DNA of 64,000 nt from Clostridiaceae bacterium (GTDB lineage Bacteria > Bacillota > Clostridia > Lachnospirales > Lachnospiraceae). Within the stretch, counting starts at the first letter, position 1. Every line of letters begins with the position of its first letter. Location: the NCBI GenBank assembly GCA_910574345.1, contig CAJSZV010000007.1:1-64000 (forward strand), given 5' to 3'. Of this stretch, positions 1 to 64,000 are shown one piece after another. Made by a program: the position numbers and the translations under genes. The notes under the pieces are model-generated. The model was given only the letters and a program-made list of their open reading frames with translations. It ran no database searches and was not told the DNA's origin.

Positions 1-40
1 GAAGGCAATAAATTACCAAAGAGTAAAACGAGAGGAAAAT

Positions 41-77
41 ACGCTGTACAGCCTATAAAATAAGGGCTATACAGCGT
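41..77 (+). terminator. hairpin, probable terminator of a gene left of the window
   Basis: A 13-base arm at 41-53 (ACGCTGTACAGCC) pairs with 65-77 (GGCTATACAGCGT) with one mismatch around an 11-base loop. It is followed by TTTCTCTGTCTTG, a weak U-rich tract. No gene is visible before it, so it most likely ends a transcript that enters from outside the window. The stretch 78-198 shows nothing else recognisable. Confidence 0.5.
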
Positions 78-198
78 TTCTCTGTCTTGTAAACTGTCAA
101 AGACGGGATTATACATCAGATTTAAGAGTTGCGCCACTTACTGTTCACAGTATCTTTCCCTCATCTGCTTGACGGTGATTTTACATTCGATTATAATT

Positions 199-293
199 TA
201 TATGATGCCAGGGTCAAAAGGTCATGTATGAAATGCGGAGCAATTCGTTGGCATCAGGGGTCAAAAAACCTTTTGACCCCAACATCATTTATA
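199..293. repeat. MITE-like intergenic repeat with imperfect inverted ends
   Basis: The left end (199-221, containing ATGATGCCAGGGTCAAAAGG) is an imperfect inverted copy of the right end (269-293, CCTTTTGACCCCAACATCAT). Inside lies a perfect 10-bp hairpin, GGGGTCAAAA (257-266) with TTTTGACCCC (271-280). Related ATGATG...GTCAAAAG sequences occur before coaX (about 6265) and before ychF (about 28900), so this looks like one member of a dispersed family. Confidence 0.5.
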
Positions 294-349
294 TAATGCT
301 GATCCAATTATGACAGCAGCATAAAACTGTGAAAGGAGAACCAATTATC

Positions 350-679
350 ATGAGCATTTTTTTAAATCATATTGCCCTCAATGTAAAAGATTTTGACTGG
401 TATGAACATTTCTTCCGCACGGTATGCAACATGAGCATTTACCGGGAAGACGGCGTAAGCCCCCATCGGAAAATCTGGTTTTCAGAAGGAATCCAGTTAA
501 ACGAAACCACAGAGGAGCTGCCTGTAAAAGGGATTTATGACCATGTGGGATTTCATGCGGAAGATGTGGCCGGGTTTGTCAATGCCGCCAAAGCCGCTGG
601 CTGCAGTGACGTCCCCGGAAAAGCCCATTGGTTCATGCTCCCCAACGGTGTGAAGGTTGAGGTAAAATGTTACTCTTAG
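350..679 (+). CDS. VOC-superfamily (glyoxalase/bleomycin-resistance fold) small protein
   Basis: This 109-residue protein begins MSIFLNHIALNVKD and ends LPNGVKVEVKCYS. The opening 'HIALNVKDFDWYEHFF' and the later 'YDHVGFHAEDVAGFVNAAKAAG' are the two half-motifs of the VOC beta-alpha-beta fold, and the length suits a one-domain VOC protein. The ATG at 350 is preferred over the GTG at 329 because the ribosome site AAAGGAG lies at 332-338. Metal-ligand positions of the family are partly visible (His near the N-terminus, Glu in VEVK). The substrate cannot be told. It stands alone, behind a repeat element and before broken genes, so it may be an accessory gene. Confidence 0.75.
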   Translation: MSIFLNHIALNVKDFDWYEHFFRTVCNMSIYREDGVSPHRKIWFSEGIQLNETTEELPVKGIYDHVGFHAEDVAGFVNAAKAAGCSDVPGKAHWFMLPNGVKVEVKCYS

Positions 680-752
680 TCCTTAATGCTATGTAAGCTG
701 CCCATCAAATAATCAGGAGTTGATCACAGATAATGACTGACTATTGTAGAAA

Positions 753-1112
753 TTGTTCGCGGAGAATCAAATAATTGTAAAAACTCTTATGGCCTTTGCC
801 AACACCCAGAGTGGGCAGCTCATCATAGACGTAGATGATAAGACACGAAATGTTGTCGGCGTGGATATGGATTCTGTCTTTCACGTCACGGACAGTATTG
901 CAAATACAGCCTCAGACTCTTGTACCCCTCAGATTGTACCTGGTATTACATTTCAGACAGTTAACGGAAAAGCCGTGGTTGTCGCCAGCCTGCAGTATAT
1001 GCATACTTTTTCTGTGACGAAAAACACGCGGAGTGATTGGAAAATCCACATGAAAGGTCGGATCCTGTTTTCCTGGCTTATGTATGTATTTTCCGGATGC
1101 CTGCCAAGATAA
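753..1112 (+). pseudogene. fragment of an AlbA_2/Schlafen-type putative DNA-binding protein
   Basis: Residues 10-80 read 'KTLMAFANTQSGQLIIDVDDKT...VVGVD...SIANTASDSCTPQIVPGITFQTVNGKAVVVASLQ'. This is the core of the AlbA_2 domain (former AAA_4, divergent Schlafen type) that begins many clostridial accessory regulators. The usual start of the domain (ExxxxEFK) is missing, no credible start codon or ribosome site is present (the frame opens at TTG), and similarity stops near base 1000. Such proteins are normally 400 or more residues. This is therefore an internal fragment truncated at both ends. The tail from about 1040 to 1112 is unrelated sequence antisense to an integrase remnant. Confidence 0.65.
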
Positions 1113-1228
1113 TTCCGGATGAAGTTTTCGGTTTTATCCTTGAGAGACACTTGTCTGGCCTTATTTCCTTTTCTACGCAAAGTAATAACAGGCGCCTTTT
1201 TAATCCTTATATCCTTTATCTCAACCAA
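1074..1228 (-). pseudogene. remnant of a tyrosine recombinase (phage/transposon integrase)
   Basis: On the minus strand the frame reads 'VEIKDIRIKKAPVITL' then 'RRKGNKARQVSLKDKT'. This matches the stretch of tyrosine site-specific recombinases in which 'L..DI......I...GKGNKxRxVPL' follows the first catalytic arginine. Neither the catalytic Arg before it nor the HxxR...Y after it is in frame, so it is only a fragment. It lies back to back with the AlbA_2 fragment, which suggests the relic of an integrated element. The call rests on one conserved stretch. Confidence 0.5.
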
Positions 1229-1432
1229 CCTCTGGTTTCTTATACTTATGGCACATCTCTTTTTGGTTTCAAGTCAATCCAGATATTCCAGAATAAGCTG
1301 GCAGGTAATAGGGAAAATCAGCTTTCTTCATATGCACCCCCTTCTGGTATTACATCATGAAATACTGCTTCCATTATCCTGACAATCCCCGGATAAAGCT
1401 CTGAGATTAGAAAATTATAGAGTTATTTAGGA

Positions 1433-1993
1433 TTGTTTTTAGATGAGGATTATTATGACAAAGCATATACTACACTTCACCCATTACTTCAAATGAAAAG
1501 TAACAATATAGAAATAGAATATAAACTACTTGATGCAGGTCTCTATTTAATATTATCTCATAGATATACAGCTGATGATATTAATATTATTTGGGATAGA
1601 TATGAAAAAATAATAACACAATTAGAAAATGATATAAACAATGTCATTAAGACAATCGTTTCTGCACAAAGCCAAAAGGCCCACCTGCTATATGCAAAAC
1701 AAACAGGTGGACTTTTTCATGTTTTTAGAGATTTTAGTATATGGGTTAAATATTTCCTAATTCACTTTCATGTTACCAATGTCTTTAAATACAACGGTAG
1801 TGAATGTTTATCCGTCCTCACTATCGGAGCAGTATGCGAATTGGCTTCACAAACTGGAAATTATAAATATCTTATATATTCTTTAATCTTTGAAAGCCAA
1901 TATTCTTTGTTATCTGTACTGAAATCGATTATGTTCACTGTGTACCATCCTCCATATTCTGATTTATCCAGTTCTATCAACTTGAATTTATGA
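1433..1993 (+). pseudogene. AT-rich open frame, probably a C-terminal gene fragment running past its terminator
   Basis: The frame has a TTG start without a ribosome site. Its first 80 residues ('DEDYYDKAYTTLHPLL...DINIIWDRYEKIITQLENDIN') look like a genuine helical, AT-rich protein end. The frame then runs straight through a strong hairpin terminator (1674-1717), so what follows is probably not part of the same gene. On the opposite strand, from about 1990 to 1861, another short protein-like frame is visible ('LIELDKSEYGGWYTVNIIDF', ending in TAA). I do not recognise either. The base composition differs sharply from prfC and coaBC, in line with decayed accessory DNA. Confidence 0.4.
1674..1717. 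terminator. bidirectional hairpin terminator
   Basis: AAAAGG at 1674-1679 and CCACCTG at 1681-1687 pair with CAGGTGG at 1704-1710 and CTTTTT at 1712-1717. Both strands end in a run of T. The hairpin sits inside an open frame, which argues that the frame is a chimera of decayed genes. Confidence 0.65.
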
Positions 1994-2470
1994 ATTTTCC
2001 ATAATCAATTCTTTGCACTTCCATTCTTCATCAAGAATACAATATTTTGTTGTATCAGGGACTGCATCTCTAAAACCGACTGATTTATAACAGTAATAAG
2101 CCGGAAGATTATTCTCAAAAACACCCAATGATACTTTTTTTGCTCCATATATTTCAAATGCAAATTTTAGACCTAGCCGGAGCATAGCTTTTCCATAGCC
2201 TTTTCCTCTTTTGTAAGGATTTAGAATAACAAATCCAAAGCGTAATTCGTCCAATGATTCATCAGGGTTCCTTAGTGTAAAAAAGCCAACAATTCCTGTT
2301 TCATCAAATGCGGTAAACGGCATTAGAGATTCACCAAAGCAAAATTCTTTTTGTGTTATGGGGTAATTACCGAGTATACCCGCTGTCCATTGATAAAATG
2401 ATTTTTCTTCTTGACACCACGATAATATCGTATCTGCATCCGAAGCTTTATATGGTCTTATTCTAATCAT
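1988..2470 (-). CDS. GNAT-family N-acetyltransferase
   Basis: This 160-residue protein begins MIRIRPYKASDADTILSW. It has the GNAT fold in order: N-terminal beta1-alpha1 ('RPYKASDAD'), the central strand 'ELRFGFVILNPYKRGKGYGKAMLRLGL' with the acetyl-CoA pyrophosphate motif R-G-K-G-Y-G (Q/RxxGxG/A type), and the C-terminal 'NLPAYYCYKSVGF' characteristic of the RimJ/RimL-like and small-molecule branch. The ribosome site GAGGG lies ahead of the ATG. The acceptor substrate is unknown. It is a single gene, convergent with the AT-rich fragment and itself AT-rich, so it is probably part of the same acquired patch. Confidence 0.85.
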   Translation of the reverse strand: MIRIRPYKASDADTILSWCQEEKSFYQWTAGILGNYPITQKEFCFGESLMPFTAFDETGIVGFFTLRNPDESLDELRFGFVILNPYKRGKGYGKAMLRLGLKFAFEIYGAKKVSLGVFENNLPAYYCYKSVGFRDAVPDTTKYCILDEEWKCKELIMENS

Positions 2471-2642
2471 ATGTTTTCCCTCACAAATTCTAATTGAACA
2501 AAAACTCTGTGCAGTGGCCTGCCAAGGTTGCAGCGCAGTTTTTATGTTCCTCTAAATAAAAAGCAGTGAGAAATCTTCCGCAATGAAGCGGAAAACGTAA
2601 CCTGCGGGAAAGAACCATTCAGTTGTATTGCGCCAATGTCAG

Positions 2643-3026
2643 TTACTTCCTCTGCTGTATTGAAGAACCCGCCTCTGAACTTACACTTGTTGACTCTTCT
2701 TTTTTTCTTCTCGGCTTTTTGGGTTTTGGCGCTGGCAATTCGTCATACATATTTTTGAACAATTTTGTCAGCAATTCTTTATCATCCACATCCTCAACCA
2801 GAAGCATATCTTTGGCTCCTTTATAGGGAGGTTCAAGGGGAGCCTGGGGAAGAAGGGTCCTGGCTGCCTGAACCGGTTTTACAAGAAGCCTGTCATCACA
2901 GATATAGGCCGCGATTTTTCCCCCGTAGTAAATGATGTATTCTCCCATCATGGAACGGTGGGTAATATCGTCTAATTGATTTAATTGGTCTAATACGAAA
3001 TTTAAATATTCTTTGGTTGTTGCCAT
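2643..3026 (-). CDS. TfoX/Sxy N-terminal domain protein
   Basis: This 127-residue protein begins MATTKEYLNFVLDQLNQL. Residues 1-95 match the TfoX_N domain: 'ITHRSMMGEYIIYYGGKIAAYICDDRLLVKPV' followed by 'EPPYKGAKDMLLVEDVDD'. It lacks the C-terminal TfoX domain found in the gammaproteobacterial competence regulators; stand-alone N-domain proteins are common in Firmicutes and their role is not known. The tail (96-127) is lysine-, proline- and serine-rich and probably disordered. A strong AGGAGG precedes the ATG. It lies 250 bases downstream of prfC on the same strand, separated by three hairpins. Confidence 0.85.
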   Translation of the reverse strand: MATTKEYLNFVLDQLNQLDDITHRSMMGEYIIYYGGKIAAYICDDRLLVKPVQAARTLLPQAPLEPPYKGAKDMLLVEDVDDKELLTKLFKNMYDELPAPKPKKPRRKKEESTSVSSEAGSSIQQRK

Positions 3027-3152
3027 GGGGACCTCCTGATTTCTTTATGCTTTCTTTATGCTTTCTTCTCTTATGGATTCTCGCTTGATTTCACCTTGGC
3101 AAAATGCTATGATGAGTTCGAATTGGCTCTTCCCGCGGCTCCGCCATGCTGA

Positions 3153-3264
3153 CAACTGCTGAACCTTTCGGTTCAGCAGTTGGACGGCTGTCGCCGTATA
3201 GGGAAACAGGTTCTCTCTCCGTCCAGTGAGCAAGCTCCCTGGACGGAGAGAGAACCTGTTTCCC
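3153..3264. repeat. three consecutive perfect hairpins between prfC and the TfoX-N gene
   Basis: Three inverted repeats follow one another. The first is a 13-bp stem at 3153-3165/3170-3182 with loop TTTC (GAAA tetraloop on the minus-strand RNA). The second is a small 5-bp stem at 3184-3188/3193-3197. The third is a perfect 26-bp stem at 3201-3226/3239-3264 whose 12-base loop contains a further GAGC/GCTC pair. There is no T-run, so this is not a classic terminator. It may be a REP/BIME-like element or an mRNA processing or stability structure of the prfC transcript. Confidence 0.6.
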
Positions 3265-3274
3265 TGCATGGCTC

Positions 3275-4867
3275 CTAGTTACGACCAAAGTCTCCCATCT
3301 TCAGCCCTGGGTTTCGGTCTTGGACCATGCCGATGCTCCAGCTATTTACGAATAATAACAGCGGATTGTCCTTCAGATCCTTGATCCTCTTCATGTCGGA
3401 TGTGCCCTGGATCTTGGATACGTCGATCTCTTCTTTGTTCTCTACCCATCGGATGTATTCATAGGGCAGTTTTTCCAGTTTTACTTCTACGTTGTATTCA
3501 CTTTCCAGACGGTATGTCAATACCTCGAACTGCAGCTCTCCTACTACACCTACGATGATCTCTTCCATCCCTGTGTTGAACTCCTGGAAGATTTGGATGG
3601 CACCTTCCTGGGCGATCTGGTTGACGCCTTTGATGAACTGTTTGCGCTTCATGGTGTCTATCTGACGGACCCTGGCGAAATGTTCGGGGGCGAAGGTGGG
3701 GATTCCTTCATACTGGAACTTCTGATTGGAAGAACACAGCGTATCGCCGATGGAAAAAATACCGGGGTCAAAGACTCCGATGATGTCTCCTGCATAGGCT
3801 TCCTCCACGATCTTCCGATCCTGGGCCATGAGCTGCTGGGGCTGGGAGAGGCGGATCTTCTTGCCGCCCTGGACATGATTCACCTCCATGCCTGCATCGA
3901 ATTTCCCCGATACAATGCGCATAAATGCAATGCGGTCCCTGTGGGCCTTGTTCATGTTGGCCTGGATTTTGAACACAAAGGCGGAAAAATCCTCCTTGAA
4001 CGGGTCCACTTCTCCTGTGGTGGTCTTTCTTGCAAGAGGCGATGTGGTCATCTGGAGAAAATGCTGCAAAAAGGTCTCCACTCCGAAGTTCGTCAGAGCA
4101 GAACCAAAAAATACAGGGGACAGATTGCCCTGCCGCACTCTTTCCAAGTCAAACTCGTCCGCCGCTCCGTCCAAAAGTTCGATCTCATCCAACAGCTGGG
4201 CATGGTAATCCTGGCCGATGACAGCGTCCACATCCGCCCCTTCCACATCGAAAGTCCGGGAAGCCACTTCCTTTTGCCCGCCCATGGCCGCCGTAAATGT
4301 GGTGATCTGTCTCTTCTCCCTGTCGTAGACGCCTTTGAAATTCTTGCCGCAGCCGATGGGCCAGTTGATGGGACAGGTGCGGATTCCAAGGACATTCTCA
4401 ATATCATCCATGAGTTCAAAAGGATCCCTGGCCTCACGGTCCATCTTGTTGATAAAGGTGAAGATGGGAATCCCCCTCATGACACAGACTTTAAACAGTT
4501 TGATGGTCTGGGCTTCCACACCCTTGGAGCCGTCGATAACCATGACTGCACTGTCCGCTGCCATAAGAGTCCGGTAAGTATCCTCCGAGAAATCCTGGTG
4601 GCCCGGCGTGTCCAGGATATTAATGCAATAGCCGTCATATTCAAACTGCATGACGGATGAAGTGACCGAGATTCCTCTCTCTTTCTCGATCTCCATCCAG
4701 TCCGACACCGCATGCTTGGTGGCCTTTCTTCCCTTTACCGTGCCTGCCAGGTTAATGGCGCCGCCGTAGAGAAGGAATTTCTCCGTTAAGGTGGTCTTGC
4801 CGGCATCGGGGTGAGATATGATGGCAAATGTTCTTCGTTTTTTGATTTCTTCTGCTATGGTTGACAA
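3275..4867 (-). CDS. prfC: peptide chain release factor 3
   Basis: A cytosolic GTPase of 530 residues that recycles RF1/RF2 from the ribosome after termination. All G-motifs are present: P-loop 'SHPDAGKTT' near residue 18, switch regions with 'ERGISVTSS', 'DTPGHQDFSEDTYRTL' (G3), and 'NKMDRE' (G4). The 'GCGKNFKGVYD' and 'FAPEHFARVRQIDTMKRKQF' segments separate RF3 from EF-G. Length equals that of the family (about 525-530). The start is a TTG with GGAGG seven bases ahead. It is the only gene of its transcript that I recognise, followed by large hairpins. Nothing is missing. Confidence 0.97.
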   Translation of the reverse strand: MSTIAEEIKKRRTFAIISHPDAGKTTLTEKFLLYGGAINLAGTVKGRKATKHAVSDWMEIEKERGISVTSSVMQFEYDGYCINILDTPGHQDFSEDTYRTLMAADSAVMVIDGSKGVEAQTIKLFKVCVMRGIPIFTFINKMDREARDPFELMDDIENVLGIRTCPINWPIGCGKNFKGVYDREKRQITTFTAAMGGQKEVASRTFDVEGADVDAVIGQDYHAQLLDEIELLDGAADEFDLERVRQGNLSPVFFGSALTNFGVETFLQHFLQMTTSPLARKTTTGEVDPFKEDFSAFVFKIQANMNKAHRDRIAFMRIVSGKFDAGMEVNHVQGGKKIRLSQPQQLMAQDRKIVEEAYAGDIIGVFDPGIFSIGDTLCSSNQKFQYEGIPTFAPEHFARVRQIDTMKRKQFIKGVNQIAQEGAIQIFQEFNTGMEEIIVGVVGELQFEVLTYRLESEYNVEVKLEKLPYEYIRWVENKEEIDVSKIQGTSDMKRIKDLKDNPLLLFVNSWSIGMVQDRNPGLKMGDFGRN

Positions 4868-4993
4868 AATAATTCCTCCGATTCGTTTAAATGCCTAATT
4901 ATTGTAGTATTAATCGGGCTTTGCGTCAAGATAAAAACTGGGGCACCGGAATTTTCCCTTTTTCGGCGCCGCCCTTTCACTTAAAAAGAACTG

Positions 4994-6193
4994 TCAGACA
5001 TCAATCTGAGGATAACAGATCTTTGTCAGAAGTTTATCCGCCACCTCTTCCTTACTCATCTTTTCAAGGGCAGTCTCTTTGTCCTTTGTAATCAATGTCA
5101 CCACATTGGTATCTGTGCCGAACCCGGCCCCCTGGACTCTCAGGCTGTTGGCCGCCACCATATCCAGATTCTTCTTTAACAGTTTCGCCCTGGAGTTCTC
5201 CGCCAAGTTCTCGGTCTCCATGGAGAATCCGCACAGGAATTGTCCCTCCCTCTTATGCTGTCCTAAATACGCAAGAATATCGTCGGTGCGCTCCAGGTCC
5301 AGACTCAGTTTCCCGTCCTTTTTCTTCATCTTCTCCTGAGAAACCTTTGCCGGACGATAATCCGCCACTGCTGCCGCCTTGATAATAATATCCTGGTCCC
5401 GGCTGACGGAAGTGACCGCCTCAAACATGTCCCTGGCGCTCTCCACCGGCATAACTTTTACAAACCTGGGTTTCTCTATATCCGTTGGACCTGTCACAAG
5501 AATCACAGAGGCCCCCCGGCAGGCAGCCACTTTGGCTATGGCATATCCCATCTTTCCCGTAGAGTGATTGGTCAGAAACCGGACGGGGTCCAGGGCCTCC
5601 CTGGTAGGTCCCGCCGTGACAAGAATCTTCTTTCCCGTCAGGTCTTTCTCATATCCGATCTCATGGATGATATAATCCAGAAGAACCGAGGGCTCCGGCA
5701 TCTTTCCCGCCCCTGTATCGCCGCAGGCCAGATACCCTACTGCCGGATCGATGACATGTATTCCGTAGGAGGCGCACAGCTTCAGATTATCCTGAGTGAC
5801 AGGATTCTCATACATCTGGGTATTCATGGCCGGAGAAATGTACTTGGGACACCTGCAGGCCAGAAAGGTAGTGGTCAGCATATCATCCGCCAGACCATGA
5901 ACCGCCTTGGCGATGACATTGGCCGTAGCCGGAGCCAGCATAAAAATATCTGCCTTCTTGGCCAGTGCCACGTGTTCCACACTGAACTCAAAATTCCGGT
6001 CAAAGGTATCCACCAGGCATTTATTTCCCGTAAGGCTTTCAAATGTCACAGGCGTAATAAACTCCGTGGCATTCCTTGTCATAATCACCTGCACATCTGC
6101 ATGAAGCTTTTTCAGGCTGCTGGCAAGATATGCGATCTTATATGCCGCAATGCTGCCGCTGACTCCAAGCACTACCGTCTTTCCCTTTAACAT
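4994..6193 (-). CDS. coaBC: bifunctional phosphopantothenoylcysteine decarboxylase / phosphopantothenate-cysteine ligase
   Basis: A 399-residue enzyme that joins 4'-phosphopantothenate to cysteine (CoaB, C-terminal half) and decarboxylates the product (CoaC, N-terminal half) in coenzyme A synthesis. The N-half shows the flavoprotein motif 'GVSGSIAAYK', the active-site His in 'VEHVALAKKADIFMLAPATAN', and 'PAMNTQMYENP'. The C-half shows 'ILVTAGPTREALDPVRFLTNHSTGKMGYA' and 'KAAAVADYRP'. The second ATG (6193) is chosen because GGAGGG directly abuts the first ATG (6199) and is spaced six bases from the second. It is divergent from coaX, which encodes an earlier step of the same pathway. Confidence 0.96.
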   Translation of the reverse strand: MLKGKTVVLGVSGSIAAYKIAYLASSLKKLHADVQVIMTRNATEFITPVTFESLTGNKCLVDTFDRNFEFSVEHVALAKKADIFMLAPATANVIAKAVHGLADDMLTTTFLACRCPKYISPAMNTQMYENPVTQDNLKLCASYGIHVIDPAVGYLACGDTGAGKMPEPSVLLDYIIHEIGYEKDLTGKKILVTAGPTREALDPVRFLTNHSTGKMGYAIAKVAACRGASVILVTGPTDIEKPRFVKVMPVESARDMFEAVTSVSRDQDIIIKAAAVADYRPAKVSQEKMKKKDGKLSLDLERTDDILAYLGQHKREGQFLCGFSMETENLAENSRAKLLKKNLDMVAANSLRVQGAGFGTDTNVVTLITKDKETALEKMSKEEVADKLLTKICYPQIDV

Positions 6194-6258
6194 ATCCATC
6201 CCTCCGCTCCTTGTCTTTTTCCCAAAACTGTGGTAATCTGTTACTCAGTATATCATGA

Positions 6259-6284
6259 TATAATGATGGGGTCAAAAGATATTT
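6259..6284 (+). repeat. copy of the ATGATG..GGTCAAAAG leader motif before coaX
   Basis: TATAAT (6259-6264), which could serve as a -10 element, runs into GATGGGGTCAAAAG and then a short hairpin in which GGTCAAAA is mirrored by TTTTGGCC. The sequence resembles the repeat at 199-293 and the one near 28900. No good -35 hexamer is visible 17 bases upstream. Confidence 0.35.
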
Positions 6285-6343
6285 TGGCCTCTGTGATACA
6301 CATAACACTTCCTCAATCCTCTATTCAGAAAGGAGCCCCTCAT

Positions 6344-7117
6344 ATGATTTTAGCCATCGACATGGGCAACACCAACATTGTCATCGGAGCCATTGACCAT
6401 AAAAAAACGTACTTTGTGGAACGGGTCACCACCAATCACGGCAAGACGGATTTGGAATACGCCGTCAACATTAAAAGCGTTCTGGATATCCACGGCATCC
6501 CTCTGTCTCAGATCACCGGAGGGATCATCTCCTCCGTGGTTCCTCCATTAAACATGACTTTAAAGTCCGCCATCAAAAAGATCTTCGGCTTTGAACCTAT
6601 GCTTGTGGGCTCCGGCATGAAAACCGGCATAAACATCCTCATGGACAACCCGAAAACCGTGGGCGCCGACATGATCGTAGATGCCGTGGCCGCCATCAAA
6701 GATTACCCCTGCCCCATTATCGTCATTGACATGGGCACCGCCACCACCATGAGCGTAGTGGATTCTTCCGGCAATTACATTGGAGGAGTCATTCTTCCCG
6801 GTCTTAAAGTGTCCCTTGATTCCCTAAGCAGCAAGACGGCACAACTCCCTTACATCAGCCTTGACATGCCGGGCAGCGTCATCGGAAAGAATACCATCGA
6901 CTGTATGCGCTCCGGTATCATGTACGGCAACGCTGCCATGATTGACGGCATTATCGACCGCATGGAGGCGGAGCTTGGCATGAAGGCCTCTGTGGTAGCA
7001 ACCGGCGGGCTGGCACGTTTCATCACTCCCCTTTGCAGGCACCACATTTCCTATGAAGACGATCTTCTCCTAAAGGGTCTTCTGATCCTGTATGATAAAA
7101 ACTGCAGGACCGCTTAA
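6344..7117 (+). CDS. coaX: type III pantothenate kinase
   Basis: A 257-residue kinase that phosphorylates pantothenate, the first step of coenzyme A synthesis; type III enzymes need a monovalent cation and are not feedback-inhibited by CoA. It shows the ASKHA fold motifs 'LAIDMGNTNIVIGAI' (phosphate 1), 'GADMIVDAVAAI', 'IVIDMGTATTMSVVD' (phosphate 2), 'GGVILPGL' and 'ATGGLARFI' (adenosine). The ATG at 6344 follows AAAGGAG at the right distance; an upstream in-frame extension to 6230 has no ribosome site and would exceed the family length. It is divergent from coaBC, so the two CoA genes share a 150-bp control region. Confidence 0.96.
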   Translation: MILAIDMGNTNIVIGAIDHKKTYFVERVTTNHGKTDLEYAVNIKSVLDIHGIPLSQITGGIISSVVPPLNMTLKSAIKKIFGFEPMLVGSGMKTGINILMDNPKTVGADMIVDAVAAIKDYPCPIIVIDMGTATTMSVVDSSGNYIGGVILPGLKVSLDSLSSKTAQLPYISLDMPGSVIGKNTIDCMRSGIMYGNAAMIDGIIDRMEAELGMKASVVATGGLARFITPLCRHHISYEDDLLLKGLLILYDKNCRTA

Positions 7118-7255
7118 ATGATGGCAGTCAGCAGCGGCAATTTTTATCCGCCTTCTGCATGACTGCAATCTTATGACACATCCGCCGGATTACATCCATG
7201 TCATGTACTCTTCCATGCTGCAGCCCCTTCCTTTTCCATTTTTCTTCTGTCCATA

Positions 7256-8080
7256 TTACAGCCCATTTAGATTGTCCTCTCTCGTATCCAGCCAGTCTCT
7301 CAATCCATCTGCCGCCATATTGATGCTGAGAGACAGAAACACCATGCAAAGGCCCGGAGCCAGAATGAGCAGAGGCCGCTGGCGGACATACTGCCTGGCA
7401 TCGCTGATCATAATGCCCCAGTCAGGGGCGGGCGGCGAAAGACCCAGACCCAGAAAACTCATGGAAGCCACAGTGATCACATTCCCGGCAACCCGCGTGG
7501 CAAATACTACGCAGACCATTCCCAGCAGATTGGGGGCAAGATGAAGAAAGAGAATCCTCAGATGACCTGCTCCCACAGTCTTTAATCCATCCACAAAGCT
7601 TTCCTCCTTAAGCTTCATGACTTCCCCCCGGACAATACGCGAAAACCCGGCCCAGGAGTTCAGGACAATGGCAATGATCATGCTTTTCACCCCCTGACCC
7701 AGAAGGCCCGCCACGGCGATCATCAGGGTCAGGCCGGGCAAGCCCTGAAAAATGTTGGACAGGATTGTGATGACAAGATCCGTGCCTCCTCCGAAATACC
7801 CGGCAAAAAGCCCCAGAAGAAATCCAAACATCAGGGAAAGAGCCGTGGCGGCCACAGCTAAAAGAATGGACTGACGGCCTCCGTAAAGAGTGCGGCTCAA
7901 AAGATCCCGGCCAATGTTGTCCGTTCCCAGAAGATGCTCCATAGACGGCCCTTCCAGGGCTCTTCCCAAATCTGAAGCCAAAGGATCATAAGGGGCAATC
8001 ACTGGTGCCAGAATGCTGGAGAAAAGGATTGCCGTCAGCATGAACAGGGCAAGCTTTGTCTTTCCGCTTCTATTCCTCAC
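7256..8080 (-). CDS. ABC transporter permease, NikC/DppC family
   Basis: A 274-residue inner-membrane subunit of a family 5 (peptide/nickel) importer. The N-terminal helix is followed by 'PYDPLASDLGRALEGPSMEHLLGTDNIGRDLLSRTLYGGR', the OppC_N signature. The binding-protein-dependent transport (EAA) loop is 'VRGEVMKLKEESFVDGLKTVGAGHLRILFLHLAPNL'. Five to six hydrophobic segments can be seen. The start is GTG overlapping the stop of the upstream permease (GTGA), so the genes are translationally coupled. No ATP-binding subunit gene follows; the next gene downstream is the convergent coaX, only 139 bases away. Confidence 0.9.
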   Translation of the reverse strand: MRNRSGKTKLALFMLTAILFSSILAPVIAPYDPLASDLGRALEGPSMEHLLGTDNIGRDLLSRTLYGGRQSILLAVAATALSLMFGFLLGLFAGYFGGGTDLVITILSNIFQGLPGLTLMIAVAGLLGQGVKSMIIAIVLNSWAGFSRIVRGEVMKLKEESFVDGLKTVGAGHLRILFLHLAPNLLGMVCVVFATRVAGNVITVASMSFLGLGLSPPAPDWGIMISDARQYVRQRPLLILAPGLCMVFLSLSINMAADGLRDWLDTREDNLNGL

Positions 8081-9030
8081 TTAAACATCCCCCCTCTGCG
8101 GATTCTCGGATCGACTGCCATATAGAACAGATCCGTCAGCACATTGACAACCACATACACCGCCCCGGAGAACAGTACATAAGCCTGGACTACGTAATAA
8201 TCCCTGGACTGGACAGCTAAGATGGCATAGCTCCCCACTCCCGGAATGGCAAAAACCGTCTCCACAACAGATGCGCCGCCCAATATGCCCGCCATATGCG
8301 TGCCAAGATAGGTGACCACAGGGATCAGTGCATTGGCGAAGGCATGGCACATCACAACCTGACGGCGGCTTAACCCCTTGGATAAAGCTACAGTCACATA
8401 CTGCCTGCCGATTTCATCTAATATGGAGCTTCTCGTCAGCCTGGCACAGACCCCTATGCTTGGAAGAGCCAGGGTAATGGACGGGAGCAGGTAACCTGCC
8501 GGGGAGGTAATGCCGCTGGTGGGAAGGAGTTTCCACCTTTCGGCAAACCAATAGATCAGTATAATGGCTATCCAAAAGCCGGGAACGGACAGTGCAGTGG
8601 TGGAACACAGGCTGAGAATGTGATCCGGCATCCGGTCTTTATAAACTGCCATCCATACGCCAAACCCTACGCCGAACAGAATGGTAAATATCATGCTGAG
8701 GGCTGCCAGCCGGGCCGATATGGGAATTCTCCTGGAAAGCTGTTCCATAATGCTTTTGTTGGTAAAAAAGGAACGGCCAAGATCCCCGTGAAGAAGCTGG
8801 TTAAGCCAGTTTGCATACTGCACGCAGATGGGTTTATCCAGTCCCATACGGGCTGCTGCCTCCTCGTATTCCTCCTGGGAGTAGGACTCATTGCCATTGG
8901 GGTTTAACATCTGGTCTACAGGATCTCCCGGCGACATGACTCCCAGGGCAAAGGCCATGATGCTGACTCCCAAAAACACCGGCAGAAGAAGGGCTGATTT
9001 TTTTAACAGATATCTCATCAGTGCTGTCAT
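8077..9030 (-). CDS. ABC transporter permease, NikB/DppB family
   Basis: A 317-residue membrane subunit. It begins MTALMRYLLKKSALLLPVFLGVSIMAFAL, the typical N-terminal helix of OppB/NikB, followed by the periplasmic 'PGDPVDQML' and 'YANWLNQLLHGDLGRSF'. The EAA loop is 'SSILDEIGRQYVTVALSKGLSRRQVVMCHAFANALIPVVTYLG', and the C-terminal 'ETVFAIPGVGSYAILAVQSRDYYVVQAYVLF' is standard for the family. It lies three bases after the stop of the binding-protein gene and overlaps the next permease by four bases, so all three are one transcript under the cobalamin riboswitch. Confidence 0.92.
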   Translation of the reverse strand: MTALMRYLLKKSALLLPVFLGVSIMAFALGVMSPGDPVDQMLNPNGNESYSQEEYEEAAARMGLDKPICVQYANWLNQLLHGDLGRSFFTNKSIMEQLSRRIPISARLAALSMIFTILFGVGFGVWMAVYKDRMPDHILSLCSTTALSVPGFWIAIILIYWFAERWKLLPTSGITSPAGYLLPSITLALPSIGVCARLTRSSILDEIGRQYVTVALSKGLSRRQVVMCHAFANALIPVVTYLGTHMAGILGGASVVETVFAIPGVGSYAILAVQSRDYYVVQAYVLFSGAVYVVVNVLTDLFYMAVDPRIRRGGMFK

Positions 9031-9033
9031 AGT

Positions 9034-10653
9034 TTACTCCGCCCAGGAAATGGTGGGAAGGCCTACGCCAAAGGTTCTTCCGGCATAATTTTCAATGGCT
9101 TTATTGTGAATATTGACATTGATCTGGTAACAAATTGGGACACAGGCGCTGTCTTCAAAGAGAATGGTCTGAATCTCATCATAAACCTTTCTTCTCTCCT
9201 CCATATCCCCGATGGCAGACGCTCTGGCAATCAGTTCATCAATGGCAGCGTTGTAATAATTGTAATTCAGAAGCCGGTTTGAGTTCCCTCCAGCGGCAAA
9301 ATACTGTTTAAACGTGGAAATGGGATCTGCGTTATTGATTCCGAAGACTGTCAGAGTTAAGTCGTAAGTCCCTTCTTTCTGCCTTTCCTTATAGACAGCC
9401 GAATCCAGAATCTCAATGTCCATATTCACTCCCAGTTCACTGTAAACCTGTTTTAAATACTCGGCCACAGCCTTGCAGTTATAATCCGACGCCGTGCCGG
9501 CGCGGATGATCATCGTCATGTCCGCGCGATCTGCAAGTTTCTCATCCAGTACTTCTTTTGCCAGAGCTTTTGCCTTCTCCATATTATATTCGCCCTTAAG
9601 ATCCAGATGGAACACAGACTGAGGGCTTAAAAAGGAATATGCCGGCTCCAGAAGGCCGTTATAGAGAACCTGACAGATGCTCTCTCTGTCCGTGGCAAGA
9701 TTGAAAGCCTCTCTCATGCGCCGGTCTGCCAAAAATTCATTGCTGCAGTTAAACATGATATACTCTGTCATATGGCTTTTTGTGCTGTCCATAGAAAAGT
9801 TTTCATCCGTATCACAGAGATTCTTTGCCGCGTCCATGGTGATGGCGCCATTGTCCGCAAGCCCCATGACCTCCCCCGCTTTTAAGGCGGAAATTCTTGT
9901 CTGGGCATCGGGAATACAGCGAATCCGAAACCGCTTTACCTTTCCCGGTTCTCCATAATAATCGTCATTTCGCTCCAGCAGCACATACTGAGAATCTACG
10001 TGTTCCACAATCTTGTAAGGGCCTGTGCCGATGGCATAGTCAGAGATCACTCCTGTTTCCTTATGAAAACACCGGGGACTGAACATAGGGCTGCCATAAT
10101 CGGAAAGAATATATTCCAGGGTGGTAACAGGTTCTTTAAAGGTGAATTTCACCGTGTAGTCGTCAACCTTTTCCATTTTCTCCAGATTGGGGAAAGATTT
10201 TTCCACACTTAAGGATGTATACACAGATGGAATCCCATGGGTCCAGCGTTCAATATTCTCCAGGCATACGTCTGCATCAAACTGCACGCCGTCTGTAAAA
10301 TATGCATCCTGGCGCAGATGGAAGATCCATTCTCTGTAAGCATCGTCATGCTCCCAGGACCGAGCAAGCCATGGCTCAATCACTCCCCCGTTGTTGGCAG
10401 TCAGGGCCTCCCATACATAAGCGCCTTCCCAGCAGTAAAATGCATCGCCGCTTCCCTGTACCGCATCCCGGTATGCGGCAATGACCACTTCCTCCTCATC
10501 GTTGCGGTTTTGTGCCTTCCCTGTCTGCCTGTCACTGTCTGTACCCTTTGGGGTTTTGCAGCCAGTCCCAAGAACCAGAGCCGCAGCCATTACAAAAAAT
10601 GCCCCAAAAACTCTTTTCTTCATCTGAGCTTTCTTCATCTGAGCTTTCTTCAT
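9034..10653 (-). CDS. family 5 extracellular solute-binding lipoprotein, NikA-like
   Basis: A 539-residue lipoprotein with a signal ending in 'LVLGTGC' (lipobox L-G-T-G-C). SBP_bac_5 landmarks are present: 'PWLARSWEHDDAYREWIFHLRQDAYFTDGVQFDADV', 'GTGPYKIVEHVDSQYVLLERNDDYYG' and 'RMREAFNLATDRESICQVLYNG'. These resemble NikA-type more than oligopeptide-binding proteins. The cobalamin riboswitch upstream suggests that the ligand is cobalt, or nickel/cobalt in a chelate (inference). The first 14 residues are encoded by a 15-bp tandem repeat that supplies three in-frame ATGs; GGAGG precedes the first. ATPase genes are missing from the operon. Confidence 0.88.
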   Translation of the reverse strand: MKKAQMKKAQMKKRVFGAFFVMAAALVLGTGCKTPKGTDSDRQTGKAQNRNDEEEVVIAAYRDAVQGSGDAFYCWEGAYVWEALTANNGGVIEPWLARSWEHDDAYREWIFHLRQDAYFTDGVQFDADVCLENIERWTHGIPSVYTSLSVEKSFPNLEKMEKVDDYTVKFTFKEPVTTLEYILSDYGSPMFSPRCFHKETGVISDYAIGTGPYKIVEHVDSQYVLLERNDDYYGEPGKVKRFRIRCIPDAQTRISALKAGEVMGLADNGAITMDAAKNLCDTDENFSMDSTKSHMTEYIMFNCSNEFLADRRMREAFNLATDRESICQVLYNGLLEPAYSFLSPQSVFHLDLKGEYNMEKAKALAKEVLDEKLADRADMTMIIRAGTASDYNCKAVAEYLKQVYSELGVNMDIEILDSAVYKERQKEGTYDLTLTVFGINNADPISTFKQYFAAGGNSNRLLNYNYYNAAIDELIARASAIGDMEERRKVYDEIQTILFEDSACVPICYQINVNIHNKAIENYAGRTFGVGLPTISWAE

Positions 10654-10899
10654 CTGAACTCCTCCGTCTTTAATGTTATGTTGTGATTAACAGCGATCCA
10701 ATTTTTTAGGAAATACGGGAGAATCTCCCACGGACAAAGATTTATCGAATGTCTGGTTTTCACCGGAGAAAAACATGCAAAATACGCCGTCAGGGATACA
10801 GTCAGAAAACGCTTTCTTTTATATCTCACGGCTTCTTTTAAGCGGTACAATCAATGCCTCGTGATCTGGAAGTTAACTGCCCTGCAGGCAGAAATCAAT

Positions 10900-11172
10900 T
10901 CCCGTACCAACAACCGGCAGGTTTCCTGACTTGCAGCTCTTCACAAAGGACCGCCTTCCCGGTTCCCCAGTGACTGCGCATACTGCGCCTGGCCTTTGCT
11001 CCCTGCTTACAGTGACGAGATCGTACAGGATTTGCACCTGTTTCCCTTTTACCTGTCTCCTTCGGATTCTTCCGAAGAGACAGCACCGGCTGCCTTCTAA
11101 ATTGTCTTTGATTCTATCTGCGGACAAGGGACACACGCCTTGTATTCCCTTGTTCACGGAAGGTATTGTAAC
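10900..11172 (-). promoter_or_regulatory. cobalamin (adenosylcobalamin-type) riboswitch
   Basis: On the minus strand the conserved blocks of the class appear in order: AAAGGGAAACAGGTG, CAAATCCTGTACG, TCGTCACTGTAAGCAGGGAG (last T of GTCACTG to the kissing region), CAGTCACTGGG, GGGAAGGC, and finally AGTCAGGAAACCTGCCGG (the B12 box end). An outer helix can pair AATACC near 11168 with GGTAC near 10905. It heads the NikABC-like operon; about 250 bases separate it from the first start codon. A short GGGAGA/TCTCCC hairpin near 10720 followed by T-rich sequence could be part of the expression platform. B12 binding would normally switch the operon off. Confidence 0.92.
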
Positions 11173-11271
11173 ATCATATGGAAAAAAAGACAAGTATATC
11201 TGAACAAAGAAAAGAATTTGTCAAGGCCTTCCCCTGAAATTCCACAGGAAATTATTTTCAAATCCATACCC

Positions 11272-11301
11272 GAATAAATCTATAAAAATCAGTACATCAT
11301 T
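11272..11301 (+). promoter_or_regulatory. sigma-G-type promoter of sigG
   Basis: GAATA at 11272-11276, an 18-base spacer, and CATCATT at 11295-11301 fit the published sigma-G consensus GMATR-N18-CATNMTA with one mismatch (last base). It lies about 45 bases before the sigG start codon, as expected for the autoregulated gene of Bacillus. The match is seen in the sequence; the function is inferred. Confidence 0.6.
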
Positions 11302-11345
11302 CTTTTATAGCTTATGAATCTCAAAACCATGCGGAGGTAATGGAT

Positions 11346-12122
11346 ATGTCAATATACAAGGTTGAAATCTGCGGAGTCAATACGGCAAAGCTTCCGTTAC
11401 TGAACAATGAAGAGAAAGAAGAACTGTTTAAGCGCATTAAACAGGGCGATAAAGAAGCACGGGAACAGTACATTAAAGGCAATCTGCGTCTGGTTTTAAG
11501 TGTCATCCAGCGTTTTTCCAGCAGCAATGAGAATGTGGATGATTTATTCCAGATCGGCTGCATCGGCCTCATCAAAGCCATTGATAACTTTGACACCTCC
11601 CAGAATGTGAAATTCTCTACTTACGCCGTACCCATGATTCTGGGAGAAGTGCGCAGATACTTAAGGGACAACAATTCCATCCGGGTCAGCCGGTCCCTTC
11701 GCGATACAGCCTACAAGGCAATCTATGCCCGGGAAGGCCTAACCCGCAAAAACGCCAAGGAGCCCACTATCATGGAGATCGCCGACGAGATCGGCATCAG
11801 CAAGGAGGAGATCACCTACGCCCTAGACGCCATCCAGACACCGGTAAGCCTCTATGAGCCGGTCTATACCGACGGCGGCGATCCTCTCTACGTCATGGAC
11901 CAGATCAGCGACAAAAAGAACCTGGAGGAGAACTGGGTGGAGGATATCTCCCTAAGCGAAGCCATGAAGCGGCTGCCGGAACGGGAGCGCCACATCATTG
12001 ATATGCGCTTCTTTGAGGGGAAGACCCAGACCGAGGTGGCGGAGGAGATACACATCAGCCAGGCCCAGGTGTCCCGCCTTGAGAAAAATGCCTTAAAGAC
12101 CATGAAAAATTATCTGAGCTAA
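11346..12122 (+). CDS. sigG: RNA polymerase sporulation sigma factor G
   Basis: A 258-residue late forespore sigma factor. The N-terminus 'YKVEICGVNTAKLPLL' is the SigG hallmark (the anti-sigma contact region). Region 2 'NLRLVLSVIQRFSSSNENVDDLFQIGCIGLIKAIDNFD', 'FSTYAVPMILGEVRRYLRDNNSIRVSRSLRD' (regions 2.4-3) and region 4 'EKTQTEVAEEIHISQAQVSRLEK'-like ('EGKTQTEVAEEIHIS') are complete. The second ATG (11346) is chosen because GGAGG at 333-337 is two bases from the first ATG. Usually sigG follows sigE on the same strand; here it faces sigE, with a Sir2-like gene between. Confidence 0.95.
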   Translation: MSIYKVEICGVNTAKLPLLNNEEKEELFKRIKQGDKEAREQYIKGNLRLVLSVIQRFSSSNENVDDLFQIGCIGLIKAIDNFDTSQNVKFSTYAVPMILGEVRRYLRDNNSIRVSRSLRDTAYKAIYAREGLTRKNAKEPTIMEIADEIGISKEEITYALDAIQTPVSLYEPVYTDGGDPLYVMDQISDKKNLEENWVEDISLSEAMKRLPERERHIIDMRFFEGKTQTEVAEEIHISQAQVSRLEKNALKTMKNYLS

Positions 12123-12180
12123 GGTACTGACACATTCACGTTCAGGCAAACTTCCCTGCCTAAATTTCGCAAAACCAGAT

Positions 12181-12228
12181 TTCCCACCTGCGGACCGGGG
12201 AACCCGCACCCCTTGTCCGCAGAGGGAA
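12181..12228. other. nested hairpin downstream of sigG
   Basis: TTCCC/GGGAA (outer), CTGCGGAC/GTCCGCAG (12188-12195 with 12215-12222) and GGGG/CCCC (197-200 with 209-212) form one nested structure. No T-run follows on the plus strand, so a terminator role is uncertain. The rest of 12123-12392 shows only AT-rich sequence with a TATAAT near 12350 that could serve the Sir2-like gene. Confidence 0.4.
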
Positions 12229-12392
12229 CCACATCTTGCCTTCTGTCGTCTGCTATATATGGTTCTCTTTCCCATAGTTTTTGTTAATATATAAAATCAA
12301 GGGAAAATTATTGGAATATTTGTAGATTTTAGACAGAATAAATAGTATAATACTCTTATACTTATTAACCATATTTGAAAGGGGAATTGGCG

Positions 12393-13124
12393 ATGGATGA
12401 CAAGATTATCCGGCTTCAGAAGATTTTAGATGACAGTCGTTACACCGTAGCCCTGTGCGGTTCCGGTATGATGGAAGAATGCGGTTTCATAGGTGTGAAA
12501 AAACAGGACAAAGCCTATGACATTGAGCAGAAATACGGCTATTGTTCTGAAGAACTATATACCAGTGCATTCTATAATGCCCGCCCGGAATTATTCTTTA
12601 CGTTTTACCGCAATGAGATGTTAAACTTTCCTCCTGAACTCACTGCCTCCAGTCCCGCCATGGCAGAACTTGAAAAAAACGGCCATCTGCACTGTGTCAT
12701 TACCAGCAATATCTATGATATTCCCTACCGGGGCGGCTGTAAGAACGTGATCAGCCTTCACGGCACCATTTATCAAAACCAATGCCCGCGCTGCAAGAAG
12801 ATGTATCCTCTGGAATACATCAAGAATTCCTCCCGCACGGTTCCTCTCTGTGAAAAGTGCAACATTCCTGTGCGGCCTTTGGTCTCTCTCTTCGGGGAGA
12901 TGGTGGACAGTCAGAGAATGACAAAAACCACCCAGGAGATTGCAAAAGCAGATGCCCTCCTTCTCCTTGGCACTTCCCTGGACTCCGAAGTATTCAGCCA
13001 CTACATAAAATATTTTACGGGACGCTGGCTGGTGATCATCCACCACGAAAAACACTACAAGGACAGCAATGCCAGTATGGTAATTCTGGACCATCCGAAG
13101 AATGTTCTCCCGCTGCTCCACTGA
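12393..13124 (+). CDS. atypical Sir2-family (sirtuin-like) protein
   Basis: This 243-residue protein keeps the sirtuin plan: Rossmann start 'YTVALCGSGMMEECG' (in place of GAGxS), 'CVITSNIYDI' (in place of TQNID), 'NVISLHGTIYQNQCPRCKKMY' with the catalytic-type His, a zinc ribbon CPRC...CEKC, 'RPLVSLFGEMV' (in place of RPxVVxFGE), and 'ADALLLLGTSL'. Several NAD-contact residues deviate: GAGIS is not kept, and the NID aspartate is Tyr. NAD-dependent deacylase activity is therefore doubtful. ATG 12393 follows AAAGGGG. It lies between sigG and the sigE terminator region and may share the sigG side of sporulation, but this is only context. Confidence 0.8.
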   Translation: MDDKIIRLQKILDDSRYTVALCGSGMMEECGFIGVKKQDKAYDIEQKYGYCSEELYTSAFYNARPELFFTFYRNEMLNFPPELTASSPAMAELEKNGHLHCVITSNIYDIPYRGGCKNVISLHGTIYQNQCPRCKKMYPLEYIKNSSRTVPLCEKCNIPVRPLVSLFGEMVDSQRMTKTTQEIAKADALLLLGTSLDSEVFSHYIKYFTGRWLVIIHHEKHYKDSNASMVILDHPKNVLPLLH

Positions 13125-13128
13125 CAGA

Positions 13129-13158
13129 GGGCATGGCTGACGCCATGCCCCCTTTTTT
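13129..13158 (+). terminator. Rho-independent terminator of the Sir2-like gene
   Basis: GGGCATGGC (13129-13137), loop TGAC, GCCATGCCC (13142-13150), then CC and six T. It sits between the convergent stops of the Sir2-like gene and sigE; the T-run is on the plus strand only. Confidence 0.9.
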
Positions 13159-13897
13159 ATTCAAACCTGACAATCTCTTTTTTCAGCCTTTTCATAATCT
13201 TCTTCTCCAGCCTTGAGATATAGGACTGAGAAATACCCAGAAGGTCCGCCACCTCTTTCTGAGTCATCTCGTCCCCGTCTTCATTGGTGAGCCCGTACCT
13301 GAGCTCCACAATCTTTTTCTCCCTGGGACTTAAACGGCTGATAGCCATATTTAACAGGTCCTTCTCCGTCTCATATTCCAGATCACGGTAAATCACATCC
13401 TCATCCGTTCCCAATATATCAGAAAGCAGCAGTTCATTGCCGTCCCAGTCCACGTTCAGTGGTTCATCAATGGATACCTCCACCTTGGTCTTATTATTTC
13501 TCCGCAGATACATAAGAATCTCATTCTCAATGCATCTGGAAGCATAGGTGGCCAGCTTAATGTTTTTCTCCGGATTAAAGGTGTTGATGGCCTTAATAAG
13601 GCCGATGGTGCCTATGGAGATCAGATCCTCCACACCCACGCTTGTATTATCGAATTTTTTTGCGATGTACACCACCAGACGGAGATTATGTTCAATCAAT
13701 GCTGATTTCGCTCCCGCCTCCTCCTCTGTCCCAAGTTTTGCGATCAGTCTGGCCTCTTCCTCCCCGTCTAAAGGCGCCGGCAAGATGTCAGCACCTCCGA
13801 TATAATGTACCTCCCCTTCCTTCTGAAACAGCATGGTCTTAAAACTGGGTACTGTTTTAAACTGGAAACGGTTTGGTATTGATACTTTAATCACCAC
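13157..13897 (-). CDS. sigE: RNA polymerase sporulation sigma factor E (pro-sigma-E)
   Basis: A 246-residue early mother-cell sigma factor. The core '[64 protein letters not shown]' and the C-terminal '[30 protein letters not shown]' are SigE. About 30 residues precede 'EGEVHYIGG', the equivalent of the pro-sequence cleavage site (EVYYIGG in Bacillus), but this pro-sequence is poor in hydrophobic residues. The start is a GTG (13897, or the adjacent one at 13894) with GGAGG eight bases ahead. It overlaps the end of spoIIGA, so activator protease and precursor are translationally coupled. Confidence 0.95.
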
Positions 13898-14771
13898 TGG
13901 TAATTCCTCCTTCTTTGTCCTGCCCATCTGCGGACATATCCCCGTGAAGCAGCACCTCATAACTGTTGTCTATGGTCATCCCATAAGGCGCTCTGGCAAT
14001 CCACGGCCTGGCAATCTCCACACTCCCCTTTTTTTCGCCGCACCACATGCCGCAGATTTTCATACGTTCAATTCTGATTCCCGCCATCACTCCATAAGGA
14101 TTCCCCACTGTGCGGTAAGGAATCGCAGCCTTCTCATGGTTCCCGTCAGCAAACAGATTCCAGATCCTCTCTGTCACGATCTGAACTTCCTTTCCGCTTA
14201 CAGGTTCCCTTAAGAAATTGCCGGTATCCAGATATGCCGTGGTCTCCACGGAAATATCCCCGTCCGCCAAAACCACCAGATACCTGTTTTTCCGCTCCTT
14301 TGCCATCTCCCTTGCAAACTGTACAAGCCCTTTAACCAGGAGGCATGTTCCGGCAATCAAAAACAGCCACTTGAAAAGGGGCAGCCAGCAGGCCCTCTCT
14401 CCCCTCATAATCATAATCACATAGAAACCTGCCCTGGTATACTCATAAAGAAATTCCATGACTCCGCCTGAAAGCAGCGCCAGCACATAAAAACTCCCTG
14501 TCTCCTTTATGAGTTCCCTTATGTCCCCCGGCCTGTACACCACGATCATCATCAAAGCCGCCGCGCCAAAAGAGGCAGTCATCATCACCCATGGGGGAAG
14601 CTGCCAGAAAAGCGCCTGAGCACATCCGAACACTCCCCCCACAATACTCCCCCAAAAAAGACGTCTGAGAGAAGCCCCTCTTTTCAGGAATTTCTTCAGA
14701 ATATACAGCAAAAGAAAATCCATAATAACATTCACAAGAAAAATAACATCTATGTACAAATAAATGTCCAC
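13887..14771 (-). CDS. spoIIGA: sigma-E processing peptidase SpoIIGA
   Basis: A 294-residue membrane aspartic protease that cleaves pro-sigma-E after the forespore signal. The N-terminal half has five hydrophobic segments starting '[25 protein letters not shown]'. The C-terminal cytoplasmic half carries the catalytic '[12 protein letters not shown]' (DTG) and '[11 protein letters not shown]'. The GTG at 14771 is preferred, since family members begin at this point and GGGAGG lies upstream; an ATG at 14807 is possible. It sits directly upstream of sigE and downstream of ftsZ, the classic order. Confidence 0.93.
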
Positions 14772-14805
14772 GCCACTACCGCTCACCTCCCGCCTCACAA
14801 TTCCC

Positions 14806-14838
14806 ATTATAAAAAATTAATTCGCGGAAATTTGTCAA
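14806..14838 (-). promoter_or_regulatory. putative Spo0A-dependent promoter of spoIIGA-sigE
   Basis: On the minus strand TTGACA (14838-14833) and TATAAT (14811-14806) are separated by 21 bp instead of 17. This long spacing is the peculiarity of the Spo0A-activated spoIIG promoter of Bacillus subtilis (22 bp). TTTGACAA over the -35 element matches the 0A box TTCGACAA in 7 of 8 positions. Seen in sequence; activation by Spo0A is inferred. Confidence 0.6.
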
Positions 14839-14950
14839 ACGGAGGGAGAGAGGGAAAATAATTTATCGGGGAGATTTGGCAAGAAACGACCTGAGAAAAA
14901 AATTTGTTGACTTGACAGTATCAAATATTCACGAAGAACTTATGTCAGTC

Positions 14951-15029
14951 AAAAAAGAGCTGTGGTATCCGGGAGAGAACACTCATGGCTGGCATGAGTG
15001 TTCTCTCCCGGATACCGCAGCTCTTTTTC
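14951..15029. terminator. very long bidirectional terminator hairpin between ftsZ and spoIIGA
   Basis: Bases 957-987 of this block (14957-14987) pair with 14993-15023 over 31 bp, with a single G-T type mismatch and a five-base loop. The stem is bounded by AAAAAA on the left and TTTTT on the right. It lies just after the ftsZ stop (minus strand), so it should end the dcw transcript and insulate spoIIGA. The stem is much longer than a usual terminator. Confidence 0.8.
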
Positions 15030-15037
15030 GTCTGTGT

Positions 15038-16300
15038 CTATCTCTTATTGCGCAGGAAATCAGGTATAGTAATATCTTTCATATTCACATTGGGACGGTA
15101 GGGCGTTCCCGGCTGGGGAACGGTCTGGCCCGGCTGGCCTCCGCCGTTTATGCCGTTCACAGGCTGGCCTCCGCCTACTCCTGAGACAGGACGAACAGGC
15201 GCCGGACCGCCTGCCTGTACGGGACGGCCTGTCCCATAACCGTTCATACCCGGCTGGGCTGTGGCTGCCGCCTCGGCAGGACCTGTCTTTGGTCTGTATG
15301 GAGCGCCGAACCCGGCCATAGCGTTGGACACAGGCGTTCCTTTGGCCACATGTCCGTCAAGGCCCGTGGCGATAACCGTAATGGTAGCCTCGTCCTGAGC
15401 GCTCTCGTCATACATGGCTCCGAATATAATATTGGCTTCTTCTCCTGCCAGTTCCTGTACATAGCTGGCGGCTTCGTTGGCCTCGATAAGACTGATGTCT
15501 CCGGAAATATTGATAATAACATGGGAAGCGCCCTCGATGGTGGTCTCTAAAAGAGGACTGGATACAGCCTGCTTCACGGCCTCCACCGCCTTCTCGTCTC
15601 CCTTTGCCTTGCCGATGCCGATATGGGCGATACCCTTATCAATCATAACGGTCTGCACGTCTGCGAAATCAAGATTAATAAGACCCGGAACATTGATCAG
15701 ATCCGTAATGCCCTGAACTGCCTGCTGAAGCACTTCATCCGCTTTCTTGAGAGCATCGGGCATGGTGGTGCGCCTGTCCACAATCTCCAAAAGCTTATCG
15801 TTGGGAATCACAATCAGAGTGTCCACGCTCTCCTTTAAGCGCTCAATTCCCTGAAGGGCATTGGTCATACGGGTCTTGGCTTCGAACTTAAAAGGCTTGG
15901 TCACCACGCCTACAGTCAGGATCCCCATATCCTTGGCGAGCTTTGCCACCACAGGAGCAGCTCCCGTTCCTGTTCCGCCGCCCATGCCGCAGGTGACAAA
16001 TACCATATCCGCACCCTTTAAGGCCTGAGCAAGCTCTTCCGAGCTCTCCTCCGCCGCTTTCTCACCGATATCAGGCCTTGCGCCTGCTCCCAGTCCCTTG
16101 GTCAGCTTCTCGCCGATCTGCATGGCCGTGGGAGCTTTGCAGAAACCAAGTGCCTGCTTGTCCGTATTCACGCCGATGAACTCCACGCCGGCAATATTCT
16201 CATCAATCATACGGTTCACAGCATTGTTCCCTGCACCGCCTACGCCTACTACAATAATCCTCGCTGTATTCTCCGCCTCATTTATCTTAATCTCTAACAA
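15038..16300 (-). CDS. ftsZ: cell division protein FtsZ
   Basis: A tubulin-like GTPase of 420 residues that forms the division ring. It shows '[15 protein letters not shown]' , the tubulin signature '[15 protein letters not shown]' near residue 105, and the T7 loop '[11 protein letters not shown]'. The C-terminal region (about 315-405) is a Gly/Pro/Gln-rich spacer ending in the conserved tail '[11 protein letters not shown]' that binds FtsZ partners. The start is TTG with AGGAGG seven bases ahead. No ftsA lies between ftsQ and ftsZ; the 141-bp gap holds only AT-rich sequence. Confidence 0.98.
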
Positions 16301-16441
16301 GATACTTCCTCCTTCATGCTAAATCGATATCTATTCCCTATGTACTTATGGGTCATTCCCTCAGTAAGCCTATTCTAAACATAACCTATCTAATACTATA
16401 TTTTATTTCCCCTAAAATATCAACTGTTTTTTTAGGATTTT

Positions 16442-17329
16442 TCAAGACTTCCGCTTAAACGTAAAGGCCATATTGCTGTTGGTCGGATCATAGGTGTCAA
16501 GATAGAGAATTCCGTTCAGACCTTCAAGCTCCGGCAGCATGTTGGACAGCCTTAAGACCTTCCCCGCAATATTGGAACTGTCTCCCAAAAACACTTCCAG
16601 ATTCTCCATATGCAGAGTGGCATCGCCCCTGCTGTCGAACTGAATTCTCTCCACCCCCAGCTCATGGCGGGTCAGCACCTGGGTCAGGTCAAGAATCTCT
16701 CTGAATACCTTTTGATCCTCCACGGGAAGAGACTTATGGAGTACGATCTGTCCGTAAGACAGCCCCATAATCCTGGGAATTCCCTCCACCTCCTCATTGG
16801 TGCTTTCCACGATAATTCCGTCTTTATCAAAATACATATAACTGCTCATGTAGGATACATAGCCCACTACGCTTTTCTCATGGACGATGACTTCCACGTC
16901 AAAGGGACTGTGGAAAACAAGATTATAATCTTCCACAAAAGGGATCTGCATATGTTCTCTCAAGCGGTCTTTTCCATAGCAATAAAGGACATTCCAGTCC
17001 GCCTTTCCCGGAAAAATCCGCTCAATCAGTTCCTCCTTCGTATACCGGCTGTTGCCGCTTACCGTGATCTGACGTATATTCAGGGACATAACCGTGATCC
17101 CCATAATCAAAAACACCGCCGCCAGTCCTAAGAGAACCCTGTGATGCTTTCTTTTGCTTATGCTTTTGTCCGTATCCCCTGACGGCTGCCTCCGACGGGA
17201 CAGCTGCACCACTTTAGACTGAGTCCCATAGGGATTCCCCCTCCCTTTGGGGGCATCCCACAGCTTATGCCCCTTCCGGGACTGATGTCCGGCCTGAACC
17301 GGACCAAAAGGTGTTTTGAATTGTATCAT
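16442..17329 (-). CDS. ftsQ: cell division protein FtsQ/DivIB
   Basis: A 295-residue bitopic membrane protein: a basic cytoplasmic N-terminus (about 75 residues), one membrane helix 'VLLGLAAVFLIMGITVMSL', then the POTRA domain 'IRQITVSGNSRYTKEELIERI' and the beta domain with 'FHSPFDVEVIVHEKSVVGYV...YMYFDKDGIIVE'. It acts with FtsL in the divisome. The ATG at 17329 overlaps the TGA of murA (ATGA) and has GGAG six bases ahead, so it is preferred to the ATG at 17341. Confidence 0.88.
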   Translation of the reverse strand: MIQFKTPFGPVQAGHQSRKGHKLWDAPKGRGNPYGTQSKVVQLSRRRQPSGDTDKSISKRKHHRVLLGLAAVFLIMGITVMSLNIRQITVSGNSRYTKEELIERIFPGKADWNVLYCYGKDRLREHMQIPFVEDYNLVFHSPFDVEVIVHEKSVVGYVSYMSSYMYFDKDGIIVESTNEEVEGIPRIMGLSYGQIVLHKSLPVEDQKVFREILDLTQVLTRHELGVERIQFDSRGDATLHMENLEVFLGDSSNIAGKVLRLSNMLPELEGLNGILYLDTYDPTNSNMAFTFKRKS

Positions 17330-18576
17330 GCCTCTCTCCATATGTCTGCCCCCAGACTCCTTAAGTCCCGGCAGATATCTTCATAGCCCCGCAGAATGTG
17401 ATAACACTCTGTGACTTTTGTCTCTCCTTCTGCTGCAAGTCCTGCTATGGTCAGGGCGGCTCCACCCCTTAGGTCACAGGCTCTCACACGGGCGCCGGAA
17501 AGGCTTCTCTGCCCGGTAACCCAGGCTTCCTTCCCTTCTATTATAATAGCTGCGCCCATTTTATGCAATTCTTTTGCAGTGGCAAATCTTCCCTCAAATA
17601 CCGTTTCCTTCAAGCATCCCCTTCCCGCCCCTACAGACATGAGCACCAGCATCATGGACTGTAAGTCCGTGGGAAATCCGGGATAAGGTTTGGTCTCCAC
17701 TGACACATTCCCGGGACTGCCTGCCATAGCTATCTGTATGGTATCGCCCAAAACCCGAATATGAGCTCCCATCTTTTCAAAAACTTCTATGACACAGCCA
17801 AGGTGTCCCGGACTGCTTCTTGTAAAAACCGCCTCCCCTCCCGCCGCCATGACAGCGGACAGATAGGTTCCTGTCACAATCCGGTCTCCCGGCACGTCAT
17901 AGACGATATCCTTAAATTCCCTGGTTCCCTTAACCTTTAAACAGTCCGTACCGATTCCAGCGATCTCTACTCCCATGGCCTCAAGCATCCGGCACAAAGC
18001 CTCCACTTCCGGTTCCCTGGCAGCTCCCCGCAAAACCGTGGTTCCCTCTGCCGCCGCAGCCGCCAAAAGCACATTTTCCGTGGCTCCCACACTGGGGTAA
18101 GAAAAGGCAATGACCGTGCCTTTCATCCCTTTTGTCCGTGCATGAAGGACACCGGACTCTTCCTCAATCCGGGCCCCCAGTTTTTTAAGAGCGAAAAGAT
18201 GCATGTCAATGGGCCTGCTTCCGATGGAACATCCTCCCGGATAATGGACCACTGCCTCTCTGCTCCGCCCTAAAAGGGCTCCCAAAAGTATAATAGACGA
18301 CCGCATGGCTTTTCCCTGCTCTTCAGGAATCCGGACCCCTGTAAGTTCACGGGCACAGATGGTTAGGGTATGACCCGTAAGATGACAGGCGCATCCCATG
18401 GATTCCAATATCCCCATCATACAGAAAACATCCTGTATTCTGGGAACATGACTTAAGACTGTCGTTCCCTTATGGAGAAGGGCAGCCGCCATCATGGGCA
18501 GAACCGCATTTTTCGAACCCTGAATTTCAAGTTCGCCTTTTAACGAATGGTAACCTTGGACTATAATCTCAGACAA
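17326..18576 (-). CDS. murA: UDP-N-acetylglucosamine 1-carboxyvinyltransferase
   Basis: A 416-residue enzyme for the first committed step of peptidoglycan synthesis, transferring enolpyruvate from PEP to UDP-GlcNAc. It shows 'ELEIQGSKNAVLPMMAAAL', the PEP-reactive cysteine in 'YPGGCSIGSRPIDMH', 'YPGFPTDLQSMM' and 'DLRGGAALTIAGLAAEG'. The start is TTG behind AGGAGGG; an ATG nearer the ribosome site would give only a six-codon frame. In many Firmicutes this place of the dcw cluster holds murG or murB, so murA here is an arrangement worth noting. Confidence 0.96.
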   Translation of the reverse strand: MSEIIVQGYHSLKGELEIQGSKNAVLPMMAAALLHKGTTVLSHVPRIQDVFCMMGILESMGCACHLTGHTLTICARELTGVRIPEEQGKAMRSSIILLGALLGRSREAVVHYPGGCSIGSRPIDMHLFALKKLGARIEEESGVLHARTKGMKGTVIAFSYPSVGATENVLLAAAAAEGTTVLRGAAREPEVEALCRMLEAMGVEIAGIGTDCLKVKGTREFKDIVYDVPGDRIVTGTYLSAVMAAGGEAVFTRSSPGHLGCVIEVFEKMGAHIRVLGDTIQIAMAGSPGNVSVETKPYPGFPTDLQSMMLVLMSVGAGRGCLKETVFEGRFATAKELHKMGAAIIIEGKEAWVTGQRSLSGARVRACDLRGGAALTIAGLAAEGETKVTECYHILRGYEDICRDLRSLGADIWREA

Positions 18577-18651
18577 CCCATATTCCCTCCTGAGTCTTCC
18601 TATATACCATCCTATGTATGATCAATTTGTCCGTTGCGCTGTAAATCACGG

Positions 18652-19794
18652 TTATTTTTCTAATTTTATCTGATTTGACACACTTAACACCATGCCCATC
18701 TCCACCATCAAAAATAGAATGGATGTACCGCCATAGCTGATGAAGGGCAGAGTAATTCCCGTATTGGGAATGGTATTGGTAACCACCGCAATGTTTAAGA
18801 TCACCTGAATCGCAATATGGGCCATAACCCCGACGACGATCAGGGCGCCGAAGAGATCCGGCGCGTTGCTGGCAATGAGCATAAACCGATAAATCATAAA
18901 CATAAAGATCAAAATCACGGACACGGCCCCGAAAAGCCCCAGCTCCTCGCAGATGATGGAAAAGATCATATCATTCTGGGCCTCCGGCACAAATCCCAGC
19001 TTCTGAATACTCTCTCCTAAGCCTTTGCCAAAGAGTCCGCCGGAACCGATGGCATAGAGTCCCTGAAGCACCTGATACCCTCCTGTCGTGGGATATGCCT
19101 CCGGGTCAAGCCACACATTGATTCTGGTCAGCTGATAAGGCTTGAGAATCTTTACTGCAGTCAAAGCATGGCCGATGGGACCGGCAAAAATAATCACCAA
19201 AGCTCCCAAAGCCACACACAGGGCATAGGGAAGTTTCTTCCTGCTGGCCACAAACATCATGACAAAACCGATTCCTGCAATAATAATACCAGAACTTAAA
19301 TTGTTGGCCGCCACAATACCGGCCAGGGGGATGGTTATGAGAACGGCTCTGGCTATTCCCGCCGGCCGGTCCACATCCTTCCCGATTCTGGTAATCAGAG
19401 CAGCCATGGCCACAATTACCGTAATCTTAACCAGCTCCGTGGGCTGAAAGCTAAAGGTATCGCCTATGCCCAGCCACCTTTTCTTTCCGTTGACTTCCCT
19501 TCCCACCAGGCTGACGGCGATCATCAGAATCCAGGATACGACAATAGCCAGCCCTGAAAATCTGGCATACCAATGGTAATCCATCTTAGACACCATGATC
19601 ATGATAAAAAATCCGCCGAACGCGATAACTCCCTGACGGGTCATGAAATGAGCGGCATCTCCTTTGTAGTTTATCTGCGCCATGTAAGAACTGGCGCTGT
19701 AGATCATCACCAGCCCGAAAATGGTAAGAAATACAATGGCGAACAGAAGGCTGTAATCGTAAAATCGGCGAGCTTTCTTTTTTTGTTTCGGCAA
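18652..19794 (-). CDS. ftsW: SEDS-family peptidoglycan glycosyltransferase FtsW (SpoVE-like)
   Basis: A protein of about 380 residues with ten hydrophobic segments that polymerises lipid II at the septum together with a class B PBP. Family motifs: 'IYSASSYMAQ', 'GREVNGKKRWLGIGDTFSFQPTELVKI', 'PDLGTAL'-equivalent 'NNLSSGIIIAGIGFVM', 'GLYAIGSGGLFGKGLGES', 'EAQNDMIFSIICEELG' and 'GITLPFISYGGTSILFLM'. TTG 19794 has AGGGAGGAGG five bases ahead; an ATG at 19845 inside murD would add 17 charged residues. It lies between murD and murA. Confidence 0.93.
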   Translation of the reverse strand: MPKQKKKARRFYDYSLLFAIVFLTIFGLVMIYSASSYMAQINYKGDAAHFMTRQGVIAFGGFFIMIMVSKMDYHWYARFSGLAIVVSWILMIAVSLVGREVNGKKRWLGIGDTFSFQPTELVKITVIVAMAALITRIGKDVDRPAGIARAVLITIPLAGIVAANNLSSGIIIAGIGFVMMFVASRKKLPYALCVALGALVIIFAGPIGHALTAVKILKPYQLTRINVWLDPEAYPTTGGYQVLQGLYAIGSGGLFGKGLGESIQKLGFVPEAQNDMIFSIICEELGLFGAVSVILIFMFMIYRFMLIASNAPDLFGALIVVGVMAHIAIQVILNIAVVTNTIPNTGITLPFISYGGTSILFLMVEMGMVLSVSNQIKLEK

Positions 19795-19826
19795 AACAGC
19801 CTCCTCCCTTATTCCCTGCGTCCTCC

Positions 19827-21191
19827 CTACAGATTCCTGACGCATTCCTTAAATATCCTGCCCCTCTCTTCATAATTTTTGAACATTCCCCAGCTTGCGC
19901 ATGCAGGGGAAAGCAGGACATTATCTCCCATATTGGCATAGGAGGCGCATACGCTGACCGCCTCGGACATATCCTCCGCATACATGATCTCCGTAAAACC
20001 GTGGGCTTTGGCGCACTCCGCAATCTTGTCTCTGGTCTGACCGATGAGCACAAGATATTTTACCTTATCTTCAAAAGCCTCGATCCACTCGTCATACTCC
20101 GACTCCTTATCATAGCCGCCGGCAATCAAAAGCGTAGGGCCCGGCATGGCCCTGATGGCCTGAATGGCCGCGTCAGGATTGGTTCCCTTGGAGTCGTTGT
20201 AGTACTTGACGCCGGAGCGCTCCAGAACAAACTCAATCCGGTGTTCCACTGCCTTAAAATTTTTCACGACCCTCCGAATCCGGTCTATGGAAACACCCAT
20301 GGTGGAACCGATGGCAATGGCCGCCATGACATTTTCATAATTATGACGTCCTAACAAGTTCAAATCCCTGGTATCCACAACAGGAGTCACCCTCCCGTTG
20401 TGGGCAAAACAGATGGTATCCCCGTCCAGGTAATACCCTTCCGCCAGGGTCTGACGGCTGCTGAAGAACACCACCCTGCACTTGCGGTGCTCATTGTCCT
20501 CCCGGCCGAATTCCCTTAAGACCGGATCGTCAAAATTCAGCACACAGGTATCCTTTTCCGTCTGGTTCATGGTAATACTTTCTTTCACCGCAATATAGTT
20601 TTCCATGGTATGGTGACGGTTCAGATGATCCGGCGTAATATTTAAGATGGCGCTGATATCGGGGCGGAAATCCATAATGGTCTCCAGCTGAAAGCTGGAC
20701 ACCTCCGCCACGGTCACACTCTCGTCCTCTGTCTTTAGAGCCACCTGGGTATAGGGGATTCCGATATTTCCCACCACATACACATCCTCATACTTGGATT
20801 TCATAATCTCCCCCACCAGAGCCGTGGTGGTGGTTTTGCCGTTGGTCCCCGTAATGGCGGCCAGACGCCCCTTAGCGCACTGAAAGGCAAGCTGAATCTC
20901 GCCCCAGATCGGAATCCGCATCTCATCAAGCAGAGCCACAAAAGGCGCCTCCAGGGAGATCCCCGGACTGATGATGCACAGCTCCACCCCCTTTAAGTCG
21001 CTTCTCAGAAGCTCTCCCAGAACAATGGAAATCTTGGCGCCCTCATCGAACTCACTTCGAAGTTTCTCTTTGTCCAGTCCGGCATTGCCGTCATAAAGAA
21101 CTACCTCTCCCCCCTTATCAAGAAGCAGTCTGGCCGATGAAATCCCGCTGATTCCGCTTCCGGCTACCAGCACTTTCTGACTCTGGCTCAT
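19827..21191 (-). CDS. murD: UDP-N-acetylmuramoylalanine-D-glutamate ligase
   Basis: A 454-residue cytosolic Mur ligase that adds D-glutamate. N-terminal Rossmann 'KVLVAGSGISGISSARLLL', the ATP loop 'AAITGTNGKTTTTALVGEIM', 'ILNITPDHLNRHHTMENY', the Mur ligase His/Asn 'LLGRHNYENVMAAIAIG', and 'HRIEFVLERSGVKYYNDSKGTNPDA' are all intact, and the length is typical (about 450). AGGAGG precedes the ATG. murE and murF are not in this cluster. Confidence 0.97.
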   Translation of the reverse strand: MSQSQKVLVAGSGISGISSARLLLDKGGEVVLYDGNAGLDKEKLRSEFDEGAKISIVLGELLRSDLKGVELCIISPGISLEAPFVALLDEMRIPIWGEIQLAFQCAKGRLAAITGTNGKTTTTALVGEIMKSKYEDVYVVGNIGIPYTQVALKTEDESVTVAEVSSFQLETIMDFRPDISAILNITPDHLNRHHTMENYIAVKESITMNQTEKDTCVLNFDDPVLREFGREDNEHRKCRVVFFSSRQTLAEGYYLDGDTICFAHNGRVTPVVDTRDLNLLGRHNYENVMAAIAIGSTMGVSIDRIRRVVKNFKAVEHRIEFVLERSGVKYYNDSKGTNPDAAIQAIRAMPGPTLLIAGGYDKESEYDEWIEAFEDKVKYLVLIGQTRDKIAECAKAHGFTEIMYAEDMSEAVSVCASYANMGDNVLLSPACASWGMFKNYEERGRIFKECVRNL

Positions 21192-21240
21192 AATTTTTTC
21201 CTCCTAGTATAGATGTATGTATCGCCGCATACTTGGGATA

Positions 21241-22209
21241 TCAGATCCCTAAGTATGCGATCAGACAAAGGATGGCTGTGACAATGGAGAACACGGCTAC
21301 AACCCGCGTCTCCGACCATCCGCACAATTCAAAATGATGATGGATGGGGGCCATCTTAAAAATTCTTTTCCCCCCGGTCTTTTTAAAATAAGTTACCTGG
21401 ATCATAACCGACAATACCTCCACCAGATAAATCATGCCGATAATTGGAATAAACAGCGGCAGCTGCATCATGCAGGCGCTTGCCGCCACAAAGCCGCCCA
21501 AAGCCAGGGAACCCGTATCCCCCATGAACACCTTGGCCGGATATACATTAAACAGAAGGAATCCCAGAAGGCTTCCCACCACAGCCCCTGTTATGGGACT
21601 GATTCCGCTTTTTTCTCCTAAGGAAATGATTGTCAGAAATGTGGCTACGAGAATGGTCACACTGGTGCACAGCCCGTCAAGACCATCTGTAAAATTCACG
21701 CCGTTGTCCGTGCCCAGCATTACCACAAAAACAAAAGGCACATAGAAAATTCCGAAATTCAAATAATACCCGCCTTCAAACCCGCCGGTAAAGGGGATCA
21801 GGACCCATGTGCCCACTTCCCCTGAATTCATAAGATAGTAGGCAAAGATCCCTGTGATGACCATCTGACCTATGAGTTTCTGAGCGGGATTAAGCCCCTC
21901 GGAACGCTTCATCACAATCTTTATATAGTCGTCAAGAAAACCGATAATGCCGAATCCCACCGTCACAAACAGCACCGGTATCATCTTCGGATAGTCCTTA
22001 AGATAAAACATGGAAGTGATAATGATGCTTCCCAATATGATCAGTCCTCCCATAGTAGGAGTTCCTGCTTTTTTCAAATGCGCCTGAGGTCCGTCTTCCC
22101 TCACCTGCTGGCCAAATTTCAGCTTGTGGAGGAAGGGAATCACAACAGGACACAGGATTGCGCTGATTGCAAAGGCGATGATAATCGCTAAGATGGTTTC
22201 ATTAATCAT
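21241..22209 (-). CDS. mraY: phospho-N-acetylmuramoyl-pentapeptide transferase
   Basis: A 322-residue, ten-helix membrane enzyme that makes lipid I from UDP-MurNAc-pentapeptide and undecaprenyl phosphate. It shows 'GPQAHLKKAGTPTMGGLIIL', 'FGIIGFLDDYIKI' (DDxxK), 'NGVNFTDGLDGL' , 'FNVYPAKVFMGDTGSLALGGFV' and the HHH motif 'MAPIHHHFELCGWSE'. The start is ATG 22209 behind GAGGTG; the longer frame to 22257 has no ribosome site. Confidence 0.97.
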   Translation of the reverse strand: MINETILAIIIAFAISAILCPVVIPFLHKLKFGQQVREDGPQAHLKKAGTPTMGGLIILGSIIITSMFYLKDYPKMIPVLFVTVGFGIIGFLDDYIKIVMKRSEGLNPAQKLIGQMVITGIFAYYLMNSGEVGTWVLIPFTGGFEGGYYLNFGIFYVPFVFVVMLGTDNGVNFTDGLDGLCTSVTILVATFLTIISLGEKSGISPITGAVVGSLLGFLLFNVYPAKVFMGDTGSLALGGFVAASACMMQLPLFIPIIGMIYLVEVLSVMIQVTYFKKTGGKRIFKMAPIHHHFELCGWSETRVVAVFSIVTAILCLIAYLGI

Positions 22210-22265
22210 ATTGCACCTCAAAGTCTTATGTAGTATATAACTGCAGGTGTTCCCCAAACCCTAAG

Positions 22266-24011
22266 TCAGCCTGGGCTGTCAGTTATATCCGGGGTTGGTT
22301 CTATCCCTAAATAGGGCAGGATATTTTTGAATAAATCAGCGATGACCGGGGCGGCGATGGTTCCACCGTAGTAGATTCCCACAGGCTCGTTGATGGTGAT
22401 CAGGGCGATGACCTGGGGGTCGTCTGCCGGAGCGAAACCTATGAAGCTTGATATATATTTTTTCAGGCTCCTGGGAAGCTTCTCCGAAGTGGCGGTCTTG
22501 CCGCCGATTCGGTAGCCCGGAAGGGAAGCTTTCTTGCCGCTGCCCTCGGAGACTACGTGCTCCAAGATATAGCCCATGGTCCTGCTGGTCTCTTTGGACA
22601 CAATCCCCTCTTTTACCGGGTAGGAAAAACGGCGGACTGTGGTTTTATCCGAGCTGACCGCCTGGATTCCAAAATGAGGCGTGACTCTGCTGCCTCCGTT
22701 AACGATGGAAGAAACCGTAGTGATCAGCTGTAAGGGAGTGATCTGGAAAGACTGGCCGAAGGATACTGTGGCCAGTTCCACCAATCCCATATTTTCTTTT
22801 TTGTGCATGATGGTGGAGGCTTCTCCCGGAAGATCCACTCCTGTTTTGCCCAGGAGACCGAACTGACCGAAATAGTGATAATATCTGTCCACTCCCAGGC
22901 GCTGGCCCACATCAATGAAGACCGGATTGCAGGAGTTCATAGCCCCCTGAAGAAAATTTTCCGCTCCGTGGCCCCCTATTTTATGGCACCGGATCTTCCT
23001 GTCTTCCACAATGCGGAAACCCGGACAGGAAAATCTGTCGTCCAGAGTTACCACGCCTTCCTCCAGACCCGCGGCAGCGGTGATGATCTTAAAGGTGGAA
23101 CCGGGCTCGTAGGTATCGTTAATGCTGGGATTTCTCCACATCCGGTTGAGCAGATCCTGCCTTGACGCTGTCTGCCCTTCTTCGGGTTCCACATTCAAGG
23201 TGAACGGATCGTTTAAATCAAACTCCGGAACATTGACCATGGCAAGAATTTCCCCGTTTTGAGGGTTCATGACAATGACAGATACCCCCTTGGCGCCCTT
23301 TTCTTCCATGACCTTCAGGGCCAGCTGCTGGGCATATGTCTGGATGTTGACATCCAGGCTGACAGTTAAGTCCGCACCTGCCACAGGTTCTACCCGGTCC
23401 TCAAAGGCATTGTCAATCTCCACTCCCGCCGCGTCCGCCTGAGTCAGAATCAGGCCGTTGGTTCCTTTCAGCCAGGATTCGTATTTTACTTCCAGGCCGA
23501 TGATGCCCTGGTTGTCTCCGCCGGTAAAGCCAAGAACCTTGGAGGCCAGGCTCCCATATGGGTAATACCGCTTGTAATCCTCGTCTACTTTCACACCATC
23601 CAGACGGTAATTCCTGATCTGATCTCCCAGTTCCTTATCCACATTAGTTGCCACGATCTCCCTGGCGCTGTACTTCTCCACTTTTTTTCTCACATCATCA
23701 GGTGAAAGGTCAAGGGCCTGGGAAAGAACTTTTACCACCTGGTCTTTGTCGGTTATCTGGTTATGAATCACGGATATGGTACAAACCGTACGGTTGGTGG
23801 CGATGACCGTCCCGTTGCGGTCCAGAATCCGGCCTCTGGCAGCTTTGATGGTCCTCTCTCTCTGATGCAGCTCCTCGGCCATCTGGCTGTAATGCTGGGA
23901 GCGAAAAATCATAAGGAAGATAAGACGCCCCGTAAGCCCCAGCATCAAAAGACAGGATATGAGACATAACACTGCCACCCTTCCTCTGTGGTATGACTGA
24001 TTTCGATACAT
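22266..24011 (-). CDS. class B penicillin-binding protein, SpoVD/FtsI-like
   Basis: A 581-residue bitopic transpeptidase: an N-terminal helix 'VAVLCLISCLLMLGLTGRLIFLM', the PBP dimerisation domain ('RGRILDRNGTVIATN'), then the transpeptidase domain with SxxK 'EPGSTFKII', SxN 'NSCN', and the third motif read as 'GGKTATSEK'. The usual sequence is KTGT; the Gly to Ala exchange (KTA) is unusual. There are no PASTA domains. It is the second of two class B PBP genes in tandem; one probably serves division, the other spore cortex (inference). ATG 24011 follows GGGGTG. Confidence 0.9.
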   Translation of the reverse strand: MYRNQSYHRGRVAVLCLISCLLMLGLTGRLIFLMIFRSQHYSQMAEELHQRERTIKAARGRILDRNGTVIATNRTVCTISVIHNQITDKDQVVKVLSQALDLSPDDVRKKVEKYSAREIVATNVDKELGDQIRNYRLDGVKVDEDYKRYYPYGSLASKVLGFTGGDNQGIIGLEVKYESWLKGTNGLILTQADAAGVEIDNAFEDRVEPVAGADLTVSLDVNIQTYAQQLALKVMEEKGAKGVSVIVMNPQNGEILAMVNVPEFDLNDPFTLNVEPEEGQTASRQDLLNRMWRNPSINDTYEPGSTFKIITAAAGLEEGVVTLDDRFSCPGFRIVEDRKIRCHKIGGHGAENFLQGAMNSCNPVFIDVGQRLGVDRYYHYFGQFGLLGKTGVDLPGEASTIMHKKENMGLVELATVSFGQSFQITPLQLITTVSSIVNGGSRVTPHFGIQAVSSDKTTVRRFSYPVKEGIVSKETSRTMGYILEHVVSEGSGKKASLPGYRIGGKTATSEKLPRSLKKYISSFIGFAPADDPQVIALITINEPVGIYYGGTIAAPVIADLFKNILPYLGIEPTPDITDSPG

Positions 24012-24102
24012 GCAACACACCCCACTGACAGGCCGTTGCTACAGTATATGAATCTTTCCCGGAAATATGCCGGCGGCAGCTTTCCTTTGTCCCGGCAGTC
24101 AC

Positions 24103-26292
24103 TCATTCTCCGGCAGAAGTACTTCCTTCTCCTGAACCGGAGGTACTCTCCCCAGTGGTCTCCTCCCCCTGCCCGCTCTCCGTCTCCGGCAGACTTTCCG
24201 CCTGGGGGCTGGTCTCTGTCCCGCCGCTCTCCTGAGGGGAGAGAAGATCCGGCAGAGCCGACGGTATAGGCATACCGTCCTCGCCTGTCTCGTCAGGCAC
24301 ATACTCATCGGTCTCATATACCCGTGTCTCCGGCTGGGAAGGCTCCCTTCCCTGACTGATTCCCTCTTCCTCAGGAACCCTTCCCTCTCCTGCCAGGTCT
24401 TCTTCCGGTTCGTCTGTCACAGGAAAAACATTCAAATACGGCAGAATATCACTCATTACATTGGAAAACACCCGGCTTGCGTAGGAACTGCTGGCCTGCT
24501 TCTCCACATTGGGCTCATCAATAACCACATATACCAGAACTTTGGGATGATCCGCCGGGGCAAATCCGCAGAAGGACACCACATAGTCTTCCTTGTTGCG
24601 TCCCGTCTTCTCCGCTGTTCCCGTCTTGCCTCCTATCTCATAGCCCTCTACCTGGGCCGCCTTGCCGGTTCCCTCCGCCACCACCCGTCTTAAGGATTCC
24701 TTTAAAAATCTGCTGGTGGCATCTGATACGGTCTCCCGAACCAGCACGCCGTCATTTTTATAAATCACCGCACCGTTTTCGTTGAGCACCTGCTTTACCA
24801 CATGGGGTTCATAGTAGGAACCACCGTTGATAACCGAGGAAAATGCCGCTGCCATCTGAACCATGGTGCAGTTAAAGTTCTGTCCGAATCCGTTGGTGGC
24901 AAGACTGGCGGCATCCATTCGGTCCGCCGTGTAGATCAGAGAAGCCGCATCCGCCTCTCCCGGAAGGTCGATGCCTGTCTTGGAACCGAAATTAAATAAT
25001 TCCTGATATTTGGTAAATGTGGTTTTCCCCTCCATGGCCGCCATATGCATCATGGCGTCATTGCAGGACACAATAAGGGTTTCCTCCACACTCAGATCCC
25101 CATGGCCGCCTTTTGAGTAGGCTGTGCAGTGGATCTCATGTCCGCCAACCATCTCAAGACCGTCGCAGTTAAAATACGTACTGGTCTGAAAGATATTTTC
25201 CTCCAATCCTGTGGCCACGGTGAACACCTTGGCCGGAGAACCTGGTTCATAAGTATCGCTCACACAGAAATTCCTCCACATCCGGCTTAAGGCGTCTACC
25301 TTTTCCTGGTCCGTCATGGCATCAATCTCTTCCTCTGTATAGAGTCCGCTTAAGTCTCTGGGATTATTCAGATCATAACTGGAATTGTCTGCCATTGCCA
25401 GAATCTCTCCGTTGTTGGGATCCATTACGAGAATTCCGATCTGTTTGCTTCCGGGATCTTCCTTCCACTCTTTAATCCGCTTCTCCACCAGTTCCTGAAT
25501 GTAGATATCAATGGTGGACACGATGGTATCACCGTTTCTGGCCGGCTTAATGACTGCCTCCATATTGGTGTCGTCATTTAAGTATCCGTACTCCCTTCCG
25601 TTGGTTCCGATGAGAGAATTGTTATAATACTGCTCAATGCCTCCGTTTCCCTCGCTTCCATCGCTGGAAGTGAATCCGATGATGCTGCAGGCCAGGGAAT
25701 TATAGGGATAAATCCGTTTGTACTCGTCCTCAAACCAGACGCCGCGGATCCTTTCTCTGATATCATTTTTATAGTTTGTCTCATTGACCGACTGCTGCAG
25801 GGCCTCAAAGGCTTCCTTCTTCTCATAAGTCATCCTTCTCTCATACCTGAGGTACCTTGATTCCCTGTGGTCCATGAGAGTTTCCAACAGTTCATTTCTG
25901 TCATATCCGAAGATCTCTGTCAGAGCATTGACTGTAGGATTCAGATACAGCTCTTCCTTCTCATAGATCTGAGCCGGGTCAAGGATTAAGTTGTACACCT
26001 TGTCGCTGGTGGCCAGATACGTGTTGTTGCGGTCCACAATATCCCCTCTCCGGTAAGGAATCACCCGGCTGTCATAGGTAGAGTGCTGAGATAACACCAC
26101 CTTGGTATAGTCTTCATTATTCTCTTTTACAATGTTATATAATACCGCAATCAATGCAAACAAAGCCAGCATAATCACAAAAACCGTGATTGCCAGCTTT
26201 TCCTGCATGTGTTTTACAAATGTCTTCCTGCGGTGGGGGGGCCTTCCCCTTTCCTCGTTCGGCTGGTGACTAGTAACTCGGGATGTCTTCAT
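24103..26292 (-). CDS. class B penicillin-binding protein (FtsI/PBP2-like) with acidic tail
   Basis: A 729-residue divisome transpeptidase. One membrane helix 'LAITVFVIMLALFALIAVLYNIV' lies at residues 33-55, followed by the dimerisation domain ('YRRGDIVDRNNTYLATS') and the catalytic domain with SxxK 'EPGSPAKVF', SxN 'SCND' and 'GGKTGTAEKTG'. The last 110 residues are a low-complexity Glu/Ser/Pro/Gly tail outside the membrane, without PASTA repeats. It overlaps the ftsL-like gene by 23 bases, the standard ftsL-ftsI arrangement. Confidence 0.92.
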   Translation of the reverse strand: MKTSRVTSHQPNEERGRPPHRRKTFVKHMQEKLAITVFVIMLALFALIAVLYNIVKENNEDYTKVVLSQHSTYDSRVIPYRRGDIVDRNNTYLATSDKVYNLILDPAQIYEKEELYLNPTVNALTEIFGYDRNELLETLMDHRESRYLRYERRMTYEKKEAFEALQQSVNETNYKNDIRERIRGVWFEDEYKRIYPYNSLACSIIGFTSSDGSEGNGGIEQYYNNSLIGTNGREYGYLNDDTNMEAVIKPARNGDTIVSTIDIYIQELVEKRIKEWKEDPGSKQIGILVMDPNNGEILAMADNSSYDLNNPRDLSGLYTEEEIDAMTDQEKVDALSRMWRNFCVSDTYEPGSPAKVFTVATGLEENIFQTSTYFNCDGLEMVGGHEIHCTAYSKGGHGDLSVEETLIVSCNDAMMHMAAMEGKTTFTKYQELFNFGSKTGIDLPGEADAASLIYTADRMDAASLATNGFGQNFNCTMVQMAAAFSSVINGGSYYEPHVVKQVLNENGAVIYKNDGVLVRETVSDATSRFLKESLRRVVAEGTGKAAQVEGYEIGGKTGTAEKTGRNKEDYVVSFCGFAPADHPKVLVYVVIDEPNVEKQASSSYASRVFSNVMSDILPYLNVFPVTDEPEEDLAGEGRVPEEEGISQGREPSQPETRVYETDEYVPDETGEDGMPIPSALPDLLSPQESGGTETSPQAESLPETESGQGEETTGESTSGSGEGSTSAGE

Positions 26293-26743
26293 ACTGCCTT
26301 ACATACTCGCTTTCTGTCTGATGATACAGACGAACCTGATTCTTGCCCGCATAAACCATCCCCAACTCTTCTGTGGCCACTTTGTAAACATAATCAAGAT
26401 CCACTGATGTGTTAATCCTGGTCTGCGTTGTGTCGTTCTCAGACTTTAACGCATCCAGTTCCTGTTCCAACTTTTTAATGTTGTCCATGCGTCTTGTCAT
26501 AACCGACTGCACATGGATATAGTTGATACAGATAAACAATGTACAGCAGGAGGCAATCATCAGTACTGCCAGATAAGGCAGGTTCATCTGCAATGCCTTC
26601 TCCTGATTACGCCTTACTTTATAACTTACTTTCCGATGTTTCCTCTCCTTCGGCTGCTGTCCGGGGGTTCGCTCAGGCTCCGGCTTGCGCACGGTGCTGC
26701 CATGTATGTATTCCTGCCTGCGAGGCAGTCTTCTCTCTGCCAT
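26270..26743 (-). CDS. FtsL-like cell division protein
   Basis: A 157-residue bitopic protein: a strongly basic cytoplasmic start (1-53, many Arg/Lys/Gln), one membrane helix 'LPYLAVLMIASCCTLFICINYI' (about 55-76), then a coiled coil 'MTRRMDNIKKLEQELDALKSENDTTQTRI' and a short tail. Sequence similarity among FtsL proteins is low; the call rests on topology and on its place between rsmH and the PBP gene. GGGAGG precedes the ATG. Confidence 0.8.
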   Translation of the reverse strand: MAERRLPRRQEYIHGSTVRKPEPERTPGQQPKERKHRKVSYKVRRNQEKALQMNLPYLAVLMIASCCTLFICINYIHVQSVMTRRMDNIKKLEQELDALKSENDTTQTRINTSVDLDYVYKVATEELGMVYAGKNQVRLYHQTESEYVRQYEDIPSY

Positions 26744-26793
26744 AATCTATCCTCCCCTTTCCACTTTGCAGGCCCTTAAGCGCTCAAAGAGCA

Positions 26794-27729
26794 TTATATC
26801 TTCTCAAATACTCTCAGTTTTGAACTTTTGGACCGCTTATTCTCTGCTGTCTCTTCTTCTGAAGGCACAATGGGCTTTCTCGTCACCACATGGCCTTTGC
26901 TCTTTCTTCCGCAAACACATATGGGAAAATCTTTCGGGCATATGCATGGATTCTCATTGTCCCGAAAACGGTTCTTCACGATCCGGTCTTCCAGGGAATG
27001 AAAGGTAATAATACACAGCCTCCCCCCCGGATTTAACAAGTCGATCATGGTGTCAATGGAATCCTCAAGCACCTTAAGCTCCCGGTTCACCTCGATCCGG
27101 ATAGCCTGAAATGTCCTTTTGGCCGGATGGCCTCCTGTCGCCCTCATCTTCATGGGAATGGCGGCTTTGATGATCTCCCCCAGTTCCCCTGTAGTCTCAA
27201 TGGGCCCTGTCTGCCTGGTCTTTACCACATGTTTTGCAATGTTTTTGGCAAATTTCTCCTCCCCGTAATCTCTGATCACACGATACAGCTCTGTCTCACT
27301 GTATTCATTGACAACCGTTCTTGCCGTCATTATCTGGCTTCTGTCCATCCTCATATCCAGGGGGGCGTCTTCCCTGTAAGTAAATCCTCTCTCAGGGGTG
27401 TCCAGCTGATAGGAAGACACTCCCAGATCCAGGCAGATCCCGTCCACTCCCGTAATATGAAGCCCCTTCAGGACAGACCGTATATTCTCATAGTTGCTCT
27501 TAATAATCCTAACCTTGTCCTCATAGACCTTAAGACGCAAAGCCGCTGCTCTGATGGCATCCTCGTCCTGGTCAATTCCGATCAGGCGTCCTTTCGTACC
27601 CAGGTGTCTGCACACTTCAAAGGCATGGCCTCCGCCTCCCAACGTTCCGTCCACATAGATTCCCTCAGACTTCACATTCAGGCTGTCCACGGTTTCCTTA
27701 AGCAGTACTGACTTGTGTTCAAATGTCAT
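26794..27729 (-). CDS. rsmH: 16S rRNA (cytosine1402-N4)-methyltransferase
   Basis: A 311-residue SAM-dependent enzyme (formerly MraW) that methylates C1402 in the ribosomal P site. It begins '[34 protein letters not shown]' (SAM motif I), followed by 'GIDQDEDAI', '[34 protein letters not shown]' and '[14 protein letters not shown]'. Complete. Its ATG overlaps the stop of mraZ (ATGA). Confidence 0.97.
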
Positions 27730-28151
27730 ATTCCAAGACCTTCCATACTCTCCGCAATCTCGTCCATGTCATCATATACATTAGCTGATATCCAGGACTC
27801 CTTGCTCCAGATTTCAATTCGGTTGCCTACGCCCACCATCACTGCTTCCTTCTCAATGCCCGCAAATTCACGCAGAACGGAAGGAAGGAGAATTCTTCCC
27901 TGCTTGTCTACTTCACACAGAGTGGCGCCGGCCAGGAAAAAGCGGGTAATTTTACGTGCATTAGCATTGGTCAGGGGCAGGTTCTTAAGCTTTTCTTCCA
28001 GTATCTTCCATTCGGTGTTTTCATACACGAAAAGACAGCCATCCAGACCCTTCGTCACTACGAATTCATCTCCCAGCTGCTCTCGAAACTTAGAAGGAAC
28101 GATCAAACGCCCTTTCGCGTCTACTGTATGATTGTATTCACCCATGAACAT
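27726..28151 (-). CDS. mraZ: transcriptional regulator MraZ
   Basis: A 141-residue ring-forming DNA-binding protein of the AbrB-like double SpoVT fold; first gene of the dcw cluster, which it regulates. Two copies of the fold are visible: '[24 protein letters not shown]' and '[24 protein letters not shown]'. The ATG at 28151 (MFMGEY, as in the family) follows AGGTG at seven bases. Five direct repeats that fit MraZ operators lie directly upstream. Confidence 0.95.
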
Positions 28152-28178
28152 ACGCAATCACCTGCTGTAACTTTCACG

Positions 28179-28225
28179 CCACTTTCCAACCACTTTGCAC
28201 CACTTCATACCACTTTTCACCACTT
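28179..28225 (-). promoter_or_regulatory. MraZ operator: five direct AAGTGG repeats
   Basis: On the minus strand AAGTGG occurs five times (plus-strand CCACTT beginning at 28179, 28190, 28200, 28210 and 28220), spaced 10-11 bp apart, that is, on one face of the helix. MraZ proteins are known to bind arrays of G-rich direct repeats with about 10-bp spacing before their own gene. The array lies between the predicted start of transcription and the mraZ start codon. Confidence 0.8.
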
Positions 28226-28234
28226 GGTATCTTA

Positions 28235-28263
28235 ATTCTAGTACAAACCGGGGGAAATAGCAA
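28235..28263 (-). promoter_or_regulatory. promoter of the dcw (mraZ) operon
   Basis: On the minus strand a -35 element TTGCTA (28263-28258), a 17-bp spacer and a -10 element TAGAAT (28240-28235). Transcription would begin near 28228, immediately before the MraZ operator repeats. Confidence 0.65.
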
Positions 28264-28286
28264 GGAAAACTTACAAAAATATGGCA

Positions 28287-28326
28287 CAAAAAAAGAACAG
28301 CCGCCTGATAGCAAACAGCTGTTCTT
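28287..28326 (-). terminator. Rho-independent terminator of the Spo0E-like gene
   Basis: On the minus strand AAGAACAGC and GCTGTTCTT form a 9-bp stem, followed by a run of eight T. It lies 18 bases after the stop of the Spo0E-like gene. Confidence 0.9.
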
Positions 28327-28344
28327 ACTCACACCATATTCTTT

Positions 28345-28500
28345 TTAATATCCTGCTATAATATACTCTTCAATAAGCCTGTCCAGTTCCACACTATTTT
28401 TATAAATCTCATCATAATTCTGATTCTCATCAATGCTTTTATTCAGGACAAGTCTTGCCAATTCGATTTTTTGAATCAGCTCATCTTTTGAATTCTCCAT
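28345..28500 (-). CDS. Spo0E-like aspartyl-phosphate phosphatase
   Basis: A 51-residue helical hairpin protein. The C-terminal part 'NSVELDRLIEEYI' carries the Spo0E signature SxxLDxLI, and the N-terminal helix is 'ELIQKIELARLVLNKSID'. Spo0E-family proteins dephosphorylate Spo0A and delay sporulation. ATG 28500 is chosen because AAAGGAG is seven bases ahead, while the preceding ATG (28506) touches it. It has its own promoter with Spo0A boxes and its own terminator, so it is monocistronic. Confidence 0.88.
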   Translation of the reverse strand: MENSKDELIQKIELARLVLNKSIDENQNYDEIYKNSVELDRLIEEYIIAGY

Positions 28501-28766
28501 TTTCATTCTCCTTTGCCTGTATTTTTCTGCTTCTTCCTCATCGAGTCTGCAGCCATATCCGGCCAAGCACGATCTGCCATTGAAAAAAAGGAGAGTTTTT
28601 TGACTTTGGCAAAAGTAAGTCGTAAGGACGCTGATTATGACTCCCCCATAATCAGCCGGTCCCACTGCCCCGAATGCGGCAACTTTAAAATACCGCCCAG
28701 GATTGCAACCCTAATGCTTCACATTTGTCTGCGCAATCCAAATGTGTATCTCTCAAGGTTTTCTTC

Positions 28767-28832
28767 ATTTTAACCCCAAATAGGCCAAAAATCAATGTAA
28801 TTCGACCGACATATTCTTCCATAATTCGACAT
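28767..28832 (-). promoter_or_regulatory. Spo0A boxes and sigma-A promoter of the Spo0E-like gene
   Basis: On the minus strand: -35 TTGATT (28795-28790), 17-bp spacer, -10 TAAAAT (28772-28767). Directly upstream are TGTCGAA (28831-28825), an exact 0A box, and GGTCGAA (28807-28801), 6 of 7, 24 bp apart. The predicted transcript has a leader of about 260 bases containing a 9-bp hairpin (CTGATTATG/CATAATCAG near 28630-28655) of unknown use; I see no gene in 28501-28760. Confidence 0.6.
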
Positions 28833-28896
28833 ATCGTCCTATCTGGGTAACATTCTCGTCATAAATTTTTCTCTTTTCATTCCTTCGCTTCTATGT

Positions 28897-28926
28897 TATG
28901 ATGATGCCAGAGCCAAAAAGCTGACC
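28897..28926 (+). repeat. ATGATGCCAGAGCCAAAAAG leader motif before ychF
   Basis: The sequence ATGATGCCAGAGCCAAAAAG resembles the left end of the repeat at 199-293 (ATGATGCCAGGGTCAAAAGG) and the coaX leader. It lies about 70 bases before the ychF start codon, as in the other two cases. Confidence 0.35.
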
Positions 28927-28978
28927 TCTGAATCAAACGATAAAGGTATTACATTATATAATAAGGAAGGGATTCATT

Positions 28979-30076
28979 ATGAAACTAGGAATTGTCGGCC
29001 TGCCCAATGTAGGCAAAAGTACATTATTCAACTCTCTCACAAAAGCCGGAGCAGAATCCGCCAACTACCCGTTCTGCACCATTGATCCCAATGTAGGCGT
29101 TGTCCCGGTTCCCGACCGCCGCCTTAAGCTCCTGGGAGATTTCTATCACTCGAAAAAGGTAACTCCTGCCATCATTGAGTTTGTGGACATTGCCGGACTT
29201 GTGAAAGGCGCCTCCAAGGGCGAGGGCCTTGGCAACCAGTTCCTCTCCAACATCCGGGAGGTGGATGCCATCGTCCATGTAGTCCGCTGTTTTGAGGACT
29301 CCAATGTAGTCCATGTAGACGGTACTGTAGACCCCTTAAGGGATATTGAGACCATCAACTTAGAACTTATTTTCTCTGATATGGAGATTCTGGAACGCCG
29401 CATTGCCAAGACATCCAAAAGCGCCTTTAACGATAAATCCCTTGCCAAAGAGGTGGAGATCTTAAAATCCATAAAAAATCACCTGGAAGAGGGAAAACTT
29501 GCAAGAACCTTCTCCTGTGCAGATGAAGACGAGGAAAGCTTTGTGGCAGGCCTGAACCTTTTAACTTACAAGCCTGTTATCTTCGCCGCCAATGTAGGGG
29601 AAGACGATCTTCCCGACGACGGGGCTTCCAACTCCCATGTAGCCGCTGTCCGAAAGTTTGCCTCCGAAAACGATTCCCAGGTGTTTGTCATCTGCGCCCA
29701 GATCGAGCAGGAAATCGCAGAACTGGACGATGATGAGAAAGCCATGTTTTTGGAGGATTTGGGCCTTAAGGAATCGGGCCTTGAGAAGCTTATCGCCGCC
29801 AGCTACAGCCTGTTAGGCCTCTTAAGCTTCCTCACCTCCGGCGAGGACGAGACCAGAGCCTGGACCATCAGGGTGGGGACCAAGGCGCCTCAGGCCGCAG
29901 GCAAGATTCATTCGGATTTTGAGAGGGGCTTTATCAGAGCTGAGGTGGTGAATTACCAGGATCTTTTGGACTGCGGGGCCTATTCGGCCGCAAGAGATAA
30001 GGGACTGATCCGTCTTGAAGGCAAGGATTATGTGGTGCAGGACGGGGATGTGATTTTGTTCCGGTTTAATGTGTAA
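28979..30076 (+). CDS. ychF: redox-regulated ATPase YchF (Obg-related)
   Basis: A 365-residue P-loop protein that binds ribosomes and prefers ATP to GTP. It shows '[21 protein letters not shown]', '[18 protein letters not shown]', '[23 protein letters not shown]' (G3), a non-canonical NxxE-like G4 ('FAANVGEDD'), and the C-terminal TGS domain '[32 protein letters not shown]'. Length is normal (about 363-366). GGAAGGG precedes the ATG. Confidence 0.97.
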
Positions 30077-30081
30077 CATTC

Positions 30082-30140
30082 AAAAAGGATACTGCAAGAC
30101 ATAAGACCCCCATGGCCCTTGTCTTTGCAGTATCCTTTTT
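30082..30140. terminator. bidirectional terminator between ychF and the dehydratase gene
   Basis: AAAAAGGATACTGCAAGACA (30082-30101) pairs with 30120-30140 over about 20 bp with one bulge. The stem is flanked by A-run and T-run, so it can act for ychF (plus) and for the convergent dehydratase gene (minus). Confidence 0.85.
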
Positions 30141-30205
30141 GTCACGGATGCCTCTGCCCCCAGTTGATCGGCAGCAGAAGGCAGCCGCCTATGTGTTTTG
30201 AAATC

Positions 30206-31951
30206 TTAGTATTCCAGATATGCTCCCTTCATAGGGCTTGCCGCATGCTCACTGAACATGCGCAGAACGCCTTTTTTGTACTTGGGTTCTCTCGGCTTCC
30301 AGTTCTTCCTGCGCTGGGCAAGAACCTGGTCGATCTCCTGGGGAGTCTTTTTTTCTCCCTTAATGCCGATGATATTTAACTTTCTCTCCATAACATCAAT
30401 CTCAATCAGATCCCCCTCTTCCACTAGGGCAATGGGACCGCAATCCACGGCTTCCGGGCTGCAGTGTCCGATGACCGGTCCTGTGGAGGCCCCTGAAAAG
30501 CGTCCGTCCGTAATGAGGGCAATGCTGCGTCCCAGTTCCTTGTCGCTGCTGATGGCCTCGGAAGTGTAGAACATCTCCGGCATACCGCTGCCCTTGGGGC
30601 CTTCATAGCGGATAAACACCGCATCGCCCTTCTGCACCTTGTGCTTTAACACGGCATCCAGACATTCTTCCTCACTGTCAAAGGGTCTTGCATGGAGCAC
30701 GGCCTTGAACATCTCCTTGGGGCAGGCAGTATGCTTGATCACTGCGCCCTCTGGAGCCAGATTGCCTCTCAATACTGCGATGCTTCCGTCGGTTCCGATG
30801 GCTTTATCATAGGGGCGGATAATATCCTCCCTGGTCACATTGATGCCATAACGCTTATTAAATTCCTGAAGCCACTTGTCGCACCGCTCATAGAATCCGT
30901 TGTTCTTTAACTCTTTCAGATTGTCTCCTAAGGTCTTGCCTGTAACGGTCATCACATCCAGGTGAAGGTGCTCCTTGATCTCCTCCATAATGGCCGGCAC
31001 TCCGCCTGCATAGTAGAACACCTCAGCCGGCCATCTTCCTGCCGGACGCACATCCAGAAGATAACGGGCTCCCCTGTGAAGGCGGTCAAAGGTATCTCCT
31101 GTGATCTCGATTCCAAACTCATGGGCAATAGCCGGAATATGCAGAAGGCAGTTGGTGCTTCCCGACACAGCCGCATGAACCAGGATGGCATTCTCAAAAC
31201 TGTCCATGGTCACAATCTCTGAAGGCTTCATCCCCGGCATGGCTGTCAGCTTTACTGCCTGGGCCCCCGCCTGTCTGGCAAAGGCAAGAAGATCAGGGCT
31301 TGTGGCAGGCATGAGGGCACTTCCCGGAAGGGCCAGTCCCAAGGCCTCCGCCATAATCTGCATGGTAGACGCCGTGCCGATAAAGGAGCAGGCTCCGCAG
31401 CTGGGGCAGGCGTTGCATTTTGCCCAGTTTAATTTCTCTTCATCGATCTCGCCTCTCTGATACCTGGCACTGTACATGCCAAGCTGCTCCAGGGTAAGCA
31501 TCTCAGGTCCGGCGTTCATAGTCCCGCCAGGCACCACCACAGAAGGAACATCGGCTCTGGCAAGTCCCATAAGATTTCCCGGCATTCCCTTGTCACAGCT
31601 GGCCAGATAGACCGCTCCGTCAAAGGGGGTGGCATTGGCATGGATCTCGATCATGTTGGCGATCATTTCTCTGCTTGCCAGGCTGAAGTTGATGCCGTCC
31701 GTTCCCTGGCTCTCTCCGTCGCAGATATCGGTGCAGAAATACCTGGCTCCGTGGCCGCCTGCCTCCTCAATTCCTTTTCTCACCTCTTCCACCAGAATGT
31801 CCAGGTGTCCGCTTCCCGGATGGCTGTCCCCGAATGTGCTCTCAATCATAATCTGAGGCTTGCTTAAGTCTTCCGGCTTCCACCCCGTGCCGATCCTTAA
31901 GGGATCCAGCTCCGGAGCAAGTTTACGCATTTTTTGGCTTATCAGTTCCAT
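30206..31951 (-). CDS. IlvD/Edd-family dehydratase, probably for a sugar acid
   Basis: A 581-residue Fe-S dehydratase. Family motifs: 'HLDILVEEVRKGIEEAGG', 'CDGESQGTDGINFSLASREMIA', 'YLASCDKGMPGNLMGLAR', 'CNACPSCGACSFIGTASTMQIMAEALGLALPGS' (cluster cysteines) and 'ALITDGRFSGASTGPVIGHCSPEA'. The neighbouring GntP permease and GntR regulator and the absence of other ilv genes favour a sugar acid (gluconate, galactonate or xylonate type) over dihydroxyisovalerate. ATG 31951 follows AGGTG; an upstream GTG is less likely. It would convert the imported aldonate to the 2-keto-3-deoxy acid; the kinase/aldolase genes are not here. Confidence 0.85.
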   Translation of the reverse strand: MELISQKMRKLAPELDPLRIGTGWKPEDLSKPQIMIESTFGDSHPGSGHLDILVEEVRKGIEEAGGHGARYFCTDICDGESQGTDGINFSLASREMIANMIEIHANATPFDGAVYLASCDKGMPGNLMGLARADVPSVVVPGGTMNAGPEMLTLEQLGMYSARYQRGEIDEEKLNWAKCNACPSCGACSFIGTASTMQIMAEALGLALPGSALMPATSPDLLAFARQAGAQAVKLTAMPGMKPSEIVTMDSFENAILVHAAVSGSTNCLLHIPAIAHEFGIEITGDTFDRLHRGARYLLDVRPAGRWPAEVFYYAGGVPAIMEEIKEHLHLDVMTVTGKTLGDNLKELKNNGFYERCDKWLQEFNKRYGINVTREDIIRPYDKAIGTDGSIAVLRGNLAPEGAVIKHTACPKEMFKAVLHARPFDSEEECLDAVLKHKVQKGDAVFIRYEGPKGSGMPEMFYTSEAISSDKELGRSIALITDGRFSGASTGPVIGHCSPEAVDCGPIALVEEGDLIEIDVMERKLNIIGIKGEKKTPQEIDQVLAQRRKNWKPREPKYKKGVLRMFSEHAASPMKGAYLEY

Positions 31952-31984
31952 AATCTTCACCTTTCCTTTTTATTCTCGCGAAGG

Positions 31985-32160
31985 CAACGAGCCAAGGTCA
32001 AGCTGGCTTGACTTTGGCGACTGCCCGCGGGGTCAAATACCCCGCTGCTCTGCAGCGATGTAAATTTGATGCTCCGTTGCTTGCAGCGGGGCTGCTGACT
32101 TTTCTCAAGCACCCTTCCCTGCCGTACTCAGGACGGCTGAAGGCTGATGCCGTGAATTCT
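31985..32160 (-). other. structured spacer with two hairpins between gntP-type gene and dehydratase gene
   Basis: In the 230-base gap between the two genes, on the minus strand, CCCCGCTGC pairs with GCAGCGGGG across about 30 bases. Further on GCCAAAGTCAAGC pairs with GCTTGACCTTGGC (13 bp, one mismatch). There is no T-run. It may protect or process the joint transcript and so set different levels of permease and dehydratase. No gene is seen in it. Confidence 0.45.
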
Positions 32161-32185
32161 TTTCCTTTTGCAATCGCCGGTTTTT

Positions 32186-33541
32186 CTATGCGAACAAGGA
32201 AATAATCAACGCCACCACAAATCCCGTTCCTCCCACCAGAGTCTCCATAATGGTCCATGTCTTTAAGGTAGTCTTCTCATCCAGTCCTACCAGTGATTTC
32301 ACCAGCCAGAACCCGGAATCATTAAAGTGGGAGCAGACCGTAGCTCCTCCGGCTACCGCCGCCGTGGTGCAGGCCAGATAGACAGGAGAAAGCTCTGCAA
32401 TCCCCGGCATGGCCGCAATGATTCCCGCTGCCATGGTCATAGCCACCGTAGCCGAACCCACGCAGATCCTGACCAGGGCCGCTACTACAAACGCCACCAC
32501 CACAATAGGCAAGTTGGCGGAGGACACTGCATTGCCGATGACATCTCCCAGGCCCGAATACTGAAGCATGTACCTCAGCACGCCGCCGCAGGCAGTGACC
32601 AGAAGAATCAGTCCCGTAGGCTCTAATGATTTGCCCATGATCTTCTCCAGTTCCTCCGTGGTGTAGCCGTGCTTAATCCCCAGAATCAGCATAGCCGCAA
32701 CTGTGGCGATCAAAAGGGCCACAAAGGGCTCGCCCAGAAAAGACAGCACCGGCTCCAAAGGCTTCATGGCATCCACCACGCCGGCCACAGACTTAAGGAT
32801 AATAAGCACCAGAGGAATGAGAATAATCCCGACTATGGTTCCGAAAGCCGGAAGCTTTGACTCATCAAATTCTTCCTGATTGGCCACATGTTCGGGAACC
32901 GGAACATAATATTTCCTGCCGCATATCGCACCCCATACGGGACCTGACACGATCATGGCAGCCACACCACAGCACACGCCGATGAGAATCACCCATCCCA
33001 GGTCTACATTCAGCATGGTAGCCACCAGCACCGGCCCCGGAGTGGGGGGAATAAATGCATGCCCTACTGCCAGACCTGCCAAAAGAGGAATGGCATAGAA
33101 CAGGGAAGAACGGTTGGTTCTCTTTGCAAGGGAGAATGCCAGGGGAATCAAAATGATCAGACCGGCGTCAAAGAACACCGGCATGGCGATGACCAGACCC
33201 GTGATTCCCAGAGCCCAGGCTGCTTTCTCATCTCCGAATCTCTTTACCATGGTAACGGCCAGGGTCTGAGCACCGCCGGACATCTCCAGGATGGCGCCGA
33301 ACATGGACCCAAGGCCCACTAACAAGGCAATTCCCTTCAGAGTATTGCCAATACCGTCATTTACCGCTGTCACAATGTCATTAAAAGGCATCCCCGCCCC
33401 CAGGCCGATGACCAGAGCGCCGATGAGAATGGAAATCATGGCATGAATCTTAAACTTAATGATCAGAACCAAAAGCACTGCCAGTCCCACCAAAGCTGCA
33501 ATCACAAGCCTTGTGGGGTCAAGCATGGTCTCTGTACTCAT
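32186..33541 (-). CDS. GntP-family gluconate/aldonate permease
   Basis: A 451-residue membrane protein with about twelve hydrophobic segments. GntP landmarks: 'GIGNTLKGIALLVGLGSMFGAILEMSGGAQTLA', 'PVFFDAGLIILIPLAFSLAKRT', 'HAFIPPTPGPV' and 'VCSHFNDSGFWLVKSLVGLDEKTTLKTWTIMET'. It imports a sugar acid with protons; the exact substrate cannot be told. ATG 33541 has AAGGAGGG seven bases ahead. It is the first gene of the dehydratase operon and has its own strong promoter with palindromic operators. Confidence 0.92.
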   Translation of the reverse strand: MSTETMLDPTRLVIAALVGLAVLLVLIIKFKIHAMISILIGALVIGLGAGMPFNDIVTAVNDGIGNTLKGIALLVGLGSMFGAILEMSGGAQTLAVTMVKRFGDEKAAWALGITGLVIAMPVFFDAGLIILIPLAFSLAKRTNRSSLFYAIPLLAGLAVGHAFIPPTPGPVLVATMLNVDLGWVILIGVCCGVAAMIVSGPVWGAICGRKYYVPVPEHVANQEEFDESKLPAFGTIVGIILIPLVLIILKSVAGVVDAMKPLEPVLSFLGEPFVALLIATVAAMLILGIKHGYTTEELEKIMGKSLEPTGLILLVTACGGVLRYMLQYSGLGDVIGNAVSSANLPIVVVAFVVAALVRICVGSATVAMTMAAGIIAAMPGIAELSPVYLACTTAAVAGGATVCSHFNDSGFWLVKSLVGLDEKTTLKTWTIMETLVGGTGFVVALIISLFA

Positions 33542-33578
33542 AATTATTACCCTCCTTGATGTGTTCATTTTTATTATT

Positions 33579-33646
33579 CATCAGACGTCTTATGTTTTAT
33601 GTATATATTATAAAATACAATTCTATTATAGTCAATATGTCTGATG
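33579..33646 (-). promoter_or_regulatory. gntP-type promoter flanked by two GntR operator-like palindromes
   Basis: On the minus strand -35 TTGACT (33635-33630), 17-bp spacer, -10 TATAAT (33612-33607). CATCAGACGTCTTATG (33579-33594) is a near palindrome just after the expected start of transcription. A related copy with the same half site, GTCTGATG (33631-33646), overlaps the -35. Their centres are 52 bp apart, five helical turns, which suits a repressor acting by occlusion or looping. The neighbouring GntR/FadR protein is the natural candidate. Confidence 0.7.
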
Positions 33647-33673
33647 TATTTTCTTCCTTTTCTACTTTTTAGA

Positions 33674-33714
33674 CAAAAAAACAGCAGTTTTATCTTCTGT
33701 AAAACCGCTTTTTT
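33674..33714. terminator. terminator after the GntR-family gene
   Basis: AGCAGTTTTA (33683-33692) pairs with TAAAACCGCT (33700-33709) with one G-T type mismatch; seven T follow on the minus strand and six on the plus strand. It should end the long minus-strand transcript that finishes with the regulator gene. The stretch to 33838 shows nothing else firm. Confidence 0.8.
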
Positions 33715-33838
33715 GTATATTATGTCCAATCTCGTAAGTTTTATACTGAATTGACGTCAGTTCTCCAAATGAGCGGGCAAAATACATCTGACCTATCATT
33801 TTTTCCTGCCATTTTCTAACATGCTTTAAAGTTTCAAA

Positions 33839-34543
33839 CTACTCCTCATGCTCCTCCATCATCTTCACCAGCATCTGCCGGTTATAGGTGAGATGCATAA
33901 TCATGGCGCATCTGGCCCCTACAGAGTCCCCTCTGATAATGGATTCCGTCACCTCTCTGTGGGTGTCTATGGTCTCCTGTTTTAACTTGCGGTTGGTCAG
34001 ACTGCCAAAGGTGATAACTGCCGAATTGATCAGAGGTATGAGCATCTCCACCACCCGGTTCTGACTGCACCTAGCGATATGGGTATGAAACTCCACATCC
34101 TTTGCAAGATGATCCACCTCGTTGGAATACAATTCTTCCACCTCCTGGCACAGCTCTTTTAAGCGAAGCTTTTCCTCCTCATTGGCTTTCTGGGCGGCCA
34201 GAGAGGCGATCTCCGGCTCCAGCATAAGCCGCAGTTCAAATAATTCCAGAGCCAGCTTATACTTGTCCTCCAGCCTGGTAAGTCCCAAAGGGTCTTCCTC
34301 CAGGGAATGATGGCTCACCACAAAGGTTCCGGAACCTCTGCGCACCTCCAGAATCCCCTTGGTCACCAGTCCCTTCACCGCCTCCCGGATCGTGCTGCGC
34401 CCCACGCCGAACTTTTCTGCAAGATCAAATTCGTTGGGTATCTTCTTCCCCACCTCTATGGGTTCCCTGAGAATATAATTCATCAGTTCTTCCTCCAGCC
34501 GGGACCCCAGCTGTCTGTTCCCCATCTTCTCAATATGATACAT
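33839..34543 (-). CDS. GntR/FadR-family transcriptional regulator
   Basis: A 234-residue repressor. N-terminal winged helix 'LMNYILREPIEVGKKIPNEFDLAEKFGVGRSTIREAVKGLVTKGILEVRRGSGTFV'; C-terminal all-helical FCD ligand domain (about 95-230) with 'ELRLMLEPEIASLAAQKA', 'FHTHIARCSQN' and 'THREVTESIIRGD', which holds the metal/ligand His residues. ATG 34543 follows GAGG. It probably controls the permease/dehydratase genes downstream, whose promoter carries matching palindromes. It starts 15 bases after the epimerase gene, so it may also be read from the glycan operon. Confidence 0.9.
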   Translation of the reverse strand: MYHIEKMGNRQLGSRLEEELMNYILREPIEVGKKIPNEFDLAEKFGVGRSTIREAVKGLVTKGILEVRRGSGTFVVSHHSLEEDPLGLTRLEDKYKLALELFELRLMLEPEIASLAAQKANEEEKLRLKELCQEVEELYSNEVDHLAKDVEFHTHIARCSQNRVVEMLIPLINSAVITFGSLTNRKLKQETIDTHREVTESIIRGDSVGARCAMIMHLTYNRQMLVKMMEEHEE

Positions 34544-34557
34544 ACCTTTTTCCTCTT

Positions 34558-35649
34558 TTAAACCTGGATATCTGTTATGGCTGCCGCCTCTCTTTTCCAC
34601 GCCTCCACAGTCTGCAGAAGCCCTTCCTTCATGTGAATCCTTGCCTCCCAGCCAAGAGCCCGGATCTTTTCTGTGCTGAGCATGGCCCTGGTTGCCGTGG
34701 AATATCCCTTCCGCTCCCTTTCCTCAGGAAGTTCAAACACCACTTTGCTCCCCCCAATCCCTGCCAATATCTCTGCCAGTCCCTTAAGGGTAATATCCGA
34801 CTGTTCATCTGCCACATTGTAGGCTTCTTTCAGCGCCCCAAAAACCATGGTCCATAGAATCCCCGCTGCCGCATCAGTGACAAAGGCGTAGGAATACTTT
34901 TGATTCCCTTCGCTTTTCAGCACAATGTCCTCCCCTGCCGCCGCCTTTTTTAGGAATTGGGAAATAGCCTTGGTATCCGACATAAGCATGGTGGGCCCAT
35001 AGACTCTGCTAAGCCTGGGAATGACAAATCCCATGCCGCAGGCTTCCCCATATGCATTGCACAGGGCCTCTCCCAGCCGTTTGCTCTCCGGGTATCCGGC
35101 TCTTAAGGTGTTGCAGTCAAGAAACCCCAGATATGACTCGTCAAATTTTTCCGTGTCTCCACGGTTCTCTCCGTACACTTCCACAGAGGACACAAAGCAA
35201 AACTGCCGAATTCCATGGGAGACTCCGTAATCCAGCAGATTCCTGGTTCCGAACACATTGGAAGCTATGGTTCCTATGGGATCCTGAGAATACAGCCTGG
35301 GATGGGTATTGCTGGCCGCATGGATGATGTAATCCACACGGCCGCACTCCGGGACAACCGCGTTTACATTGCAGGAAACATACTGAAACCACGGGCTGTC
35401 CCAGTAATCCCCCAATCTCTCACGGGCTGACGATTCGTTTCTGCTCAGGGCAATAACCTTGACCCCTGTATCCTGGGATTCTGATGTCTGGCAGGGAACA
35501 GTTCCTGCATTGTACATCATAAAAAGATCCACCAGACATTTGCCGATCATGCCTGTGGCTCCTGAGATCATGATTGTGCTGCCCTTCAGATTCTTCCACA
35601 GGGATTCCTTCTCCGACCAGTAATGCAATTCATCCATGTAGTTCGCCAT
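34558..35649 (-). CDS. NAD-dependent epimerase/dehydratase (extended SDR)
   Basis: A 363-residue sugar-nucleotide type enzyme. Rossmann start 'STIMISGATGMIGKCLVDLFM', 'DYIIHAASNTHPRLYSQDPIGTIASNVFGTRNLLDYGV', catalytic 'SSVEVYG' Ser and 'YPESKRLGEALC' (YxxxK), then 'RVYGPTMLMSDTKAISQFLKKA'. The substrate is unknown. It is the last enzyme gene of the glycan cluster and follows two TarI-like cytidylyltransferases and a DUF4422 gene, so a CDP- or other NDP-linked polyol or sugar is possible. GGGAG precedes ATG 35649. Confidence 0.87.
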   Translation of the reverse strand: MANYMDELHYWSEKESLWKNLKGSTIMISGATGMIGKCLVDLFMMYNAGTVPCQTSESQDTGVKVIALSRNESSARERLGDYWDSPWFQYVSCNVNAVVPECGRVDYIIHAASNTHPRLYSQDPIGTIASNVFGTRNLLDYGVSHGIRQFCFVSSVEVYGENRGDTEKFDESYLGFLDCNTLRAGYPESKRLGEALCNAYGEACGMGFVIPRLSRVYGPTMLMSDTKAISQFLKKAAAGEDIVLKSEGNQKYSYAFVTDAAAGILWTMVFGALKEAYNVADEQSDITLKGLAEILAGIGGSKVVFELPEERERKGYSTATRAMLSTEKIRALGWEARIHMKEGLLQTVEAWKREAAAITDIQV

Positions 35650-35684
35650 GATTATCCGCTCCCTTCTGATCACCTTATCTCTTC

Positions 35685-36779
35685 CTATATTAACATTAAT
35701 CTGCCTGTGTGTGCAATCCTAAAATTATTCTGATGATACATAAAGTATAATGTGGTCAGATTTTCTCCCAGATATCCTACATACCGGTCCCTTCTTTCCC
35801 AGCCCCTGGGCGTGCTTAACTCCTCTGTTCTCTGAAGAATTGGAAAAAGCCAGTCACAGTAATCCCGAAAGATATGCTCCTTGGCAATGAACATGTTGAA
35901 ATTATAAAAATAGGGCCTGGAAAATATGCAGGACATGCTCCTCTCATACTCCGGCGCCAGTTCCCTTAATGCCTGTACCATAGCCTCCCAATCCTGTTCT
36001 CTCACATACCGCCTGTGGTGTTCATCAATGGCGGGAAAATGGACGGTCGGGAAAGGAAGAACCACATCAATGTCATTTCCCTCTATGCGGTACAGATCCT
36101 CTTCTCCTATATCCAGGATGCGGCGGTAGTGGAACAAACCCAGATATAGGTTTCCTGCAGAATATGGGGGCCGCAACGTGCCGACATCCTGCGGATACCC
36201 ACCGTGTCTTCCGACCCAGTATAAAGCAGTGAGCTCACTGTAGTTCCCGTTTTTGTCCGATATATTGTCTCCCAAGTTATCCCGAAGCTCTGTGATACGT
36301 TCACCAGTAAGTGCCGCACCTGCCTGAATAGGCCGGACCCACGGGGGAGGCGTGTAAGGCTTCTTTAAAGGCTTATCCTTGTGAAATCTGGTCATGTACA
36401 CTTCCATGGAAGCCTTTACATTTCCCGGAGGGCAGACGTGCAGAGAGGGAAACTTATGAATGGCATGATAGTACCGCTCCATAAGGACCGCTTCCTTTTC
36501 GGAATCTATGCAGATATAATTTGTCAGGTTCCGCCTCTCAAGCTCCGCAACAATAACATCATGATGGTTCTCCGGGGTTGCAATGAGGATTTTTACATGC
36601 TTATCATTGAACTCGTTCAATAATATAACCGGAATGCCGTAAATCATGGAGGGATTGCCCTCTTTCCCGGTAACAAGAAAGGCAGTGATCTCGCAATTTT
36701 CATACAATGTCTTTATGGCCTCACAGACGCTTACCCCTACCATCCCGGCCCCGTAGAGAGCCAGCTTTATCTTACCCAT
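35685..36779 (-). CDS. DUF4422 putative glycosyltransferase with N-terminal Rossmann module
   Basis: This 364-residue protein begins with 'KIKLALYGAGMVGVSVCEAIKTLY' (1-100), the small Rossmann module shared by many proteins of this cluster. From about residue 145 it shows the DUF4422 pattern: 'GDNISDKNGNYSELTALYWV', 'YLGLFHYRRIL', 'YERSMSCIFSRPYFYNFNMFIAKEHIFRDYCDWLFPIL', and 'RDRYVGYLGENLTTLYFMYHQ'. DUF4422 proteins occur in capsule loci and are taken as glycosyltransferases; activity is unproven. Ribosome site weak; start coupled to the stop of the preceding gene. Confidence 0.8.
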   Translation of the reverse strand: MGKIKLALYGAGMVGVSVCEAIKTLYENCEITAFLVTGKEGNPSMIYGIPVILLNEFNDKHVKILIATPENHHDVIVAELERRNLTNYICIDSEKEAVLMERYYHAIHKFPSLHVCPPGNVKASMEVYMTRFHKDKPLKKPYTPPPWVRPIQAGAALTGERITELRDNLGDNISDKNGNYSELTALYWVGRHGGYPQDVGTLRPPYSAGNLYLGLFHYRRILDIGEEDLYRIEGNDIDVVLPFPTVHFPAIDEHHRRYVREQDWEAMVQALRELAPEYERSMSCIFSRPYFYNFNMFIAKEHIFRDYCDWLFPILQRTEELSTPRGWERRDRYVGYLGENLTTLYFMYHQNNFRIAHTGRLMLI

Positions 36780-36781
36780 AT

Positions 36782-37492
36782 CTATTTAATCCAGTCCTCT
36801 CTCTCCATGTTGAGAAGTGCCTTGAACACCTCCAGATCGTCAATGGTGGTAATCTTTACATTTTTCTCCGTTCCTTTGGAAAAATATACCCGCTCCCCCA
36901 GATGAAGCATGAGGGTATTGATATACACTTCCCCTTTGATGCCTCGCCTTTCAGCCTCCTCGTAGGCCCACAGTGCCTTCCCATACAGATAGGCCTGAGG
37001 AGTCTGAACACGCATAATCTCCTGGCGGCCGATATTCTCGTCCCCCGAAAGTCCATCCTCCGTTCTCACGATGGTCTCCTGGCACCGGACGGCGCTGAGA
37101 CCGGTGCCTTTTCTCTGGCATACCAGAATAGCATCGCTGATAACCTCCTCCGTGATAAACGGGCGGATGGCATCATGGACAATGACCACGTCATCCTCAT
37201 GGCAGATACTCTTCAAAGCTTCTATTCCCTTCTGTGTGGACTCCTGACCGTCATTTCCTCCCTTTACCACCCATTTCAATTTGGTGATCCTGTACTGTCT
37301 GGCATAGGCCTTCAGAACCTCATGCCACCCCTCCAGGCACACCACCGCGATCCCATGGATATCCGGGTGCCGCTCAAAATTCTCCAGGGTATAGATAATC
37401 AGAGGCTTCTCGTATACGTTCATAAACTGCTTCGGCACGTCCTGCTGTGTCCTGCTGCCGTAGCCTCCCGCCAAAATCAATGCTATATTCAT
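36782..37492 (-). CDS. IspD/TarI-family cytidylyltransferase (copy 1)
   Basis: A 236-residue CTP transferase. It shows 'IALILAGGYGSRTQQDVPKQFMNV' (CTP-binding loop with Arg and Lys), 'DDVVIVHDAIRPFITEEVI', 'RQEIMRVQTPQAYLYGKALWAYEEAERRGI' and 'ITTIDDLEVFKALL'. TarI makes CDP-ribitol for teichoic acids; IspD makes CDP-methylerythritol. Its place in a surface-glycan locus and the presence of a second copy next door favour a TarI-like role. No TarJ reductase is seen. Confidence 0.88.
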   Translation of the reverse strand: MNIALILAGGYGSRTQQDVPKQFMNVYEKPLIIYTLENFERHPDIHGIAVVCLEGWHEVLKAYARQYRITKLKWVVKGGNDGQESTQKGIEALKSICHEDDVVIVHDAIRPFITEEVISDAILVCQRKGTGLSAVRCQETIVRTEDGLSGDENIGRQEIMRVQTPQAYLYGKALWAYEEAERRGIKGEVYINTLMLHLGERVYFSKGTEKNVKITTIDDLEVFKALLNMEREDWIK

Positions 37493-37517
37493 CGGTCTCC
37501 TCCCTGTACATTTTGCC

Positions 37518-38240
37518 TCATATCTTTTTTTCTACGGCTTCCTCCGGGTGTTTCATGCGGTAAAGAGCCTTGAACATCTCCACATCCTCCACGGTATTGA
37601 TCTTCATGTTCAGGCTGGATCCCTTTGAAAAATATACCTTCTCCCCAAGATTGGTGAGAAGAGAGCTGTTGTCCCAGGCTCCCAGACAGCTCTTCTCGAC
37701 AGCTCTGTTGTGAAATTCCCAAATCAACTCAAAATCAAAAGCCTGGGGGGTCTGAACTTTCATGATCTCGTAGCGGTTAATACTCTTGTATCCTTCCTTC
37801 CCATCCCATGAATGCATGATCGTATCCATAATATAGGTAGCCGCCACCCCCATCCCCTTCTTCCGGCACATCTCCATGCTTCTGGTGATCACCTTCTCCG
37901 ATACCATGGGGCGGATGGCGTCATGAATCACCACCATGTCTCCTTTTCCCATTCGTTCCCGGAGAAGCTTCAGTCCCCGGTATGTAGATTCCTGGGCATC
38001 TTTGCCTCCCGGAATAATCTCTCTCAGCTTCTTGATGTTAAACTGGTTCCCGTATACCCGAACCATCTCCTGCCAGCCGTCCACGCAGGTAACGATGATC
38101 TCATCAATATCCGGGTGATTCTGGAAGATCTCCAGGGTGTAGACGATAATGGGGCGGTTGTTGACATTGACGAATTGTTTGGGGATATTCATCTGGAAAC
38201 GGGGGTCGATACCTCCGGCCAGGATTAGTGCTGTATTCAT
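37518..38240 (-). CDS. IspD/TarI-family cytidylyltransferase (copy 2)
   Basis: A 240-residue paralogue of the following gene. It shows 'TALILAGGIDPRFQMNIPKQFVNV', where the nucleotide loop reads GGIDPRF instead of GGxGxR, then 'DMVVIHDAIRPMVSEKVI', 'INRYEIMKVQTPQAFDFELIWEFHNRAVEKS' and 'INTVEDVEMFKALY'. Loss of the second loop glycine may alter the activity. GGAG precedes the ATG. It lies directly downstream of the inserted Rpn element. Confidence 0.85.
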   Translation of the reverse strand: MNTALILAGGIDPRFQMNIPKQFVNVNNRPIIVYTLEIFQNHPDIDEIIVTCVDGWQEMVRVYGNQFNIKKLREIIPGGKDAQESTYRGLKLLRERMGKGDMVVIHDAIRPMVSEKVITRSMEMCRKKGMGVAATYIMDTIMHSWDGKEGYKSINRYEIMKVQTPQAFDFELIWEFHNRAVEKSCLGAWDNSSLLTNLGEKVYFSKGSSLNMKINTVEDVEMFKALYRMKHPEEAVEKKI

Positions 38241-38306
38241 GTTTGGATTCTCCTTGTGTGATTCTTATAATATAAAAAATCCTGATATAAGTATGGTTGT
38301 AGTTTC

Positions 38307-39429
38307 TTTCATACTTATATCAGGATTATGAGATTTAAAAATATATGCTTAGCAAGGACAAATTTATAGATTCAGCCACTGTTTTACTGTATCGATATCG
38401 TAGCCAACTCCCTCGGCTACTTTCTCCACATCAACGCCCAGTCTGTAAAAATTTCTGGCATTTTCCTGGGCAGTCTTTAAGGCACCTCTCTTCTCGCCCC
38501 TCTTCTCGCCCCGCTCCTCACCGATTCTCTCGCCTTCCTTTTTAGACTCTTCTCTCATCTCTCTAATCGCCTGGCACATATCTACCTTCACCTCTTTCTC
38601 ACTATATTTTAATCCGCTGTTAGTTATGGCAGCTATCACATCCACCGCTCTGCGCTCCACTTCCCGAAATCTCGCCTCATTGGATATCAGGATCTCCTGA
38701 AGCTTTTCTTTATCCTTTGAGTACTTGATAAAGAGCAGAACCTCCCGGAGACTGGTTTTAAACCTCATGATCTCCTCATCTGCCATCATAGCCGGGGCGA
38801 TCAATTTTACATGATAATTATCCAGACAGGACAGGACCCTGGAATCTGCCTCTTCCATCATGTCAAGCAGATTTAAGGGACCATCCCACTCTTCACTGCC
38901 AAAATAAAGAGTCACGGTGACCGAGGGAATCAGTTTATCCTCTTTCCAGAAGCCTCCCAGAAATTCTCCTGAGTTTGGCTTTTTCGATTCGGATGCTTCA
39001 GCCGGATTCCCCTCCCTCAGCCTCTTCTTTCTTGCGTTCCGGTGAGACCTTGCGGCTTCCTCCACCTGCCCGGCATACTCCAGGGCATCATAGAGATGAT
39101 TCTTCACTGCCATGGCATAATGAATATCTGTCTGGTTCTCCACACCGTAAAGTACATACTTGGTCTTCCCATCTGTCATGGCAGTACAAAGTTTCTGCAC
39201 ATCCCGGAATCTTTGAATGGGAACCACGGTGCCGTCTGCTCCGTATGGCAAGGCCAGCTCCTTGGAATCCCGCTCTGTCAGAGTTTCCGGGCTGATCACC
39301 TGCTTTCCTCTGTAAACTGGTTTTTGTCAGTTTTGCCTTCCTATACAGTATACTAGAAGAAGAATCAGGATTCAAGATAAGTGTCAAAAATGGCGAAGTT
39401 AATGTAATAATTCTGATATAAGTATGAAA
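38307..39429. mobile_element. 1.1-kb Rpn element bounded by 21-bp terminal inverted repeats
   Basis: The left end TTTCATACTTATATCAGGATT (21 bp, 38307-38327, given here once) and the right end at 39409-39429 are inverted copies that differ at one position. Between them lies only the Rpn-family nuclease gene. A further inverted copy of 18 bp at 38278-38295 forms a hairpin with the left end. No clear target duplication is seen. The unit interrupts the glycan operon between the decarboxylase gene and the TarI-like genes. Confidence 0.6.
38364..39299 (-). pseudogene. Rpn family (PD-(D/E)XK) recombination-promoting nuclease, 5'-truncated
   Basis: A 311-codon frame. 'YRGKQVISPETLTERDS' (its first residues lie just upstream of the GTG at 39299), 'KYVLYGVENQTDIHYAMAVKNHLYDALEYAG' with the catalytic-type E-x-Q, 'KEDKLIPSVTVTLYFGSEEWDGPLNLLDMM', and a C-terminal Lys/Glu/Gly-rich stretch before 'ARNFYRLGVDVEKVAEGVGYDIDTV' are typical of clostridial Rpn/YhgA-like proteins. 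The N-terminal 30-40 residues of the family (with 'FADLFN'-type sequence) are missing; a stop lies upstream in frame near 39337. So it is either decayed or uses an internal GTG. Confidence 0.75.
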
Positions 39430-39456
39430 TTATCAAGGTTCTGTTCTTTCACCCAT

Positions 39457-40578
39457 TTATAATTCCTTCAGATAATCCATGAACCCTGCCTTATTATCAT
39501 GTGTTGAAGTCGTAGGCCTTCCCAGATCATCCCTTGCACCAATAGAACATTCCACTTCTATAAAGCTCAGCTGATTATTGGACTTAACAGTCTCAAGTTC
39601 TCTGTCAAGGTCTTCATAGCTGTTTACTTTTGCCGTATATGGATAACCGCAGGCCCTCGCGACAGCCGCGATATCTGCCTTACCCGCTGCTGTCGGCATT
39701 CCCCCAACCGTTTCATGGGCCTCATTGTTTATAACAACATGGATAAGGTTACTCGGGCTATTGGCGCCTATTACCGCCATAGCCCCCATATGCATAAGAA
39801 GGGCTCCGTCCCCGTCAATACACCAAATTTTTCTCCTGGGTTTACTGAGCGCTATTCCCAGCGCAATGGAGGAACTATGCCCCATGGAGCCAACGGTCAG
39901 AAAATCATACTTGTGCGGCTGGTTATTGGCAGCTCTCGCCTCAAATAGCTCTCTGCTGGCCTTACCTGTTGTAGAAATAATCGGATCCCTGCCGGATGCA
40001 GCAAGAATATGCTTGATTACATCTTCACGAATCATGGTATTGCCATTCCCATATACTGCTTTTTCATCATAGGAAATCCCACCTTTGCGGATGACAAAGG
40101 CTACTGACTTTCCCAAGGCAAGAATGTGCCTGAACTCCCCCATCTTCTCAGAAGCTTCATCATCAGTAGTATCTTTGCCGATAACAAACGTTGCAATATC
40201 CATATCCTCAAGAAGCTTTATAGTCACCTCTCCCTGGTAAACATGCTGAGGCTCGTCATGGACACCAGGCTCCCCCCTCCAGCCAACGATAAATACAACA
40301 GGAATGGCATAAACCCTGTCACTTAAAAGGCTCGCTGCCGGGTTGATGATGTTGCCTTCCCCGCTGTTCTGCATATAGACTACGGGAATCTTTCCGGTTG
40401 CCAGATAATATCCGGCGGCCAGCGCCGTGCAGTTTCCCTCATTTGCGGCAATAATATGATGACCAGGGTCAATACCGTATCTATTCATCAGGTAATTACA
40501 CAAGGCCTTTAACTGACTGTCCGGAACGCCTGTATAAAAATCGGAACCAATTATTTCAACCAGCTTTTCTGCTCTCAT
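39457..40578 (-). CDS. aepY: phosphonopyruvate decarboxylase
   Basis: A 373-residue ThDP enzyme that turns phosphonopyruvate into phosphonoacetaldehyde and thereby pulls the unfavourable PEP mutase reaction. It shows 'FYTGVPDSQLKALCNYL', 'ANEGNCTALAAGYYLATGKIPVVYMQNSGEGN', 'GWRGEPGVHDEPQH', 'TTGKASRELFE', 'VGSMGHSSSIALGIAL' and the ThDP motif 'WCIDGDGALLMHMG...NNEAHETVGG' (GDG to NN). Length is typical (about 375). AGGAG precedes the ATG. It lies 18 bases after the dehydrogenase gene of the same operon. Confidence 0.95.
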   Translation of the reverse strand: MRAEKLVEIIGSDFYTGVPDSQLKALCNYLMNRYGIDPGHHIIAANEGNCTALAAGYYLATGKIPVVYMQNSGEGNIINPAASLLSDRVYAIPVVFIVGWRGEPGVHDEPQHVYQGEVTIKLLEDMDIATFVIGKDTTDDEASEKMGEFRHILALGKSVAFVIRKGGISYDEKAVYGNGNTMIREDVIKHILAASGRDPIISTTGKASRELFEARAANNQPHKYDFLTVGSMGHSSSIALGIALSKPRRKIWCIDGDGALLMHMGAMAVIGANSPSNLIHVVINNEAHETVGGMPTAAGKADIAAVARACGYPYTAKVNSYEDLDRELETVKSNNQLSFIEVECSIGARDDLGRPTTSTHDNKAGFMDYLKEL

Positions 40579-40595
40579 CGTATCTCTCCTACCGC

Positions 40596-41786
40596 TTACT
40601 TACCCCTCCCTGCAAGTTGGGGCATTATAATCTTATCTATAATAAATCCTGCAGTTTTCTCAATATCTTCATATGCTACTGTCTTCGGAAGCTTCACTCC
40701 AAAAGCTTTGACGGTTTTCCCAATGAGATCATCTGTGTATATCAGTTTTCCGTCAACAACATCTTCCACACCATCCAATGCCATAGATGCCCTGTTTGCC
40801 CTGTCCATCTCCTCAAAGCTGAACACGGACTCATCAACCCAAGCTGACAAAACTCCGTCTTTATACCCCACGAAGACAGGGTAACCGCCGATATTGCCAT
40901 CAAAGCCCGGAATAAACACTCTCTGATTCTCCCCTGTACGGACTGCATCAATGACAGACTTGATAATCTGATAATTACTTGATGCGTTCATCATGTTTCT
41001 TGTCTGGTCAACTGGCATGGATATCTTACAGGCCTCATAAATCCCGCTGTGGGACAATTTCTGCTCCTCACCCTTATAGTACACTCTCAAAGGCAGCTCG
41101 ATTCTCTCCGTCTGCCCCTCCTTGCTGATACATACATCGTGGAAATGCCCTGCTGCAAACATAATATCAACATTCCAGAAATCGTCCGCCCCAAGCATAT
41201 CAGCCACTGCAAACTGCATTCGTGGTATCAGGTGGTTTAAGTTGCCGCTCCCGAAATCAGGGTACGGCCTGCCGGCACTTTTAAGCCAGGGAATGACCGC
41301 ATCGGAATACGAAGTGTTGATCACAATGGCATTGGCACCCGCCAGCTCACAGGCATCCATCACATTCTTTGTAAAACGTATGGCAAGAGGGCTCCAGATC
41401 CCATATGCCCTTATATTTGCCCATGAAATACTGCCATATTTAAGCCCCGGATACGCACGGCTTGCATTCACAATAAAATCAGGCTCATGCTTCTCTATGG
41501 CTGATTTGACCGTGCCTATATCATTGAGCTCCACACCGCCTTCCACTTCAATATGTGACTTGTTGACACCTCTGATCAGTCCCGCCACCCTTGTGATATT
41601 GACCTTCTCCTGCATCTTATGGGCATCACGGCCTGCCACCACTATGCTTAGTGCCTGGTCATTACTGCTTACCAGGTAATCAAGCAAATAAGAGCCAACG
41701 CTCCCAAGGCCAATAATCATAACTTTGATTTTGTTATTCTTTACATGTCCCTCTACAACCTTTAATCTCTCTTCTAATGGCTTCAC
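40596..41786 (-). CDS. NAD(P)-binding dehydrogenase of unknown substrate in the phosphonate operon
   Basis: A 396-residue protein: 'IKVMIIGLGSVGSYLLDYLV' (GxGxxG, near residue 25), 'SIVVAGRDAHKM', 'PDFIVNASRAYPG', 'AIVINTSYSDAVIPWLKSAG', and 'FWNVDIMFAAGHFHDVCI'. The start resembles saccharopine-dehydrogenase-like enzymes, and the middle is also a little like malate/lactate dehydrogenases; I cannot decide. Its gene starts by GTG in a four-base overlap with the nucleotidyltransferase gene and is followed by aepY. It is therefore the best candidate in the operon for the next step on phosphonoacetaldehyde (reduction or reductive condensation); this is inference. Confidence 0.65.
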   Translation of the reverse strand: MKPLEERLKVVEGHVKNNKIKVMIIGLGSVGSYLLDYLVSSNDQALSIVVAGRDAHKMQEKVNITRVAGLIRGVNKSHIEVEGGVELNDIGTVKSAIEKHEPDFIVNASRAYPGLKYGSISWANIRAYGIWSPLAIRFTKNVMDACELAGANAIVINTSYSDAVIPWLKSAGRPYPDFGSGNLNHLIPRMQFAVADMLGADDFWNVDIMFAAGHFHDVCISKEGQTERIELPLRVYYKGEEQKLSHSGIYEACKISMPVDQTRNMMNASSNYQIIKSVIDAVRTGENQRVFIPGFDGNIGGYPVFVGYKDGVLSAWVDESVFSFEEMDRANRASMALDGVEDVVDGKLIYTDDLIGKTVKAFGVKLPKTVAYEDIEKTAGFIIDKIIMPQLAGRGK

Positions 41787-42556
41787 TCCACATCCCCCAT
41801 CCAATATTCCAGTATTTTTCTGTAATCCTCTCTCGTATTGCAGTTTGTCCATCTCGAAAGGCTTATTAATTCAAAAGATTCCTCAGCACAAAGATCCATA
41901 TAGTTCTGAATGATACAAAGATTTGTACCAGCTCTTTCCATTTCAAAAAACTTCTTGCTGGCTGCTTTTAATCTCTCCATATCTGTGAATTTCCACATCT
42001 GCCCTGAGTTAAGGATTACAGAAAAAGCATCATCTATTTTCAGCAGTCCATGGCTGCTGTTAAAAGCATACCTGAAACGCCCGTCTGCATCTTTATAAAG
42101 CACCACGGCCTTCTTTGCATAGATTGGCTCGAAGCTGTACGTCAGGACATCAGACCCGGCAGCTATCACTTTGCCAAATGAATCCCTGTCAATATCCAGA
42201 TCCCCCTCCGCAAACAGCACACGCTCTACACCCTCAGACCGATCAAGTATCTCTCTCAGACCTACATACAAGCTATATCCGGACCCAAGGTCTGTATAAT
42301 GTTCGTTATAAACAAGAACCAGCTTGTCCTTCATGGAATCCGGCAGTTCATCACAATATGCCTTCAAATCATCATATTTATAACCGCCCACAACCACGAT
42401 TCTTTGGGCAAACATGCATTTTTCTATGAGATGATAAAGCAGCGTGCATGTCCTGTCCCTCTCGTAATAGATTGCCTTAAGGCACTTGTCTTCCTCACAT
42501 ATCCCTTCGTTGAATCTGCTGGAAACTCCTGCCACTGTTATGATTGCTGCTTCCAC
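41783..42556 (-). CDS. nucleotidyltransferase (LicC/PntC-like), probable phosphonate-activating enzyme
   Basis: A 257-residue protein beginning VEAAIITVAGVSSRFNEG. The start is a variant of the GxGxR nucleotide-binding loop, with 'EEDKCLKAIYY' giving the usual Lys; 'RIVVVGGYKYDDLKAY' and 'RVLFAEGDLDIDRDSF' (the metal-binding Asp pair region) follow, as in the LicC choline-phosphate cytidylyltransferase group. In phosphonate gene clusters such enzymes activate phosphonates as CMP esters. GTG 42556 has GGAGG five bases ahead; an ATG at 42577 lacks a good site. Confidence 0.75.
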   Translation of the reverse strand: MEAAIITVAGVSSRFNEGICEEDKCLKAIYYERDRTCTLLYHLIEKCMFAQRIVVVGGYKYDDLKAYCDELPDSMKDKLVLVYNEHYTDLGSGYSLYVGLREILDRSEGVERVLFAEGDLDIDRDSFGKVIAAGSDVLTYSFEPIYAKKAVVLYKDADGRFRYAFNSSHGLLKIDDAFSVILNSGQMWKFTDMERLKAASKKFFEMERAGTNLCIIQNYMDLCAEESFELISLSRWTNCNTREDYRKILEYWMGDVE

Positions 42557-42584
42557 TGACACCTCCGATCTGTGCATCTGTCAC

Positions 42585-43589
42585 TCACATTCCCAGGTAA
42601 TTTGCAATACACTCATCAAGGCCCTTGTCCAAATCCACTACAGGCCTCCATGAAGTGCGTGTTCTTATCTTCTCCGTAGAAAGAAGCCTTCTCTCCGGAT
42701 CCGATTCCCTGTAGCCCTCAAACTCAATAACAGGTTCTGCAATGCCCATCTTGGCCCCACAGAGTTTTGCCAGATCAACCATTGAGATTTCCTCATCTGT
42801 GGCAACATTATACACCGTTCCATCCAGAGCCGAATCAGTACCGGCAAGAGCGAGCACCGCACTGCAGCTGTCATAATTGTTGAGAAATGTCCTTCTGTTT
42901 CTCCTTGAATTTTCCAAAAGAACCACTTTCCCTTCATTCTGGAAACTGTTAATGATAAAGGGAATGATATGTTTCGGAAACCTCTCATTCCTGCTGTATA
43001 CATTGGCAAACCTGATTGAACAGCCTTTGATTTTCCCGGTATCCACAGCATCTCTCATAAAAAATTCCGTAAGAAGCTTCCCCACTGCATAGCTGGTCCT
43101 CTGGCTGTGCTCCGCGTCAGACATGGTAAGGAAATCATCCTCCCTCACTCCTCCGCTCTCATTCCATGAATGCATGGAATACACCTCTGATGTAGAGCAG
43201 TTAATAAACTTTTGCGCCCCCACACGAACCGCCTGCTGCAGAAATTCATTCATGCCTGTTACGTTAGTCTCAAATGTGTCATATACATGATAAAAATGTT
43301 CCGTATGGACAACTGCCGCACAGTTAATGTAAATCACCTCATCGTATCTCTGTTTTTGTGCAGCCACCCTCTGCTCAAAATCCTCCATCTGGACTTTGTT
43401 ATTGATGTCATATTCAAAAAACTCAAACCTGCCGTCTCCTAAACAGTCCTTCACCGTCTCAATAGACGATGCAAAGAAATTATCAAATCCCAGAATATGG
43501 TCACTGCCCTCTCTTCCCGCCAGGATCTGACGGACAAGTTCATTCCCCGTCATACCTGTCACACCGCTGATTGCATATAATGTACTCAT
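42585..43589 (-). CDS. NAD-dependent epimerase/dehydratase (extended SDR)
   Basis: A 334-residue enzyme: 'LYAISGVTGMTGNELVRQIL' (GxxGxxG), 'INCAAVVHTEHFYHVYDTFETNVTGMNEFLQQAV', catalytic 'NCSTSEVYS' and 'RTSYAVGKLLTEFFMRD' (YxxxK), 'IRFANVYSRNERFPKHIIPFII', 'GTVYNVATDEEISMVDLAKL'. It is a sugar-nucleotide epimerase or dehydratase of unknown substrate, distinct from the one at the end of the cluster. It lies between the metallophosphoesterase and the nucleotidyltransferase genes. Confidence 0.88.
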   Translation of the reverse strand: MSTLYAISGVTGMTGNELVRQILAGREGSDHILGFDNFFASSIETVKDCLGDGRFEFFEYDINNKVQMEDFEQRVAAQKQRYDEVIYINCAAVVHTEHFYHVYDTFETNVTGMNEFLQQAVRVGAQKFINCSTSEVYSMHSWNESGGVREDDFLTMSDAEHSQRTSYAVGKLLTEFFMRDAVDTGKIKGCSIRFANVYSRNERFPKHIIPFIINSFQNEGKVVLLENSRRNRRTFLNNYDSCSAVLALAGTDSALDGTVYNVATDEEISMVDLAKLCGAKMGIAEPVIEFEGYRESDPERRLLSTEKIRTRTSWRPVVDLDKGLDECIANYLGM

Positions 43590-43601
43590 AAAAACCGCCT
43601 T

Positions 43602-44348
43602 TCATATGCCTTTCTCTAATCTCGACTTATAGAATCCATCAATTTCATCAGGAAACAAGGACTGCTCATACCCCACATCATATGGGACCGCCCTCAGCTC
43701 CGTCCTTTTTGAAGGCAGGCAGAGCACCGCATATTGAGCACAGGGGTTCTGGTTCCGCGGCTGCCCCACAGATCCGGGATTGATGAATACGACTGCCTTT
43801 TTATTCCTTAACTCTTCATTTGGCACATCATAGAATTTCATAAAACAATGGGGGTAATGGGAATGGCCGGAAAAGACAAAGTCACAGTCCCTGTAGCCGC
43901 CTCCCACATCATCCGGCATAATTGCCTTCCAGTAACAGTCCTCCCGGCAGCCGTGAAGGGCAAGTGCCTTGAATCCCTCCAGCAAAATATGCTCATATCC
44001 GTCAGAGTTCATCCTGTCCTTTATATACCGAAAAGAATTTTCTGTCAGATGCTCTTTTGTATACCGTGCCATGGCCCGCCCCCGGTCCGATGATAACCGT
44101 TCCAGGTCCCCGTCAACCGCCAGCTTTTCATGGTTTCCCCAGATGTGAATCAGAATCTTCCCTTTCCAGGAACCCCTTTCAAGCTCCTGTAATTTCCCGA
44201 TGACCTCATTGGATCTCATTCCATAATCAATACAGTCCCCCAGAAGAATCACCCCGTCAAAAACCTCACTTCCACAATCTTCCAGCACCGCATCAAATGC
44301 ACTGATGTTGCCGTGTATATCAGAAAGGATCAGATACTTTTTTTCCAT
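43602..44348 (-). CDS. calcineurin-like metallophosphoesterase
   Basis: A 248-residue cytosolic hydrolase with the full metal-binding set: 'LILSDIHGNISAFDAV' (DxH), 'VILLGDCIDYG' (GDxxD), 'IHIWGNHEKLA' (GNHE), 'ALHGCRED' and 'FVFSGHSHYPH' (GHSH), then 'VFINPGSVGQPRN'. It is of the YfcE/MJ0936-like type. Its position next to PEP mutase suggests that it could remove phosphate from a phosphonate-pathway intermediate or a nucleotide by-product, but it has no specific motif for this. ATG 44348 is chosen over an upstream start lacking a site. Confidence 0.88.
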   Translation of the reverse strand: MEKKYLILSDIHGNISAFDAVLEDCGSEVFDGVILLGDCIDYGMRSNEVIGKLQELERGSWKGKILIHIWGNHEKLAVDGDLERLSSDRGRAMARYTKEHLTENSFRYIKDRMNSDGYEHILLEGFKALALHGCREDCYWKAIMPDDVGGGYRDCDFVFSGHSHYPHCFMKFYDVPNEELRNKKAVVFINPGSVGQPRNQNPCAQYAVLCLPSKRTELRAVPYDVGYEQSLFPDEIDGFYKSRLEKGI

Positions 44349-44380
44349 ACACTCTACCTTATCTCTCTGCAAACGATCCG

Positions 44381-45679
44381 TTATAATGTGTCAATCAGAC
44401 GTATGATGTCTTTAAAAGGCATTAACGCCGAATCAACCTCCTGGGCTCTGTGGGCTTTGAGAATCCCTTCCGCTGTCTGCTGCATCACCGGAAACGCCGC
44501 CCTCATCAGTTGGTTGGCATATATAACCATATTCACTCCATGGGAAGCAAGCACATCCTCTGTCACCTGATTGAACGATGTGGGGACAACCACAAGAGGC
44601 GTCCTTTTATCCTCTGCCCTGAACCTGTCACAAAACTCAAATATCTCCGAAGGGTCCTTTTTCCTGCTGTGGATCATAATGCCGTCCGCTCCGGCCAAAG
44701 TAAATGCACGGGCTCTCTCAAGAGCATCCTCCATCCCCTTTTCCAGAATCAGACTCTCGATCCTTGCAATAATCATAAAATCATCAGAAAGCTGCGCCCT
44801 TTTTCCCGCCTCTATCTTGGCAGCGAAATTCTCAATGGTATCCTGGCTTTGCACCACCTCCGTACCAAACAGGCTGTTCCTCTTAAGGCCGGTCTTATCC
44901 TCAATGATCACCGCACTTACCCCAATCCGCTCCAGTGTCCGGACATTATAAACAAAGTGTTCCGTAAGTCCCCCCGTATCCCCGTCAAGAATAACCGGTT
45001 TCGTTGTAACCTCCATGATATCGTTAATGGTGCGGAGCCTTGAAGTCATATCCACCAGTTCGATATCCGGCTTCCCCCTGTCCGTGCTGTCACAGAGAGA
45101 AGATATCCACATAGCATCAAACTGGTCAAGCCTTCCATCCATGCCCTCCACCACAGTCTTCTCAACAATCAGGCCTGTCAGGCCCGAATGAGCCTCCATA
45201 ATTTTCACAATAGGAACCATCTCAATGAGCTGCCGCAGCCTCTTTCTCCGAAATTCCGGCATACTCAGCCTTTCCCTCAGCCTGTCGTCTGCTTTCTTAA
45301 CTTTCTCACTGTATGTATAAGGCACATCTATCATCTGGCCGCCATAAGAAGCTACCAGCTTTTCTACATGGTCCCTTACTGCCTTCTCCGCACCGCTCTT
45401 CCAGTTATCCCCATGGATAACATAATCCGGATGCAGCCTTTCTATCACATCATCATACAGCATATCATCCTGTACCACCACTTCATCCACACCGTCCAGG
45501 GACCGGTACAGTTCCATTCTTTCCTCTATGGTTTTAGTCGGGAACTTGGTGCAGCGGAGCATCTCCTTGTCACTGAGGCAGCCCACAATAACACGGCCAT
45601 AGCTTCTTGCCTGTTCGATGATATTTTTGTGTCCGTCGTGAATGACGTCCGTGCTGAAACATGTGTATATTGTTTTCAT
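44381..45679 (-). CDS. pepM: phosphoenolpyruvate mutase fused to an N-terminal cytidylyltransferase
   Basis: A 432-residue two-domain protein. Residues 1-135 are a TagD/GCT-like nucleotidyltransferase: 'YTCFSTDVIHDGHKNII' (HxGH at 14-17) and 'EERMELYRSLDGVDEVV'. Residues 145-432 are PEP mutase, which makes the C-P bond of phosphonopyruvate: 'AHSGLTGLIVEK', 'DAMWISSLCDSTDRG', 'VILDGDTGG', and the diagnostic E260-D-K-x5-N-S269 ('EDKTGLKRNS'). The third Met (45679) follows GAGGTG. This is the founding gene of the phosphonate branch; the fused domain predicts nucleotidyl activation of the phosphonate product. Confidence 0.95.
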   Translation of the reverse strand: MKTIYTCFSTDVIHDGHKNIIEQARSYGRVIVGCLSDKEMLRCTKFPTKTIEERMELYRSLDGVDEVVVQDDMLYDDVIERLHPDYVIHGDNWKSGAEKAVRDHVEKLVASYGGQMIDVPYTYSEKVKKADDRLRERLSMPEFRRKRLRQLIEMVPIVKIMEAHSGLTGLIVEKTVVEGMDGRLDQFDAMWISSLCDSTDRGKPDIELVDMTSRLRTINDIMEVTTKPVILDGDTGGLTEHFVYNVRTLERIGVSAVIIEDKTGLKRNSLFGTEVVQSQDTIENFAAKIEAGKRAQLSDDFMIIARIESLILEKGMEDALERARAFTLAGADGIMIHSRKKDPSEIFEFCDRFRAEDKRTPLVVVPTSFNQVTEDVLASHGVNMVIYANQLMRAAFPVMQQTAEGILKAHRAQEVDSALMPFKDIIRLIDTL

Positions 45680-45757
45680 ATTCATCACCTCACATAATTT
45701 GATCAATGTTATTATCGTTTTCTATCTATATCATGTGCTCTCAAAATGTGCTCTTTG

Positions 45758-47317
45758 TCACCAATATATAAGCTCCCACTTCTCTGGTGGTATATTAAGC
45801 TGCTCCATAACTCTTCTAAATTCCGATTTATCCCTGGTTATTTCAGCAGAAAAAACAGGCTTATTCACAACCATTTCTATCCTATCAACATCATTCGCGG
45901 ACAACAGAAACTCTATTTTATCATCCAAACAGTCTCTATATTCCACTTTTTCATTTTTCAGTATCTTCCCCACGCTGCTCCCTGAATCTCCCATGTAATT
46001 GCTGTCTGTTACAAATACGCAATATATTCCACTTTCTCTTAAATGCCTGTATATCGGCAACAACTCATACACTGACTCCTCACATAGGGCAATCAAGCCA
46101 CAATAGACATAGTCCCTTTTTAACTTTTCCGCAACAACCTCTGTAAGATGCAGACACGTCAGATCCTCAGGATATCCCTCATAATCCTTAAAACAATACG
46201 ACAAATACTCTTCTATCTTATGAGGAGCGTAACACCTTACCCCCTCAAACTCAATCTCTTCCAATGGCAGCAAAACATCCCTGCTCATCCATTTTTTATT
46301 GGGACATACATAAGAATCCATACTATCGAGTCCAAAGTAAATAGTATTGCTGTTATCAACTATGTATTTGTTTTGGCTTATTATCTCTAATACCCTCTGA
46401 TTTCCCTTTTCCGTATATCTGTAGCCTGCACAAAAATCAATTATTTTCTTATGCTCCTGAAAATCATATCCATCCTCATAAAAATCATATGGAAAAAAAT
46501 CAATGGTTCTGCAGTCAATTTCAGATGTTCCTTTCTTGATCTGAAGGCAATTCGGCGATATAACCATGATGTATTCACCAGGATGAGCTCTCAAAACCTT
46601 CTCCATAAGATGATTCTCTTCATAATCAAAAGATGCTTTCATCTCCATATAGACCAGGGCATCCTGCCCATATTGCATCAATCTCATATAATCATTTCTC
46701 AATAAACCAAAATCCACATCATCATCCCATGGAATAAATCCCTTGTGCCGATATAATCCGATTGCCGTGCCAGCTGCAACAAAAGGTTTTATTTCAAGCT
46801 TCATCTTCCTGAAATATTCAAACACCTCTGATGTGAATTTTATTGTTTCCTGCTGAATATAGGAAAGGTATCCCGTTGCTCTGCCCAATTTCCTGATATC
46901 CGATAATCCTTTCAGCGCCTCCAGCTGATTCTCCAGATGCCTGCTTAATTCTATATACTGATTTCTCTCTCGCCGCATTCTCTCCGTTTCATTATTTAAC
47001 AGTTCAAGATATTCATTCGGAGCATAGATCAGCATCTCATCAAGCAGAGATTCATTGCATATCAAAAAATCATTCATTCCCATGTGATAAAGTTGTGAAG
47101 CAATTTCATACGCAATATTACTGCTCACTGATATAATAACCACATAATCCCTATATATTTTCAAAAACTCATCTACGGTAATATATAAAATTCCATATTT
47201 AAAATCTCTTTCCCGGCAGCTATTATCACAAAAAGCATATACATTATCCCTGCCAAAATACTTTAACAGCTTTAATCCATATGATCCGCTTCCAAAAAGA
47301 ATTAGCTTTCTTATCAT
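45758..47317 (-). CDS. LicD-family phosphotransferase with N-terminal Rossmann module
   Basis: A 519-residue protein. Residues 1-90 form the shared module ('RKLILFGSGSYGLKLLKYFG', 'VYAFCDNSCRERD'). A coiled-coil stretch (about 95-130) follows. From about 155 comes the LicD domain, 'FVAAGTAIGLYRHKGFIPWDDDVDFGLLRNDYMRL', with the DDD metal motif in the nucleotidyltransferase fold, and 'CRTIDFFPYDF'. LicD enzymes attach phosphocholine from CDP-choline to cell-wall polymers. Next to pepM it is the best candidate for transferring the CMP-activated phosphonate (inference). The gene is AT-rich. Confidence 0.87.
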   Translation of the reverse strand: MIRKLILFGSGSYGLKLLKYFGRDNVYAFCDNSCRERDFKYGILYITVDEFLKIYRDYVVIISVSSNIAYEIASQLYHMGMNDFLICNESLLDEMLIYAPNEYLELLNNETERMRRERNQYIELSRHLENQLEALKGLSDIRKLGRATGYLSYIQQETIKFTSEVFEYFRKMKLEIKPFVAAGTAIGLYRHKGFIPWDDDVDFGLLRNDYMRLMQYGQDALVYMEMKASFDYEENHLMEKVLRAHPGEYIMVISPNCLQIKKGTSEIDCRTIDFFPYDFYEDGYDFQEHKKIIDFCAGYRYTEKGNQRVLEIISQNKYIVDNSNTIYFGLDSMDSYVCPNKKWMSRDVLLPLEEIEFEGVRCYAPHKIEEYLSYCFKDYEGYPEDLTCLHLTEVVAEKLKRDYVYCGLIALCEESVYELLPIYRHLRESGIYCVFVTDSNYMGDSGSSVGKILKNEKVEYRDCLDDKIEFLLSANDVDRIEMVVNKPVFSAEITRDKSEFRRVMEQLNIPPEKWELIYW

Positions 47318-47354
47318 TTCTGTTTCAAAAATACCTTTCTTTTTTATTCGTATT

Positions 47355-48650
47355 CTAAAAAATACAGATGTGCCCCTCTTCTACTCCATATTGCATCAAC
47401 TGTGCTTTTATAACCTGTGAATGCAGATTATTGGCCACAATGTATCGGGTTTCCCGGCTTCTGTTATCAACCTCCCGCGGGTTTAATATGGAAACATCCT
47501 CTATCGTCTTATTCCACTTGCTCTCATCATTATCCATAAACGCTTCTATGCCATAATCCATCTGCTTCATCCATCGATAAGCATGAATTCCAAAATTTCC
47601 GCACCCAAAAATCACAATCGGATATTCACAAGGCTTTCCCACTGTCAGCAATATCAGATTTCTTCGTCTCTCCTGATCCCTCCGATAATCCTCATATGAT
47701 TTCAAAATAGATCTCAATGGTGTATCAATGTTCATATCACTATCTGTTATGATCAGCTTATCTACCGCCCAGCTAATCTCTCGATAAAACCATTCATAAT
47801 AAGGTTTATACTCCCTGCCAAAAATCTGATACGGATCATTCACTGAATTATAAAAAGCCAATGCAATCCGGCAATAAAAGGTTTTTGCAGCTTCTCTGTC
47901 TTCCCTGATAAGGTCTTTATATTTGGAAAGTACAAAATTATACTCATTAAAAGAATACAGAAGCCCCTTATCCGAATTAGAAGATGCACCATCACGGTCA
48001 ACACAGTAAAAATAATATGCCTGATCAATATACATTACCCTCTTACACAATATACTTGTCTGAAATAAAAAACCCACATCCTGAAAAGCAGCCCCCGCTG
48101 TTTCAGAAAATAAGATATCATTATCAGTCAAAAAACTCTTTTTATATATACCATCCCACAAGTACAAATCATGAATACATATATCTTTCGACACAGGCTT
48201 ATCAATCACCCTAAAGTAGTAACTGTCATCACTAAAGTTCCTGCGAATTTGTTTATATCTTGTTCCGTCCTTCTGTGTCCAATAGGTATAATAATTGCAT
48301 TTAACATAATCACAATCATTCTTTACAGCTGGCTTATACAAATTTTCATACATATCGCAGCTTACATAATCATCTGTTTCCAAAATAGCAATATAATACC
48401 CACGGGCTAATCTTATTCCAAGATTTACCTGCGCGCCATAACTCTTAAACTCTGTTTTTATCAGTCGTATTCTCTTATCCTTCTCAGCATATCTTTCGAT
48501 AATCTCTGCTGTACCATCTGTAGAGCCAGCGTCAATACAGATAATTTCTATTTCCTTCAATGTCTGATTGACGGCACTTGCAAGACACTCTTCAATATAA
48601 TTTGCAACATTTAATGACGGCATAATGATAGATACTGCGATTTCACTCAT
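47355..48650 (-). CDS. GT2 glycosyltransferase with C-terminal Rossmann module
   Basis: A 431-residue protein. Residues 1-230 are GT-A: 'VSIIMPSLNVANYIEECLASAVNQTLKEIEIICIDAGSTDGTAEII', then 'YYIAILETDDYVS' (DxD-like E-T-D-D). Residues 340-431 are the shared module, 'YPIVIFGCGNFGIHAYRWMKQMDYGIEAFMDNDESKWNK'. It is cytosolic, without membrane helices. ATG 48650 follows GAGGG at eight bases. It lies between two licD-like genes. Confidence 0.9.
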   Translation of the reverse strand: MSEIAVSIIMPSLNVANYIEECLASAVNQTLKEIEIICIDAGSTDGTAEIIERYAEKDKRIRLIKTEFKSYGAQVNLGIRLARGYYIAILETDDYVSCDMYENLYKPAVKNDCDYVKCNYYTYWTQKDGTRYKQIRRNFSDDSYYFRVIDKPVSKDICIHDLYLWDGIYKKSFLTDNDILFSETAGAAFQDVGFLFQTSILCKRVMYIDQAYYFYCVDRDGASSNSDKGLLYSFNEYNFVLSKYKDLIREDREAAKTFYCRIALAFYNSVNDPYQIFGREYKPYYEWFYREISWAVDKLIITDSDMNIDTPLRSILKSYEDYRRDQERRRNLILLTVGKPCEYPIVIFGCGNFGIHAYRWMKQMDYGIEAFMDNDESKWNKTIEDVSILNPREVDNRSRETRYIVANNLHSQVIKAQLMQYGVEEGHICIF

Positions 48651-48668
48651 TGGATTTACCCTCAATTC

Positions 48669-49517
48669 CTATAAATATTCATAATATGGCTTATCCGCAT
48701 CAAACAAGACATCCTTATGATCTGTGCTTATCATCTGCGGTTTACTCCACGAACCATATATAATTCTCAATATATTTCTATACCCTGCCGGTATCCTCAT
48801 CTTGACAAACTCAAAGGGCAGCTCAACACTAGCTTCATAATCTTTCATAAAACGATTGCCAACTTTATTGTTAATTTCATAAGAAAGAAGCGCCACCTTT
48901 GATGCCTTTATTCCTGCATACTTCTTTACACAATTTTCAAAATCCATACAATATTGAGCGAACACTTTACGATCTGCCGTCTCATTCTCATCTATGTACT
49001 TTTTACCCTTATCTCTCAGCCTATATAACTCTCTCCAATAATCTTTTCTTTCCGAGGCACACGGCAAATTATCAATAGGAAAAATATCGATAAAAATACC
49101 CTGGTTCACTTTATGCTTTTTCCCTATCTCCTTTAACAAAATCCCTGTCGTACAGCTGTTCCTAATTTGAATATGCCCCCTGATTGAGCCGAAATCCACA
49201 TTCTCTGTCTGAAAACAATAGGGATAACTAAATTCCTTTTCCCCCACCTGGCACAGCTTGTCATAATCATCCCGAAACATGACAAAATCCATATCATCAT
49301 CCCACGGAATAAAACCCTTATGCCTGACAGCCCCAAGTAAGGTTCCCGCATCCGCATAATACTTTAGCTTATATTTACTGCATATAGTCACAAACTTTGA
49401 AAACAAATCCAACTCAACAGCCCACACCTGTTTTCGTTTCTCATCCACTAAAAAACCATCTCTCATCTCTTCTTTGAGATAATCTTTTGGTAAATCTATG
49501 GATCTCAGTTCAACCAT
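48669..49517 (-). CDS. LicD-family phosphotransferase (second copy)
   Basis: A 282-residue single-domain LicD protein: 'QVWAVELDLFSKFVTICSKYKLKYYADAGTLLGAVRHKGFIPWDDDMDFVMFRDDYDKL', 'GSIRGHIQIRNSCTTGIL', 'QGIFIDIFPIDNLP'. The WDDDMD motif and the following 'FIDIFPID' are complete. Unlike the other copy it has no Rossmann module, but the next gene encodes that module alone. GGAGG precedes the ATG. Confidence 0.93.
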   Translation of the reverse strand: MVELRSIDLPKDYLKEEMRDGFLVDEKRKQVWAVELDLFSKFVTICSKYKLKYYADAGTLLGAVRHKGFIPWDDDMDFVMFRDDYDKLCQVGEKEFSYPYCFQTENVDFGSIRGHIQIRNSCTTGILLKEIGKKHKVNQGIFIDIFPIDNLPCASERKDYWRELYRLRDKGKKYIDENETADRKVFAQYCMDFENCVKKYAGIKASKVALLSYEINNKVGNRFMKDYEASVELPFEFVKMRIPAGYRNILRIIYGSWSKPQMISTDHKDVLFDADKPYYEYL

Positions 49518-49545
49518 CTACATACCTCCAAAAGATTTCTTTATT

Positions 49546-50253
49546 TTAAAATCTTATCACATCCCATATACTTATAATGGGTACTTTTGTTCTCTGCATC
49601 AGCTTCTCTTCTATCACCTCATAATTCACCTCATCTAACACTACAACTGCATCGCACTCATCCGCCTCTGTAAATTCATCTATCTTATTTATGATCTTTT
49701 TTATTATAATCCCAGAATTTAACAAATCCTGCTCCAACCATCCTTTTAGTTCATCAATCCCAAACACAATCAGCACGTACAAATCATTTAATTCAAAATA
49801 ATCCGCAATCCTCCCATTTCCCTGCCGTGCACATCTCCATTGTTCCTTAAGCGCCTGTACACCATACTCAGAATCAAACATAACTAAACCATCATAATAA
49901 TCAGATTTAATATCCGAAAATGGGATTACTATCTTGTCCGGTTTGACACCATAATGATTCAATTGATTCCGAATCACTTTAACAATTTCAATCCTTACAA
50001 TAGCAATCACGAAGTAGTATTCTTCTATCGAATCCTTTAAATCCTCCAGCGTGCTGACAGGATACTTCTCTTTCAGTGAATCTAATTTTTCTCTGTTGTT
50101 ATCACATATGGCGCAGACCTCAACTCTGTTCTCTCTGAAAATCTCATAGATATACTTTCCATATTTACCTGCGCCAAATATAACTGTCTTCTTTCCCCGT
50201 GCATATGATATAAAATCATCAAGATTGTATTCGACTCCATTTAGATCTTTCAT
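49546..50253 (-). CDS. stand-alone Rossmann-module protein
   Basis: This 235-residue protein begins with a short helix region and then 'KKTVIFGAGKYGKYIYEIFRENRVEVCAICDNNREKLDSL' and 'YYFVIAIVRIEIVKVIRNQLNHYGV', the module found in ten other proteins of the cluster. Residues 115-235 resemble a second, degenerate unit ('DLYVLIVFGIDELKGWLEQDLLNSGIIIKKIINKID'). It has no catalytic motif. It may bind a sugar nucleotide or act as a partner of the adjacent LicD protein; unknown. Confidence 0.65.
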   Translation of the reverse strand: MKDLNGVEYNLDDFISYARGKKTVIFGAGKYGKYIYEIFRENRVEVCAICDNNREKLDSLKEKYPVSTLEDLKDSIEEYYFVIAIVRIEIVKVIRNQLNHYGVKPDKIVIPFSDIKSDYYDGLVMFDSEYGVQALKEQWRCARQGNGRIADYFELNDLYVLIVFGIDELKGWLEQDLLNSGIIIKKIINKIDEFTEADECDAVVVLDEVNYEVIEEKLMQRTKVPIISIWDVIRF

Positions 50254-50278
50254 TTTTTATTTTCCCATTATTTATTCA

Positions 50279-51526
50279 TCATATTTCATCAGAGATCGCA
50301 TATAAGAACTCGTCCCTAACCATCTCGTATTCTCGGTATCCATTCTTGTCTAAATATCTCTTTATCTCCGGCTGCAATCTCTCCCCAACAGTTACAAACA
50401 TTGGCCTTTCCCCTAATTTCTGTAAATCATCTAATGTTATCACAGGGATTGTTTCGATATGGTCTTTATTTCCTTTCAAATCAGAGACTACAATATATAT
50501 GGTCTTGTCCAAAAGATGATTTCTCTTTAAAAATCCCAAAAACGCCCGTCCATATCTGCCTGCCCCATAAAGAACAATCTCTTCTTTTCCTATAATTTGT
50601 TCCAATAACTTCTTTTCATATTGATTTATGTAAAGCAAGATCATCCTAAGCGGTTTAATAATATAAGAAAAATCCCCTATTTCCTCCCGAATAATCTGGT
50701 TTGCCTGCATCAATAAATTCAAAATCTCCAAATCATCCGGATTAATATTTTTAAGAATAACATTTCTGTACTCATATTCGATTCGCCATAAAGTCGTTTC
50801 AAATAAAGTCTTTAAACAATACTTCCTGGAGAACACCAAATTATCAATTAATCCCTGTAATAATTCTATTGTTTTATCCCGATCAAATCGTATTTCAAGC
50901 ACCGGCGAACGATAATAATATAAACATGCGTCAACTACTATAAACTCAACTGCCTGATACAATACATTTACCAAAAATGGCGGATCCTCGAATCTGCGAT
51001 AGGGCGGAAAGAATAATTCTTTCTCCAATAAAAATTCCCTTAAAAACAAATAATTTATATAGTTATAATCCATTTGGTAATCTGTATAATAAAACTTTTT
51101 TCCGTCTATGTGATTTTCCGTCACAAACTCTAATTTTTCCGTTTTTACACTTTTACCATTTATAGACCATTTAAGACACGCACACACAGCAGCATCGTAC
51201 TTCTCACAAGCATTGTACATCTTCTCTATTGCATCTTTATCTATATAATAATCATCTGCATCTAAAAAGATAACATATCTGCCCTTTGCATTCCTTATTC
51301 CAACGTTACGTGCAATTCCAGGCCCCTGATTACTCTGTTGAAGCAGGACGACCCGCTTTTCCTCTTCCATAATTCTTTTAATAAGTTTTGCTGAATTGTC
51401 AGTCGAGCCATCATCTACACATACAACCTCAATTTCTTGCAAACTTTGAAACAGGACGCTTTTTATGCATTGTTCTATATATTTTTCATTATTATATACA
51501 GGTATAATAATTGATACTTTAACCAT
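50279..51526 (-). CDS. GT2 glycosyltransferase with C-terminal Rossmann module
   Basis: A 415-residue protein. GT-A domain 'VSIIIPVYNNEKYIEQCIKSVLFQSLQEIEVVCVDDGSTDNSAKLI', 'GPGIARNVGIRNAKGRYVIFLDADDYY' (DADD metal motif). From about 317, 'EEIVLYGAGRYGRAFLGFLKRNHLL' and 'DDLQKLGERPMFVTVGERLQPEIKRYL' give the shared module. The same architecture as the gene at 47355, but the two are diverged. GAGGT precedes the ATG. Confidence 0.92.
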   Translation of the reverse strand: MVKVSIIIPVYNNEKYIEQCIKSVLFQSLQEIEVVCVDDGSTDNSAKLIKRIMEEEKRVVLLQQSNQGPGIARNVGIRNAKGRYVIFLDADDYYIDKDAIEKMYNACEKYDAAVCACLKWSINGKSVKTEKLEFVTENHIDGKKFYYTDYQMDYNYINYLFLREFLLEKELFFPPYRRFEDPPFLVNVLYQAVEFIVVDACLYYYRSPVLEIRFDRDKTIELLQGLIDNLVFSRKYCLKTLFETTLWRIEYEYRNVILKNINPDDLEILNLLMQANQIIREEIGDFSYIIKPLRMILLYINQYEKKLLEQIIGKEEIVLYGAGRYGRAFLGFLKRNHLLDKTIYIVVSDLKGNKDHIETIPVITLDDLQKLGERPMFVTVGERLQPEIKRYLDKNGYREYEMVRDEFLYAISDEI

Positions 51527-51568
51527 GTTTTACATACCTCAAGTTATACAAAACCATTAGTCTTAAAA

Positions 51569-52660
51569 TTAATTATATGTTGCAAAATCTTCTAACTTTG
51601 CCCCTTTACCACATATACTCCACTCAATTTCATTTTGAACACAATGTTTGCACAATGGAACTTCCTCTTTTAAAAATTCCAACAATTTTTCATCTGACAT
51701 GCAACTTTCTAAGCTTACCACACCATTCTCAGGTAAGTTCACATTAAAATAATTATTAAAATAAGATATATACATTAACTGTGGGCACCTAGCAATTTTT
51801 CCATTCCATATTGTAACACAACCATTGCTTATACAAGTTCTGGGATATTTGCTGTGATCACTTAATGAAAGAGGTAAACAAAATTTTTCTTTAGATGAAA
51901 TTCCTCGAATTTCATACAAAATTTTATATCTATCCAGAATTCGGCATATATCATCTATTTTTTTATGTGTAGGAGCATATTCTGATATACTGATCCATAC
52001 CTGATTATCCTTTATGCATTGTAATATCTCATCTGATAATCTTTCAATTAGTAATCCATTTGTTACAATATACAATTTTGTATCCGGCAGAATTTCCCGG
52101 ATTCCTCGAATGTAATCACTAATTTCAGGATTTAAAAATGGCTCTCCTCCCAAAATATAAAAGCGCATAATAAATGACAACTTTTCTTTTAATTGTTTTA
52201 CATCAGACAGCCTAGAGTTAAGATCTGGCAATGTATTCGGAAAGATTGGTGAAAAGTGAGTACAGCCTCTGCAATTCAAATTACAGGAATCAATGATATG
52301 CATCTCAACCTGTGGCAGGACACTGCCTTCCCAACATTTACAGTTATAACACTGCTCTGCAAAAAAATTCTCGTACAATAATATCTCATTTTTATCTTGA
52401 AACCAAAAAATATCCTTATATCCCTTTTTTTTAAGCAATAAACATACATCTCTCGCACTATCAAAATCAAATAATGCAATAATTATTGTCCCTTGAAACC
52501 CTTCTATATCATCCAATTTATAAATAGGACACCCCTGATACTGACCCGATTTATTTTTATCAATAAATCCGGCTATCTCACAATCAAGTTTATAATAATT
52601 CCTTATTAAATCCAATACACATTTTCCCTTATTCCCAGCTCCATAAATTAAAATGTCCAT
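51569..52660 (-). CDS. radical SAM protein with N-terminal Rossmann module
   Basis: A 363-residue protein. The module 'MDILIYGAGNKGKCVLDLIR' covers residues 1-95. A small Cys patch (C104, C107, C109) is followed by the radical SAM cluster 'SCNLNCRGCTHFSP' (C126-x3-C130-x2-C133), 'FYILGGEPFLNPEI', 'KLYIVTNGLLIERL', and a Cys-rich C-terminus 'CISNGCVTIWNGKIARCPQLM' and 'CKHCVQNEIEWSICG' for an auxiliary cluster (SPASM-like). Radical SAM enzymes in glycan loci can modify sugars; the substrate is unknown. ATG 52660 follows AAGGTG. Confidence 0.9.
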   Translation of the reverse strand: MDILIYGAGNKGKCVLDLIRNYYKLDCEIAGFIDKNKSGQYQGCPIYKLDDIEGFQGTIIIALFDFDSARDVCLLLKKKGYKDIFWFQDKNEILLYENFFAEQCYNCKCWEGSVLPQVEMHIIDSCNLNCRGCTHFSPIFPNTLPDLNSRLSDVKQLKEKLSFIMRFYILGGEPFLNPEISDYIRGIREILPDTKLYIVTNGLLIERLSDEILQCIKDNQVWISISEYAPTHKKIDDICRILDRYKILYEIRGISSKEKFCLPLSLSDHSKYPRTCISNGCVTIWNGKIARCPQLMYISYFNNYFNVNLPENGVVSLESCMSDEKLLEFLKEEVPLCKHCVQNEIEWSICGKGAKLEDFATYN

Positions 52661-52671
52661 TTTATACACCT

Positions 52672-54186
52672 TCAATTTTCATATAATATTGCTTCTAAAG
52701 ATACTATTTTAAAATTTCCTTTTTTACTCATATTATTATATATTTTTCCATAATCATAAGTCGCGCTTACAATTATAATCTCTGTATCTGGTATAATATC
52801 TGAAGGTAAATACACTTTATAATCTGTATGCATCTGATCCCCTAATTGGTCAATAATATATTCAATTACAATTCCAGCGGAATATAATTCATTACATAAA
52901 TGTCTTCCTAAAATTCCATATCCATATACAGCAATTTTTTTCCAGCCTTGATTTTTTATCCATTCTGCAATCGAAAATCCATTCTCTCTTAATAACATCC
53001 ATTTATCCAAAAGATGCAAATAATGTGTATCTTTAGCCTCTTTTTTAGATTCTGCATTCACCACTTCCACAGCTTCTCTTTTATCCATATTCTGCATATT
53101 TTTATATTTTGCAATACGATATTTATAATTATTTTTAGCAATTGAAATCGCTCTTAAATAACTATCCCCATATTCTTCATCTGGCTCTAGGTACATTCCC
53201 TCTCCCCATTCATTCCAGGCATTAATAAATACAATTTCTGTACCATACGAAGCGCTTTTAGCTAACAACTCTGTCAAATAATATGTAAACTTTTCTGGGG
53301 TTGCGTGTTCAATAACACATCCTCTTTCTCCTCGCCGCGGAGTATCATCATACCCAACAACACCCTCTAAAAATATATTTTTTTTAATTTTTTCTGTGAG
53401 AATACTATTCCATACATCATCATATTCTAAAATATTTACTCCTGATTTAGTATAGTTCCATGATTTTGGAATATTATCTCTACTTGTTGCCGGCTGGTAA
53501 TGTAATACTGCTTTTATACCTGCATTTTCTGATAAATCACTGCCAGACCCTACAAAATAAATTCCTGGAAGTCCATATAAATACGCTAACTTTTCCCAGT
53601 AATCTATCATTTCTGCCAAACAAAAAATATCAGATGTTTTATAGATTAAAAATAATGGCTTTCCATCAATTTTAATATATCGATCATCCTGAAAAAAAGG
53701 CAATAGGTATTCAAAATGTTGTTTCCACTGTTTTTCTCTTCCATATTTTTGATCTAACAGTATCCCATCTCCATTATGTTGCTTTTCATATGTATCTGCC
53801 CATGTATTTTTATTCTGAATATTACTCCACGATCTTGCCCAGGTTTCATTAGCCCAACAAAAACAAAACGGGATATCAATATCTGTCCAATGCAAAAGAT
53901 TTTCCGCAGGCCTCTCTAAAATTTGCCTGCCTTCCTTGAACCAATAATGATACATACACAAACCATCTATTTCATATTTCTTCATAAGACTGGATTGCCA
54001 CTCCATGGTTCTTTTATCCAGAAGATTATAATAATTTTCATTTAACGGAACTCGTGGCTGTTTATGCTCTTTATAATACTTATGTGCATTTCTCACCGCG
54101 GTCCATTCTGTAAAACCCTCCCCCCACCACTCATCGTTTTCCTTTACTTGATGAAATTGTGGAAGATACATTGCTATTACTTTCAT
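52672..54186 (-). CDS. WbsX-like glycosyltransferase (GH99-like fold) with C-terminal Rossmann module
   Basis: A 504-residue protein. Residues 1-350 are WbsX: 'VIAMYLPQFHQVKENDEWWGEGFTEWTAVRNA', 'DGLCMYHYWFKEGRQILERPAENLL', 'FCFCWANETWARSW' and 'IVFINAWNEWGEGMYLEPD'. After a charged linker, residues 395-504 form the shared module in the extended form 'WIKNQGWKKIAVYGYGILGRHLCNEL', nearly matching the small protein at 56370. WbsX proteins are found in O-antigen and capsule loci with rhamnan-like glycans; activity is putative. Confidence 0.88.
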   Translation of the reverse strand: MKVIAMYLPQFHQVKENDEWWGEGFTEWTAVRNAHKYYKEHKQPRVPLNENYYNLLDKRTMEWQSSLMKKYEIDGLCMYHYWFKEGRQILERPAENLLHWTDIDIPFCFCWANETWARSWSNIQNKNTWADTYEKQHNGDGILLDQKYGREKQWKQHFEYLLPFFQDDRYIKIDGKPLFLIYKTSDIFCLAEMIDYWEKLAYLYGLPGIYFVGSGSDLSENAGIKAVLHYQPATSRDNIPKSWNYTKSGVNILEYDDVWNSILTEKIKKNIFLEGVVGYDDTPRRGERGCVIEHATPEKFTYYLTELLAKSASYGTEIVFINAWNEWGEGMYLEPDEEYGDSYLRAISIAKNNYKYRIAKYKNMQNMDKREAVEVVNAESKKEAKDTHYLHLLDKWMLLRENGFSIAEWIKNQGWKKIAVYGYGILGRHLCNELYSAGIVIEYIIDQLGDQMHTDYKVYLPSDIIPDTEIIIVSATYDYGKIYNNMSKKGNFKIVSLEAILYEN

Positions 54187-54259
54187 CAAATATTCCTTTC
54201 TTAATTTACTTTATTATTATAGGTAAAACTTTATTTCTGTTTCTAAATTAATTATCTTC

Positions 54260-55162
54260 TTAAATAATACATTGTAATCTGCAGGACTTCATCATCAACA
54301 AAATATCCAACACGTTATAACATATAGAATTTCTCCCTACACCGGCATTGCTGTTAACTGCCTCCCAAAACTTATTCTGCCCCGGCATCCTATATAATTT
54401 TACAGATTCCTTTCGATCCGACTCATAAGGAACAAAACAAATTTTCTTTTCAAATCCCGGCAACTGCAGAAATTCCCTTTCCACATTCTCATATTCCGTA
54501 TACATTTCCACCAAAATATTATTCCAATTAAATTTGTCTCTCCGTCTTTTCCAGTTACGAATTGCGGCCTCCCCGTCTAATTCATGATTACATTTAATCG
54601 AAACGTCTTCCAATTTTAATACCGGAACCTCTATATTGCTGTTTGTATCCATCCTCTTTTCACCATTCCAAATCGGATCGGCTTTCAAATATCGCTCTAA
54701 ATCATTCAATATTTTTATATAGTCCATATCCGAAAAAGAAACATTTTTAAAAGGTGACAAACACTCTATCCCCAATGTGTGACAAATCAGGCCGCCCCAG
54801 CAATTATTAGAAACAATACTCAGCTTACTGTTTTTTAATCTTATATATTCCCCAAAATTCAAATTCGGAATCTGCATGACTCGAAAAGGAATTATTTTTT
54901 CCCTCTCAATTCCCATACCCTCTACCGCTTCATTTATGATTTCATCAAAATAGAGATCCGTTGCTACAATAATATAGTCAAACTCCTTTGTTATAATTTC
55001 ACTTTTATGAATAATCGGATATCCATCCAGTGTCATGTTCCCGAAACATTCATTCGCCGCTAACGCTGCTACTTCAATCTGATTAGAAATTTCAAAATAA
55101 TGTATGGTATTCAATAACTGATTATATACATTCCCTATTCCCCAAATAATTATTTTATACAT
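54260..55162 (-). CDS. DUF1919 exopolysaccharide protein with N-terminal Rossmann module
   Basis: A 300-residue protein. Residues 1-100 are a divergent module ('YKIIIWGIGNVYNQLLNTIHYF'). From about 115 comes DUF1919: 'LSIVSNNCWGGLICHTLGIECLSPFKNVSFSDMDYIKILNDLERYL', 'AIRNWKRRRDKFNWNNILVEMY', 'ICFVPYES'. DUF1919 is known only from exopolysaccharide loci and is thought to be transferase-like. The gene is strongly AT-rich. Confidence 0.8.
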   Translation of the reverse strand: MYKIIIWGIGNVYNQLLNTIHYFEISNQIEVAALAANECFGNMTLDGYPIIHKSEIITKEFDYIIVATDLYFDEIINEAVEGMGIEREKIIPFRVMQIPNLNFGEYIRLKNSKLSIVSNNCWGGLICHTLGIECLSPFKNVSFSDMDYIKILNDLERYLKADPIWNGEKRMDTNSNIEVPVLKLEDVSIKCNHELDGEAAIRNWKRRRDKFNWNNILVEMYTEYENVEREFLQLPGFEKKICFVPYESDRKESVKLYRMPGQNKFWEAVNSNAGVGRNSICYNVLDILLMMKSCRLQCII

Positions 55163-55165
55163 GGC

Positions 55166-56341
55166 CTAATTTCCCTTTTGTGATAGAATCTCCCAATAAA
55201 CCTCACATATCTTTTTTGCATAATCTTTAATATTAAAATTCAATACCGCATACGCTTTCGCATTCTTAATAATTTTCTCCTGGTCACCCCAGTTTGTTAT
55301 TACATCATATATTTTCTCACCTAAGTCACATATATCGCCGGATTCATATACATACCCGTTAACACCATTCCTTATGATCTCTGCTGTTCCAGCACAATCA
55401 GCCCCAATCACCACATTTTCACTTAACATGCTCTCAACCGTGACCCTTCCAAAGCCTTCACTTCTCGAACACATCAGAGCGATATCCGCCTGTCTTCTCA
55501 ATTCCCTTAAATCTGACTGAAATGCTATCATTTCTATATAAGGCCCCAACTGATGTATCTCTATATATCTTTGTATCTCCCTTCCATACTCATTGGAATA
55601 ATCCCCAACTATTTTTAAGCAGATATGTTTCATTCCCCGCCGGCATATCAAATACTCTACCGCCTTAACAGCATCAAGCTGCCCCTTCGACTCCTGTATG
55701 GAACCACATATTATTATTGTAAATTTTTCAGGATTCCTTTCAAAAGCCCCATCCAACCTATAATGATCAATATTAAATCCATTGTAAATCTTTATCTCAT
55801 GGGCGCCAAAAAGCATTCTCCTGTGTATCTTTTTCACATACTCAGAGATGCAGATGATTCTCTGTGTTTTTAATAAAGCATATTTATACTGCAGTCTGCT
55901 GTCGTAAAGCAAGCCGAAATCCTTCTTAAGAGCCTCCCTTATATGCCAAACATGAGGTATCTTAACTCTCTGACTCAGCCTGGCACCAATCATATGGGTC
56001 AAACTGTTCGTATGAATAATATCGATTTTCCATTTCCCTACATAGTCCTCCATTTCCTCCAAACACCTGGTATTCATTGTCCTGCGCAGCTCCCGCAGCC
56101 AAAAATCGCCCTCGTTTTTCCTGTGAACAGACGGGCAATATGGTAAAAAAGCATATCTGACTCCTATTTTATCTAATAGATCTGTCAGTTCATGTCTCTC
56201 CTTTAGACTTCCCTCCTGAGGAATAAAGAAAAACAGCTGATGACCTAACCTACTTAACTCAGAGGCCAAATCCAGCAAAGATCTTGTTGCTCCATACAGA
56301 CTGATGCTATGTGTAATAAACAGAATACGAATCACTTTCAT
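55166..56341 (-). CDS. GT4-family glycosyltransferase
   Basis: A 391-residue GT-B enzyme: 'RILFITHSISLYGATRSLLDLASELSRLGHQLFFFIP' (acceptor domain), 'DIIHTNSLTHMIGARLSQRVKIPHVWHIREAL', then the donor domain 'KFTIIICGSIQESKGQLDAVKAVEYL' and the EX7E-type 'ALMCSRSEGFGRVTVESMLSENVVIGADCAGTAEIIRNGVNGYV'. Complete, with no fused module. ATG 56341 follows AGGGG; the extended frame to 56380 overlaps the preceding gene. Confidence 0.93.
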   Translation of the reverse strand: MKVIRILFITHSISLYGATRSLLDLASELSRLGHQLFFFIPQEGSLKERHELTDLLDKIGVRYAFLPYCPSVHRKNEGDFWLRELRRTMNTRCLEEMEDYVGKWKIDIIHTNSLTHMIGARLSQRVKIPHVWHIREALKKDFGLLYDSRLQYKYALLKTQRIICISEYVKKIHRRMLFGAHEIKIYNGFNIDHYRLDGAFERNPEKFTIIICGSIQESKGQLDAVKAVEYLICRRGMKHICLKIVGDYSNEYGREIQRYIEIHQLGPYIEMIAFQSDLRELRRQADIALMCSRSEGFGRVTVESMLSENVVIGADCAGTAEIIRNGVNGYVYESGDICDLGEKIYDVITNWGDQEKIIKNAKAYAVLNFNIKDYAKKICEVYWEILSQKGN

Positions 56342-56369
56342 TTCCCCTGTTATCCTTAAAAGTTTACAG

Positions 56370-56858
56370 CTATAGATCATGAAGAATCGATTCCAGTGAC
56401 AAAATCCTTACCTCTTTCCCCATTCTCTCCAATAAACTGCAATATATCTTTTCATACTGCATAAAAGACGTAACAACAATGGTATCCACATCCATGTTCT
56501 TAGGAAGATCATCCGGACTAATAACCCACAACCCTTGAATATGTATATCATCGGCTCTCCTGTCCAAACCACAGACAACCTCCAAGCCACTGCCTTTTAA
56601 TTCCTCAAATAATCGCTGGCCAAGATAACTCATTCCATATATTCCGATTCTTTCACATCCCTGGTTTTGCAGATACTCCCATATAGTTCTGTTTTGCTGA
56701 CGCACTTCAATCCACTTGACACTCAGCTCATATAACAGCAAATGCTTGTCCGACATTTGCTTCCAAAAAGCAATATCACCAATCAGTTTTCTATTGACGC
56801 AGCGATATCCCAAGAAAATTCCGACTGCAAAACTTACAACAACAAAAAAAAGAGCCAT
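56370..56858 (-). CDS. membrane-anchored Rossmann-module protein
   Basis: A 162-residue protein. An N-terminal membrane helix 'ALFFVVVSFAVGIFLGY' is followed by 'HLLLYELSVKWIEVRQQNRTIWEYLQNQGCERIGIYGMSYLGQRLFEELKGSGLEVVCGLDRRADD', the same helix plus Rossmann unit that ends the WbsX-like protein. Apart from the anchor it is the module alone. It could place a nucleotide-binding or adaptor unit at the membrane where the glycan is built (inference). Confidence 0.7.
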   Translation of the reverse strand: MALFFVVVSFAVGIFLGYRCVNRKLIGDIAFWKQMSDKHLLLYELSVKWIEVRQQNRTIWEYLQNQGCERIGIYGMSYLGQRLFEELKGSGLEVVCGLDRRADDIHIQGLWVISPDDLPKNMDVDTIVVTSFMQYEKIYCSLLERMGKEVRILSLESILHDL

Positions 56859-56864
56859 ATTCCT

Positions 56865-58361
56865 TTACTTTCCCCAATCATATTCGTACAGTTCCCTCCA
56901 TTGGCCAAGCTTCCTGTCAGGATCAAACTCATTCATCGCCGCTGAATAATTCCAATCCTCATACTCGTTATATAAGAATTCATCCATGGATTCATGTATC
57001 ACAGAATAATAATCACTTGTCTTATATCCAAGATACTTCATATTTTCAGCAGCCTCTGAATCCGGCTTGAGATATACTTTAACCCTCAGCCAGAATAACA
57101 ATTCTAATGTATCCCTCCCTGAAAGATGTTCCATTCCAAATACCGCCACATCCATATTTGATAAAAATTCCACATACTCTTTATAATCCATATAATCAGT
57201 AACTGCAGTAAACCGATCTTTAAAATGCTCCCTTCCATACTCTTCTATGGTTCTCCGCAAAGCTTCCGGTCCATAGGAAGTAATGCAGTATATGTGAATG
57301 GGCTTTTTATCCCCCTCCAAATACCTTAATGTTTCCATTGCCTTCGTATATTCAATAGGAGAATGGGCAATCAAAACATTATTTGCCCCCGCTTTTTTCT
57401 TATAGACCTTTTCAGTCAGCCTTGCATAGGAACATCGATTATTAAACCAAACTGCTTTTAAGGTTACAGGAAAATACCTTATCAAACTTTCTTTTTCGGT
57501 CACGAACGTATGGGTAATTATTCTGGCATACTGAAGAATCTTTTCTATATAAACATTGGTATAGGGATTCCTCCCTACACTTCCTGACCATGGAATAAAA
57601 ATTCCCTTTTCCCTCACCAGATCAAGTCTTTCACTGAAATATTCCGAAATCTCCGGCAGCAGATACTCACTGTGAAATAAAATTTTATCAGCAGCACGCA
57701 GCAGCTGATCCAGGGGTTTTTTATTATCCTCCCAATCATATAAATTCAAGCGGTATCTTCCTCTATGCAGCAAATAGATATTATGAAATTCCTTTGATAA
57801 CCTTATGTAGCTGTCCCAAAGCCCATATCCATCCTTACAATTCCCTTCCGTCATATAGATAACAAAAAAATGCTCCTTCATATGAAATCCATACTCAATG
57901 AATTCCGTTACGGATTTAAGAAATTTCTCATCAGGTATGAGATGTATATATTTAAACTTCTGTCCTTCACGGATACGGTTGTCATAAATATCAGGAGAAA
58001 ACTTTGATAAGTAGTTCCCAACCAGTTCCTGTATCTCCTCTGACAAATAGAAATAAACCTTCTCATATCCCATGTCCGCCGCCTGCTTTGAAATAGCCTT
58101 CCAATCATAGATACAAGAAAACAAAACTGCATCCTCTATGCCGCCATGGGGCTTTACAACAGGTATTCCATCCAGGTCCATATTCCATTTTGCTTCCTGG
58201 TTGTCAAAAATACACAGAATATCTTTTTTATCTATATATTCAAATAAGCGCCTGTTTCTTTCCTTGTCAGCCCCAAATAAAATGATCTTTTTTCCTTCCC
58301 TGACAAGGTCAATATTAAAATCTTCCAGAAGTTTTCCATTCAGGTACCAAAACAGCATCAT
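56865..58361 (-). CDS. WecF-like (GT56) putative Fuc4NAc transferase with N-terminal Rossmann module
   Basis: A 498-residue protein. The module 'KKIILFGADKERNRRLFEYIDKKDILCIFDNQEAKWN' covers 20-125. Then comes 'KYIHLIPDEKFLKSVTEFIE', and further 'NNVLIAHSPIEYTKAMETLRYLEG', 'DYMDYKEYVEFLSNMDVAVFGMEHLSGRDTLELLFWLRVKVYL', which follow the pattern of WecF (4-alpha-L-fucosyltransferase, GT56): a phosphate loop, then the 'xxYxxxLxxxDxxxFxxxxxxGxxTLxLLxxxxxxVxL' stretch. With WecE- and WecD-like genes close by, transfer of Fuc4NAc is likely. GAGGT precedes ATG 58361. Confidence 0.65.
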   Translation of the reverse strand: MMLFWYLNGKLLEDFNIDLVREGKKIILFGADKERNRRLFEYIDKKDILCIFDNQEAKWNMDLDGIPVVKPHGGIEDAVLFSCIYDWKAISKQAADMGYEKVYFYLSEEIQELVGNYLSKFSPDIYDNRIREGQKFKYIHLIPDEKFLKSVTEFIEYGFHMKEHFFVIYMTEGNCKDGYGLWDSYIRLSKEFHNIYLLHRGRYRLNLYDWEDNKKPLDQLLRAADKILFHSEYLLPEISEYFSERLDLVREKGIFIPWSGSVGRNPYTNVYIEKILQYARIITHTFVTEKESLIRYFPVTLKAVWFNNRCSYARLTEKVYKKKAGANNVLIAHSPIEYTKAMETLRYLEGDKKPIHIYCITSYGPEALRRTIEEYGREHFKDRFTAVTDYMDYKEYVEFLSNMDVAVFGMEHLSGRDTLELLFWLRVKVYLKPDSEAAENMKYLGYKTSDYYSVIHESMDEFLYNEYEDWNYSAAMNEFDPDRKLGQWRELYEYDWGK

Positions 58362-58427
58362 TTCTACCTCACATGTATCAAACAATATCTATCATTGGCC
58401 AAAAACTGCTTATTACCTCACCATCTA

Positions 58428-59567
58428 TCATAATTCATTCTCATTTTTAGACAAAACCACTTTATAAGTTATAAGTTTATCCGTAGATTTAGCCTTTACA
58501 AAATCATTGACATACTTATCCGGGATATAAATACCGCACATACAATTATCAAATATATAAAAATTCTTAAAATACTCTCCCGATGCCTCATATATAACTC
58601 TGACTATATCCAAATTAACTGCTCCAGAAGCATACCTGCAATCATGCCATACAATAAAATCACGAATCGGATTAAAATGATCCATCACTTTTAAGCTGTC
58701 TATCAAAACTCCCTCATAACTGTGGTCCCCGTCAATAAAGTACAGGCCGATATCCTCTTTAATTTTTTCAAAATCAAATTCCTTACTGTCCTCCTGATAC
58801 TGAATCATATTCCGGCCTGTTACAAGCCTGTTAGAATAATCGTTCATATGGCGAAGGTGACACCAGTTTTTCATATGTGCAGGATGCTCCTCCGGTACAG
58901 AAATGCTGTAGCATTTTTCTACTAAATTCGATATAATCGTGAGAGAATCCCCTATATATGTACCAATCTCCAAATATGCAGAAATCTGATATCTTAAAAC
59001 AAGACTTTGCAGCAATGCATAATCAAGCATACCGCTTCCGCCCCATGTCATAGATAACGTTTCAAATTCTAAACTTTGCTTTCCGCATTCTTCTATAAAT
59101 CTTCCAACATTTAAAGCTCTGTCAAATATTTCCCTTTCTCCCGGACAACTAAAAGGCTCCTCCGACTCCAATAGCTTTTTGCTCCTTTTAATCCCAGCCA
59201 ATGTTCTATAAAGCTTTAACATCTCATATTCCACATGCAATATGTTACGAAACCCCATTCTCTCCAAATTATCTCTTACAGTCGAAACAACACCCTTATC
59301 CTTAATTGCGATGATAACCGTTGAATCTATATCCTCTGCATAAGTATCAATACACTTAACCTGGATTCCCTCCAGAATATGTTCATTATTATCAAGAGCA
59401 GTAACCGCTATGCCTATAACCTTCCCCTTAATATCATCCCCAAACATAGAAAGACATTGTCTGCTAATATTTCCAGCCCCATATATAATCAATTTTTTAG
59501 AGCATTCAATACCATCAAAAAAATCTTTTCCATATCTCATTACATCATATCCTGTAAGACAAGCCAT
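58428..59567 (-). CDS. class I SAM methyltransferase with N-terminal Rossmann module
   Basis: A 379-residue protein. The module 'KKLIIYGAGNISRQCLSMFGDDIKGKVIGIAV' and 'DSTVIIAIKDKGVVSTVRDNLERMGF' occupies 20-110. From about 190, 'SAYLEIGTYIGDSLTIISNLVEKCYSISVPEEH' (SAM motif I), 'IGLYFIDGDHSYEGVLIDSLKVMDHF' and 'FIVWHDCRYASGAVNLDIVRVI' are typical of Methyltransf_24 type enzymes (metal-binding D/D/N region). It may methylate a sugar of the repeat unit. GGAGG precedes the ATG. Confidence 0.87.
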   Translation of the reverse strand: MACLTGYDVMRYGKDFFDGIECSKKLIIYGAGNISRQCLSMFGDDIKGKVIGIAVTALDNNEHILEGIQVKCIDTYAEDIDSTVIIAIKDKGVVSTVRDNLERMGFRNILHVEYEMLKLYRTLAGIKRSKKLLESEEPFSCPGEREIFDRALNVGRFIEECGKQSLEFETLSMTWGGSGMLDYALLQSLVLRYQISAYLEIGTYIGDSLTIISNLVEKCYSISVPEEHPAHMKNWCHLRHMNDYSNRLVTGRNMIQYQEDSKEFDFEKIKEDIGLYFIDGDHSYEGVLIDSLKVMDHFNPIRDFIVWHDCRYASGAVNLDIVRVIYEASGEYFKNFYIFDNCMCGIYIPDKYVNDFVKAKSTDKLITYKVVLSKNENEL

Positions 59568-59603
59568 TCCTATTTTCCTCCAATTTTACTTTCCGCTTAA
59601 ATG

Positions 59604-60878
59604 TTACTTCATACTCAAAAATATACTTTCCCCCATTGTTTTATGTCCAGACCTGTCCTTTATCATCCCCTTCCTCAGATCATCAATTTTCGTACAATAT
59701 ACGGACAAGGGCAAATCCTCTTCTGAAACATCCCACTTCTCATCCTCATCCAGCCTGATCCATTTATAAAACTGTCGCCTGTTTTCCTTGTATAATTCAC
59801 GCAAAAACCTTTCATAATCCGCCCACTCTAATACTAATTCCACATAAGACACTGCATGATCCTTTATATCATAGATCAGTAACGGCATACTCTTCTCATC
59901 CGAGGTAAACAATCGTTTATCCCCATACGCTATGCAAGTCTGAAACCGCTCCGGCCCCCATAACATACTTTGGGCATACTCATGCAAGCCCCTGTCTGCC
60001 TGAACCTCCCCGGTCTCCATATCCACAGCCACATATTCATGAGCCAAAAACGGCGCCAAAACCAAATACTTGCCAATCACATCCCCGGCCAAATACATGA
60101 AATCAGCCTGACCTTCCCAATCAACATCCAGCATAATTCTTTTTTCTTCAAAGGAATTATAATTCAGCAGCAGCAAGTCTTTCCCTATGCCATGCGGTAA
60201 AAAAATCATCCAATCCTTATAGTTCTTAATAATCCGATAGGCTTCTCCACTATGCCTCCAGGGATAAAACTGAAATTCACCTGTTCCAGTATCAAACATT
60301 ACCAGCCTTTCACTGTCCCGCGGACACATCCAAATCCTGTCCCCCCCAAAACAGGCATCACTAAAATTCGACCTGCCATCCTTAAAACATAAATTCTCCC
60401 TTAATTCTTTAAACTCCCTGACCTGACCTGTAGTCATATCAACATGCAAAAACATATTATATCCAATAGGCACAAGCCAAAATTCCGCCTCCCCCTCCTG
60501 GTAGCAGCACTTAAATTTCCCATAACGGATTCCCTGCTTCCCCATAATCTCCCTGCCCTCTTTGGGCAGACCAATATAGGTTATGTCCAACGTCTCTAAA
60601 TCCACTCTGACAATGTTTTGTGCATACGCCGGAATGAGCCATACCCTTCCCTCAAAATAGATTGCCTGGCCAAATAACTGCTGATTTTCCGGTTCTCCAT
60701 CAAATATCCTTAGCAGACTGCATTGTCCCGTATTTAAGTTAAACTTATAAAACCCATTATCATGCCATGCTGAAAAATATAGTTCCTCATCCACCACACA
60801 CCCGGCTAAAAAAGCAAGTCTTCTTCCACCCTCTTTTTTTATCCTGATTCCTTCATTTATCACTTCTTTTAATTTCAT
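59604..60878 (-). CDS. cytosolic beta-propeller-like protein of unknown function
   Basis: This 424-residue protein has about six repeating units of the form 'xxxxFxGxxxLxPxxxxxxxxVDxxTGxxxxF': 'LYFSAWHDNGFYKFNLNTGQCSLL', 'RVWLIPAYAQNIVRVDLETLDITYI', 'EFWLVPIGYNMFLHVDMTTGQVREF', 'RIWMCPRDSERLVMFDTGTGEFQFY', 'YLVLAPFLAHEYVAVDMETGEVQAD'. This predicts a beta-propeller (Kelch/WD-like). There is no signal peptide and no catalytic motif. I do not recognise a family. It lies between the wecE-like and methyltransferase genes and may be a scaffold or a lectin-like regulator (speculation). Confidence 0.65.
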   Translation of the reverse strand: MKLKEVINEGIRIKKEGGRRLAFLAGCVVDEELYFSAWHDNGFYKFNLNTGQCSLLRIFDGEPENQQLFGQAIYFEGRVWLIPAYAQNIVRVDLETLDITYIGLPKEGREIMGKQGIRYGKFKCCYQEGEAEFWLVPIGYNMFLHVDMTTGQVREFKELRENLCFKDGRSNFSDACFGGDRIWMCPRDSERLVMFDTGTGEFQFYPWRHSGEAYRIIKNYKDWMIFLPHGIGKDLLLLNYNSFEEKRIMLDVDWEGQADFMYLAGDVIGKYLVLAPFLAHEYVAVDMETGEVQADRGLHEYAQSMLWGPERFQTCIAYGDKRLFTSDEKSMPLLIYDIKDHAVSYVELVLEWADYERFLRELYKENRRQFYKWIRLDEDEKWDVSEEDLPLSVYCTKIDDLRKGMIKDRSGHKTMGESIFLSMK

Positions 60879-60900
60879 GTTGACCTCTGCTAAATTCTAC

Positions 60901-62022
60901 TTAAACCCCGTCTATGTACGTTTCAATTACCTTTGCCACCTTTGTGATCTCTTCTCCCCTTAATCCATACCACATAGGCAGACGGATCAGCCGCTCACTT
61001 TCCTTTGTTGTAAATACATCCTCTCCAAAAAAACGCCCAAACTTTCGTCCGCCCTCCGAAGAATGAAGAGGCACATAGTGAAATACAGCCCCTATGTCAT
61101 GTGCTGCCAGATAGGCAAGCATATGCTGTCTCTCCTTTAAATCCTTTACCTTAATATAAAATATGTGAGCATTATGACTGCAAAACTCCGGAACCTGCGG
61201 CAAGTCTATAGGAAGCCCTTTCAGTTCCCCATAATACTGCTCCCAGGAACATAACCTGTCCTCATTAATCTCATCCGCCCGCTCTAGCTGCGCATATAAA
61301 ACAGCTGCATTGATCTCACTTGGCAAATAGGAAGAACCTATGTCTACCCAACTGTATTTATCAACCATGCCCCGGAAAAATCTGGCACGATTCGTACCCT
61401 TTTCCCGCAGTATCTCTGCCTTCTCAACATACTGCTCATCATTAATAACAAGAGCTCCGCCCTCTCCCATAGTATAATTCTTAGTTTCATGAAAACTATA
61501 ACAGCCCAAAGTCCCTATGGTCCCCAAAGCTTTTCCTTTATATGCCGCCATGACTCCCTGAGCCGCATCCTCCACCACAGGCAGGCCATATTGTTTGGCA
61601 AGCTCCATAATTTTATCCATTTCACATGACACGCCCGCATAATGCACAACTACAATAGCCTTTGTTTTATCAGTTATTGCAGCCTCTATTTTTTCCTCAT
61701 CTATATTCAGAGTGTCCGGTCTGATATCCACAAACACAATTTTAGCCCCGCGAAGAACAAAAGCATTGGCGGTTGTGACAAAGGTATAAGACGGCATAAT
61801 CACTTCATCCCCTGGCCCTATATCCAACAAAATGGCACACATCTCCAATGCCGCCGTACAAGAGGTTGTCAATAAAATTTTTTTCGCCTGGAATCTCTCC
61901 TCCATCCATTTGGAGCATAGCTTGGTATATGTTCCGTCACCTGCGATCCTGCTACTTCTCAATGCCTCCGTCACATACTTTTCAGCTGCCGGAAGATATG
62001 GTGCTTTATTAAAAGGTATCAT
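60901..62022 (-). CDS. wecE: dTDP-4-amino-4,6-dideoxygalactose transaminase
   Basis: A 373-residue PLP enzyme (DegT/DnrJ/EryC1/StrS) that aminates dTDP-4-keto-6-deoxyglucose to dTDP-Fuc4N. It follows E. coli WecE closely: 'IPFNKAP', 'LLTTSCTAALEMCAILLDIGPGDEVIMPSYTFVTTANAFVLRGAKIVFVD', 'VVEDAAQGVMAAYKGKALGTIGTLGCYSFHETKNYTMGEGGALV' (PLP Lys in HETKN), 'REKGTNRARFFRGMVDKYSWVDIGSSYLPSEINAA', 'VFHYVPLHSS'. rmlA and rmlB, which supply its substrate, are not in the window. Confidence 0.93.
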   Translation of the reverse strand: MIPFNKAPYLPAAEKYVTEALRSSRIAGDGTYTKLCSKWMEERFQAKKILLTTSCTAALEMCAILLDIGPGDEVIMPSYTFVTTANAFVLRGAKIVFVDIRPDTLNIDEEKIEAAITDKTKAIVVVHYAGVSCEMDKIMELAKQYGLPVVEDAAQGVMAAYKGKALGTIGTLGCYSFHETKNYTMGEGGALVINDEQYVEKAEILREKGTNRARFFRGMVDKYSWVDIGSSYLPSEINAAVLYAQLERADEINEDRLCSWEQYYGELKGLPIDLPQVPEFCSHNAHIFYIKVKDLKERQHMLAYLAAHDIGAVFHYVPLHSSEGGRKFGRFFGEDVFTTKESERLIRLPMWYGLRGEEITKVAKVIETYIDGV

Positions 62023-62050
62023 AATTACATCGCCCCTCTATAAATTTAAA

Positions 62051-62782
62051 TCATATATTATCCTTATGCTTCACAAAAACATGACTTATTTTCGACACAT
62101 AATATCCGGTATAAATCAGATTTTTCACCTGCCCTATATTATTTGAGGACACCATTGAATGCAGCTGTTTTCCGCTAAGTTCCTTAATTCTTTCAAGTAT
62201 TTTAAGCACACTTACTGTTCCTATACCGCCTAATCTATACCTGTTATATATCCCCCCAAGAAATGACGTATACACACCATCCCTAATTTCTCTCAATCCA
62301 AAAAAGCCAACATTTTTCCCCTTATAAACATAGTTATACAGTTCTGTCCCCCGCTCAAGTTCATCCATTGTCCAATTAACATATCGTTCTGCCGCCGCCT
62401 CTTTTGAAAAATGTTCATCCAGACTAATACGGTCTGTAGAAAACATACCCTTTCTGATCTCTGTATATATCTCCTCTATATCTTCTTTCTCCGCTCTTTT
62501 AACCGAAACCGCATCATACAATCTCTCCATGGCCTTTGATTTATTTACTATTTTTAAATCACTTACAAATAAAATCAGATCTTCCATATATTCATACTGG
62601 TATTCATACAATAAATGGGTAATATCCGCCCTGCTCGTTGGGACCTTGGCCACCATATATTCTCCATGGGTATTCTTCAGGCATTTCTCCACATCCTCTA
62701 ATCCATCCGCCTCTTCAAACTCAATTTCCTTTGTCTCAACACCCAGATTCCTTTTCTCCCAAACAGCATCAATCACTCTCAT
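62051..62782 (-). CDS. WecD-like GNAT acetyltransferase (dTDP-fucosamine N-acetyltransferase)
   Basis: A 243-residue protein with two lobes like E. coli WecD: an N-terminal region with 'YMVAKVPTSRADITHLLYEYQYEYMEDLILFVSD', then GNAT lobe 'EIRKGMFSTDRISLDEHFSKEAAAERYVNWTMDELER', 'VGFFGLREIRDGVYTSFLGGIYNRYRLGGIGTVSVLKILER' and 'SNNIGQVKNLIYTGYYV'. The acetyl-CoA loop reads R-L-G-G-I-G. The position directly before wecE supports acetylation of dTDP-Fuc4N to dTDP-Fuc4NAc. Confidence 0.8.
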   Translation of the reverse strand: MRVIDAVWEKRNLGVETKEIEFEEADGLEDVEKCLKNTHGEYMVAKVPTSRADITHLLYEYQYEYMEDLILFVSDLKIVNKSKAMERLYDAVSVKRAEKEDIEEIYTEIRKGMFSTDRISLDEHFSKEAAAERYVNWTMDELERGTELYNYVYKGKNVGFFGLREIRDGVYTSFLGGIYNRYRLGGIGTVSVLKILERIKELSGKQLHSMVSSNNIGQVKNLIYTGYYVSKISHVFVKHKDNI

Positions 62783-62838
62783 CGTTTCCCATATCCACCT
62801 TTACCCATGATTTCCTATCCAAATAAATCCAACCTTTT

Positions 62839-64000
62839 CTATAAAGGCAGATCTACCCTTCTCGTCAGCCTCTCCCTCAAATCATACCCATCCCACACAA
62901 ACCCAAACTCCATACTCTTCCCAACCTCCACCACCCGGTCAATCCCCTTCACGCCAGACATAACCAAAGGCTCCATTCTCTTTTTATCCCCCACCATCAC
63001 CACCGTCTGCACCTTCCCGTTGCAGATCGGCGCCAATTCCATAACATCCCCAATCTCACACTCATAGAACATCCCCGAATCCCCCCGGTACTCCTGAATC
63101 ACCGGGTCTAAGCCCTCCACCTCCACCCTCACAATCCGGTTGTCCCTCATTCTCACCACATGCATGCCCTCCACACCCACAGCCGCCATGCAGCATTCCG
63201 CCAGCTTATCCACATACTGAACCGGCTGAAACACATACCTTTCCGATACCACTCTCCAAAGCCGCTCCCAGAACAACTCCCTTGCCTGCCCCATATTTCC
63301 CCTCTCCCCCAGCCAGCACACCAGCCTGGGAGACGTGCAGGCATTCTGATCCGTCAGATAAGAGTCATTATAAAAATCCACAGCCAGCCTGTCCTTATCC
63401 TCCACCCTCATATACGCTTTTGCGTCAATCACACACAAAGAATACCGGTCTCCAAAGGTAATCTCCCCGGCCCTGGCCGGAAGCTCTGACCTCCTGATCT
63501 CCCCGATCGTGCCGTCCCCTCCCCAGATCACACGCACATCACAGATCGAAGACAAATAATCATTGATCTCCCGGCTCCTCTCATACCTCACAAAAACAAT
63601 AAAATCCCTCCACTTCCCATACTCCCCTCTCTCCAGCACTCTCCTCACAGCCCCGTTAATGATCCTCACCTGAGGAAACTCCTTAGAAGGCAGACGCACA
63701 ATCCCCCCATTCCCCAGCACAAATCCCACGGCAAACGAATAAGCATAATTCACCGCCACATTAGACGGTGCAATATGAAACACCACTCCCCGCCCCATCC
63801 GAAGCCCGCCGCCAGATGAAAACTCCCTCTTTTCCCTCTCCATGCTGCCTCTCCGAATCCAGAAAGCAAAAGTCACCACATCCGGATACTCCTTCGCCTC
63901 CCGGTTCCCCAGAAGCTCCTTCGACACCCGGTTTAAAAAATCAATCCGCCCCTCATCAAAAGGCACCCCCGCCGGCAGTCCCGGCATTCTCCCTATAATC
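62839..64000 (-). CDS. LuxC-like acyl-CoA reductase, continuing beyond the window edge
   Basis: At least 386 residues. It shows 'GVVFHIAPSNVAVNYAYSFAVGFVLGNGGIVRLPSKEF', the nucleophile region 'DSYLTDQNACTSPRLVCWLG' (Cys in NAC, as in LuxC/aldehyde dehydrogenase fold) and 'RYVFQPVQYVDKL'. An ATG exists at 63987 with GGGAG too close, and the frame stays open with plausible residues (IIGRMPGLPAGVPFDE) to the edge, so the true start probably lies outside. LuxC-like enzymes reduce an acyl-CoA or acyl-enzyme to the aldehyde. In glycan loci they occur with LuxE-like ligases to make unusual acyl or sugar groups; the partner is not visible here. Confidence 0.82.
   Translation of the reverse strand, partial: IIGRMPGLPAGVPFDEGRIDFLNRVSKELLGNREAKEYPDVVTFAFWIRRGSMEREKREFSSGGGLRMGRGVVFHIAPSNVAVNYAYSFAVGFVLGNGGIVRLPSKEFPQVRIINGAVRRVLERGEYGKWRDFIVFVRYERSREINDYLSSICDVRVIWGGDGTIGEIRRSELPARAGEITFGDRYSLCVIDAKAYMRVEDKDRLAVDFYNDSYLTDQNACTSPRLVCWLGERGNMGQARELFWERLWRVVSERYVFQPVQYVDKLAECCMAAVGVEGMHVVRMRDNRIVRVEVEGLDPVIQEYRGDSGMFYECEIGDVMELAPICNGKVQTVVMVGDKKRMEPLVMSGVKGIDRVVEVGKSMEFGFVWDGYDLRERLTRRVDLPL

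Follow-up and report, generated by a model that had tools for sequence, protein, structure and literature searches.

Most of the phosphonate-producing capacity of bacteria is thought to serve cell-surface tailoring (Rice et al. 2019, PMC6697681), and the general idea of the sequence-only reading is already published there. The Pnt pathway described there resembles the cassette reported here in its PEP mutase-nucleotidyltransferase fusion (PF01467 occurs in 23.6% of its mutases), its LicC-like cytidylyltransferase, the neighbouring LicD-like proteins and the activation with CMP. Its three studied clusters encode production of aminoethylphosphonate (AEP), whereas our cassette combines a metallophosphoesterase (MPE), an SDR, a DUF6564 protein and a dehydrogenase-like protein (SDHl) and is without a close AEP transaminase homologue; the terms saccharopine, archae-, metallophos- and epimerase do not occur in that main text. 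The fosfomycin enzyme Fom1, as presented in the same text (PMC6697681), has the cytidylyltransferase-PEP mutase domain order seen in the fusion protein of our window, the whole 64-kb stretch of DNA analysed. Unlike the Fom1 system, the operon in the window has a glycan-biosynthesis setting, and the family matches of its other genes name no further fosfomycin enzyme.

For the archaeon Methanobrevibacter millerae ZA-10, the part of the report that treats the locus (PMC4987999) describes a four-gene cluster including PEP mutase and phosphonopyruvate decarboxylase (PPD), suggests that it modifies a cell-wall polysaccharide, notes that four genes had no matches in methanogens, and proposes no pathway for them there. 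A metagenome-assembled genome of M. millerae carries our cassette (locus L026), and by its description the ZA-10 cluster may be the same gene set. Our literature searches found nothing tying phosphonate and PEP mutase to Lachnospiraceae or PepM to Methanobrevibacter, and nothing on phosphonate with saccharopine dehydrogenase, aminoethylphosphonate with carboxynorspermidine, or DUF6564. We consider it probable that the locus described below is a surface-glycan cluster and contains a conserved phosphonate cassette of six genes, whose product lies beyond the AEP and 2-hydroxyethylphosphonate (HEP) routes and is transferred by LicD proteins.

Gene content and the opening steps

Nine genes between 39457 and 49517 are all encoded on the minus strand (Table 1), and each gene named by the sequence-only reading, which had placed them in one strand within 10 kb, was recovered at its position. 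By coordinates, the genes are separated by gaps of 3-51 bp except at the SDHl gene, which overlaps the preceding gene owing to a mechanical start placed some 22 codons ahead of that in most homologues. Promoter-like and terminator-like motifs between 38000 and 50500 are near expectation (34 versus 30.2 and 8 versus 6.8 in shuffled sequence, respectively). The earlier gene list was correct in what it named and omitted the distinctive part, namely MPE, the extended SDR and SDHl, as well as the CTP_transf_like domain fused to PEP mutase. We define the six-gene cassette as the fused PEP mutase, MPE, SDR, DUF6564, SDHl and PPD.

Table 1. Features of the locus and its flank, with the matches on which each assignment is based.
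Feature	Coordinates	Strand	Evidence
LicD-family transferase (LicD1)	48669..49517	-	PF04991 122.5 bits (cut-off 22.6); WDDD
Family 2 glycosyltransferase, C-terminal NeuD/PglD-type region	47355..48665	-	PF00535 108.3 bits; weak TIGR03570, residues 350-430
LicD-family protein with N-terminal extension (LicD2)	45758..47317	-	PF04991 85.3 bits (cut-off 22.6), two pieces; WDDD
Cytidylyltransferase (PF01467)-PEP mutase fusion	44381..45706	-	TIGR02320 409.8 bits (cut-off 319.55); PF01467 46.7 bits
MPE, calcineurin-like metallophosphoesterase	43602..44372	-	PF12850 64.2 bits; PDB 3rqz E 8.3e-29
SDRe, extended SDR	42585..43589	-	PF01370 92.2 bits
DUF6564 nucleotidyltransferase, LicC/PntC-like	41783..42577	-	PF20202 331 bits, E 4.8e-99
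SDHl, NAD(P)-type dehydrogenase-like, LDH/MDH fold	40596..41852	-	most homologues start near 41786
Phosphonopyruvate decarboxylase (PPD)	39457..40578	-	TIGR03297 445.2 bits (cut-off 312.5)
Transposase_31/YhgA-like gene, between PPD and IspD pair	38364..39299	-	PF04754 21.6 bits (cut-off 21), marginal
IspD-like cytidylyltransferase	37518..38240	-	PF01128 123.4 bits
IspD-like cytidylyltransferase	36782..37492	-	PF01128 118.3 bits
SDR, may go with the IspD genes	34558..35673	-	PF01370 132.3 bits

The scores for PEP mutase and PPD bear out the earlier assignments, and the mutase motif EDKTGLKRNS fits EDKxxxxxNS. The sequences thus give good support to two opening steps: conversion of phosphoenolpyruvate to phosphonopyruvate by the PEP mutase domain, and decarboxylation of the latter to phosphonoacetaldehyde by PPD. 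The fusion protein contains an HDGH motif, and its N-terminal domain has as top PDB match 5x3d (E 1.4e-23, 86.6 bits), a 160-residue chain labelled phosphoenolpyruvate phosphomutase, which we take to be the Fom1 cytidylyltransferase domain.

The DUF6564 protein scores just below the cut-off of PF12804 (NTP_transf_3; 26.4 versus 27 bits). In hhalign comparisons it matched LicC-like NTP transferase profiles with E 5.5e-11 and a score of 80, with column shuffles (n=20) reaching at most 17, and its predicted fold is nearest to PntC, tied with GlmU. PntC is a phosphonate-specific cytidylyltransferase. Profile and fold prediction together support a relationship to the LicC/PntC cytidylyltransferases, as the sequence-only reading had proposed, and the protein is best described as LicC/PntC-like rather than as a member of that family. 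A CMP ester might be formed by the fused cytidylyltransferase, by the DUF6564 protein or by both; as claimed earlier, the locus has full-length genes for making a phosphonate and for activating it with CMP.

Candidate routes beyond phosphonoacetaldehyde

With tblastn (E 1e-5), three AEP-type transaminases and the aminotransferase of locus L024 had no match in the 64-kb window or in locus L015, and three iron alcohol dehydrogenases (Fe-ADH, the phosphonoacetaldehyde reductases of HEP-type clusters) used as tblastn queries likewise had none in either. A DegT-type sugar aminotransferase gene lies about 15 kb upstream (60901-62022) and probably does not encode an AEP transaminase. Thus none of the aldehyde-consuming enzymes known so far has a close homologue in the locus, which carries a conserved module of four genes instead (MPE, SDR, DUF6564 and SDHl), so that the decoration may be neither AEP nor HEP. 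Possible AEP or HEP enzymes were seen in three of the 21 stretches with a complete cassette: in L024 a protein that joins an NTP-transferase to an aminotransferase is encoded upstream of PEP mutase, and in L034 and L038 the cassette lies beside or near an Fe-ADH gene, with one PEP mutase match per genome. The genome of the window has PEP mutase loci of several types, seven in all; two are AEP-type (L013, with a class V aminotransferase adjoining PEP mutase by Pfam, and L016, whose counterpart is 78% identical), one has an Fe-ADH gene (L017) and two have the cassette. These separate loci, and the co-occurrence in L034 and L038, make it plausible that the cassette yields a different product.

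Ordinary AEP could be made here if a transaminase encoded elsewhere in the genome took part, and the aminotransferases of L013 and L016, the fusion of L024 and the AEP-type set in the L030 cluster are compatible with this. We nevertheless regard it as highly improbable, since SDHl, SDR and MPE would be left with no role, since the PEP mutase of the cassette stretch is the single one found in 18 of 19 genomes (the exception being that of L031), and since close AEP transaminase homologues were found in the L030 cluster alone among the cassette stretches searched.

A stronger contender, if still an unlikely one, is a HEP route in which SDHl or SDR reduces phosphonoacetaldehyde, the Fom1-like domain forms CMP-HEP and LicD transfers it. 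The top PDB match of the fused domain (5x3d) speaks for it, as the Fom1 cytidylyltransferase makes CMP-HEP according to the main text of PMC6697681, and an LDH/MDH-fold dehydrogenase could in principle reduce the aldehyde. Against it, HEP would be made twice where an Fe-ADH accompanies the cassette (L034, L038) or has its own locus, as in the genome of the window, and a single reduction needs fewer than two oxidoreductases and a phosphoesterase.

The fold of SDHl bears on its possible chemistry. Its N-terminal domain matches PF03435 (29.1 bits, cut-off 25.1) and its C-terminal part is without a family match, while the fold matches listed are LDH/MDH, a fold that spans both domains. Identity to L-lactate and malate dehydrogenases and family 4 glycosidases is 12-19% in the pairs listed, and Foldseek TM-scores normalised by query length are 0.40-0.51 among the 50 matches listed. 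In an alignment with EcMDH, R153 corresponds to the invariant R211, D150 to H207 and H177 to E245, which lies near the invariant H236 and H238; we presume the three EcMDH positions to be the substrate arginine and the catalytic His-Asp pair. The latter is not clearly conserved in SDHl, and most of the polar residues that are invariant in the family are not shared by the six distant relatives. An identity as saccharopine or carboxyspermidine dehydrogenase, which started from PF03435 and PDB 8deb (E 0.018), was set aside because the 8deb alignment covers profile positions 21-115 alone and the full-length fold matches listed are LDH/MDH; this would correct the saccharopine-dehydrogenase label given by Pfam. 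Saccharopine-type chemistry, a reductive amination to an N-substituted AEP, is possible. Phosphonopyruvate, an oxaloacetate analogue, may be an attractive substrate for an MDH-like enzyme; the presence of PPD in the cassette, which presumably puts phosphonoacetaldehyde on the path, counts against it, and any substrate assignment is a guess.

In MPE, the residues D18, H20, G45-D46, GNHE, H140 and H170-x-H172 are invariant among 17 sequences and are presumably metal ligands; in SDRe, whose PDB relatives are sugar-nucleotide SDRs, STSE and YxxxK are invariant (n=17). We propose that SDHl and SDR, with MPE, might process the free or CMP-conjugated aldehyde into a further phosphonate, standing in for an AEP-type transaminase or an Fe-ADH. 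More specifically, though this is less likely than not, a divergent LDH/MDH-fold enzyme family and an SDR may tailor a CMP-tethered phosphonate to a headgroup other than AEP or HEP, by a novel route common to gut bacteria and Methanobrevibacter and diverged in a Vibrio phage.

LicD proteins and their cargo

Both LicD assignments of the sequence-only reading stand (Table 1), and LicD1 has a weak PDB relative in fukutin-related protein (E 1.3e-4 over 42 residues). The linkage of pepM and licD, which that reading had put forward for comparative genomics, holds in part: LicD is present in 16 of the 26 stretches bearing SDHl, in several lineages and among both bacteria and archaea, and was not found in the other ten, three of which are contigs of 4.6-10.9 kb. 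In the genome of the window, six of the eight LicD genes have a PEP mutase gene at most 10.3 kb away.

The IspD-like genes and SDR just beyond PPD (34558-38240) could supply a CDP-polyol to one of the LicD proteins. If LicD were devoted to this cargo, the phosphonate would take another way, through a different transferase or into a lipid or secreted compound. Similar IspD-SDR pairs occur in the LicD-bearing loci L015 and L018, whose SDRs are 35% identical to that of the window, and in L019 and L026 a divergent LicD has an IspD-like gene nearby. The ten stretches in which LicD was not found point the same way, as does L035, where a YidC-Glyphos_transf fusion (also found in L038) lies near the cassette and LicD was not found in the stretch. 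However, a codirectional LicD gene follows PPD in eight of the nine Methanobrevibacter loci that reach past PPD, and L049 has two LicD genes between PEP mutase and MPE and a third after SDHl, which makes this diversion of the phosphonate quite improbable to us. We retain LicD as the candidate transferase that would attach the phosphonate to a surface glycan, with a TagF-like transferase perhaps acting in some relatives.

Distribution in bacteria, archaea and phage

The complete set of six genes is present in 21 of the 26 SDHl-bearing stretches, which come from both bacteria and archaea and from several phyla, with nearly the same gene set in Methanobrevibacter archaea; among the carriers with a name are Hoylesella saccharolytica JCM 17484 and Roseburia sp. 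1XD42-69. The set is not invariant: L031 is without the SDR between MPE and DUF6564, and in L030 PEP mutase and PPD lie about 11 kb away, within the AEP-type set of the same cluster. Of the relatives with a name, the one closest to the SDHl of the window comes from an uncultured Lachnospiraceae bacterium (L024, 80-81%), so that the earlier attribution to the genus Clostridium was too specific.

All 19 genomes reached through GTDB SDHl loci have a PEP mutase (in 18 its score passes the cut-off, and in one a contig end truncates it), as does the genome of L030. In a family sample of 299 genomes, 31 have a PEP mutase over the cut-off, among them all four SDHl-positive ones (hypergeometric p 9.6e-5). 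That SDHl occurs exclusively alongside PEP mutase holds for the close relatives analysed and fails for relatives on alphaproteobacterial plasmids (25-28% identity; 13 records), where PEP mutase was not seen in the five stretches read; the wider SDHl family is therefore not phosphonate-specific.

Vibrio phage Va2 carries SDHl, SDR, DUF6564, PEP mutase-like and PPD-like genes; MPE and LicD were not found in the stretches read. Its DUF6564 homologue was detected by profile and with the L015 copy as query, while tblastn of the window's DUF6564 protein against phages gave no match. Viral contigs scanned with four SDHl queries yielded no relative. Two scaffolds from human faeces that are labelled as 'phage' and contain PEP mutase (MT836947, MT837901) were set aside as likely bacterial fragments, because the records are unverified and the AEP-type operon of L100 adjoins a YidC-Glyphos_transf fusion resembling those of L035 and L038.

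If the novel route proposed above is true, the target in the Vibrio phage would not be a LicD glycan and might be DNA or the virion, and a phosphonate could be present on the archaeal envelope of Methanobrevibacter. With a compact cassette in archaea, bacteria and, in part, a phage, the identity of the headgroup becomes a defined and testable question.

The operon and its published relatives

The operon comprises nine closely spaced genes, transcribed in the order LicD1, GT2, LicD2, a cytidylyltransferase-PEP mutase fusion, a calcineurin-like metallophosphoesterase (MPE), an extended SDR (SDRe), a DUF6564 nucleotidyltransferase, an NAD(P)-type dehydrogenase-like protein of the LDH/MDH fold (SDHl) and phosphonopyruvate decarboxylase (PPD); the last six are termed the cassette. 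The sequence-only reading had described a phosphonate/LicD gene cluster here, and both this observation and its gene names and coordinates are correct. Between the operon and the upstream end of the window, this strand encodes glycosyltransferases, a radical SAM protein, a methyltransferase, a DegT aminotransferase and a LuxC-type reductase, the last two lying at the far end of these glycan genes. Downstream lie a transposase-like gene, which separates the phosphonate genes from two IspD-like genes, followed by DUF4422 and an SDR. Rossmann-type domains of the PglD_N, NeuD-type or C2185-like kinds recur among the glycan-cluster proteins.

Most of the operon is explained by published Pnt logic. 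Fusions of PEP mutase with a nucleotidyltransferase, as well as PntC and activation with CMP, were established in PMC6697681, where LicD-like proteins close to the mutase are also mentioned. Among methanogens, a four-gene cluster of M. millerae ZA-10 including PEP mutase and PPD (PMC4987999), and a mutase, PPD and predicted phosphonoacetaldehyde reductase in Methanocorpusculum (PMC10035134), have likewise been noted. We found no published description of the cassette in the literature searched, which covered few subscription journals.

Coordinates of features in the window and in compared stretches
Stretch	Coordinates	Feature	Remark
Window	39457-49517	Nine-gene phosphonate/LicD operon	Minus strand
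Window	38364-39299	Transposase_31/YhgA-like gene	
Window	60901-62022	DegT aminotransferase	Same strand as glycan genes
Window	60901-63987	DegT aminotransferase and LuxC-type acyl-CoA reductase	
Window	49546-50253, 47355-48665, 51569-52675, 54260-55162	PglD_N/NeuD-type/C2185-like domain matches	Glycan-cluster span 47355-55162
L014	9525-14749	Twin module	
L018	9716-14893	Twin module	
L035	12675-14708	YidC (60KD_IMP)-Glyphos_transf (TagF-like) fusion	Near phosphonate genes
L038	2159-4258	YidC-Glyphos_transf fusion	Near phosphonate genes
L100	1114-3213	YidC-Glyphos_transf fusion	Near phosphonate genes
L049	12684-14309	LicC-like NTP transferase-choline-kinase domain fusion	

PEP mutase loci of the genome

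In the genome (5.6 Mb in 106 contigs, 97.0% complete, 3.3% contamination), seven PEP mutase genes score above the cut-off; they are spread over five contigs of 113-469 kb. At least one such gene occurs in 31 of the 299 family genomes searched, this one counted, and the next highest number is two. Two of the loci (L013, L016) are of the aminoethylphosphonate (AEP) type, with a class V aminotransferase beside the mutase, and L017 is of the Fe-alcohol-dehydrogenase (Fe-ADH) type and has a triple fusion. L014 and L018 carry twin modules, 94-98% identical, of PEP mutase (97% identical), a LicC-like NTP transferase, a transketolase-like protein (649-656 aa) and WavE. PPD is also present in L014, and no decarboxylase match was found in the 20-kb stretch of L018; the transketolase adjoining PEP mutase may represent another phosphonate route. 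The remaining locus, L015, is a second cassette; its MPE, SDRe, DUF6564 and SDHl share 36-67% identity with their counterparts in the window. Of the eight LicD genes of this genome, six have a PEP mutase no more than 10.3 kb away (a binomial test gives p 1e-8, a figure that disregards joint membership in glycan clusters).

Conservation of the cassette

A scan of GTDB for SDHl returned 20 loci, by title 11 Methanobrevibacter, five Lachnospiraceae, two Roseburia, one Ruminococcus and one Hoylesella saccharolytica. Carriers in the window's family (5/397 genomes, own included) added four, which with the window and L015 gave 26 stretches; in the family of the Methanobrevibacter genome containing L019, 16 of 138 genomes carry SDHl. 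All six genes were matched by tblastn in 21 of the 26, although in L022 and L027 a contig end truncates one of them. The incomplete cassettes L036, L049 and L050 each reach a contig end. L031, on a 6.6-kb contig, is without an SDRe match, and the PEP mutase of its genome is located elsewhere; L030 has neither PEP mutase nor PPD within 10 kb, and both occur in an AEP-type set some 11 kb further along its contig. PEP mutase was present in 19/19 genomes reached via the GTDB loci, as well as in that of L030.

We searched the 21 complete stretches by tblastn (E 1e-5) with three AEP-type transaminases, the aminotransferase domain of L024 and three Fe-ADH proteins. No match to any of these types was found in 18 of the 21, the span for GTDB loci being at most 10 kb either side of SDHl and the search of the related stretches covering these aminotransferase types. 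Close matches were confined to L024 (its own NTP-transferase-aminotransferase fusion) and to L034 and L038 (Fe-ADH); a 22-23% match on the opposite strand in L029 was left out of the count.

A profile based on six LicD proteins from the genome of the window detected LicD in 16 of the 26 stretches, a tally that may be low, as antisense ORF choices (e.g., L048) could mask some. In Methanobrevibacter, a codirectional LicD follows PPD in eight of the nine loci extending past PPD, L029 being the exception. The YidC-Glyphos_transf fusion near the cassette in L035 and L038 is a possible alternative transferase. A LicC-like-choline-kinase fusion lies next to the cassette of L049 and its three LicD genes; one cluster may thus serve both phosphocholine and phosphonate there.

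In the SDHl phylogeny (25 proteins), which carries a long-branch warning and gives no direction of transfer, the window copy clusters with four same-family and ten Methanobrevibacter copies (branch support 100/100), and the L015 copy falls outside this group. Gene order mostly tracks the two SDHl groups, with PEP mutase either first or after SDHl (exceptions L035 and L049); the window's genome thus has one cassette of each kind.

Plasmid and phage relatives of SDHl

Thirteen plasmid records contain SDHl relatives, and no PEP mutase lies beside them in the five stretches read. Four rhizobial ones adjoin alanine racemase, DMT transporter and HAD genes; in L095, L097 and L098 the neighbours also include a C45 peptidase and three 2Fe-2S/FAD oxidoreductases, a trio presumably reminiscent of opine oxidases.

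A tblastn search of 50,697 phage records found a single SDHl relative, in Vibrio phage Va2 (30.5% identical over 86%). Its neighbourhood, read in L093 and L099, encodes a DUF6564 protein (54 bits by profile; PF20202 52.3 bits, over the cut-off of 25) and an SDRe scoring 155 bits, versus at most 34 for seven other SDRs matching at E 1e-3 in the neighbourhoods. PPD-like (94 bits by profile; TIGR03297 152 bits, below the cut-off of 312.5) and PEP mutase-like proteins (61 bits; TIGR02320 89 bits, below 319.55) are also encoded, the latter with an EDK-to-NS spacing of six residues instead of five. Neither MPE nor LicD was found in these two stretches (35.7 kb of 128 kb). The names of two genes appear shifted in the record: the CDS called 'metallophosphatase' is in fact the extended SDR, and that called epimerase/dehydratase is 153 aa without a Pfam or NCBIfam match. 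We take this gene set as independent support for joint action of the cassette enzymes, albeit cautiously, since the phage mutase and decarboxylase fall below family cut-offs. The cassette with SDHl is a variant, plausibly one that would make a headgroup of new identity.
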